Positions 1 to 37,754 of a stretch of DNA of 37,754 bases are shown piece by piece. How positions within the stretch are numbered: position 1 is the stretch's first letter; every line of letters starts with the position of its first letter. Made by a program: the position numbers and the translations under genes. The notes under the pieces were generated by a model. It was not told where the DNA came from. It saw only the letters and a list, made by a program, of their open reading frames with translations, and ran no database searches. Origin of the DNA: Rhodospirillaceae bacterium (GTDB lineage: Bacteria > Pseudomonadota > Alphaproteobacteria > Rhodospirillales > JABHCV01); NCBI GenBank assembly GCA_018671895.1, contig JABHGV010000010.1, positions 1 through 37,754 of the forward strand, read 5' to 3'.

Positions 1-3000
1 AAGGCCGACTCGTCCCTCAACAACAAGAAAATCGACATCGCCATCCGTCGCCCGGCGGGCGAGCCACAGACGGTCAACGTCACCACCAAACTGACGCTGG
101 CCGATATGATTCCAGGCGGTGCCAGTGTTCCCGGCCTGACCGATGTCGAATTTGATACCATTCAGGTGACCAAAGACACGGTCGACGTTACCGGCAAGCT
201 GAAAAAACTGGCCGTCGATATCGACCTGTTCAAGCCGGGCGCGGGGACCAAGGAACACGTCGCCGTTGCCTTCCCCGACACCTTCACCATCGCCACCTTT
301 ATCCCGCAGGTCTCAGGCACGCCGTTGGCCGACGCCGGTTTCAAGGACATGAGCTTTATCTGGACGCCGAAGGCCGATGCCGCCAAGACGGTTCAGATGT
401 CGGTGCTGCCCGATGACATCTCGAGCAATATCTCGAAATCTTCGAAAGCGTCTTCCGTCAGTCTGAAACCGGGCCTGACCGTATTCGGTAATCTGGAAAT
501 CAAGGCTGGCGATAAAATCGGCGACATGCTGAAAAAGATCGGCGTCAACGCCTCCAGCCTGCCTTTGAATGGCAGTCTCAGCACCGGCGTCTTCGCCAAG
601 GGAAATCTTGCCGACACATTACTGGATGCGCTGGATATTTCTGCACCGTTGCCAAAACTGTCGGTCAGTGGCGCGCCGGTTAAATTCAAGGACGGTCATT
701 TTGCCATCAAGGGCAAGCATGTGGACGGCAAGCGGTCCGTCGATGTTTCGGTAAAGGGCGAGGTTGATATCAACATCGCATCGAAAGCCATCGACTTCAC
801 CTTTGATATCGACATCAACAAGACCAAAGGTGGCAGCAGCGACATCACGATTACAGCCGACAGCACCAAGTCGGTGACGCTGCCGCTGTTCAAGAGTTTG
901 GCGCTGACCTCCATGGACCTGACGGCGACGCGCACCGGCGGCAAGTGGGATACCACCATCAAGGCTGACGCGAAAATGAAGGCCAAGGACATTGATGTCG
1001 TCATTCATCGTCCGTCAGGCGGTGCACAGGTCGTCAACATCACCACGACGCTGACCCTGGCAGACATGATTCCGGGTGGCGAGAGCGTGCCGGGCCTGAC
1101 CGATATCGAATTCGATACCATCGAGGTAACCAAGAACACCGTCGATTTGACCGGCAAGATCAAGAAGCTGGATGTCGGCGTTGCCCTGTTCAAGCCGGTG
1201 ACGGGTGCCAAGGAACACGTCGGCGTCACTTTCCCGAACGCCTTCACCATCGCGACGTTCATCCCGCAGGTCTCGGGCACGGCGCTGGCCGATGCCAGTT
1301 TCGAAGACATGACCTTTATCTGGACGCCGAAAAGCGGTGCGACACGTTCGGTCAAGGCATCTGCGCTGCCCGGCGAGGTGGGAACCGACGCGGCGAAATC
1401 GGCAAGCACAGTCAATTTAAAGCCGGGCCTCGCCGTGCTGGGCAATATCGATGTCAGTAAAAGCACCAAGATTTCGAACCTGCTGAAAAAGCTCAGCATC
1501 AGCAAGGACAAGCTGGCGCTGAACGGGGGCCTCAGCACCGGTATCTTCAAGAAAGGCAATCTGGCTGACACGCTTTTGGATGCGCTGGATATCACAGCGC
1601 CCTTGCCGGCCGTCTCGATTTCCGGCTCGCCCTTGTCGTTCAAGAAATCGCATTTCTCGATCAAGGGCAAACATGTGGATGGCAAGCGCGAAGTCGATGT
1701 TGCGCTGAAGGGCGATCTGGATTTCAAGATCGCATCGAAAGATATCAATTTTGCCTTCGTCGTCGATGCCACCAAGGAATCCGGTGCCGGTACCGATGTG
1801 ACGATCACAGCGGACAGCACGTCGGCAATCAAGGTGCCGTTCTTCGAGCCGCTGACGTTGACCTCCATGGACCTGACGGCGGCGCGCAAGGGCGGCAAGT
1901 GGACGACCACCGTGGATGCGGATTCCAAACTGAACAACAAGGACATCGATGTCACCGTTCACTTCGATCCCAAGGCGGGACGCAGTGCCGTCATCAAAGC
2001 CAACCTGACACTGGCCGACCTGATGCCGGGCGGTGGACATATTCCCGGCCTCAGCGATATCGGCTTTACCAGCGCCAACATGAACAACAAGTTTGCCTCG
2101 TTCACCGGAAGCATCAAGAAACTGTCGACGACGATCACGACGTTCAAACGCGGCCCCGGCAGCAAGCGCCACATCGGTGTTACCTTCGGCGATTTCGATG
2201 TCGCCAGCTTTATTCCCGGTGCCGAGCACACGCCGCTAAAAGACGTCACCTTCGATGGTGCGACGTTTATCTGGGCACCGAAGGGCTCGGCGGAAAACAA
2301 TGTCGCGACCAATGTGTTCCCGAAACCACTGGCAGCCGGGCTGACCCGGGCCGGCCGCACCACGCAGGACCTGAAAGCCGGGCTTAACCTGTTCGCCCAT
2401 CTGGTGGCGAAACCCAGCGGTACCATGGAAAGCCTGATGAAGGACGTCGGCGTTTCGGCGGCCAGTTTCAAGCTCGGCGGCGGGCTCAGCTCGCAAGTGT
2501 TTAAAAAGGGCATTTCGGGTTCCGCCATCAAGAACGCCATTATGAAAAGTCTGGATCTGAAACTGCCGATCCCGACGCCGAAAATTCCGGGCCTTTCCAG
2601 CATCGTCGCGTTCAAGAATGGTCACCTGCGCATTCGCGGCACGCGGCCTGACAAAACCATCGGCCTGGATGTCGGGGTGTCGGGTGATGTCGATGTGCAC
2701 ATCAAGGGCCACACGCTGGACTTCTACGTCGATGTGGAAGACACCAAAGAGGCTGGCGTTAAAGACTTCACCATAACCGGCGACACGCTGACGCCGTGGA
2801 ACAAGCCGTTCGGCATTCACTGGCTTGATCTGAAAAAACTGGCGCTGACCGTCGATAAAAAGACCGGGGCCGGGACCGACAAGTTCTCGATCAAGGTGGC
2901 GGCCAAGGTCGATGTGGGGTCGAACTCCAACATGGACATCACCGCCGTGGTCAAGGAAAGCAACGGCAAGGTCACCGACGCGTATTTCGAAATGGACGGG

Positions 3001-6000
3001 CCGCTGAAACTCAGCGACATCCCGGAAATTAACCGCATCCCGAATTCCAGCAAGTTCACGCTGACCAAGCTGATCGTTTCCGAACACGGCATCGAGGCAG
3101 ATAGCACAATTGGTGGGCGCGCCACCGACGCCTTTGTCTTTACCGGATCGGGCTGGAACATCGCGCTGACGCAGAAAGACTTCGCCCTGACCGAGTTGAT
3201 TCACGGCCTGAAGGAAACGCCGCTGAAATACATCAAGCTGCCACACGCCGCCGTGGTGCTTAGCGAAACCGGCATCAGCAACAAGCCCTTCAATCAGCTG
3301 AACAAGGTCGCCCAGGACGCCATGAAGGACATCTTTGGCGGCACCGGCGGCATGGTCAACATCAAGAAGGGGCTGGCCGTTATCGCCAGTTTCGATCCTG
3401 CAGGGGCAGGATCCATGAAAAAGGCCATCAACGGCATCGGGGTGCATGAAAAAGTCGTCATCATGGGCGAGATCGGCGGCATCTTCGGCGGCTCGCCGAT
3501 GATCAATCTGGTCGGCACTCTGTCGTCTGCCGGCAAGCCCGGCAATATGCCGAAGTTCATGAAGCTGTCGAAAAACGACCAGTTGGACTTTTTCCTCTCC
3601 GTTCTGGAAACCGAAGGCGACTTCGATTTCGAACTGGGCCTGGGCGTCGGCTTTACCGCCAAGGTCAAGGATAAAACCCTGGAATTCCTGGGCAAGGTCA
3701 AGATCCAGATCATGGATGAAGGCTTCGGCATCGACATCGTCGGCAAGATGGAGGGCCTGTGGCACAAGCCGTTTGATATTCCCGGGTTCTCGCTGGGCGA
3801 CGTAACCATCGAAGCCGGAACACAGGAAGACGGCGCCATCAAGCTGGGCTTCGCCGGCACCACCGTTATCGCCAACGACAAGTTCACCATGGCGGCGGAT
3901 GCCGAATTGTTGCCCGAGGCCCTGGGCGCACCGCAAGCCATTGCGTTTAAGGCGACGGCGGATGAAATACCCATGTTCTTCTTGGAACAGGTGGCCCTGA
4001 GCGTCACCGGCAAGGTGGTAAAATTCGAGATGCCCAAGGGCATCCTGCCGGTGTTCAAAAAGGTCAGTTTCGCCTTCGCCACACCGGGCTCCGCAGACCC
4101 GGATCTGGGCATTACCGGCGAAGGCTTCGGCATGGCCGGACAGATGGACTGGCTGGGCCATGAACTGGGCTCGATGAAAGTGTCCATCGGCCCGACCTCG
4201 GGCCTTTACGCCAACGCCGCGATTGATGACCTGAACCTGGGTCCCCTGCACCTGAAGGACAACAACTTCACCATGAAGGCGGTGCCGCTGAAGGTTCCGA
4301 CCCTGAAGCTAAATTCCAATATCAAGTTCATCGGCATCAAGGAAAACGTCCACGTCAAGTTCGATGCCAAGGGTGTTACTTTCAAATCCGATGTCAAATT
4401 CGGCAAGGATTTCGGCATGAAGACCGATCTGGAGCTGAAGGGCATCGACCTTAGCGCCACCCACCCGAGTTTCAAGCATGCCGACTTCTTCATGTCGGGT
4501 GATTTGAAACTGGATATTGGCAAGTTCATCGCCGGTCCGGCGACGAAGGCCATCAATGATGCGTTGGGGGAACTGAACAAGGCATTTAAAAAGGGTGAGG
4601 CGGACGTCAAGAAGGCCCAGAAAAAGGTCGACCACCTGACCAACAAAATCAATGCCGAGCGGGCCAAGGTGCGCCGCGAGAGGGCCCATGCCGAGGCCCG
4701 GGTGCGCAGCGCCGAAAACCGGGTCAACAGCCTGACCAACAGCATCAATTACGACTGGCACCGCTATCACCACTGCCACGGCTGGAAGAAGGACTGGTGC
4801 AAGGCCAAGTGGGGCATTCGCGCCCGGTTCGAAGAAGGTGTGCGCTGGGGCGCCGATAAGATTCTCGATGCCGTCAGGGAACTGGTCGCTCACTTCCCCA
4901 TCGATCTGGACCCCGAAGTGGCCTTCTGGATTGGGTTGCGAGACTCCGCCAAGGGTGTGCTCTATGTCGCCGAAAAAGCCATTGAGGGACTGGATGATCT
5001 GGACAAGGTCGTTGAGAAAATCATCGACAAGCTGACCGGCGACCTGAAGAACTCCGTCAATATCAACAAGGCCAGCTTCAGCGGCGACCTGAAAGGCATC
5101 ATCGAGCATGATGCGCCGCTCGACCTGGCTATCGATGCGGAATTCTTCGGCCTTCACCTCAAGGATACCTTCGCCTTCAAGGTCAAGGATGTCCCCTACG
5201 ATGTCGAATACCTAGGGCTGATGGGGCTGATTGCGCTGGATGACTTGCTGGTTAAAGGCATTGTCGACATGACAAAGCCGCTGAAGAACAAGATCGTCGG
5301 TGTCGTTTCCAAGAACATCGAAAAGAAAATGGCTGCGGTAAAGCGGGAGCTGGCGAAATACGCGGCGAAATTCAACAAATATAATGCGACGGCAGCCGCC
5401 ATCCAGGCTCGCAACGCCGCCTTTAATAAAGAATATATCAAGGCACAGATGGCGAAGAACCAAAGCCCCATCGATTACGATCCGAAAAGCCAGACCTTTA
5501 AGGACGAATTCATGGAGATCGGTCATTCCGGCCTGTGTCTGACCGCTGATAGCGGCACCCTGATGCAATACAACTGCGGCAGGGACGACAAGAAGGCCTC
5601 TCAAAAATGGACCACCAAGCCGGTCAAAGACAAAGATGTCGCCAAATACGGATATGTTTACCTGACCCAGGGCAGCGGCTGTGTCGCGCCCGAGGGTAAA
5701 TGGAAGAATGTGGAGAAAAAATTCGGCGAGTTCAGCTTCCCGGAACCTGAATTCCAGGGCGATGGAAACATCGTCGTCGGCGGTTGCGATGAGTCGAAGG
5801 AGTATTTCTGGAAAATTCTGAAACACGGCGATCACTGGCTGTACATAGCCAACCGTGCGACGGGTCAGTGTCTGGTGTTCAATGATTCCAACGCCGTGCC
5901 CGGCAAGGCAAAAGCCAACTGGGCGCCATGCACTGGCTCTGCCAACGAGGTCTTCCGCATCGCCGATTCCGTGACGCCGAAGTATTATCACGCCAACATG

Positions 6001-7200
6001 CTGTTGCGCAGCGACTCCGGCGGCAAATGCTTCGGCACGCCGAGAGACAAAGACGGCTATTCGCCGATGGTCGATTGCAAGCATGGCGCGCGTTACGATT
6101 ACCTGATTGACATCCGCGGCGACGTCCGGTTCGTCAACCGCACCACCGGCAAGTGCCTGCAACCGAAAGGCTACAAGGAAACAGACAAGGTGTTCGAGAA
6201 GACCTGCACCCAACTGGATTTCCAGTGGTGGTCGCCGATCCAGGTGCCGGGCGGTTGGATGATCCGCAACGCCCAGACCAACTGGTGTACGGAATCCGTC
6301 TATTGGGGCAAGTCCCCGGATGTTCAGCAGGGCGTCTGCAAGAATTACGGCTACAACGTCATCACGCCGGTGTTTGCTCCCGAGACAGGTGTTCTGTGGG
6401 AACCGGTCTCGACGGCGGCATTCCCGTCAAACCGGGTCAAGTTTGATACCGCCTATACCATCAAGGAACGCGAGGCCAAATACACCCTGAAAATCCATAA
6501 CGAGGAACGGGCCAAACTGGCGCGCCTTGAAGCTAATGAGAAATGGGCAGCCGCCCACAAAGAGAAACAGTGCAATCCCACCGCCAATTACTGGCTGCGA
6601 TACTGGCGGGCGCGGCTGCACGTCGGTGGCTGGTTCGCCGACATAATCCGGTTAAAGGCGCGGGCCGAAATCGACGCCATTCTCGGTAGTGGCTGGTGCA
6701 AGATAAAACTCGATCCGTGGGCGAAAAAGAATGTCCAAGTCGACGATTACGACATCAAGGTCATTCAGGCACGCCTGAAAAAGAATGTCGTGCCGCCGCC
6801 GGAACCCAAATGGTATGCGTGCCGGGCCTTTGATCGGGCATACGAAGCCTGGGTGCCCGGCGTCGTCGATAATCGCAAGTGTGTTTTCGTCGAACCGTGG
6901 TCGGGCAGGGTCAAATCGGCGACCAAATATGATATTGTCTATGACGCGGTAGACGTACAATGGGTACGCAACACCGGCGGCCATTTGCCCACATACGCGA
7001 TCCCGATGGGCAATACCACTAGGCCAAAGGACAACACCCTGTATTCATGCCGCACCATGGTCGACACCAAGACCTTTGTCGGCTGGACCTCATTGGGCAA
7101 GAAATGCTGGTACGAAAAGGTCGGGCCCAAGCACTCGACCAACTTCGAGGTGCTCAGTCGCGATTCCAGAACCGTCTACAAGCTGGATTTGGGTGACTGA
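1..7200 (+). CDS. Giant repeat-containing protein with C-terminal coiled coil, ricin-B-like and DM9-like regions (5' partial)
   Basis: The frame is open from base 1, and the first codons match the end of an earlier repeat, so the start lies outside the window; at least 2,399 residues are present. Long beta-rich repeats of about 320 residues each begin near a PGG-x(3)-PGL-(T/S)-D motif. A charged coiled coil follows (bases about 4555-4760), with a Cys/His-rich turn after it. Bases about 5500-6400 show repeated GxCL...QxW-like segments typical of ricin-B beta-trefoil lectins. The last 130 codons hold two DM9/DUF3421-like units (CRA...PG...C...Y and CRT...C...F). Such domains in other proteins bind carbohydrate. 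I infer an exported, surface-acting protein; the N-terminal signal would be off-window. The stop overlaps the next start (TGATG), so it is co-translated with the cytochrome gene. Function unknown. Confidence 0.85.
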   Translation, partial: KADSSLNNKKIDIAIRRPAGEPQTVNVTTKLTLADMIPGGASVPGLTDVEFDTIQVTKDTVDVTGKLKKLAVDIDLFKPGAGTKEHVAVAFPDTFTIATFIPQVSGTPLADAGFKDMSFIWTPKADAAKTVQMSVLPDDISSNISKSSKASSVSLKPGLTVFGNLEIKAGDKIGDMLKKIGVNASSLPLNGSLSTGVFAKGNLADTLLDALDISAPLPKLSVSGAPVKFKDGHFAIKGKHVDGKRSVDVSVKGEVDINIASKAIDFTFDIDINKTKGGSSDITITADSTKSVTLPLFKSLALTSMDLTATRTGGKWDTTIKADAKMKAKDIDVVIHRPSGGAQVVNITTTLTLADMIPGGESVPGLTDIEFDTIEVTKNTVDLTGKIKKLDVGVALFKPVTGAKEHVGVTFPNAFTIATFIPQVSGTALADASFEDMTFIWTPKSGATRSVKASALPGEVGTDAAKSASTVNLKPGLAVLGNIDVSKSTKISNLLKKLSISKDKLALNGGLSTGIFKKGNLADTLLDALDITAPLPAVSISGSPLSFKKSHFSIKGKHVDGKREVDVALKGDLDFKIASKDINFAFVVDATKESGAGTDVTITADSTSAIKVPFFEPLTLTSMDLTAARKGGKWTTTVDADSKLNNKDIDVTVHFDPKAGRSAVIKANLTLADLMPGGGHIPGLSDIGFTSANMNNKFASFTGSIKKLSTTITTFKRGPGSKRHIGVTFGDFDVASFIPGAEHTPLKDVTFDGATFIWAPKGSAENNVATNVFPKPLAAGLTRAGRTTQDLKAGLNLFAHLVAKPSGTMESLMKDVGVSAASFKLGGGLSSQVFKKGISGSAIKNAIMKSLDLKLPIPTPKIPGLSSIVAFKNGHLRIRGTRPDKTIGLDVGVSGDVDVHIKGHTLDFYVDVEDTKEAGVKDFTITGDTLTPWNKPFGIHWLDLKKLALTVDKKTGAGTDKFSIKVAAKVDVGSNSNMDITAVVKESNGKVTDAYFEMDGPLKLSDIPEINRIPNSSKFTLTKLIVSEHGIEADSTIGGRATDAFVFTGSGWNIALTQKDFALTELIHGLKETPLKYIKLPHAAVVLSETGISNKPFNQLNKVAQDAMKDIFGGTGGMVNIKKGLAVIASFDPAGAGSMKKAINGIGVHEKVVIMGEIGGIFGGSPMINLVGTLSSAGKPGNMPKFMKLSKNDQLDFFLSVLETEGDFDFELGLGVGFTAKVKDKTLEFLGKVKIQIMDEGFGIDIVGKMEGLWHKPFDIPGFSLGDVTIEAGTQEDGAIKLGFAGTTVIANDKFTMAADAELLPEALGAPQAIAFKATADEIPMFFLEQVALSVTGKVVKFEMPKGILPVFKKVSFAFATPGSADPDLGITGEGFGMAGQMDWLGHELGSMKVSIGPTSGLYANAAIDDLNLGPLHLKDNNFTMKAVPLKVPTLKLNSNIKFIGIKENVHVKFDAKGVTFKSDVKFGKDFGMKTDLELKGIDLSATHPSFKHADFFMSGDLKLDIGKFIAGPATKAINDALGELNKAFKKGEADVKKAQKKVDHLTNKINAERAKVRRERAHAEARVRSAENRVNSLTNSINYDWHRYHHCHGWKKDWCKAKWGIRARFEEGVRWGADKILDAVRELVAHFPIDLDPEVAFWIGLRDSAKGVLYVAEKAIEGLDDLDKVVEKIIDKLTGDLKNSVNINKASFSGDLKGIIEHDAPLDLAIDAEFFGLHLKDTFAFKVKDVPYDVEYLGLMGLIALDDLLVKGIVDMTKPLKNKIVGVVSKNIEKKMAAVKRELAKYAAKFNKYNATAAAIQARNAAFNKEYIKAQMAKNQSPIDYDPKSQTFKDEFMEIGHSGLCLTADSGTLMQYNCGRDDKKASQKWTTKPVKDKDVAKYGYVYLTQGSGCVAPEGKWKNVEKKFGEFSFPEPEFQGDGNIVVGGCDESKEYFWKILKHGDHWLYIANRATGQCLVFNDSNAVPGKAKANWAPCTGSANEVFRIADSVTPKYYHANMLLRSDSGGKCFGTPRDKDGYSPMVDCKHGARYDYLIDIRGDVRFVNRTTGKCLQPKGYKETDKVFEKTCTQLDFQWWSPIQVPGGWMIRNAQTNWCTESVYWGKSPDVQQGVCKNYGYNVITPVFAPETGVLWEPVSTAAFPSNRVKFDTAYTIKEREAKYTLKIHNEERAKLARLEANEKWAAAHKEKQCNPTANYWLRYWRARLHVGGWFADIIRLKARAEIDAILGSGWCKIKLDPWAKKNVQVDDYDIKVIQARLKKNVVPPPEPKWYACRAFDRAYEAWVPGVVDNRKCVFVEPWSGRVKSATKYDIVYDAVDVQWVRNTGGHLPTYAIPMGNTTRPKDNTLYSCRTMVDTKTFVGWTSLGKKCWYEKVGPKHSTNFEVLSRDSRTVYKLDLGD
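106..3018 (+). repeat. Three consecutive ~960-1000 bp coding repeats in the giant gene
   Basis: Units begin at 106, 1066 and 2020, with spacings of 320 and 318 codons; a diverged fourth unit starts near 3019. Units one and two are strikingly similar in both protein and DNA (for example the LADMIPGG, FTIATFIPQVSGT and IKGKHVDGKR blocks). Unit three is clearly weaker and unit four is recognisable only by its block order. Bases 1-105 are the tail of a further unit upstream. Confidence 0.8.
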
Positions 7201-8927
7201 TGGCGCTTCGGCAAACATACCGGGCCTTGGCCCTGATGGCGGCGCTTTTCGCCGCCTCTGGGTCTGTCGGTGTGGCGCTGGCCGACAGCCCGGCGCAGTT
7301 TGACGGCGAGGGAAATCTGACCCGCCCCGGTGATTACCGCGAATGGGTGTTTTTGGGTGCCAAGGTGATGGCCAACGACCTGAACTATGGCGCCACCTAT
7401 TCGCCGGGTATCCATGCCACCTATATGGACCCGGCCAGCTTTGCCCATTGGAAAAAGACCGGTGAATTCCGCCCCGGCACCGTTCTGGTGCGCGAAACTG
7501 CGGCCATTGGCGAGACTGAATTCATGAGCGCCAACGGATACTTCCCCGGTGACTTCGACGGGCTTCAGGCGATGGTCAAGGACCCGGCGCGCTACCCCGA
7601 CACCGAATGGGGATTTTTCAGCTTCGGCAAGCCGCCCTATGCCGAGAAGGTTCCTGTGGCCAAAGGCATGGGCGAACTGGATTGCGCTGGATGCCATACG
7701 GACGCCGATACCGATTGGGTGTTTACGCAATTTTACCCGGTCCTGATGGCCGCTGCGCCGACCCGAAAAAGCAAGGCGCAGATACTGTATGAACGCAACT
7801 GGACCCCGGCCACCGCGGACGCGGATTCTCTGGGCGATGGCCTGGGGCCGTTGTTCAATGCGCGTTCGTGCGATGCCTGCCACCCGAAGGGTGGGCGCGG
7901 AACGTTTGCCTTTAAAGATGATGGCGTTATCGATGGCGACGGGTTGTTGCTGCGCGCCGGGCTGGGCAAGACCGGCGACCCGATTTACGGCATGCAGATT
8001 CAACAAAAAGCCGTCACCGGCCAGCGCGCCGAGGGCATTCCCGCCGTCCGCTTTACCGATGTTGTCGATGCGACCGGAACGGTGTTGCGCAAACCGCACT
8101 TCGAACTGCGGGGCCGGGCCTATGGCGGCCTGCACGACAAGACTGTGCTGGCCGGGCGGGTCTCGCCGTCGGTGTTCGGCAATGGTGCGCTGGAACGCGT
8201 TCCCGTCGCGCATCTGGAAAATCTCGCCGATCCCGATGACGCCGATGGCGATGGAATTTCCGGGCGTCTTAATCGCCATCGCCTGGACCTTAGCGGCAAA
8301 ACGGTTGTCGGGCGCTATGGCTGGAAGGCAGCCCAGTGGTCTTTGAAGGTGCAGACGGCGAAGGCCCTGCGCATGGACATGGGGCTGTCGACGCGGATGA
8401 TGGGACCGGCGTGGGGCGATTGCACATCGGTTCAAACCGATTGCCACTCGGCCGTTCATGGCGAGGCAACTGGCCCGGAAGGTCGCGAGGTCGGGACTTA
8501 CGAAGTTGACCTGATTACTCGCCATGTGGCGGCATTGGCCGCACCGGAACGACGTGGCGATAAGCCTGAGGGCGAAAAACTGTTCGCCGCTACCGGGTGC
8601 GCCGCCTGTCATGTGGAAAGTCTGCCGACCGATAAAGATGGTCGCATCGCCGCCTACACAGATTTGCTGTTGCATGACTTGGGGCCGGGGCTGGCCGATG
8701 GTCTGGTCGAAGGGGTGGCCAGCGCCAGCGAATGGCGGACGGCGCCGTTGATGGGCCTTGGTGGCCTGATGAAGAACAAAGCGCCGCTGTTGCACGATGG
8801 CCGGGCCCGCGATGCTCATGAAGCAATTTTGTGGCACGACGGCGAGGCGCGCTCTACTGCGGATGCCTATCGTAACCTTGATGACAAAGATCGCCGGGCG
8901 TTGCTCGGCTTTCTGGAGACCCTGTAG
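7200..8927 (+). CDS. Cytochrome P460-like / DUF1111 di-haem oxidoreductase fusion
   Basis: A 575-residue exported c-type cytochrome. Residues 1-29 form a Sec signal peptide ending in VALA. Residues about 40-185 look like a cytochrome P460 domain: a YREWVFLG start, GTVLVRE, WGFFSF, a first CxxCH at 162-166 and a following VFTQFYP. The remainder matches the DUF1111 'di-haem oxidoredictase' family: GLGPLFNARSCDACH with CxxCH at 224-228, the GRYGWKAAQWSL block, a third CxxCH at 467-471, and the closing HDLGP, EWRTAPLMG and LHDGRA motifs. P460 enzymes oxidise hydroxylamine-type substrates and DUF1111 proteins resemble MauG/di-haem peroxidases; the substrate here is unknown. The ATG overlaps the upstream stop by one base and the stop abuts the next ATG, so it is in an operon. 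The domain fusion is unusual. The P460 assignment is from motif order only. Confidence 0.85.
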   Translation: MALRQTYRALALMAALFAASGSVGVALADSPAQFDGEGNLTRPGDYREWVFLGAKVMANDLNYGATYSPGIHATYMDPASFAHWKKTGEFRPGTVLVRETAAIGETEFMSANGYFPGDFDGLQAMVKDPARYPDTEWGFFSFGKPPYAEKVPVAKGMGELDCAGCHTDADTDWVFTQFYPVLMAAAPTRKSKAQILYERNWTPATADADSLGDGLGPLFNARSCDACHPKGGRGTFAFKDDGVIDGDGLLLRAGLGKTGDPIYGMQIQQKAVTGQRAEGIPAVRFTDVVDATGTVLRKPHFELRGRAYGGLHDKTVLAGRVSPSVFGNGALERVPVAHLENLADPDDADGDGISGRLNRHRLDLSGKTVVGRYGWKAAQWSLKVQTAKALRMDMGLSTRMMGPAWGDCTSVQTDCHSAVHGEATGPEGREVGTYEVDLITRHVAALAAPERRGDKPEGEKLFAATGCAACHVESLPTDKDGRIAAYTDLLLHDLGPGLADGLVEGVASASEWRTAPLMGLGGLMKNKAPLLHDGRARDAHEAILWHDGEARSTADAYRNLDDKDRRALLGFLETL

Positions 8928-10520
8928 ATGAAACGGCTGTTTGCATCGTTGGCGCTGTTCGCCGTGGTTTCCGTGTCCGCCACGGCAGCCCCGATGCCCA
9001 ACTTCGTGGCTGCGACCGGCAGCGGAGTCAACCACGGCTACAACGGTGACAACTTGTTCATGACTGGCGGAGGTGTCGCCGCCTTTGATTGTTCCGGCGA
9101 TGGTCAACCCGACATGTATTTAGCAGGCGGCGCGTCGCCTTCATCGCTTTTCATCAATCGCAGCAAGACCGGTGGGGAATTAAAATTCTCCCCCGTCGAT
9201 GACAGCCCAATGACTCTCGACAACGTCACCGGGGCTTATCCACTGGATATCGATGGCGATGGCATTACCGACCTGGCGGTATTGCGCATTGGCGAGAACG
9301 TCTTGTTCCGGGGCCTGGGCGATTGCAAATTCGAGCGCGCCAACGAAGCCTGGAAATTCGATGGCGGCGACGGCTGGACGGTCGCGTTTTCCGCAACCTG
9401 GGAACAGGGCCGTGATTGGCCGACGCTGGCCATTGGCAATTTCATGGACCGTGAAACCATCATTATGGATTATGGCGATTGCGATGCCAGCTGGTTGTTC
9501 CGGCACAATCCCGGTACGGGATATCAAAACCCGATGGCATTGCAGCCGGGCCATTGCACCAATTCGATGCTGTTTTCCGATTGGAACCGCGACGGCTTCG
9601 CCGACCTGCGGGTCTCGAACGATCAGGAATTTTACCGCCGGGGTTCCGAACAGTTGTTCAGTCTTGGTCCCCGCGGGGCCGTGCCGATGCAGGCCGAAGA
9701 TGGCTGGCGCACGGTCAATATCTGGGGCATGGGCATCGCGTCCAACGACATCACCGGCGATGGATACCCGGACTATTATCTGACCAATATGGCCGCCAAT
9801 CGTTTCGAGGTTCTGGCCGAAGGAGCCACCGGGCCGTCTTACGAAGACCGGGCAGGGGATTTCAACATTGCCGTGGCCAAGCCCTTTACCGGCGGCGACA
9901 TCGACCCGTCGACGGCATGGCATACGGAATTCGCCGACGTCAATAATGATGGCCTTTCCGACCTGCTGGTGGTTAAGGGAAATGTCGTCACAACCAGTGC
10001 CAATGCCAAGGCCGATCCTAACAACCTGTTGATTCAAACAGCAGATGGCGGCTTCGTCGAGGCGGCAAAGGTGGCGGGTGTGCTCAGTTTCCGGGTCGGG
10101 CGCGGCGGCGCGCTGGTCGACCTGAACGCCGACGGGGCGCTCGATCTGGTTGTCAGCAATCGCAACGATTCGTCGGAAATCTGGCGCAACACTGCGGCCA
10201 ACACCGGCAACTGGCTAAAACTGCAACTCAAACAGCCGGGCGGCAATACCCGCGCCGTCGGCGCCTGGGTCGAGGTTCGTACAGGCAATCACACCCAGCG
10301 CCGCGAAGTCACCGTCGGCGGCGGTCATGCTGGTGGGCAATGGGGCGCACTGCATTTCGGCCTTGGTGATGCCAAGCAAGCCCGCATCCGGGTTCAGTGG
10401 CCGTTTGGCGGCTGGAGCGACTGGCATGACGTCACGGCCAATACCATCACATCCATCACACGCAAGAATCCCAAAACGATGGCCTCGCGATCGCGCGGCG
10501 CTAAAGGAGAGAGACCATGA
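8928..10520 (+). CDS. CRTAC1-family FG-GAP/VCBS protein with ASPIC/UnbV C-terminus
   Basis: A 530-residue secreted protein with a signal peptide at residues 1-21 (cleavage near ATAA). The body holds several FG-GAP/VCBS-type calcium-binding loops of the DxxGDGxxD kind (DCSGDGQPD, DIDGDGITD, DWNRDGFAD, DITGDGYPD, DVNNDGLSD, DLNADGALD), which implies a seven-bladed beta-propeller. Residues about 420-505 match the ASPIC/UnbV domain (NWLKLQL, GAWVEVRTG, HFGLGDAKQARIRVQWPFG). This domain pair is the CRTAC1 family, often found beside DUF1111 or other c-type cytochrome genes; no enzymatic role is established. The ATG follows the upstream TAG with no gap, and its own TGA overlaps the next ATG, so it is translationally coupled on both sides. 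I infer a periplasmic or exported partner of the cytochrome. Confidence 0.85.
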   Translation: MKRLFASLALFAVVSVSATAAPMPNFVAATGSGVNHGYNGDNLFMTGGGVAAFDCSGDGQPDMYLAGGASPSSLFINRSKTGGELKFSPVDDSPMTLDNVTGAYPLDIDGDGITDLAVLRIGENVLFRGLGDCKFERANEAWKFDGGDGWTVAFSATWEQGRDWPTLAIGNFMDRETIIMDYGDCDASWLFRHNPGTGYQNPMALQPGHCTNSMLFSDWNRDGFADLRVSNDQEFYRRGSEQLFSLGPRGAVPMQAEDGWRTVNIWGMGIASNDITGDGYPDYYLTNMAANRFEVLAEGATGPSYEDRAGDFNIAVAKPFTGGDIDPSTAWHTEFADVNNDGLSDLLVVKGNVVTTSANAKADPNNLLIQTADGGFVEAAKVAGVLSFRVGRGGALVDLNADGALDLVVSNRNDSSEIWRNTAANTGNWLKLQLKQPGGNTRAVGAWVEVRTGNHTQRREVTVGGGHAGGQWGALHFGLGDAKQARIRVQWPFGGWSDWHDVTANTITSITRKNPKTMASRSRGAKGERP

Positions 10521-12409
10521 AGAAACCTGTTCCAGGTATGTTATTATCCAAACTAACGAGTCGATTAAAGGGGGGGCATCAGATGCTCAAAGCTAGAAAT
10601 TTCCTGTTCGTGTTGATCAGCGCCGGGTTGCTGGTTGGCTGTCAAACGACACCGGACACTCTGTCCAGTAAGTACAAGGCCGACGACGTCGATTTCATGA
10701 CATTGGTCAAGAATGTTAAATCGGATCGTCTGGGTGATGATTACATCCGCGCGGGTCTGGAACTTCTCGACAAGCAGGATTACATCCACGCGACCAAGGC
10801 CTTTAACAAGGCGCTTAAGTTTGACCCGACCGATGCCAATCTGCATTTCCTCAACGCGTTGACCTATCATCTGCGTGCCATGGCGGGCGACTCCAGCCAG
10901 CTCGACATGGCCAAGGTCGGCTATGGCCTGGCCCTGCAATATGACGCCAGCAATTACTGGGCGGCCTATCAACTGGGGCAGATCAGTTATGACGAACAGC
11001 GGTATCGTGACGCCCAGGATGCCTTTGCCTATTCCTTGCTGTATGCACCGGAAAACCCGGACCTGCTGCGCGCCCTGGCGACGGCATCTTATAATGCTCA
11101 GGATCTGGAAACGGCCCTGTCGGCTATCTACAAGGCATCTGAACTGCGCCCCGACGATGAAGGCATCATCTATGACAGCGCGCTGATCAATGCGGCCGCC
11201 GGGCGCATGCCCATGGCCGAGGCCGATCTGGTTTCCTATACGCAGACCGCAGGCGCGGCCAATCCGTTCCGCGAGAAGCTGTTGACCAACCGCCTTGGAG
11301 ACTGGCGCAGGTTCCACAAGGAAAACAAGTTCTTGAAAAAGGTCCAGTCGACGTCCGATATCTTCGGTTCTAAAGCGACGTCGGAAGGCCTGAAACCCAG
11401 TGCAAGTTCCTCGTCGTCTTCGAAAAAGGGCAAGGATCGTTCGACCCGCATGGCGCTGGTCGATGTGGTTATCATCCGTTCAGAAGAACGCCTGACCACC
11501 AACAAGGGTGTCAACCTGCTCAGTGGCCTGTCGGCGACACTCGGAGGCACGTTGACCTTTAACAAGGTTGATGCCCACCATGGCGATGTCGTCTCCAGCG
11601 TCACCAACAACCTGACCTGGGCACCGACGTTGACCTTCGCCTCGTCGGCCTATTCGTTGAACATCTTCAACGATAATAACGACCGCAACGAAGTGCTTGC
11701 GCGTCCGACTCTGGTCGCGCTGGATGGTAAAAAGTCCGAATTCTTCTCGGGCGCCGTCTGGCATGTTGAATTGACCGGATCGGCCGGCAGTGAAGGCGCG
11801 GTGCAGGATATCCCGGTCGGCATCAAGCTAGATGTAACGCCGGTTTTCCTGAGCGATGACAAGGTTGAGCTGAATGTCACGGCGGCCCGTGCCTTCGTTG
11901 AAAATCGGTCCTCGACGGCCAACTTCAACAACTTCGCACAGACCACCAAGACCTTGCTAACCGCTAACGTCGCCATGAAATTTGGTGAAACGTTGATCCT
12001 GTCGGGGCTTAGCGAAAAGGAAAGCGAAACGGTTCGTGACGGCGTGCCGTTGCTGCAGGATGTTCCTGTCGTACAGTACCTGTTTTCCAATGAAACGACG
12101 CTGGACTTCACCAAGTCGGTGCTGATCCTGTTGACCCCGCGTCAGCCGCGTTTCAGCCATGAAGACGGCACTGTCAAGGTCGACCCGGCAAATCCGCCGG
12201 ACGCCATGGCCAATCAGGAAAACCTGAAGGAACTGAAGAAAATGTCAGGGTTCCGTCCGGCCTCGACGGTCGACTCGGTGCTTTGGCACTTGCGTAACGG
12301 CAAGTACTTCAAGGAATTCCGTTCCGGCGATGTGCGTATGGAAAAATGGGATTATCCGAGCCGCCTCAATCGGATGATCGTTCGTACCATCGAGTTCCTC
12401 TACTACTAG
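10517..12409 (+). CDS. TPR-secretin outer-membrane lipoprotein (type II/III secretin family)
   Basis: Up to 630 residues. TPR-like helices cover residues about 75-260 and a Ser/Lys-rich linker lies near 290-310. From about 312 the protein matches the secretin C-domain: the VDVVIIRSEE start, ARPTLVALDGKKSEF, IPVGIKLDVTPVF, then KFGETLILSGL and LFSNETTLDFTKSVLILLTPR. Secretins form multimeric outer-membrane gates. A lipobox (LVGC) supports lipidation. Two starts compete: ATG 10517, with a strong AAGGAG and a four-base overlap with the upstream stop, or ATG 10583, which gives a standard 19-residue lipoprotein signal behind a G-rich ribosome site. I list the longer form. No gspE, gspC or pilus genes are near, so it is an orphan secretin that may export the proteins encoded upstream. 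Confidence 0.85.
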   Translation: MKKPVPGMLLSKLTSRLKGGHQMLKARNFLFVLISAGLLVGCQTTPDTLSSKYKADDVDFMTLVKNVKSDRLGDDYIRAGLELLDKQDYIHATKAFNKALKFDPTDANLHFLNALTYHLRAMAGDSSQLDMAKVGYGLALQYDASNYWAAYQLGQISYDEQRYRDAQDAFAYSLLYAPENPDLLRALATASYNAQDLETALSAIYKASELRPDDEGIIYDSALINAAAGRMPMAEADLVSYTQTAGAANPFREKLLTNRLGDWRRFHKENKFLKKVQSTSDIFGSKATSEGLKPSASSSSSSKKGKDRSTRMALVDVVIIRSEERLTTNKGVNLLSGLSATLGGTLTFNKVDAHHGDVVSSVTNNLTWAPTLTFASSAYSLNIFNDNNDRNEVLARPTLVALDGKKSEFFSGAVWHVELTGSAGSEGAVQDIPVGIKLDVTPVFLSDDKVELNVTAARAFVENRSSTANFNNFAQTTKTLLTANVAMKFGETLILSGLSEKESETVRDGVPLLQDVPVVQYLFSNETTLDFTKSVLILLTPRQPRFSHEDGTVKVDPANPPDAMANQENLKELKKMSGFRPASTVDSVLWHLRNGKYFKEFRSGDVRMEKWDYPSRLNRMIVRTIEFLYY

Positions 12410-12428
12410 ACAGAGAGAGGAATTTACC

Positions 12429-12932
12429 ATGAAAGCGATGGTCCATATCGGCCTCACCACGACCCTGCTTGTCGCCATGGCGACAGGCGGGGCGGTGGCG
12501 GCGGATTCCGATTATGTGTTCAAGGTCAAATCGACCATGCTGGGCGAGGTCAGCGAGTTCCGCAATGGTGGTAAGGAACTGGAAGAGTTGCGCACCTACA
12601 ATGTTGCCAACAATCCCATCTATATGACCAACGTCGAACAGCAGGCGTTGATGCCGCTGTATGATTTCCTGTCATGTGCCAAGTTGACCAACCCGACATC
12701 CGATCTGGAAATCAGTTCCGGTGGCGGCTTCGATATCACCATGACCAATATCAAATTTGCCCATGGCATGTGGCCGGTTGATATCAGGATAACTCAGATC
12801 GACCAGATTCATCTGCTAGAAAAAAACTCTGTCTACATTCTTCAAAGCTTTACCATCGGTGATACGGGCTTGTATGACCCGGACAAGCAGAAAGCGGCGA
12901 TGAAGATAATGTTGGGGAAGTGTCTGGATTAA
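12429..12932 (+). CDS. Small exported protein of unknown function
   Basis: A 167-residue protein with a clear Sec signal (residues 1-25, ending AVAA). The ATG is preceded by GAGAGAGGAA at 7 bp and lies 19 bp after the secretin stop, so it is the last gene of the operon. The mature part has two cysteines, one in the FLSCAKL segment and one at the C-terminal KCLD, that could form a disulfide. I see no family I can name. Its position after the secretin suggests a periplasmic accessory role such as a pilot or substrate, but nothing in the sequence proves this. A strong terminator begins 45 bp after the stop. Confidence 0.75.
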   Translation: MKAMVHIGLTTTLLVAMATGGAVAADSDYVFKVKSTMLGEVSEFRNGGKELEELRTYNVANNPIYMTNVEQQALMPLYDFLSCAKLTNPTSDLEISSGGGFDITMTNIKFAHGMWPVDIRITQIDQIHLLEKNSVYILQSFTIGDTGLYDPDKQKAAMKIMLGKCLD

Positions 12933-12976
12933 TGATGCGGCGGTCCGTCGCGTCGAATTATTCACATCCGACCAAT

Positions 12977-13020
12977 AACAAAACCCCGTCCAGGCCAGTG
13001 GCTCAGGCGGGGTTTTTGTT
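12977..13020. terminator. Bidirectional rho-independent terminator
   Basis: AACAAAACCCCG (12977-12988) pairs with CGGGGTTTTTGTT (13008-13020) around a 19-base loop. T-runs follow the stem on both strands, so it can end the five-gene operon on the + strand and a gene arriving on the - strand. Confidence 0.8.
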
Positions 13021-13039
13021 GTCCACGTCGGGGAGTGAG

Positions 13040-13207
13040 CTAGTGGACGGTCTTTTCCTGGTTGCCACAGTTGTCGGGGGGCAGGCGCGTATTCATGTGT
13101 GAAAAATGGCATGCCTCGGTGGATGTTGCCTGACGGGTAAATCCGTCATCGTACCTGAGATACAATGTACCGGAATTGGATATAAAATATGTGACTTCGC
13201 TTTCCAT
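13040..13207 (-). CDS. Possible 55-residue small protein
   Basis: An open frame on the - strand, ATG at 13207 and TAG at 13042-13040. The product starts MESEVTYFISNSGTLYLRYD, has two cysteines and no membrane segment. A GAGG element lies about 9 bp before the ATG. It is followed, 20 bp past the stop, by the bidirectional terminator, which only makes sense on this strand if a - strand transcript ends there; that transcript could equally be the LysR message. No family is recognised. It could be chance, being short, and its conservation has not been tested. Confidence 0.4.
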   Translation of the reverse strand: MESEVTYFISNSGTLYLRYDDGFTRQATSTEACHFSHMNTRLPPDNCGNQEKTVH

Positions 13208-13302
13208 GACGGGGTCCTCGCATCTGTTTTGATGCCACCATCATATGAAAACGATGTTGCCCGGGTTTATCCGCGATGTGACTGAAATGTTGCCGGGTCG
13301 GC

Positions 13303-14211
13303 CTAGTCGATCTGGTTGTCTTTGCGCATGATGTCGATAAAGGCATCTGCGACCGGGTGGGCGATGTTGTCGCGGTGGCGCGCAATCCATAGCGTCCGCA
13401 TGATGCGAAATGCATCGACCTTGATGTGATGCAGGCGGTCGCGCTTGATGTCGTCGATCACCGCGAACCGCGGCAGGAAGCTGACGTGGGAGCCGGGCAT
13501 CAGGACTTCGATGATGGTGTCGGTCGAGCCAACCTCCAGCGCCACGTCCAGTTCGCTCAAGCCAATTCGGGTCAGTGCCTCGTCAAGATCGACCCGGGGC
13601 GATGATCCCCGTTCGCGGAGAACGTAACTGAGGTCGGGCAGCATCGCGATCGGGATCATGTCTTCATTGGCCAGCGGATGGCGGGGGCCACAGACCAGCA
13701 ACAGCTCGTCGTCCATCCATTTTTGCACCATCAGGTCGGGGTGGTCGGGTGGCCGCTCCATCAACGCCAGATCGGCCAGCCCGGATGCCAGATCGTTCTG
13801 AATCTGGCGGCCATAGACCAGACGGCTGTCAATTCGGAAATCAGGGTGGGATTCGGAAAAGCTGAGAAGCAGGTGCGGCAGCAGGTGTTCGCCGATGGCA
13901 ATGGTCACATCCAGATGCAATGTGGTGCGTCCCTTGGCCAGATCGAGAAGCTCGCGGCGCAGGGCGAGTTGCTTGTCCAGCGTTTGTACGGCCAGCAAAT
14001 AGACCTTCTCGCCGGCTTTCGTCAGCTGCATACGACCGCCGACACGCTCGGTCAGAGACTCGCCATAGCTCTCTTCAAGGGCGCGCAAACGCTTGGTTAC
14101 CGCCGGTTGCCCGATGTTCAGCACGTGCGCCGCATCAGACACAGAACCGCGTTCGATGACGGCCCGCAAGGCCGCCCATCCACGGATATCGGGGAGGTTT
14201 TTATATTCCAT
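13303..14211 (-). CDS. LysR-family transcriptional regulator
   Basis: A 302-residue protein of normal LysR length. Residues about 8-67 form the winged helix-turn-helix (RGSVSDAAHVLNIGQPAVTKRLRALEE is the recognition region) and about 90-295 the effector-binding domain. The nearest divergent genes are a small membrane protein, a universal stress protein and a TauE/SafE permease; LysR genes commonly control a divergent neighbour, so these are the likely targets. The ligand cannot be read from the sequence; sulfur oxyanions are a guess from TauE/SafE. A palindrome with a T-N11-A core straddles the start codon, consistent with autorepression. The ATG has a weak ribosome site (GGGGAGG is internal, not upstream). 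Confidence 0.9.
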   Translation of the reverse strand: MEYKNLPDIRGWAALRAVIERGSVSDAAHVLNIGQPAVTKRLRALEESYGESLTERVGGRMQLTKAGEKVYLLAVQTLDKQLALRRELLDLAKGRTTLHLDVTIAIGEHLLPHLLLSFSESHPDFRIDSRLVYGRQIQNDLASGLADLALMERPPDHPDLMVQKWMDDELLLVCGPRHPLANEDMIPIAMLPDLSYVLRERGSSPRVDLDEALTRIGLSELDVALEVGSTDTIIEVLMPGSHVSFLPRFAVIDDIKRDRLHHIKVDAFRIMRTLWIARHRDNIAHPVADAFIDIMRKDNQID

Positions 14212-14221
14212 TTAGGAATAT
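14203..14221. promoter_or_regulatory. Candidate LysR operator at the lysR start codon
   Basis: Perfect inverted repeat ATATTCC-N5-GGAATAT, containing a T-N11-A LysR-box core. It covers the lysR initiation codon, a position suited to negative autoregulation. Confidence 0.5.
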
Positions 14222-14369
14222 TAGAGAAAAATAATTCATTAGCCAATGGTTTTTAATGTCTCTAAAAACAGCCCCACGTTGAGCAGTCGAAAAGCGTACT
14301 AATTCAAACGATTATTCTTTTCCCTGAATGCCTGCAAGGGCCTCTCACTAAAACGCCTGTTAACAGCTT

Positions 14370-14386
14370 TATTCTACTTAGGAATG
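14370..14386. promoter_or_regulatory. Second copy of the candidate LysR operator
   Basis: TATTCTACTTAGGAATG matches the first palindrome's core at 14 of 17 positions and keeps ATTC-N7-GAAT and T-N11-A. It lies 38 bp before the ATG of the divergent membrane-protein gene. The 213-bp intergenic region otherwise shows AT-rich DNA with no clear -35/-10 pair. Confidence 0.5.
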
Positions 14387-14424
14387 GCTGTTGCAGTGCA
14401 GCATTGACGACCAGGAGAAAAAGG

Positions 14425-14745
14425 ATGACCGAAGCCATGGCTGTAAACGCCGACACATCAGTCGTTTCCCCCGCCCCGACCAAAAAAGCATGGCGGCGAC
14501 TGCGCAACAAACTGATGCTCCGCAAAAAGACCCGGGCCGCGATCATGCTCGGCATCTTCAGCAGTTCCCTGTATTACATTTTTTATCTCTACAGCGGCGA
14601 CATTCGCTCGATCGCCGAAGCCACCAACCGTGGTGATAAATCCCTTTTCCTGTTGCCCATTGGCATCGCCTTCGTGTTTTCCATCGTCCACGGCCTGTTT
14701 ACGGACCGTTTCTGGGAAGCCTTGGGCCTGACGGCGAAGCGGTGA
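14425..14745 (+). CDS. Small two-helix membrane protein
   Basis: 106 residues. The ATG at 14425 is chosen because AGGAG lies 7 bp upstream; an in-frame upstream ATG at 14404 has no ribosome site. A basic N-terminal stretch (KKAWRRLRNKLMLRKKTR) precedes two hydrophobic segments (about residues 40-57 and 75-93), so an inner-membrane hairpin is likely with the basic end in the cytoplasm. I recognise no named family. It is the first gene of an apparent operon with the UspA protein, which starts 4 bp after its stop, and the TauE/SafE permease, so it may be an accessory subunit of that transporter. Confidence 0.7.
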   Translation: MTEAMAVNADTSVVSPAPTKKAWRRLRNKLMLRKKTRAAIMLGIFSSSLYYIFYLYSGDIRSIAEATNRGDKSLFLLPIGIAFVFSIVHGLFTDRFWEALGLTAKR

Positions 14746-14749
14746 TATC

Positions 14750-15637
14750 ATGACCATTACCACTGCACTCACGGAGGATGGTTCCTTGGCTGATTCCCAG
14801 TTGTCGCCAATTGCGCGTTTTGAGAACATCCTGCTGGCCACCGACGGTTCCGAATACAGCGCCGGGGCTGAACGCGTCGCCATTGAATTCTGCAAGGTCC
14901 ATCAGGCACATCTGCACATTCTGTCCGCCACCACGACGCCCGACGATGCCGGCTGGATGGGCGCACAGGCTGACCAGGACGCCGAAAACAGCCTGGATGA
15001 GAACCTGAAGCGCCTGCACAAGGCCGCCGAAGAAGCCGGTGTCGAATGCACGACCCAGGTCCGTTCCGGCAGCGACCCCTATGAAGTGATCGTCGATCTG
15101 GCCAATTCTTTGACTGTCGATATGATCATCATGGGGCGTCGCGGACGTCGCGGTCTGGCCCGTTTGATGATGGGCGATGCGACGGCCAAGGTCATCGGCT
15201 ATGCACCGTGCGCCGTTCTGGTCGTTCCGGAAACGCAGAGCATGTGGTCTTCGATCATGATCGCTACCGACGGTTCGCGTTACAGCGACATGGCGGCGGT
15301 GACGGCAGCGGAATTGGCGAAAAGCGAAAATCTGCTGCTCAACGTATTGTCGGTGAAGGTTCCGTCCCACAGTGATCGCCGCCAGAACGAAGCCCAGCCG
15401 ATCGTTGATCGGGTCCTCGGTTTTCTGGAAGAACAGGGCATTCAGGCCCGCGGCGTCGTCGAAGAAGGCCCGGCCGACGAAATCATCGTCGAAGTCGCAA
15501 AAGAGAAAAATTCAGACCTGATCGTGCTTGGCAACTTTGGCCGCACAGGGATCGGGCGCGTGTTGTTCGGATCGAAGGACGAGCGCGTCATCAACTCAAC
15601 CGATGCTTCGGTTCTGATCGTTCGCGGGGGTGGCTGA
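14750..15637 (+). CDS. Universal stress protein with tandem UspA domains
   Basis: 295 residues forming two UspA domains, about 25-155 and 163-293. Both keep the ATP-binding G-x2-G-x9-G pattern (GRRGRRGLARLMMGD, and GNFGRTGIGRVLFGS), so both halves may bind ATP. UspA proteins are cytoplasmic stress or signalling proteins that often sit next to transporters they modulate. The ATG at 14750 has no good ribosome site; a TTG at 14786 has GGAGG 8 bp upstream and would give MADSQLSP, just before the first domain, and may be the real start. The gene lies between the membrane protein and TauE/SafE genes on the same strand. Confidence 0.9.
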   Translation: MTITTALTEDGSLADSQLSPIARFENILLATDGSEYSAGAERVAIEFCKVHQAHLHILSATTTPDDAGWMGAQADQDAENSLDENLKRLHKAAEEAGVECTTQVRSGSDPYEVIVDLANSLTVDMIIMGRRGRRGLARLMMGDATAKVIGYAPCAVLVVPETQSMWSSIMIATDGSRYSDMAAVTAAELAKSENLLLNVLSVKVPSHSDRRQNEAQPIVDRVLGFLEEQGIQARGVVEEGPADEIIVEVAKEKNSDLIVLGNFGRTGIGRVLFGSKDERVINSTDASVLIVRGGG

Positions 15638-15767
15638 ACAGCCAAATATCAAACGCCTCTCAGTGCTCACCGTTATCTCTCGTAAATGACGAATAAGCCA
15701 TTCCAGCGCCGTCGCGGGCCGCTCGCTCGCCAGTGCCGCTATTGATTGGCCACAAGGACTTAAAGTT

Positions 15768-16850
15768 ATGGATGCTATCAATTTTCTCGATCTGACCCCT
15801 GGCATGGTTGCCGTGCTGTTTCTGGTCGGTTTTGTCGGCGGTATGGTCAGCGGCTTTATCGGCTCTGGCGGTGCTTTTGTTCTGACACCCGCCATGATGA
15901 GCCTGGGCGCACCTGCGATTGTCGCGGTTGCCAGCAACATGGCGCACAAGTTTCCCAAGGCCCTGGTCGGTTCGATTAAGCGCGCCAAGTACGGTCAGGT
16001 CGACGTCAAGCTGGGCCTGATGATGGGCTTGTTTGCCGAAGTAGGCGTCTTCGTCGGCAAGGGGTTCATGACCGACATTCGAGACCAGTTCGGTGACAGC
16101 GGAACGGACCTGTACGTATCGGCGGTGTTTGTCGTGGTGCTGGCCGTCGTAGGCGGCTTCGTCATGCGCGATGCCCTGCGCAGCCGCAAAGAGGAAGTTC
16201 CGGCGGGCGAGCACAAAACCCCGAAACTGGCCCAGTGGGTTCAGTCGATCCATATTCCCGGCACCATGATGCGGTTCAAGTCGATTGGCAACAAACAGGT
16301 TTCTGTCCTGTTCATTGCCCCGTTGGGTTTCGCCACAGGGCTGCTGGCGGCGTCTATCGCCGTCGGTGGTTTCATCGGCGTTCCGGCAATGATTTATGTG
16401 CTTGGTGTTCCCGCCATTATGGCGACGGCGACGGAACTGGTTGTCGCCTTCGTTATGGGTGCCGGCGGCACGATGCTTTTTGCCTGGGACGGCTTCGTTG
16501 ATATTCGTCTGGCGATGATCATTCTGGCGGGTTCCCTGTTCGGCGTTCAGATCGGCGCCATCGGCACCACCTATGTGAAAGACTGGGTGGTCAAGATGAT
16601 CATGGGGATGATCATGCTGATCGTTCTGGCCAGCCGCTTCTTCAAGATACCTGTGTACCTGTCAGACCTGAACCTGATCGCCACGCTGCCAAGCGCGACC
16701 AGCGAACTGCTGTCGACCGTCAGCTTCGCTATTCTGGGGCTGGCGTTGTTGAGCGGCGCACTGGCAATCCTTGCCGCCCTGGTCAAGGGGATGGCCGAAA
16801 ACCGCCGGGAACAGGCGGAAAAACTTGAAGTCAGTGAAAGTGCGGCTTAA
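15768..16850 (+). CDS. TauE/SafE family sulfite/organosulfonate exporter-like permease
   Basis: A 360-residue integral membrane protein with about eight hydrophobic segments in two halves. The GFVGGMVSGFIGSGGAF and GFATGLLAASIAVGGFIGVP segments are the paired glycine-rich motifs of the TauE/SafE family, which moves sulfite, sulfoacetate or related anions. The central cytoplasmic loop (about residues 140-165) is long and charged. AAGGA lies 9 bp before the ATG. 130 bp separate it from the UspA gene with no clear terminator, so co-transcription is likely. It meets the ACR3 gene tail to tail with stop codons overlapping by 3 bp. Substrate is inferred from the family only. Confidence 0.85.
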   Translation: MDAINFLDLTPGMVAVLFLVGFVGGMVSGFIGSGGAFVLTPAMMSLGAPAIVAVASNMAHKFPKALVGSIKRAKYGQVDVKLGLMMGLFAEVGVFVGKGFMTDIRDQFGDSGTDLYVSAVFVVVLAVVGGFVMRDALRSRKEEVPAGEHKTPKLAQWVQSIHIPGTMMRFKSIGNKQVSVLFIAPLGFATGLLAASIAVGGFIGVPAMIYVLGVPAIMATATELVVAFVMGAGGTMLFAWDGFVDIRLAMIILAGSLFGVQIGAIGTTYVKDWVVKMIMGMIMLIVLASRFFKIPVYLSDLNLIATLPSATSELLSTVSFAILGLALLSGALAILAALVKGMAENRREQAEKLEVSESAA

Positions 16851-17896
16851 CCGCCTGTCTGTCGTTTAACGGCGGAGCCCCGTTCGTACCAGCCCTTGCT
16901 GGCGTTGACAATCTTCACCACCGATAGCATCACCGGCACCTCGACCAGCACGCCGACGACGGTCGCTAGTGCCGCGCCCGATTCGAATCCGAACAGGCTG
17001 ATCGCGGTGGCCACTGCCAACTCGAAGAAATTACTGGCACCAATCAGCGCCGAAGGGGCCGCCACGCAATGCTGTTCGCCCGCCGCCCGGTTCAGCAAAT
17101 AAGCAAGACCGGAATTGAAATAGACCTGAATTAAAATGGGCACAGCCAACAGGGCGATGATCAGCGGCTGGGCGATGATCTGTTCGCCTTGAAATCCAAA
17201 CAACATCACCAGTGTCGTCAGCAGGGCGATCAGCGACAGCGGCTGCAATCGCGACAACAGTTTCTCCAGCGCATCTTGTCCACCCCGCTCGAGCGTCTGT
17301 CGACGCAGGGCCTGGGCGACGATGACCGGCACGACAATATAAAGTCCGACCGACAGCAGCAGCGTTTCCCATGGCACGATGATCGCCGACAGCCCCAGCA
17401 ACAAGGCGACGATGGGCGCGAAGGCGAAGACCATGATGGTGTCGTTCAGGGCGACCTGACTTAGGGTGAAATGCGGCTCGCCGTCCGACAGGTTGCTCCA
17501 CACAAAGACCATCGCCGTACACGGAGCGGCGGCCAGAATAATCAATCCGGCGATGTACGAATCGATCTGTTCTGAGGGCAGATAGGGCGCGAACAGGTAG
17601 CCGATAAACAGCCAGCCGAGCGCGGCCATGGAAAATGGCTTGACCGCCCAGTTTATGAATAGCGTCACACCAATGCCGCGCCAGTGATCCCTGACCCGGT
17701 TCAGGGCCTTGAAATCGATCCGCAGCAGCATTGGAATAATCATCAGCCAGACCAACACTGCGACGGGCATGTTGACACGGGCGACTTCCAGCGAGCCGAT
17801 GAACTGGAACAGGCCTGGAAAAAAGTATCCCATCGCCACACCGACGATGATGCACAGCGCAACCCAGATGCTCAGGTATCTCTCGAAAACAGACAT
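16847..17896 (-). CDS. acr3: ACR3-family arsenite efflux transporter
   Basis: A polytopic inner-membrane permease with about ten helices. ACR3 family marks include AAPCTAMVFVWS with its essential cysteine, the following ALNDTIMVFAFAPIV helix and the IGASNFFELAVA segment. It exports As(III) using the proton gradient. I take ATG 17896 (MSVFERYL, 349 residues); an in-frame TTG at 17938 adds 14 residues but has no ribosome site. No arsR, arsC or arsH gene is next to it, so this is a lone exporter here. It faces a hybrid histidine kinase across a 130-170 bp divergent region, and its stop overlaps that of the TauE/SafE gene. Confidence 0.9.
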   Translation of the reverse strand: MSVFERYLSIWVALCIIVGVAMGYFFPGLFQFIGSLEVARVNMPVAVLVWLMIIPMLLRIDFKALNRVRDHWRGIGVTLFINWAVKPFSMAALGWLFIGYLFAPYLPSEQIDSYIAGLIILAAAPCTAMVFVWSNLSDGEPHFTLSQVALNDTIMVFAFAPIVALLLGLSAIIVPWETLLLSVGLYIVVPVIVAQALRRQTLERGGQDALEKLLSRLQPLSLIALLTTLVMLFGFQGEQIIAQPLIIALLAVPILIQVYFNSGLAYLLNRAAGEQHCVAAPSALIGASNFFELAVATAISLFGFESGAALATVVGVLVEVPVMLSVVKIVNASKGWYERGSAVKRQTGG

Positions 17897-18004
17897 TGGA
17901 AGGTTTAGGCCTCTTTCACTGTTTGCTTCTGTATTCAATGACGCGCAAGGCGTGAATACAACAGTTTATTAAAGGGCTTGTCTGGCTAACCGAAATTCAC
18001 AATA

Positions 18005-18010
18005 TATAAT
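18005..18010 (+). promoter_or_regulatory. Candidate -10 element before the hybrid kinase
   Basis: TATAAT matches the sigma-70 -10 consensus exactly, 60 bp before the kinase ATG. No good -35 lies at 16-18 bp; TTGTCT at 17978-17983 is 21 bp away. Low confidence because the stretch is AT-rich. Confidence 0.3.
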
Positions 18011-18069
18011 GTCTTGGGGGGCAGAATTTCGTGCGCCTGAATGATGTTATGGATGGCGGAGCAGGTTAA

Positions 18070-21000
18070 ATGGCGACCAGGCCGACGGATGGGGTCATAA
18101 ATAGAAGTCCCGGTGTTAAGCATGCATCGGCCAACATATCCACGTCGGCGACAGTCTTGATCGGCCTGATTGGCGCGTTCCTGTTGTTCAACTGGACGGC
18201 CAAGGAACAGCAACAACACGCCAAGGAAAAATTTGACGAGTTAAGCCTGCAGGTCGCCATCTCGCTGGGCAGGCAGATCGGGCGCAGTGAAGATTCCTTG
18301 ACCTCGGTAACGGCTTTTTTCTCCGGGTCCAAACATGTCGGCCGTGATGAATTCAGGGTGTTTGTCTCCAGGGCAGTATCCGGGCACGTCGGGGTGCAGG
18401 CTCTGGAATGGATTCCGAAAGTCCCGGATGCCGATCGCGCCATATATGAAGACAAGGCGCGCAAGGAAGGCCTGAAAGATTTTTCTTTCCGCCAGATCGG
18501 CGACGGCGGCTTGGTCGCGGCATCCAGACGGGGTGCGTACTTCCCGGTCTATTATATCGAGCCGATGGCTGGCAATCAGCGCGCCGTGGGCTTTGATCTG
18601 GCATCCAATCCAGTGCGCAAGGCGGCTTTGGAACAAGCCCGCGATACGGGGCAAATGGTGTCGAGCGCCCGGATCACGCTGGTGCAGGAAACGGCGAAAC
18701 AATCCGGCATCCTTGTTTTTGCGCCTATTTATTCCGAAGGCCTTCCGATCCGGACGGTCGATGAAAGGCGCCGGGCTTTGGCTGGCTTTGCCCTTGGTGT
18801 ATTTCGAATTGGTGATTTGCTCGAGGCTTCGATACCGGAGTCGATGTTGGGTGAAGATTTTGTAATCGCACTTTATGACGCATCGGATGCGGACAATCTT
18901 AGCCCCCTGCATCACATCGGGATTGACGATGGCAATCGTGTCCCCAACAGAGGCGATATTGCGGATGATCATCATTTTGAACAGGAGCTTTCCTTCGGCG
19001 GGCGGCAGTGGCATTTGGTCGTGACGCCGAAGAACGGGAAATTGCCGATTGAGCAATCTTGGGTTCCATGGCTCTTGGTGGCAGTGGTGCTTTTCATCAT
19101 GAGTCTGATCGGGGTCTATATCCAGTTGATCATGCGGCGCAGGGAATATGCCGAAATTCTGGTCAACGAACGGACCCGGGAACTGGATTTTCAAAAGTTG
19201 GCACTGGATGAACACGCCATCGTCAGCATCACCGACACCCGGGGCGATATTATCTACGCCAATGATAAGTTCTGCGACATCAGCGGCTACGCTCGCGACG
19301 AGATTATCGGCCAGAACCATCGTATTTTAAGATCAAGCGAGCATACCCCGGAATTCTACGACGACCTGTGGCGCACCATTGCCGCCGGCAAGACATGGCA
19401 GGGCGAAATCAAGAACCTGCAAAAGGGCGGCGGCTATTACTGGGTCAAGGCGACGATTGTGCCGTTCCTGAACGAATTGGGGAAACCGTTTCAATACGTG
19501 GCAATCCGCACCGATATTACCGAGCGTAAAAAGGCAGAAGAAACCCTGCATGAAACGACGGACCGGCTGTTGAATTCACAGCAAATCGCCCATGTCGGTT
19601 CGTGGGATTGGGACATTGTCGGCGGCGGTCTCGAATGGACCGATGAAATTTTCAACATCTTCGGACGCTCGCGCGATGACTTCGATTCCACCTACGAACA
19701 TTTCCTTGAATGCATTTACCCCGATGATCGCGACGAAGTCGTTGCCGCCGTCGGCGCGGCGGTTGAAAGCGATGTTCCGTACGACCTGGAACACCGGATA
19801 TTGCATCCAGATGGCTCTATTCGATACGTCCATGAAATGGGCCGCGTCTACCGGGATGAAGATGGATCCCCGGTTCGCATGCTGGGCATTGTTCACGACA
19901 CGACGGAACGCACTATCCTGGACCGGGCAAAGAATGAATTTGTCTCGACGGTCAGTCACGAACTGCGCACGCCGTTAACCTCGATCAAGGGGTCGCTCGG
20001 CCTGATCAAATCGGGCAACATTGGCGAGTTGCCCGATAAGCTGATGTCGATGTTGAACATCGCCTATAACAATTCCGACCGGCTGGTGCTGCTGATCAAC
20101 GATATTCTTGATATGGAAAAGATTGAAGCCGGCAAGATGGACTTCAACATGTGTCCGATGATTGTCGCCTCACTGCTTGCCGAGGCGATCGAGGCCAACA
20201 AGGGCTACGCCGACGAACATGACGTTACGTTTAAATGCATAGACTGTGATGAAGACTTGCAGGTCAATGGCGACAGGGACCGCCTGATGCAGGCCCTGGC
20301 TAACATCATGTCCAATGCTGCCAAGTTCTCAGGTGAAGGCGGGCAAGTTGAATTGTCCTTAAAGCGCCATGACGGGATGGTTCGCATTGCCGTCAGGGAT
20401 TACGGCGAGGGTATTCCTGAAGCCTTCCGCGACACGATATTCGATAAATTCACCCAGGCGGATTCGTCTGATACCCGTCAGAGTGGCGGCACCGGCCTTG
20501 GCCTCAGCATTACCCGATTGATTGCCGAACGACATAACGGAAATGTCTGCTTTGATACCGAAATCGGTGAGGGGACGACCTTCTACATTGATTTGCCGGA
20601 ACTTCGGGTCGCAACCAGGGTTTCGCAACCCAAGGTCAAGGGCCAGAGCCGCATTCTGATCTGCGAGGATGAAAATGATATCGCGACGTTGCTTGAAATG
20701 ATGCTGACGGAAGCGGGCTACAGCACCCGAACCGCCAGAACCGCAGCCCAAGCCCGGCAAATGCTCGCACAGGGAGACTGCGATGCGATGACCCTGGACC
20801 TGAACCTGCCGGATCAGGACGGCATATCATTGATTCACGAATTGCGAAGCCAGCCGGAAACCCAGTCGCTTCCGATCATCGTCGTCTCGGCTTCGGCCAG
20901 CGATGGCAAGCAGCAGATGAATGGCGACGCCATTGGTATAATCGACTGGATTCAGAAACCCATTGATCGCACACGGCTTGTCGAACGACTGGCCGATGCC

Positions 21001-21378
21001 TTGCGGGCGCGTTCCGGCAGTAAGCCACGCATCTTGCATGTGGAAGACGACGAAAGCATCATTCAGGTGGTCACGTCCCTTGTCGATGAAACGGCGGATA
21101 TCATTCCGGCGATGACGGTCGGGGAAGCCAGAACCATTCTTGAACAGGACACCTTCGATCTTGTCATTCTTGACCTGACGTTGCCCGATGGCGATGGCAG
21201 CGAATTGCTGCCACTGCTCAGCAACGCCGATGGACCGTCGACGCCGGTGGTTATTTTCTCGGCCATGGATGTGTCGCGCGAAACATCCAAAACGATCAGC
21301 GCGGTATTGACCAAGTCACAGACATCCAACGACGAGTTGCTCAGCACCATTCGTTCTGCGATCGAGTCGAGGACGTAG
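18070..21378 (+). CDS. CHASE-PAS-PAS hybrid sensor histidine kinase with two receiver domains
   Basis: 1,102 residues. A first membrane helix (28-42) and a second (about 332-354) bracket a periplasmic CHASE sensor domain (about 85-290). In the cytoplasm come PAS (about 375-490), PAS_3 (about 500-612), a HisKA domain with phospho-acceptor H630 in the SHELRTPLTS box, a HATPase with N749, DYGEGIP from D777 and GGTGLGLS, then receiver one with D910 and receiver two with D1035. It should autophosphorylate on H630 and pass phosphate to D910; no Hpt domain is present. In receiver two the usual conserved lysine lies in VLTKSQ. CHASE domains sense small extracellular molecules; the ligand is unknown. 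GGAG sits about 9 bp before the ATG. No partner regulator is adjacent. Confidence 0.95.
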   Translation: MATRPTDGVINRSPGVKHASANISTSATVLIGLIGAFLLFNWTAKEQQQHAKEKFDELSLQVAISLGRQIGRSEDSLTSVTAFFSGSKHVGRDEFRVFVSRAVSGHVGVQALEWIPKVPDADRAIYEDKARKEGLKDFSFRQIGDGGLVAASRRGAYFPVYYIEPMAGNQRAVGFDLASNPVRKAALEQARDTGQMVSSARITLVQETAKQSGILVFAPIYSEGLPIRTVDERRRALAGFALGVFRIGDLLEASIPESMLGEDFVIALYDASDADNLSPLHHIGIDDGNRVPNRGDIADDHHFEQELSFGGRQWHLVVTPKNGKLPIEQSWVPWLLVAVVLFIMSLIGVYIQLIMRRREYAEILVNERTRELDFQKLALDEHAIVSITDTRGDIIYANDKFCDISGYARDEIIGQNHRILRSSEHTPEFYDDLWRTIAAGKTWQGEIKNLQKGGGYYWVKATIVPFLNELGKPFQYVAIRTDITERKKAEETLHETTDRLLNSQQIAHVGSWDWDIVGGGLEWTDEIFNIFGRSRDDFDSTYEHFLECIYPDDRDEVVAAVGAAVESDVPYDLEHRILHPDGSIRYVHEMGRVYRDEDGSPVRMLGIVHDTTERTILDRAKNEFVSTVSHELRTPLTSIKGSLGLIKSGNIGELPDKLMSMLNIAYNNSDRLVLLINDILDMEKIEAGKMDFNMCPMIVASLLAEAIEANKGYADEHDVTFKCIDCDEDLQVNGDRDRLMQALANIMSNAAKFSGEGGQVELSLKRHDGMVRIAVRDYGEGIPEAFRDTIFDKFTQADSSDTRQSGGTGLGLSITRLIAERHNGNVCFDTEIGEGTTFYIDLPELRVATRVSQPKVKGQSRILICEDENDIATLLEMMLTEAGYSTRTARTAAQARQMLAQGDCDAMTLDLNLPDQDGISLIHELRSQPETQSLPIIVVSASASDGKQQMNGDAIGIIDWIQKPIDRTRLVERLADALRARSGSKPRILHVEDDESIIQVVTSLVDETADIIPAMTVGEARTILEQDTFDLVILDLTLPDGDGSELLPLLSNADGPSTPVVIFSAMDVSRETSKTISAVLTKSQTSNDELLSTIRSAIESRT

Positions 21379-21407
21379 GCTCCCGGCCCCCCCAATATCC
21401 TTGAAGG

Positions 21408-21438
21408 TTGCCAGATGGGTGTTTGATGCGCCTATAAT
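21408..21438 (+). promoter_or_regulatory. Sigma-70-like promoter for the first DUF2189 gene
   Basis: TTGCCA (21408-21413) and TATAAT (21433-21438) are separated by 19 bp. Transcription would start near 21445, just before the AAGGGGG ribosome site of the gene at 21460. Confidence 0.45.
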
Positions 21439-21459
21439 ATAGCAAGGGGGAAATGTTCC

Positions 21460-22266
21460 ATGACCAACAGAAAACCGCCTGAGCGGGATACTGCGCCACA
21501 GGCGAATTTGCTGCCTTATCAGGACCTTATCAACAATGTCACCGTTGAGGACGTCTTCGGCTGGCTTGCCAAGGGCTGGCACGATTTCAAGGCTGGCGGC
21601 CTTGTCAGCCTGGGGTACGGTCTGGTTTTCGTGGTCGCGGCCATTGTCCTGACGGTCGGTTTGTACCTGGCCGGGTTCGAATATCTGATCGCGCCGTTTC
21701 TTGAAGCCTTTCTGTTTATCGGCCCGGCGCTGACGGTCGGCTTTTATGCCATCAGCCGCGAACTGGAACAGGGTAAAAAGATGACGCTGGCAGGCGCGTT
21801 GTGTACGTGGTGCAACAACACCAAGGCCCTGTTGACGTTCGGTCTGGCGCTGGTGATCTTCCTGCTGATCTGGATGCGTCTGGCGGTGATGATTTTCGCC
21901 TTGTCGTTCCCCTACACACCGATGGAGATACAGCCGATCATCAATGCCGTGTTCTTTTCCGGCGAAGGCTACGTTTTTCTGGTTCTTGGCAGCGCCGTCG
22001 GCGCAGTGATGGCGACATTGGTGTTCATGGGGTCAGTGGTGGCACTGCCGATGATTCTCGATCGCGGCGTCGGTTTTGGCCAAGCCCTGGTGGTCAGCTT
22101 TGTGACCGTGATTACCAACTTCCGCGCGATGATGGCGTGGGCAATCATTATCGTCATTGTTACCGGGGCTGGGCTGCTGGCAGGCTTTATCGGCCTTGCC
22201 ATCTCCCTGCCGCTAATTGGTCATGCCAGCTGGCATGCCTATCGGGGGCTGGTTAAACCGGAATAG
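21460..22266 (+). CDS. DUF2189-family membrane protein (copy 1)
   Basis: A 268-residue polytopic inner-membrane protein with about six hydrophobic helices. It matches the DUF2189 family: an early GWLAKGWHDFKAGGLVSLGYG block, FIGPALTVGFYAISRELEQG, and a final LPLIGHASWHAYRGLV. The family has no fixed function but is common near alphaproteobacterial cbb3 oxidase genes. A paralogue with the same blocks lies at the other end of the oxidase region (31226-32008). It ends 119 bp before ccoN with no convincing terminator between, so some ccoN transcription may come through from this gene's promoter. A role in oxidase or haem membrane assembly is an inference from position. Confidence 0.85.
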   Translation: MTNRKPPERDTAPQANLLPYQDLINNVTVEDVFGWLAKGWHDFKAGGLVSLGYGLVFVVAAIVLTVGLYLAGFEYLIAPFLEAFLFIGPALTVGFYAISRELEQGKKMTLAGALCTWCNNTKALLTFGLALVIFLLIWMRLAVMIFALSFPYTPMEIQPIINAVFFSGEGYVFLVLGSAVGAVMATLVFMGSVVALPMILDRGVGFGQALVVSFVTVITNFRAMMAWAIIIVIVTGAGLLAGFIGLAISLPLIGHASWHAYRGLVKPE

Positions 22267-22330
22267 GGGTGTTATCTATCTGATAAATAACAATTATTTT
22301 TTATGTATATTTCACTACCCTAAACATCAT

Positions 22331-22361
22331 CACTTGATATACTCCCCGCCATCATCAAGTG
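22331..22361 (+). promoter_or_regulatory. Inverted repeat in the ccoN leader
   Basis: CACTTGAT (22331-22338) and ATCAAGTG (22354-22361) are perfect inverted copies 15 bases apart, 24 bp before ccoN. Each contains an FNR-type half-site (TTGAT/ATCAA), but the spacing is 15 rather than 4, so it is not a canonical FNR/FixK box. As RNA it would form an 8-bp hairpin near the ribosome site. A second, AT-rich palindrome, TTATC-N5-GATAA, is at 22272-22286. Confidence 0.5.
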
Positions 22362-22385
22362 CCACCTATGAGGAGCCGAAACCCT

Positions 22386-23855
22386 ATGTCCGAGTCTATT
22401 TCTGCTGGCGGAACGGGAACCCCCCAAGAGATCAATTATAACGAAGATGTCGTCAAAAACTTCGTCATTGCGGCGGGATTCTGGGGCGTCGTCGGTATGC
22501 TGGTCGGTGTTGTCATCGCATTCCAGCTGGCTTTCCCGGTCCTGAACCTTGACCTTGAATGGACCACGTTTGGCCGTTTGCGCCCGGTTCATACATCCGG
22601 CGTGATCTTCGCCTTTGGCGGTTCCATTCTTATCGGGTCCAGCCTGTACATCGTGCAACGCACCTGTCAGGCACCCTTGTGGGGTGGCCGTGCACTTGCC
22701 GGATTTGTCTTCTGGGGCTATCAGGCGTTTATCGTCATGGCGGCGCTGGGCTATGTTCTGGGAATTTCCCAGGGCAAGGAATACGCCGAACCGGAATGGT
22801 ACGTGGACCTGTTCCTGACAGTTGTCTGGGTCGTCTATCTGGTGGTCTTCGTCGGCACCGTGCTGAAACGCAACCAGCCGCATATCTATGTCGCCAACTG
22901 GTTCTTCCTGGCCTTCATCCTGACCATTGCGGTACTGCATCTGGTCAATAACGCAGCCGTGCCGGTGTCGTTTATGGGAGCTAAAAGCTACGGCGTCTGG
23001 GCTGGCGTCCAGGACGCCCTGACCCAATGGTGGTATGCCCATAACGCGGTCGGCTTCTTCCTGACCGCCGGGTTCCTGGGCATGATGTACTACTTCATTC
23101 CGAAACAGGCGGACCGCCCGATCTATTCATACCGCCTGTCGGTGGTTCACTTCTGGTCGTTGGTGTTCCTGTATATCTGGGCCGGACCGCACCACTTGCA
23201 TTACACGGCGTTGCCCGATTGGGCACAGACGCTGGGCATGGTGTTCTCGATTGTTCTGTGGATGCCGTCCTGGGGTGGCATGATTAACGGCTTCATGACG
23301 CTGGCCGGTGCCTGGGACAAGCTGCGCACCGATCCGGTCATCCGAATGATGATCACCTCGGTCGGCTTCTATGGCATGAGCACCTTTGAAGGCCCGATGA
23401 TGTCGATCAAGGCCGTCAACTCGCTCAGCCATTACACCGACTGGACCATTGGTCACGTTCACTCCGGCGCTCTTGGCTGGGTCGCGCTGGTCAGCTTTGG
23501 CGCCATGTACTTCCTGGTTCCAAAACTGTGGAAACGGGAACGGCTGTATTCGCTGCAACTGGTGACGCTGCATTTCTGGATCGCTACCGTCGGTATCGTT
23601 CTGTACATCACGTCGATGTGGATTTCGGGAATTATGCAGGGCCTGATGTGGCGCGCATATGATCAGTTCGGCTTCTTGCAGTATTCGTTCATCGAAACGG
23701 TCGAGGCCATGCATCCCTATTACGTGATTCGGGGATTGGGTGGTTTGCTGTTCCTCAGCGGCGCAGTGCTCATGGTTTACAACCTGTGGAAAACGGCGAG
23801 AGGCGATATGCGGGATGAACCCGTTGTCGTGTCTTCGGCCCCCGCACAGGCATAA
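22386..23855 (+). CDS. ccoN: Cytochrome cbb3 oxidase catalytic subunit I
   Basis: 489 residues from ATG 22386, chosen because GAGGAG lies 11 bp upstream and it gives a normal CcoN N-terminus (MSESISAGG); an in-frame upstream GTG and ATG are less likely. CcoN is the membrane subunit that reduces O2 to water at the haem b3-CuB site. All metal ligands are visible: H69 (LRPVH, haem b), H219 (WWYAH, CuB), H269/H270 (GPHH, CuB), H349, H357 and H359 in [13 protein letters not shown] (haems b and b3). About twelve helices are predicted. It heads the ccoNOQP operon, 12 bp before ccoO. Confidence 0.97.
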
Positions 23856-23867
23856 AGGAAAGACGTC

Positions 23868-24584
23868 ATGCAAGAAAAAATGGAAAAGAACGTCATCCTG
23901 CTGGCCATCGCTACGCTGATTACTATTTCAATTGGCGGATTGGTGCAGTTGGTACCACTTTACGCTCTTGATTCAACGATCGAGGAAGTCGAGGGCATGC
24001 GGCCCTATTCGCCGCTCGAACTGGCTGGGCGTAACATTTATGTGCGCGAGGGCTGCTATCTGTGTCACAGCCAGATGATCCGCCCCTTCCGTGACGAAAT
24101 CGAACGTTACGGCAAGTATTCGCTGGCCGCCGAAAGCATGTACGACCATCCGTTCCAGTGGGGCTCGAAGCGCACCGGACCGGACGTCGCGCGCGTTGGC
24201 GGCAAGTATTCCAACGATTGGCATACGGCCCACATGATCAACCCGCGCAGCGTCGTGCCGGAAAGCATCATGCCGGGCTACCCGTTCATGGCGACAACCG
24301 AACTCAGCTACGATGACGCAGCCGAGCATCTGAAGACCCTGTCCATTGTCGGCGTGCCTTACACGTCTGAACAGGTCGCTTCTGCGGTTGCCGACGTCAA
24401 GGCGCAAGCCACCGGCGAAGGCGATGTCGACGCCATGTTGGCACGTTACCCGAAGGCGGCTGTTGGTGATTTTGATGGCAACCCGGACAAGCTGACGGAA
24501 CTGGATGCGATGATTGCGTATCTGCAAATGCTGGGTCGGTTGGTCGACTACACCAACTACAAACCCGAAATGGACTACAGATAA
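23868..24584 (+). CDS. ccoO: Cytochrome cbb3 oxidase subunit II (mono-haem cytochrome c)
   Basis: 238 residues. An N-terminal uncleaved membrane helix (about 9-30) anchors a periplasmic cytochrome c domain with CYLCH at 63-67 and a probable axial methionine in PESIMPGYPF. The RPFRDEIERYGKYSLA and QWGSKRTGPDVARVGGKYS blocks are family-typical. It carries electrons from CcoP to CcoN. The insert around residues 165-200 (A/D-rich) is a common variable loop. AAAGGAAAG precedes the ATG, and ccoQ follows after 12 bp. Confidence 0.97.
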   Translation: MQEKMEKNVILLAIATLITISIGGLVQLVPLYALDSTIEEVEGMRPYSPLELAGRNIYVREGCYLCHSQMIRPFRDEIERYGKYSLAAESMYDHPFQWGSKRTGPDVARVGGKYSNDWHTAHMINPRSVVPESIMPGYPFMATTELSYDDAAEHLKTLSIVGVPYTSEQVASAVADVKAQATGEGDVDAMLARYPKAAVGDFDGNPDKLTELDAMIAYLQMLGRLVDYTNYKPEMDYR

Positions 24585-24596
24585 GGAGGGCCGAAA

Positions 24597-24767
24597 ATGG
24601 AATGGACGACCATATCCGATATGGCCCGCCCTCTGTGGCTGGTCTGGTTAATGATCATCTTTGTCGGCATCGCGTTTTGGGCGTACAGGCCGGGTAACAA
24701 AGAACGATTTGAAAAAGACGCCCACATTATTTTCGATGAAGAAAAGAACGGAGGCCAACATGGCTGA
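24597..24767 (+). CDS. ccoQ: Cbb3 oxidase small subunit
   Basis: 56 residues, MEWTTISDMARPLWLVWLMI at the start: a single membrane helix (about 11-32) followed by the AYRPGNKERF and FDEEK segments typical of CcoQ/FixQ. CcoQ stabilises the oxidase and is lost or kept variably between species. AAGGAGG lies 6 bp before the ATG. Its last eight bases overlap the start of ccoP. Confidence 0.9.
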   Translation: MEWTTISDMARPLWLVWLMIIFVGIAFWAYRPGNKERFEKDAHIIFDEEKNGGQHG

Positions 24768-25617
24768 ACCGGAGAAAGATGCTCTCAGCGGACGCGAAAC
24801 AACCGGCCATGAATGGGACGGTCTGAAAGAATTGAACACACCATTGCCACGCTGGTGGTTGTGGGTGTTGTACGCGACCATCGTCTGGGCAGTGGCCTAC
24901 ACGGTCGTTTACCCGGCATGGCCGACGCTTAGCGGTTACACCAAGGGGATGATCGATTATTCATCGCGCGGCGAGCTGGCTAAAAATCTGGCCGCTGTTA
25001 AACAAAGTCGCTCGTCATGGATCAACCGGTTCGAGGAATCCTCGGTATCGGAAATCGCAGCTGACAACGATCTGCTGACATATGCCATGGCCGGTGGCCG
25101 TGCCGTGTTTGCCGAAAACTGTGCGCCGTGTCATGCCGCAGCCGGGTCCGGCAGCGTTGGCTATCCCAGCCTCGCCGATGATGACTGGCTGTGGGGTGGC
25201 AAGGTTGACGACATTTACACCAGCATCCGCTATGGCATTCGTTCCGATCATGACGATGCCCGTGTCAGCGACATGCCGGCCTTTGGCGCTGACGAACTGC
25301 TGAACGCTCAGCAGGTCGCCGATGTCACCGCCCATGTTATGTCCCTGTCGGGCGGTAGTGCCGCCAATGCGGCCGGGGCAACGGTGTTCGAAGACGAATG
25401 CGCTGCGTGTCATGGCGAAGACGGAACCGGCAACCGGGAATTGGGTGCGCCCAATCTGGCTGACGCTATCTGGCTGAACGGCAGCGGCGTTGATGCCGTC
25501 AACGCCCAGGTCAAAAATCCGAAGCATGGCGTGATGCCGGCATGGGTTGATCGTCTGGACGATGTCTCGGTCAAACAGGTCAGCGTCTACGTGCACTCCC
25601 TCGGCGGCGGACAGTAA
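24760..25617 (+). CDS. ccoP: Cytochrome cbb3 oxidase subunit III (di-haem cytochrome c)
   Basis: 285 residues from ATG 24760, chosen because GGAGG lies 5 bp upstream and it yields the usual CcoP N-terminus (MAEPEKDALSG...GHEWDGLKELNTPLPRWW). One N-terminal helix (about 31-50) anchors two cytochrome c domains, with haem sites CAPCH at 121-125 and CAACH at 214-218 and axial methionines in SDMPAFG and HGVMPAW. It receives electrons from cytochrome bc1/c and passes them to CcoO. The start overlaps ccoQ by 8 bp; ccoH follows after 12 bp. Confidence 0.97.
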   Translation: MAEPEKDALSGRETTGHEWDGLKELNTPLPRWWLWVLYATIVWAVAYTVVYPAWPTLSGYTKGMIDYSSRGELAKNLAAVKQSRSSWINRFEESSVSEIAADNDLLTYAMAGGRAVFAENCAPCHAAAGSGSVGYPSLADDDWLWGGKVDDIYTSIRYGIRSDHDDARVSDMPAFGADELLNAQQVADVTAHVMSLSGGSAANAAGATVFEDECAACHGEDGTGNRELGAPNLADAIWLNGSGVDAVNAQVKNPKHGVMPAWVDRLDDVSVKQVSVYVHSLGGGQ

Positions 25618-25629
25618 CCGCCCCGGGCC

Positions 25630-26133
25630 ATGGTCGATATCGCAGAACCTCGCAAGAGCGCCTGGATCCCGTGGATTTTTGTCGGGGCCATGGGAGTCGT
25701 CTTTGCCGTCAACGGACTGTTGGTATATTTCGCACTCAGCAGCTGGACCGGCATCGAGACCGAAGGCCATTACAGCAAGGGCGTTGCCTATAACGACACT
25801 CTGGCTGCCGTCGAGAAGCAAAAAGCTCTCGGCTGGGGCGTTCGCTTCAGCGTCTCGCCCGATGGTGGGGCGACGGCACCGGGGGCGTTCAATATCGTTG
25901 CCTCTTATAGCAATACCAATGACACACCGCTTGCCGGGTTGCGTGTGCGCGCCCATCTGATCCGCCCGACCCACGAAGGATACGACCGCCGGGTTGAACT
26001 TCAGTCTTCTTCCGCCGGTGTCTATCAGGGGCAAATTGATGTGCCGCTGCCCGGCCAGTGGGACCTGCGTCTCGTCGCCGCCGACGAAAATGGTAATTCC
26101 CATCAAAGGGTGGAACGCATCCAGGTGCCTTGA
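25630..26133 (+). CDS. ccoH: FixH/CcoH oxidase assembly protein
   Basis: 167 residues. A single N-terminal helix (about 13-36) leads to a periplasmic beta-rich domain with the FixH marks: YSKGVAYN, LGWGVRFSV and an L-RLVAADENG strand near the end. CcoH is a small membrane protein needed for stable cbb3 assembly. It starts 12 bp after ccoP without an obvious ribosome site, so it is probably coupled to the ccoP transcript, and its stop overlaps the ATG of ccoI (TGATG). Confidence 0.9.
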   Translation: MVDIAEPRKSAWIPWIFVGAMGVVFAVNGLLVYFALSSWTGIETEGHYSKGVAYNDTLAAVEKQKALGWGVRFSVSPDGGATAPGAFNIVASYSNTNDTPLAGLRVRAHLIRPTHEGYDRRVELQSSSAGVYQGQIDVPLPGQWDLRLVAADENGNSHQRVERIQVP

Positions 26134-28472
26134 TGGCGGGCTGTAAGCATTGTGACCTTGATGTTCCCACCGATTCTGCAACCGATGACTTCTGCTGTTT
26201 TGGCTGCGAAGCGGCTTGGCACCTGATCCGTGATTCCGGGCTTCAATCCTATTACCAGAAGCGGGTGCTCGACCCCCATCAGCGCAGCCTGCGCCCCGAT
26301 GACGATGTCGCTATCGATCCGGCCCCGTTCATCCATGAAAAGCCCGACGGGATGATGTCCCTGCATTTGCTGGTCGAAGGACTGCAATGCGCCGCCTGTG
26401 TCTGGCTGATCGAAACCCTGCTCGGGCGCGAGGCCGGGGTCACTCGCGCGCACGTCAACATGACCAGCCATCGGCTCGAATTGGTTTGGGATGGCAATCA
26501 GGCCACAGCCGATGACCTGATCGGCCTGGTCACCCGTCTCGGTTATGGCGTCTTTCCTTATGACCCGGCTTTGCTCGAGGTCCGCAATCGACAGGATCAG
26601 CGCCGCCTGTTGCGCGCCATGGCCGTCGCCGGGTTCGCGGCTGGCAACGTCATGATGCTGTCGGTGGCGGTGTGGTCCGGTGCCGGTGAAGGCCTTGGTG
26701 CCGGCGAGGGGCCTGAAGCCCGTTCCCTGTTTCACTGGTTCTCGGCGCTTATCGCGCTGCCCGCCATTGTTTATGCCGGTCGTCCGTTCTTCCTGTCAGG
26801 CCTGGCGGCGTTGCGACACGGGCGCGCCAATATGGATGTGCCGATTTCGCTGGCGATTTTGCTGACCGCCGGGGTCAGCCTGTGGGAAACCATGCGTGGC
26901 GGCGAACATGTGTATTTCGAATCCGCCACCATGCTGTTGTTCTTTTTGCTGGTCGGGCGATATCTGGACCGCAGGGCCCGGGGGCAGGCTGAAGCCCAGG
27001 CCGAGCGTCTGGGGGCGCTGGTCGCGTCCAGCGTCACCATTATCGAAGCTGATGGCAAGCGCCGCATCGTCGCCACGTCGACCGTCACACCGGGGATGAC
27101 GGTGCTTGTCGCGCCTGGCGAGCGAACCCCTGTCGACGGGCGGGTTAGCGACGGGGTCAGTGATCTTGATTGCAGCCTGATCAGCGGCGAGTCCGTTCCC
27201 GTCGCGGTTGGCGTCGGCTCCAACGTTCATGCCGGAACCCTGAATCTGACGGCGGCCTTGCAGATTAAGGTCGAGGCCGTCGGCGAAGATACCCTGTTGT
27301 CGGAAATCGCCCGGCTGATGGAAGCCGCCGAACGCGCCCGCGGGCGTTTTGTCGATCTGGCCGAACGGGTGTCGCGGCTGTATGCGCCGGTGGTTCATCT
27401 GACGGCTTTGGCGGCGTTCATCGGCTGGACGACGGTTGGCGGTATGGACTGGCAACAGGCGTTGTTGATCGCCGTCTCCGTGCTGATTATCACCTGCCCA
27501 TGTGCGCTGGCGCTGGCCGTGCCGGTGGTTCAGGTGATGGCAGTGTCGCGGTTGATGCGGCGCGGCGTGCTGGTTACCTCGGCCTCGGCGCTGGAACGCC
27601 TATCGGATGCCGATGCCGTGGTTTTCGACAAGACCGGCACCCTGACTGATGCCCGGCTGACCCTCGACGACAGCGAATTCACGGCAGATGATCTGAAAAC
27701 CGCCGCCGGTCTGGCGACTGCAAGCACCCATCCGCTGGCCCGTGCCCTGATCGCGGCCTATGAGGAAAAACATGGGTCCGTCACGCCGCTTACCGGCGTC
27801 ATCGATCATCCGGGGGACGGTTTGTCTCAGGGCGATATGCGCCTCGGACGACGAGGCTGGGCAGCGAAGAATCAAAGCGGCACGCCATCGGGGCCGGAAC
27901 TGTGGTTGTCGCGGCCCGATCAGCCAACCGTCTGTTTTCGTTTTCGCGAACAGGCGCGAAGCGATGCCACCCATGTGGTTGCTTCCCTGACGTCATCGGG
28001 GATGGACATTCACATGCTGTCGGGCGATGGGGCTGAGGCGGTCGCCCGGATCGCTGGCGAAACCGGCATTACATCTGCGGAATCCAGCCTGCGCCCCGAC
28101 GACAAGGTCAGGCGCATCAACGAAATCACGGCGTCTGGGCGTCGGGTGCTGATGGTCGGTGATGGCCTGAACGATGCGCCTGCGCTGGCCACCGCGTATG
28201 TCTCGGCATCGCCATCAAGCGCCGCCGATATTACCCGCACCGCAGCCGACATCATTTATCAGGGTCGCCGACTGGCCCCCCTCCAACAGGCCATGGATGT
28301 TGCCCGCCGAGCGCAAACGCTGGTTCGTCAGAACCTTGGCTTCGCATTGATGTATAATGCTGTCGCCGTGCCGCTGGCGATTGCCGGATTTGTAACGCCA
28401 CTGGTCGCGGCGGTTTCCATGTCGGCGTCGTCGATTGTCGTCATCGTCAATGCGCTTCGCCTGAAGGACTAA
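26133..28472 (+). CDS. ccoI: CcoI/FixI copper-exporting P1B-type ATPase
   Basis: 779 residues. A Cys-rich head (C4, C7, C21, C22, C25) and an HMA domain with CAAC at 86-89 precede eight membrane helices. The transport motif CPC is at 455-457, the phosphorylated aspartate D499 is in DKTGT, and GDGLNDAPAL is the hinge motif. CcoI loads copper for the CuB centre of CcoN rather than giving copper tolerance; this role follows from the FixI-type N-terminus and from its place between ccoH and ccoS. The ATG at 26133 overlaps the ccoH stop by one base; a preceding in-frame TTG is unlikely as start. Confidence 0.95.
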   Translation: MAGCKHCDLDVPTDSATDDFCCFGCEAAWHLIRDSGLQSYYQKRVLDPHQRSLRPDDDVAIDPAPFIHEKPDGMMSLHLLVEGLQCAACVWLIETLLGREAGVTRAHVNMTSHRLELVWDGNQATADDLIGLVTRLGYGVFPYDPALLEVRNRQDQRRLLRAMAVAGFAAGNVMMLSVAVWSGAGEGLGAGEGPEARSLFHWFSALIALPAIVYAGRPFFLSGLAALRHGRANMDVPISLAILLTAGVSLWETMRGGEHVYFESATMLLFFLLVGRYLDRRARGQAEAQAERLGALVASSVTIIEADGKRRIVATSTVTPGMTVLVAPGERTPVDGRVSDGVSDLDCSLISGESVPVAVGVGSNVHAGTLNLTAALQIKVEAVGEDTLLSEIARLMEAAERARGRFVDLAERVSRLYAPVVHLTALAAFIGWTTVGGMDWQQALLIAVSVLIITCPCALALAVPVVQVMAVSRLMRRGVLVTSASALERLSDADAVVFDKTGTLTDARLTLDDSEFTADDLKTAAGLATASTHPLARALIAAYEEKHGSVTPLTGVIDHPGDGLSQGDMRLGRRGWAAKNQSGTPSGPELWLSRPDQPTVCFRFREQARSDATHVVASLTSSGMDIHMLSGDGAEAVARIAGETGITSAESSLRPDDKVRRINEITASGRRVLMVGDGLNDAPALATAYVSASPSSAADITRTAADIIYQGRRLAPLQQAMDVARRAQTLVRQNLGFALMYNAVAVPLAIAGFVTPLVAAVSMSASSIVVIVNALRLKD

Positions 28473-28484
28473 CGGAACAACACC

Positions 28485-28649
28485 ATGGATGTCCTGATTT
28501 ACATTATTCCCATCGCCCTGATCCTTGGGCTGATTGGTCTCGTCGCCTTTCTGTGGTCGCTGAAAAGCGGACAGTTCGACGACATGGACGGGGCCGCCAA
28601 TCGCATCCTGTTTGATGATGATGATGCTCCGCCCACTGGAAAAGACTAG
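28485..28649 (+). CDS. ccoS: CcoS oxidase maturation protein
   Basis: 54 residues beginning MDVLIYIIPIALILGLIGLV: one membrane helix followed by the FLWSLKSGQFDDMDGAANRI block that defines CcoS, then an acidic tail. CcoS is needed for insertion of redox cofactors into the cbb3 oxidase. It lies 12 bp after ccoI and is the last gene of the ccoNOQP-HIS run. A long hairpin starts 11 bp after its stop. Confidence 0.95.
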   Translation: MDVLIYIIPIALILGLIGLVAFLWSLKSGQFDDMDGAANRILFDDDDAPPTGKD

Positions 28650-28660
28650 ACGAGTCCCAA

Positions 28661-28720
28661 GATCGGAACATGATTTCTCAAACTCATTTTATGAGTTTTG
28701 GAAATCCTGTAAATCCGATC
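28661..28720. terminator. Long imperfect palindrome between convergent ccoS and SafE-like genes
   Basis: Nested paired arms: GATCGGA/TCCGATC, ACA/TGT, GATTTC/GAAATC and AAACTCAT/ATGAGTTT, closing on a TTT loop, with small internal bulges. It occupies the space between genes converging from both sides and could end both transcripts. It lacks the GC core and U-tail of a standard terminator, so an mRNA-stabilising hairpin is an alternative. A smaller palindrome TTACC-GT-GGTAA is at 28744-28755. Confidence 0.5.
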
Positions 28721-28780
28721 GACTCTATTAGAATCGGGCAGTTTTACCGTGGTAATCCAAATCACCGGAGGCGTTTAGAT

Positions 28781-29518
28781 TTACCATGGAACTGACCCTA
28801 AAGTTTTCCACGCCATATAGACCAGGAACCCACAGCCGAACAGCAAGATGACCGGCCCGATGCGTGCCGCCAGGGTGCGCAGTCGCGTCCCGGCCAGTTG
28901 CCCCAGCACACCGGTCGCCATCAAGGCCGGCATGGTGCCGATGCTGAACGCCGCCATGCCGCCAGCGCCCAGCACGGCATCGCCGCTGGCCGCTGTTGCC
29001 GCCAGTGCGCCATAGACCAGACCACAGGGCAGAAAGCCGAGAATAATGCCGAGGGTATAACCACGGAATCCGGTCGGGTCGCGAAAGAACGGCTTCGCCA
29101 GATTGCCGAGCAGGCGCGACGCTGCGCTTTCGCCTTTGCCGCCCGTGAGCAGACGGGGCAGGGGAACGCCCATCCCCTTCAATGCTTGGATGGCGAAAAA
29201 CAGGGCGGCGACGCCAAGCAGCATCGCCTTGGCCAGACGCAAATCCCAGAGCACGGCGACACCGCCAGAGACTTCGGCGACCACCGCACCCAACAGGGCA
29301 TAGGTGGTCATCCGCCCAAGATGATAAGGCACCAGCAGGCCGCCGGTCAGCCGTTGCAGTTCGCCCATGCGCTCAGTTGGAATCTTTTCCAGACCGGATG
29401 AAACCTGGGCCATGACCAGCGGTCCGCACATGGCCGTGCAGTGGGCGAGTCCACCGGTCAGGCCCATCACGAACAGGGTTGGGGCGACGCTTGAAAACAA
29501 TTCGCCGGAAACGGCCAC
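28781..29518 (-). CDS. SafE/UreH-like membrane protein linked to cbb3 maturation
   Basis: 245 residues with about six helices. It carries the GLAHCTAMCGP motif (cysteines 27 and 31) and, near the middle, GFLPCGLVYGAL, the marks of the 'sulfite exporter TauE/SafE' UreH_2 group related to the DsbD membrane core. Members next to ccoGHIS are thought to act in copper or thiol handling for oxidase assembly; this is inference from family and place. The start is GTG at 29518; the next ATG would delete half of the first helix. It is transcribed away from ccoG across a region with an FNR/FixK box. Confidence 0.85.
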   Translation of the reverse strand: MAVSGELFSSVAPTLFVMGLTGGLAHCTAMCGPLVMAQVSSGLEKIPTERMGELQRLTGGLLVPYHLGRMTTYALLGAVVAEVSGGVAVLWDLRLAKAMLLGVAALFFAIQALKGMGVPLPRLLTGGKGESAASRLLGNLAKPFFRDPTGFRGYTLGIILGFLPCGLVYGALAATAASGDAVLGAGGMAAFSIGTMPALMATGVLGQLAGTRLRTLAARIGPVILLFGCGFLVYMAWKTLGSVPW

Positions 29519-29614
29519 GGACTATACCTTCTGCTGCCAAGATTTTGCGAAGTATATCAATAATTTAAGGGAACTATAAAGGGGGGTGGAAAGAATCCTT
29601 TTGCGCCGTGACAT

Positions 29615-29628
29615 TTGACCGTTATCAA
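29615..29628. promoter_or_regulatory. FNR/FixK-type box
   Basis: TTGAC-CGTT-ATCAA fits the anaerobox pattern TTGAY-N4-RTCAA. It lies 64 bp before the ccoG ATG, so a start of transcription about 41 bp from its centre would fall near 29663. It is also about 100 bp before the divergent SafE-like gene. It supports low-oxygen activation of ccoG and rules out the in-frame start at 29608. Confidence 0.75.
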
Positions 29629-29691
29629 TCCTATGATGACTGGAATTTGCTGATCCGTCGGCTGCCGAAAAATAAACGGACGACCCCCCTT

Positions 29692-31197
29692 ATGAACGAG
29701 ACACCCGAAACCCCGCCATCCGCGCCTGAATCAACGACCTCGGCCCATGGCGCGAAGGGCGGAATGTCTGACAGCAAGACCAGTCTGTATGCCAAGCATG
29801 TCAAAATCTATCCGCAATGGGTCAGGGGCATGTTCCGCAACATCAAGTGGACGGTGCTCGGCGCTTTGCTCAGCCTGTATTACCTGATCCCGTGGCTACG
29901 CTGGGACCGTGGAGCGGGAACGCCGGACCAGGCGGTGTTGGTCGATATGACCGGGCGGCGGCTGTATTTCTTTTGGATCGAAATCTGGCCCCAGGAAATT
30001 TATTACCTGACCGGAATTCTGATTATTGGCGCCATCGGCCTGTTCATGGTGACGGCGCTGGCCGGGCGGGTGTGGTGCGGCTTTACCTGTCCCCAAACCG
30101 TGTGGACAGATTTGTTCCTGTTCGTCGAACATCTGATTGAAGGCGACAGAAACAAACGCAAAAAGCTCGACGCCGGACCACTGACGCTAAACAAGGCGGT
30201 GCGCAAAATTCTGAAACATTCGGTCTGGGTGTTGATATCGGCGCTGACCGGCGGTGCCTGGATCATGTACTACGTCGATGCGCCAACGGTCACCATGGAT
30301 ATATTGACCGGACAGGCCTCGACGACGGTGTACGGGTTCTTCGCCCTGTTTACGGGAACCACATATTTGCTGGCCGGATGGGCGCGCGAACAACTGTGCG
30401 TTTATATGTGCCCGTGGCCCAGGTTCCAGGGTGCCATGTTCGATGTCGATTCATTGGTTGTCACCTACGAAGGATGGCGTGGCGAGCCGCGCGGCAAGCC
30501 CAAAAGCAAAGCCCCTGAGGGTGTCGACAGCAAAGGCGACTGCATCGATTGCGAACTGTGCCGCCATGTCTGTCCGACCGGCATCGATATCCGTGACGGA
30601 CTGCAACTGGGCTGTATCGGCTGTGGGTTGTGCATCGATGTATGCAATCAAGTGATGGACCGGATCGGCTCGCCCCGACAGTTGATCCGCTATGATTCCA
30701 TTTCCAATCAGGCATCGCGGGAAACCGGGAAAGAAGTCGGGTTCAAGTTCTTGCGTCCGCGCATCCTGATTTACGCCGCCATTCTGGCCGTCGTCATCGG
30801 CATCATGGCCTTTACCATGGGCACGCGCAAAACCACGGAAATCAATATCCAGCGCGATCGCTCGCCGTTGTTCGTGACTCTGTCCGATGGTTCGGTGCGC
30901 AATGGCTATACGTTCAAGATATTGAACATGGTCCGCGAAGATCGCAGTTTCGTGCTTGGCACACAGGGCGTCGAAGGCGCGATCATCAATATCGTCGGCA
31001 AGGGGGCCGGAAACTGGAAAGCCGCCATCGATGTGACGGTCAAGCCCGACAACGTCGGCACCTTCCGTGTCTATGTGCGGGCCCCGGCGTTTGGGCTGGA
31101 TGGCCGCAGTCAGGAACTGAATTTCGAACTTCTGGATACGGTATCGGGTAAGACGACACTGCATGAAAGCATATTTTACGGGCCCGGCAACAAATGA
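29692..31197 (+). CDS. ccoG: CcoG/FixG iron-sulfur oxidase assembly protein
   Basis: 501 residues from ATG 29692; ATG 29764 (MSDSKTS, with AAGGGCGGA before it) is an alternative. Five or so helices, the WCGFTCPQTVW and CVYMCPWPRFQ cysteine motifs, then two 4Fe-4S ferredoxin clusters (C284/287/290/294 and C308/311/314/318) and a C-terminal Ig-like domain (after about residue 385). CcoG is a membrane cupric reductase that supplies Cu(I) for cbb3 assembly. It is separated from ccoHIS by the reversed SafE-like gene and has its own FNR/FixK box. The second DUF2189 gene starts 28 bp after it. Confidence 0.95.
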   Translation: MNETPETPPSAPESTTSAHGAKGGMSDSKTSLYAKHVKIYPQWVRGMFRNIKWTVLGALLSLYYLIPWLRWDRGAGTPDQAVLVDMTGRRLYFFWIEIWPQEIYYLTGILIIGAIGLFMVTALAGRVWCGFTCPQTVWTDLFLFVEHLIEGDRNKRKKLDAGPLTLNKAVRKILKHSVWVLISALTGGAWIMYYVDAPTVTMDILTGQASTTVYGFFALFTGTTYLLAGWAREQLCVYMCPWPRFQGAMFDVDSLVVTYEGWRGEPRGKPKSKAPEGVDSKGDCIDCELCRHVCPTGIDIRDGLQLGCIGCGLCIDVCNQVMDRIGSPRQLIRYDSISNQASRETGKEVGFKFLRPRILIYAAILAVVIGIMAFTMGTRKTTEINIQRDRSPLFVTLSDGSVRNGYTFKILNMVREDRSFVLGTQGVEGAIINIVGKGAGNWKAAIDVTVKPDNVGTFRVYVRAPAFGLDGRSQELNFELLDTVSGKTTLHESIFYGPGNK

Positions 31198-31225
31198 CAT
31201 ATTGGGGCAAGGACAAGGGGGAACT

Positions 31226-32008
31226 ATGAGCGACAGCGAACATTCCGGTGCGTCGAAAAAAATTGTTATCCGCAAGGTCGATATGGACGCGCCATGGCGG
31301 TGGTTGATAGCGGGCTGGCACGATTTTCTCGCCGCTCCATTATTCAGCCTGGTTTACGGCAGTGTTTTTGCGCTTGTCGGCTATGGGCTGACCTGGGGAT
31401 TGCTGGAAGAATCCCTGTTTCATTTTCTGCTGCCGCTGGCATCGGGGTTCATGTTGTTGGGCCCGCTGTTTGCCGTCGGCCTGTACAATGCCAGTCATCG
31501 TCTTGAACAGGGCGAGCCGGTATCCTTCGGCCATTGCTGGCTGGCGTGCCGGAGAAATCTTAGCCAGATCGCCCTGATGGGTCTGGCGTTGATGCTGTTT
31601 ATGCTGATCTGGGTGCGGGTGGCGACGTTAATATATGCGTTGTTCTTTTCCGAACGAACGCCGGGGCTGGATGGTTTTCTGCTCGACACTTTGTTGTCGG
31701 CGGAAAGTCTGCCGTTCCTGATCGTTGGAACCCTGAGTGGCGCTGTGCTGGCGATTGGCGTGTTCGCCGTCAGCGTGATTTCAATCCCGATGCTGATGGA
31801 CCGCGACATCGACGCCCTGCAGGCCATCATTACCAGCATTCAGGCGGTGCAAATGAACTTCAAGACCATGTGGGGTTGGGCCTGCCTGATCGGTTTATTC
31901 ACCGGGGCCGGACTGGTGCTGTTTTATGTCGGGCTGGTGATCACCCTGCCGCTGATCGGGTATGCCAGCTGGCATGCCTATCGTGATCTGGTGGAACCGG
32001 AAAGTTAA
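31226..32008 (+). CDS. DUF2189-family membrane protein (copy 2)
   Basis: 260 residues from ATG 31226, chosen for the GGGGGAA ribosome site 3-8 bp upstream; the open frame extends back into ccoG. It repeats the blocks of the copy at 21460: GWHDFLAAPLFSLVYG, FMLLGPLFAVGLYNASHRLEQG, and LPLIGYASWHAYRDLV, with about six helices. The two are clearly diverged paralogues. It follows ccoG closely and probably shares its FNR-controlled promoter. It meets the ABC exporter gene tail to tail with 6 bp between. Confidence 0.85.
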   Translation: MSDSEHSGASKKIVIRKVDMDAPWRWLIAGWHDFLAAPLFSLVYGSVFALVGYGLTWGLLEESLFHFLLPLASGFMLLGPLFAVGLYNASHRLEQGEPVSFGHCWLACRRNLSQIALMGLALMLFMLIWVRVATLIYALFFSERTPGLDGFLLDTLLSAESLPFLIVGTLSGAVLAIGVFAVSVISIPMLMDRDIDALQAIITSIQAVQMNFKTMWGWACLIGLFTGAGLVLFYVGLVITLPLIGYASWHAYRDLVEPES

Positions 32009-32014
32009 AGAAAA

Positions 32015-33679
32015 TCAGCCCTCGACGGCGCGCGGTCGTTCGGTGACGCGCGGCACCGGCTTCAGGTTCAAATCGACGGCGATGTGCGCACCCTTGATGA
32101 CCTTTGGGTCATGGGAAATAACGATGATGCTGCGTCCGCGCTTGGCCAGGCTTTTGATGGCGGCATGAATGCAGGCGATGCCTTCGTTATCCAGCCCTTC
32201 GGTCGGTTCATCAAGCACCACCAGCATGCCGTCGGTGGCCAGCGCCCGGGCCATGGCAAGACGCCGACGAATGCCGAGCGACAAATTGGCACCGTTATCG
32301 GTAATCATGGTTTCCAGTCCACGCGGACTTTCATCCATGTAATTGGCCAGCCCGACCGCTGAAATCACGCGCGTAATGCCGGCGTCGTCAAGGTCGGGGT
32401 TAGCGGTCAGCAGGTTTTCACGCACGCTGGCATTCAGGAACGAAGGCTCTTGCGGCAAATAGACAATCTGCGAGCGCCACCATTCGGGCGCGGACTGCCG
32501 CAGGTCCAGACCATCGACCAGAATCTTGCCGCGCATGGGCTCGTAAAGACCGACGATCAAACGTGCCAGGGTCGTCTTGCCGGTGCCATTGCCGCCACAG
32601 ATAACCAGAATGCTGCCCGGCTTGACGGTCGCCGACAGGGATTCAAACAACGGCGTATTGGAACCAGGGTAGGCGAAGGCGAGGTCAGAGAGCTCTAGCC
32701 CGCCTGCGTATTCGGACTTGTAGGAACCGCTCTCCATCTCCAGCGGCAGTTGCGAGAATTCTTTCAGCAGCACCATGTTCTGAACGGCTTCGGAAAACGT
32801 CGGGCCCAGTTGCGAGAATTTGGAAATCGGCATCAGGGCGCGCGCTGCCAGAATGTTGGCGCCGATCATGCCTCCGACATCCAGTTCCCCGGCGACGACC
32901 AGTATTGCACCGATGCTGACGACGAAGACGCTCATCAACGCCATCCCCGATTGGGTCAGGTTCTGCACCACGGTCTGGCGGCGCTCCATCAGAAGGCGTA
33001 AATCCTGTATGGCCTTGGTGTGCGTTTGCCATGCCCGCATCAGGAACCCCGATGAGTTGAAAACGCGCACCGTTTCAACCTCGCCTGTGGTGGTGGCAAT
33101 CAGCGAGTTGCCAATGCCGCCGGTTCGGATCATCTCGCGGGTATTGTTATGGGCTGAAAGCCCGCCCAGCGCACCCAGGGTAAAGATGGCGACCAGAAAG
33201 ACCAGAACGACAGTGGCCAGCATCGGATTGATCATGTACAGCACAGCAATGAACAGCAGGGAAAACGGAACGTCGAAAACGGTGGCGATATTGGCCGCCC
33301 CGAATGCTTTTTCGATACCCGACGTGGCGTTGATGATCTGACGGCGGCGACCAAGGGGAATTCGCTCTAACGTGCCCGCCTTGGCTCGGACCAGAACGGC
33401 AAAGCCTGCCTCGGCGATGGCCGCATCGGGACCGGTATTGATGGCGCGCAACAGGCGCATACGGACCTGCCGGAACGCCAGCTCCAGCCCGATTGCCAGG
33501 ACCACGCCCGTGGTCAGGGTAACCAGTGTCGAATCGACGCCATGGACGATGTATCGATTCAGCACCTGGATCACAAACAACGGCGTCGCCAGCGCCAGGA
33601 TATTGGCGAACAGCGATGCCAGTCCGGCCTCTCCAGACAGGATCGGTTGCAATTTCAGGCGGCGCAGCAATTCTTTCAT
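32015..33679 (-). CDS. Type I secretion ABC transporter (PrtD/LapB-like permease-ATPase)
   Basis: 554 residues: a six-helix membrane domain (about 15-300) and a nucleotide-binding domain (about 330-540). There is no N-terminal C39 peptidase domain. The ATPase has Walker A GGNGTGKTT, Q-loop YLPQEP, Walker B MLVVLDEP and H-loop ISHD, but the signature reads LSLGIRRR instead of LSGGQRQR. Such proteins couple ATP use to export of RTX-type substrates with an HlyD adaptor and TolC. No HlyD gene or RTX substrate is in the window; a broken TolC-like gene is 2 kb away on the same strand. The start is ATG 33679. Confidence 0.85.
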   Translation of the reverse strand: MKELLRRLKLQPILSGEAGLASLFANILALATPLFVIQVLNRYIVHGVDSTLVTLTTGVVLAIGLELAFRQVRMRLLRAINTGPDAAIAEAGFAVLVRAKAGTLERIPLGRRRQIINATSGIEKAFGAANIATVFDVPFSLLFIAVLYMINPMLATVVLVFLVAIFTLGALGGLSAHNNTREMIRTGGIGNSLIATTTGEVETVRVFNSSGFLMRAWQTHTKAIQDLRLLMERRQTVVQNLTQSGMALMSVFVVSIGAILVVAGELDVGGMIGANILAARALMPISKFSQLGPTFSEAVQNMVLLKEFSQLPLEMESGSYKSEYAGGLELSDLAFAYPGSNTPLFESLSATVKPGSILVICGGNGTGKTTLARLIVGLYEPMRGKILVDGLDLRQSAPEWWRSQIVYLPQEPSFLNASVRENLLTANPDLDDAGITRVISAVGLANYMDESPRGLETMITDNGANLSLGIRRRLAMARALATDGMLVVLDEPTEGLDNEGIACIHAAIKSLAKRGRSIIVISHDPKVIKGAHIAVDLNLKPVPRVTERPRAVEG

Positions 33680-33857
33680 GTCGGGTACTCTATAGCCATG
33701 TCCGGTACCTTACAAATGACCGTCCTGAAAATCTGCCGAAAAACCAACGGTGGGGGGCGTTGCATCATTTGCTGGAATAGTTCTATTGGTATCATGCCCG
33801 GCGATGATTTATATAATATGCAACAAGATTTTTGATAGTAAAAGGTGAGTTGCGACA

Positions 33858-34928
33858 GTGAGCAGTGGAACTAACAGAAACGCGAAAATTCTGATCGTCG
33901 ATGACAATCCGGCAAACGTTCATTTGCTTGAAATGATGCTGGAAATGGAATCTTTCTCCGACGTTGACAGCGCCATCGATCCTCGCGAAGTCGAAGCCAT
34001 GCATCAGGACAAGAACTATGACCTGATCATGCTTGATATTAACATGCCCCATCTGGACGGCTTCCAGGTCATGGAAGCCTTAAGCAAAATTCACGAAAGC
34101 GATTATTTGCCGATCATCGTGCTGACCGCGCAAAAAGAAATGAAAACGCGGATCAAGGCGCTACAGGGCGGGGCCAAGGATTTCGTCACCAAGCCCTTTG
34201 ATCGGGCAGAGGTGCTGCACCGGATCGAGAACATGCTGGAAGTCAGGTTTCTGTATAACGAGCGCAAAAATCAGGCGGAATTTCTCGAAGAAAAGGTTCA
34301 CGTGCGGACGGAGGAGTTGCACGATACCCGCCTCGAGATCATCCGCCGTTTGGGCCGTGCCGGTGAATTCCGTGACAATGAAACAGGCATGCACGTTATC
34401 CGCATGTCGAAAAGTTGTCAGCGTCTCGCCATGGCCGCCGGTCTTGGCGAGGAAATGGCCGAAAGAATATTACAGGCCAGCCCCATGCACGATGTCGGCA
34501 AGATAGGCATCCGCGACAGTGTGATGCTGAAACCGGGCAAGCTGGATGCCGATGAATGGGAACATATGAAAACCCATGCTGAAATCGGCAGCGACATTAT
34601 CGGCGAGCATTCCTCAGAGGTCATGAGCATAGCCCGGGAAATCGCCATTACCCATCATGAAAAATGGGATGGGTCGGGCTATCCGAATGGCCTGAAGGGC
34701 GAGCAAATTCCCATTGCCGGGCGTATCGCCGCCGTTTGTGATGTTTTCGATGCATTAACATCGGCCCGTCCTTATAAGAAGGCGTGGAGTGTAGAAGATG
34801 CGCGCGCTTATTTGAACGACGGCGCAGGCGGACATTTCGATCCGGAACTAGTTGCGCATTTCAACGATATTCTTGATGATGTGCTGGCAATCCGCGATGA
34901 GTTTGCCGATGAGGACCAAGACGGGTAA
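33858..34928 (+). CDS. Response regulator with HD-GYP c-di-GMP phosphodiesterase domain (RpfG-type)
   Basis: 356 residues. Receiver domain (about 8-128) with phospho-acceptor D60 in LIMLDINMP, a TAQ threonine and a KPFD lysine; a linking coiled coil (about 130-165); then an HD-GYP domain (about 165-340) with MHDVGK, HHEKWDGSGYP and CDVFDAL, all key metal and catalytic residues present. It should hydrolyse c-di-GMP under control of an unseen kinase. The start is GTG 33858 with AAGGTGAG 9 bp upstream. No sensor kinase is adjacent; the hybrid kinase at 18070 is far away. It runs divergently from the ABC exporter, and a small exported protein gene follows. Confidence 0.93.
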   Translation: MSSGTNRNAKILIVDDNPANVHLLEMMLEMESFSDVDSAIDPREVEAMHQDKNYDLIMLDINMPHLDGFQVMEALSKIHESDYLPIIVLTAQKEMKTRIKALQGGAKDFVTKPFDRAEVLHRIENMLEVRFLYNERKNQAEFLEEKVHVRTEELHDTRLEIIRRLGRAGEFRDNETGMHVIRMSKSCQRLAMAAGLGEEMAERILQASPMHDVGKIGIRDSVMLKPGKLDADEWEHMKTHAEIGSDIIGEHSSEVMSIAREIAITHHEKWDGSGYPNGLKGEQIPIAGRIAAVCDVFDALTSARPYKKAWSVEDARAYLNDGAGGHFDPELVAHFNDILDDVLAIRDEFADEDQDG

Positions 34929-34950
34929 CAGCCGTCGAGCAGGGGGGGGG

Positions 34951-35238
34951 ATGATTATTTCAAAAAAAATTCTTATGGCCGTCGCCCTGATGACGGCGTT
35001 GTCTGTCTCGCCTATAAACGCCGCAGAGGAAGCGTCGGGCGAAGACGAAGGCGTGATGGCGATGGTCCAGCCCTATCTGGATCAGGTGCGACCGTATCTG
35101 GCGCCGGTCGAAACGTTCATGCGCGCCCAGGCCGATTCCTTCAAAGGGTTCATCAAGGACAACTTCGCCTCGGGCGGCACAAATCGTGATACGCCCAAAG
35201 TCGTTATTGATCTGCCGCCGAACCCGTCACCAAAGTGA
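34951..35238 (+). CDS. Small exported protein of unknown function
   Basis: 95 residues from ATG 34951, chosen because a run of ten purines rich in G lies just upstream and the first 23 residues form a Sec signal (MIISKKILMAVALMTALSVS, cleavage near INAA). The mature part is an acidic patch (EEASGEDEG), an amphipathic helix (YLDQVRPYLAPVETFMRAQA) and a proline-rich end. No cysteine and no known family. It begins 22 bp after the HD-GYP gene, so the two are probably co-transcribed. Confidence 0.65.
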   Translation: MIISKKILMAVALMTALSVSPINAAEEASGEDEGVMAMVQPYLDQVRPYLAPVETFMRAQADSFKGFIKDNFASGGTNRDTPKVVIDLPPNPSPK

Positions 35239-35245
35239 CGGCCTT

Positions 35246-35356
35246 TATATAGCGCGCTACGCGGCGCATTCTCTGGAAGCCAGACCCTATATAGCGCACT
35301 GCGTGGCGCGGATTCTATATAGCGCGCTGCGCGGCGCAGCTTCTGGAAGTCAGACT
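35246..35356. repeat. Short GC-rich interspersed repeat cluster, three copies
   Basis: Three copies, at 35246-35268, 35288-35310 and 35316-35338, of TATATAGCGC followed directly by RCTRCGYGGCGC. After copies one and three comes TCTGGAAGYCAGAC (35272-35285 and 35342-35355). The GCGC-rich core of each is self-complementary. On the - strand the repeats read APRSALY twice and a variant. Confidence 0.75.
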
Positions 35357-35425
35357 TTAAAAAGGAAACAGGAGTTAGGTTTGGCAGGATATAGCTCCTG
35401 TCGCCATGCTTGTTTTGACTTCCAG
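35343..35425. repeat. Nested inverted repeats in the 299-bp gap before the tolC-like gene
   Basis: CTGGAAGTCA (35343-35352) pairs with TGACTTCCAG (35416-35425), enclosing ACAGGAG (35368-35374) and CTCCTGT (35395-35401). A separate hairpin CGGGG-GATTT-CCCCG is at 35476-35490 and could end the - strand tolC-like transcript. No gene is supported in this gap. Confidence 0.5.
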
Positions 35426-35537
35426 TGAACCCAATAGCCAAGGGGCGAGTAGCCCCGCCCGGCGCAAGGGGGCTTCGGGGGATTTCCCCGCCAAGATGAG
35501 GGGCAGTATAAATAGCCACCCGGATGGTGCGCTTAGT

Positions 35538-36869
35538 TTAAGATAAATTCAGGAAGGCCGGGTTCAGCCGTCCCATGGACAGCAACAACTGATAGATCGA
35601 CAGCCGCTCGTCATAGGATGCGGCGGTGTAGTTGATCTGGGCGTTGGAGACTTCGTTCTCTGCATCAAGCACGTTGATCACCGTTTCTTTTCCGGCCTCG
35701 CGCAATTTCTTTCTCGAAATGAAGACCTCGGTCGCGATGTTGACGGCGTTTTCCAGCAGGTCCAGGCGATTGCGCGCGGTCAACAATGACTGCCACGACA
35801 GCTTCACTTACTCGATTACCTTGTCGATGGTCTGGTCGTGGTTGTACTTCGATGACCCGTAATCGAACGACGCCTGATCCATGGAGTGACCGGTGGTCAG
35901 GCCCGAGAACAGCTGCCAGTTGGCTTGCAGGGTAACCGAATAGTCGCGCCGCGTGCCCAGCGTGCCGGCGTTGTTCTTTTCATAGTTGGCGGCACCGACG
36001 ACATCGACAACGGGTGAATATTCCGAACGAATGGTGCGCCGCTTCTCGCGGCTGACTTCGACGGAAACGGCACTGTTGGAAATCGCCGGGTTTTCCTGCA
36101 TCGCGATCTCGATGGTCTTGATCAACTCGCTGGGGACCATTTCCACTGGCGGCACCGGGTCGACCATGGCGCTCAGATTTGGCGGATGGTCAAACACCTG
36201 CATATAGCGCGAGGCGGCATCTTCCAGTGCGCCTTCAAACGTGACACGGCGTTCCTTGGCGATTTGCAGCCGTGATTTCGCCTGCAACACATCGACGGCG
36301 ATGCCCGAACCACGGTTGACCCGTTCGTCTTCCAGGTTGAGCTGGCGCTGAATGGTGTCTTCGTTGTTGCGGGCCAGTTCGACCAGACGCATCTGGCGCA
36401 ACACGTCGATATAGGCGCTGGTGCCTTCGAACAAGGTGTTCTGCAACGTCCCTTCCAGGGTAATGGCGGCCAGTGCCTTGTTCAGGCGGGCGGACCGTAC
36501 CGATGAATGGGTCAGATAACCGTTGAACAGGTTTTGCGTCAGGGTCATACCGGCGGTGAGGGTGGAACGTGACCAGTCCCGACCGGTTTCATTGGCGGCC
36601 CGGGTCGTCGGGTTATCGATGCGTTCTGGGCCCGCCTTGAATGTGGATGACAGCGTCGGCATGTACCCGGCGTTAGCCACATCGACGCTTTTGCCTGCCG
36701 ACTGGACGCTCGATTTGCCAGCCTGGACCAGCGGATGGTTATAAATGAAATCGGACAGTTCTTTGTCCAGCTGTGCGGCCCACGATGTTCCCGGCAGCAG
36801 TGCACAGGTGCCCAGCGCGAGCATCAGACCGGAAATCTTGCGACGGAATATGCGTCTGGTGTCGTTCAC
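35538..36869 (-). pseudogene. TolC-family outer-membrane efflux protein gene with an in-frame stop
   Basis: The frame starts at GTG 36869 (or TTG 36893), with a signal peptide ending SWAAQ, and continues through two outer-membrane-efflux repeats. A TAA at 35810-35808 interrupts it after ...DKVIE, and the same frame resumes at once with VKLSWQSLLTARNRL and runs to the natural end (GRLNPAFLNLS). The total of 443 codons is the normal TolC length, so one base change (GAA to TAA) explains the break. Without the last 90 codons the helical barrel would be incomplete. It may be a pseudogene, a read-through case or a sequencing error. TolC proteins form the outer-membrane channel for type I exporters such as the one at 32015. 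Confidence 0.85.
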
Positions 36870-36993
36870 TGCCCTTGAAACCCCTGTTGGCAATCTCGTT
36901 CAAAGAGAATCGTCCTTAGGGCTAATTATAAAAAATCAGCGGCTTTTAGGGTACCGGGTCAATTTGATTTGTTGTGCATAAGTCATTGAAATA

Positions 36994-37070
36994 GCTGTTG
37001 AAAAGCTGTGGATAGTGTGTGGAAATGCTGTTGATAAACAGGGGATATCATCGCGCCAGCCTGTGGATTG
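36994..37070 (+). repeat. Array of DnaA-box-like 9-mers phased at 11 bp
   Basis: 11-base units GCTGTTGAAAA (36994), GCTGTGGATAG (37005), TGTGTGGAAAT (37016), GCTGTTGATAA (37027), the weaker ACAGGGGATAT (37038), and after one unrelated unit CCTGTGGATTG (37060). Each carries a form of TGTGGATAA, the complement of the DnaA box, all in one orientation. AT-rich DNA lies at 36919-36990. The 304-bp gap between the flanking genes (36870-37173) otherwise holds only the tolC-like promoter region. Confidence 0.6.
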
Positions 37071-37137
37071 TTTGTCCTAAAATTTACCATGACAAACTCC
37101 CCCAGCCACTCGCGCCGGAGGACGTTGAAATATCAAT

Positions 37138-37175
37138 AAAAAAAGGGAGGGTCAGGCTATCAAACCCCGGCCCTT
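37138..37175 (-). terminator. Probable rho-independent terminator of the right-edge gene
   Basis: Read on the - strand, AAGGGCCGGGG pairs imperfectly with CCCTCCCTT, followed by a run of T (the A-run at 37138-37144 on the + strand). The stem overlaps the stop codon of the gene at 37174. Confidence 0.55.
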
Positions 37176-37754
37176 AACCGGCGTTGAATACGGTGATGTT
37201 CTTGATGATGTAATCGCCGCCCTGGTTGCCGATTGTGATGCCCTGAAAGGCGTCGCGAAAACCGGTGTCGCTGGCGTCGATGACCTGTTTTCCGTCGATG
37301 CTGACAACCATCCGTCCGGCGGCGTCGCGGCTCCATTCGACGGCGTGGGATTTCTTGTCTTCCAGCGCCACCGGCTGGGCCGCCCGGGCAATGACCGCAC
37401 TACCACTCCCCGAAACCCTGAGCAGGGACAAAGCCCCGCCCGGCTGATAGCGCAGCCGATAGCCTAATTCCTGGGCCGTCCCTTGATAGGGGCCGAGGTC
37501 GAACTGACCTTCGGGTAGCCACGAGCTGAGGGAGAATTCGATTTTAAAGGCATTGGCGACGGCGGTGCGGGCATGGATGGCGGCCGCGGTTGGCGGTGCA
37601 CTGGCCGCTGTTGTGCCGGCACTGCCGCCCTTTGCGCCAGCGGCCTGATTGAGGACGGCGCCCAGAATGGCGAACGCCTTGTCGCGCTTGGTCATCTTGC
37701 GGGGTTGTTCTTCGGTAGTCGCAGTCTCGGCGGTGACGGAACTGCGCAAGCCCC
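37174..37754 (-). CDS. Concanavalin-like/LamG-like domain protein, C-terminal part (5' partial)
   Basis: The frame is open to the right edge, so the start is outside the window; the in-window TTG at 37749 is unlikely. About 190 residues are visible. An Ala/Gly-rich linker (near residues 35-65) leads to a beta-rich domain that ends with HAVEWSRDAAGRMVVSIDGK, then GFRDAFQGITIGNQGGDYIIKNITVF, a pattern seen in LamG/3-keto-disaccharide-hydrolase jelly-roll domains. The fold call is tentative, and no catalytic residues can be named. It has a terminator at its stop and no downstream partner before the DnaA-box-like array. Confidence 0.6.
   Translation of the reverse strand, partial: GLRSSVTAETATTEEQPRKMTKRDKAFAILGAVLNQAAGAKGGSAGTTAASAPPTAAAIHARTAVANAFKIEFSLSSWLPEGQFDLGPYQGTAQELGYRLRYQPGGALSLLRVSGSGSAVIARAAQPVALEDKKSHAVEWSRDAAGRMVVSIDGKQVIDASDTGFRDAFQGITIGNQGGDYIIKNITVFNAG

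Follow-up and report, generated by a model that had tools for sequence, protein, structure and literature searches.

Organization of the locus

The window, meaning the whole stretch of DNA that was analysed, is one complete contig (C80, 37,754 bp) of the source genome G000, a 2.5 Mb assembly in 98 contigs with a completeness of 98.5%. Five co-directional open reading frames (ORFs) were found where the initial annotation had placed them, followed by a hairpin:

1..7200, + strand: gene 1, the C-terminal 2,399 residues of an exported giant (ORF, Pfam)
7200..8927, + strand: gene 2, signal peptide and cytochrome P460 fused to DHOR (DUF1111), accessory (Pfam)
8928..10520, + strand: gene 3, signal peptide, FG-GAP propeller and UnbV/ASPIC, CRTAC1-like, accessory (Pfam)
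10517..12409, + strand: gene 4, TPR-secretin lipoprotein (Pfam; alternative start possible at 10583)
12429..12932, + strand: gene 5, small exported protein of 167 aa, without a Pfam or NCBIfam family
12980..13017, + strand: probable intrinsic terminator closing the operon (hairpin read by eye)

The stop and start codons of the giant and P460 genes overlap by 1 bp (TGATG), the P460-DHOR and CRTAC genes abut at 8927/8928, and 19 bp separate the secretin gene from the small gene. The CRTAC and secretin genes overlap by 4 bp with the secretin start at 10517, a value conditional on this start because a second one exists at 10583, after a G-rich tract, from which the lipoprotein signal would be shorter and of the classical kind. 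The terminator was missed by a consensus scan since its loop exceeds the length that the scan permits. Apart from this dependence of the third junction on the secretin start, the frames, junctions and closing terminator described in the initial annotation are borne out, as is its family content, with DM9/ricin-B, DHOR/P460, FG-GAP/UnbV-ASPIC and Secretin/TPR all matched by Pfam and nothing for gene 5.

Gene 1 is truncated by the edge of C80. Its window part displays four REP repeats of about 320 aa (aa 30–310, 351–627, 668–952 and 1002–1273), while Pfam places a ricin-B lectin domain at aa 1946–2076 and a DM9 domain at aa 2271–2375. A second contig of the same genome, C75, carries a 1,944-aa ORF with a signal peptide and six REP repeats that reaches the right contig end and resembles the window giant in three places at 75–86% identity and in two at 29–50%. 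Judging from the sequence, this ORF is most likely the N-terminal part of gene 1, which supplies the leftward extension that the initial annotation had called for. We infer the joining, since a comparison of the C75 and C80 ends gave no exact overlap. The joined protein would measure about 4,350 aa, with six repeats on C75 and four on C80, and the orthologue in genome G003 is a single 4,404-aa frame with ten. By eye, each of the five products has a signal peptide or a lipobox, gene 1 by way of the C75 ORF. Export signals had initially been assigned to four products, the N terminus of the fifth lying off the window; those four stand, and the fifth now looks exported as well, because its presumed N-terminal ORF has a signal peptide. 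The part of the giant encoded in the window has its 20 cysteines exclusively beyond residue 1400, which fits an oxidising compartment.

One REP repeat (window aa 335–653) was modelled with AlphaFold2 as long antiparallel strands (pLDDT 87.7, pTM 0.81). Foldseek returned no match to this model among solved structures at E ≤ 0.001 (best 0.074), and the best VIA Z was 6.2, for a BamA barrel with an rmsd of 4.9 over 125 residues, which does not amount to a clear solved relative. Likewise, phmmer found no match in the PDB for the window part of the giant. Missing solved relatives do not in themselves make the folds of the REP repeat and of the small protein new.

This gene order is shared with other genomes, a point on which the initial annotation had made its reading depend. 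The same five genes occur in a second genus (G003, locus L033) with junctions of −1, 0, −4 and +12, and at a third locus, L052, the giant, P460-DHOR, CRTAC and secretin genes stand in the same order with gaps of 26, −4 and 131. Because it recurs in a second genus and, as four genes, at L052, the arrangement is more than chance. An apparent 3,284-aa fusion of giant and secretin at L063 was rejected as an out-of-frame extension in GC-rich DNA; a REP-bearing ORF is present there in another frame.

The TPR-secretin and the search for a motor

The product of gene 4 has a lipobox, LVGC, at its signal peptide (aa 39–42, Cys42), TPR repeats at about aa 76–250, a Secretin domain at aa 387–542 and an FRxGD motif at aa 601–605. 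PF00263 was matched at 96.3–99.8 bits against a cut-off of 27.5, the domain being nearly complete (model positions 4–166 of 169), which places the protein in the Secretin superfamily. The TPR repeats stand in place of the usual N-terminal domains of a secretin, and Pfam recognised no further secretin domain, including Secretin_N. None of the NCBIfam models scored above cut-off, with 64.4 of 351.35 bits for GspD, 74.7 of 284.35 for PilQ, 49.1 of 238.45 for SctC and 37 of 154 for PilW (residues 33–247); the PilW score is no more than a lead, as unrelated TPR proteins often match one another weakly. Chains in the PDB matched one of the two parts, secretin or TPR, and the best stretch extended across both in none of the 60 chains listed of 72. 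Sixteen aligned orthologues share many invariant residues, among them FR-x-GD near the C terminus. The exact motif occurs in 73 of the 80 loci described below, and the remaining seven carry variants, for example LRTGD and YRTGD. Of the 80 family members, 58 have a loose lipobox pattern, and some betaproteobacterial TPR-secretins (L089, L095 and L107) have a plain signal peptide at the N terminus; as predicted from these N termini, lipidation is not general in the family.

The TPR-secretin is the sole secretin in three genomes, G000, G056 and G050 (one secretin each), the latter two both listed as 100% complete. The T2SSF platform gave no hit in any of the three. In G000, T2SSE reached only 17.8 bits (cut-off 24.9), in an 869-aa ORF, while in G056 and G050 its matches were confined to ORFs of 350 and 355 aa, with no full-length motor ATPase; these two ORFs seem too short for GspE and are probably VirB11-like. 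In these searches G000 showed neither the GspE ATPase and GspF platform of a type II secretion system (T2SS) nor the PilB/TadA-type ATPase and T2SSF-domain platform of a type IV pilus or Tad system, and the off-window T2SS or Tad genes that would have told against the initial annotation were not found there. Another possibility is that the TPR-secretin serves a conventional T2SS, Tad or pilus machine whose genes lie elsewhere in the genome. T2SSF is indeed present in 11 of the 15 TPR-secretin genomes examined, and other secretins accompany the TPR-secretin in most of the genomes checked; G019, where T2SSF was not found, is only 63% complete. Such a machine is nevertheless improbable, given the three genomes with a sole secretin, no T2SSF and T2SSE matches that are either below cut-off or restricted to short ORFs, and given the lack of a Secretin_N domain.

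Well-studied secretins work in machines that include an assembly platform or motor in the inner membrane, and the Tad pilus also has a TPR lipoprotein, TadD. The window protein shares the Secretin domain with GspD, whose chains were its best secretin matches in the PDB, but differs from GspD and HxcQ by having TPR repeats instead of the usual N-domains, and its three motor-poor genomes differ from T2SS hosts in the lack of T2SSF and of full-length T2SSE. The Tad secretin RcpA/CpaC is also akin to it, RcpA (8odn) being among its PDB matches, whereas G000 has no T2SSE above cut-off and no T2SSF. According to PMC3542185, HxcQ has a lipid anchor, like the one predicted for the window TPR-secretin, and in its lipidated form needs no pilotin to reach the outer membrane. 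Pilotins of T4aP secretins are TPR lipoproteins according to PMC10653833. As with PilQ and its pilotin PilF/PilW/Tgl, a TPR lipoprotein and a secretin are both present here, but they are fused in one chain and no T2SSF platform accompanies them in G000, G050 and G056.

Two-partner secretion, as defined by FhaB/FhaC, combines an Omp85/POTRA transporter with a TPS domain. Our operon is similar in coupling a Sec-exported giant with a dedicated outer-membrane protein, but the latter is a secretin and not an Omp85 barrel with POTRA domains, and neither Omp85/POTRA nor TPS domains were matched by Pfam at E ≤ 0.001 in gene 4 or in the window part of gene 1. The glycan exporters BcsC, PgaA and AlgK/AlgE join TPR to an outer-membrane barrel and so resemble the TPR-secretin in linking a TPR domain to an outer-membrane pore; they differ in pore type, and no synthase was recognised in the window. 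Altogether, the TPR-secretin is a member of the Secretin superfamily that fails the tested features of T2SS, Tad, type IV pilus and two-partner secretion. No description of the family or of such a system was seen in searches of the open-licence PMC literature.

Distribution of the family and its partner genes

Relatives of the TPR-secretin were found in named genome contigs (182), the best 80 of which became loci. Two duplicates were dropped before counting, L056 (a copy of L055) and L109 (a copy of L108), and the 78 remaining, together with the window and G003, make up 80 non-redundant loci; L034–L049 were excluded as order-sample genomes, many of them the same contigs as named loci. Cultured hosts are Magnetovibrio blakemorei MV-1, Kiloniella spongiae, Terasakiella brassicae, several Thalassospira and Glaciecola sp. 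KUL10, and within the best 80 of 182 the family also occurs in many metagenome-assembled genomes, chiefly of Pseudomonadota including Magnetococcales. Two loci labelled Elusimicrobia (L055) and Acidimicrobiaceae (L075) may be binning errors. Across a phylum sample of 398 genomes the TPR-secretin is uncommon but broad, being found in 12 (E ≤ 1e-30).

We monitored the co-occurrence of giant and secretin in an order sample of 60 genomes, counting TPR-secretins at E < 1e-50. The TPR-secretin is present in 15, the giant in 11 and both in 8 (Fisher p = 2.8e-4, kinship ignored), and in each of the eight a giant is located at most three genes from a TPR-secretin. In seven of the 15 genomes with a TPR-secretin the search for giants gave no hit. 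Conversely, the giant is not strictly dependent on the TPR-secretin, since G009 (99% complete) encodes giants but gave no secretin hit, G030 has a standalone giant and a single secretin ORF of an unrelated type, and G007 has part of a giant at the end of a contig and no TPR-secretin. In G059, giants occur at a distance from any TPR-secretin, and a TPR-secretin on contig C20 has no giant within the 19.5 kb read.

In the phylum sample, with at most five candidates scored per genome, the giant repeat was found in two genomes (G000 and G073); Tectonin was found in one (G415), a lower bound because the search missed G050 (L044/L121), which has tectonin-like neighbours. All three belong to the 12 genomes that have a TPR-secretin. 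The partner adjoins the TPR-secretin in G073 and G415, and in the window the giant lies three genes away, with two between. G073 has only the phylum in common with the window's genome; its giant, a 7,070-aa ORF with 17 REP hits that also has ricin-B and F5/8-type C domains, begins 94 bp beyond the TPR-secretin gene, and a second TPR-secretin of the same genome has a pentapeptide partner. In six further genomes (G077, G085, G089, G120, G184 and G223) an exported protein that is pentapeptide-tagged or N-terminally alike follows the TPR-secretin, and in G371 and G235 the contig ends behind it.

Partners were called within two genes of the TPR-secretin, or three for giants. By this rule, at least one of four partner types is found at 59 of the 80 loci, and on the secretin's own strand at 55: tectonin at 27, an exported pentapeptide-repeat protein at 21, giant/ricin-B at 17 and DM9 at 7, with overlaps allowed. 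The remaining 21 loci have none by the rule, some being contig ends or hand-labelled pentapeptide loci. Pentapeptide partners were called by length and density, with Pfam as a cross-check, and this misses five hand-labelled loci (L072, L077, L078, L099 and L125). Pentapeptide partners are not known lectins. The classes are tied together by single proteins and by mixed loci: one protein at L087 combines tectonin, giant repeats and a ricin-B match, another at L119 joins tectonin and F5/8-type C to giant repeats, giants and pentapeptide proteins share L061 and L070, and DM9 and pentapeptide proteins share L095 and L107. On a tree of 83 secretins, partner labels assigned by hand need 17 changes against a mean of 47.1 when shuffled, with none of 200 shuffles as low, figures that near-copies and related sequences inflate; by this sequence-based measure, partner type follows the TPR-secretin tree.

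The other same-strand neighbours (129 proteins of 140–1,000 aa at 65 loci, giants, tectonins and secretins excluded) gave Pfam matches to pentapeptide repeats (24), NMT1-like binding proteins (12), SBP_bac_3 (10) and AraC-type HTH (9), and no T2SS family appears in the 25 families listed of 90 matched. The lack of T2SS families among those listed would suit a TPR-secretin that acts as an outer-membrane anchor or scaffold, its TPR face holding the partner in the periplasm or at the inner leaflet so that nothing crosses. TPR domains are established protein-binding modules, and the TPR part is kept while partners vary widely in size and fold. A mere anchor, however, would not need a near-complete Secretin domain with many invariant residues, and lectin domains would presumably find little ligand in the periplasm; we regard the anchor as unlikely, if still the most credible of the competing readings in which the TPR-secretin serves some other end than a gate of its own.

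A putative gate for surface display

The operon core is two genes, the giant and the TPR-secretin. Of the dedicated route proposed in the initial annotation, the recurrent pairing of a giant with an orphan secretin stands, while its redox proteins do not belong to the core. On sequence grounds, we infer export through the TPR-secretin, and there is about an even chance that the core is a two-partner surface display system in which the secretin gate is dedicated to its partner and works without the usual motor. The giant would enter the periplasm by Sec, by means of the signal peptide seen on the C75 ORF. The TPR-secretin lipoprotein of the window would target itself to the outer membrane, self-piloting through the fusion, and its TPR region may do in cis the job of the separate TPR-lipoprotein pilotins of pilus secretins, catch and select the partner, or both. 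Its Secretin domain suggests that it oligomerises into a gate. The giant, or at least its lectin-bearing C terminus, would be passed to the surface or held there, crossing the gate without a GspE/GspF-type motor, and folding outside or glycan binding could supply the drive. Finally, ricin-B and DM9 domains on a long beta-repeat stalk would bind glycans outside the cell.

More tentatively, and with the balance tipping against it, motorless TPR-secretins as a whole could form a separate, undescribed Gram-negative secretion route, many of them lipidated and self-piloted, with the TPR domain choosing dedicated partners. The range of partners may take in tectonin propellers and pentapeptide-repeat proteins as well as beta-repeat giants of 7,000 aa with a lectin tip. 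It is very improbable, in turn, that the giant is a periplasm-spanning conduit for lipid or glycan, a run of repeated beta-sheet that leads to the secretin. In its favour are the long antiparallel strands of the modelled repeat and a copy number of up to 17, but lipid-transfer proteins did not stand out among the solved structures, none of which was a clear match, the lectin domains sit at the far end, and the signal peptide is the only membrane element seen.

If surface display holds, a motorless sole secretin beside lectin-type partners would separate gate from motor, and giant and TPR-secretin would offer a simple two-gene system for studying the requirements of a secretin that lets a giant protein through. 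An unnamed family found in cultured marine bacteria, e.g. Thalassospira and Magnetovibrio, would gain a function, and there would be an explanation for the way in which proteins of 4,000 to 7,000 aa arrive at the surface of such bacteria. The TPR-secretin and its partners possibly represent a mechanism, not described so far, by which large proteins are brought to the cell surface.

The other genes of the operon have a narrower distribution, and the five families that the initial annotation treated as one unit do not hold together as such, the small protein being found at few loci and the redox pair at three. The P460-DHOR protein has three CxxCH haem motifs, kept in its two orthologues. In a redox reading, the secretin would export the P460-DHOR and CRTAC proteins and the giant would display both. 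This is quite unlikely. Order and tight junctions are kept in two genera, with a third locus that lacks the small gene, and all products carry export signals by eye, but the pair lies between giant and secretin at three mapped loci only (the window, L033 and L052), other TPR-secretins have unrelated partners, and relatives of the parts occur in genomes without the arrangement. CRTAC homologues are found in 4 of 60 genomes; in G029 (L206) one directly follows an ORF that weakly matches the P460-DHOR protein (37 bits), no secretin being found in the 14 kb read, and in G010 the P460, DHOR and CRTAC relatives lie on separate contigs. A redox complex as the core function was rejected on these grounds, and the pair would rather be a redox module added in one sublineage to the surface display core.

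The small protein would be a lineage-specific accessory. Its model, built from three alignment rows, has a compact alpha/beta fold after the signal peptide (pLDDT 77.5) and gave no match to solved structures at E ≤ 0.001 (best Z 4.0). The gene lies beside the secretin in the window, L033, L050 (= L034) and L054 (= L035), and at L045 a relative is found 48 bp behind a giant.

Genes adjoining TPR-secretins

Proteins with an NMT1-like match made up 12 of the 129 same-strand neighbours of TPR-secretins (predicted exported proteins with TPR repeats and a Secretin domain) that were scanned against Pfam, and the one at L065 was checked individually. At loci L065, L064, L084, L090, L091, L097 and L110 the TPR-secretin gene shares 4 bp with the gene for such a protein or with an upstream ORF of similar size. 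Directly 3' of betaproteobacterial TPR-secretins lie related proteins of 755 to 1,042 aa (one truncated at a contig end) with signal-like N-termini, possibly a further type of TPR-secretin partner; the L081 member, the only one scanned, gave no Pfam match.

L065:8751-9773, NMT1-like periplasmic binding protein, 5' of TPR-secretin
L081:11714-13981, L094:4495-7623 and L118:4108-5535, betaproteobacterial family

Further giant-repeat genes

Genome G059, taken as Magnetovibrio sp. PL25a_bin.122, carries several genes for giant repeat proteins (contigs C53, C49 and C35): one directly 5' of a TPR-secretin gene on the same strand, a second two genes away on the opposite strand, and the remaining ones elsewhere. 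The largest ORF seen in this analysis belongs to genome G073.

G073:C1:14543-35755, predicted lectin-type protein, 7,070 aa, 17 giant-repeat matches

Signalling proteins and the cbb3 block

At L034 (same contig as L050), a hybrid kinase bearing SBP_bac_3 stretches suggests ligand-controlled regulation. The gene order there is TPR-secretin, small exported protein, kinase. Within the window, FixG is separated from the cbb3 operon by a DsbD_2 gene on the opposite strand.

L034:1366-7234, hybrid kinase, 1,790 aa, four SBP_bac_3 stretches
window 18070-21378, histidine kinase (CHASE, PAS and two receiver domains), adjoining the cbb3 genes
window 22359-31197, cbb3 oxidase operon (COX1, FixO, FixP, FixH, FixI-type P-type ATPase), followed by FixG
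window 21460-22266 and 31163-32008, two DUF2189 membrane proteins, one on each side of the cbb3 block
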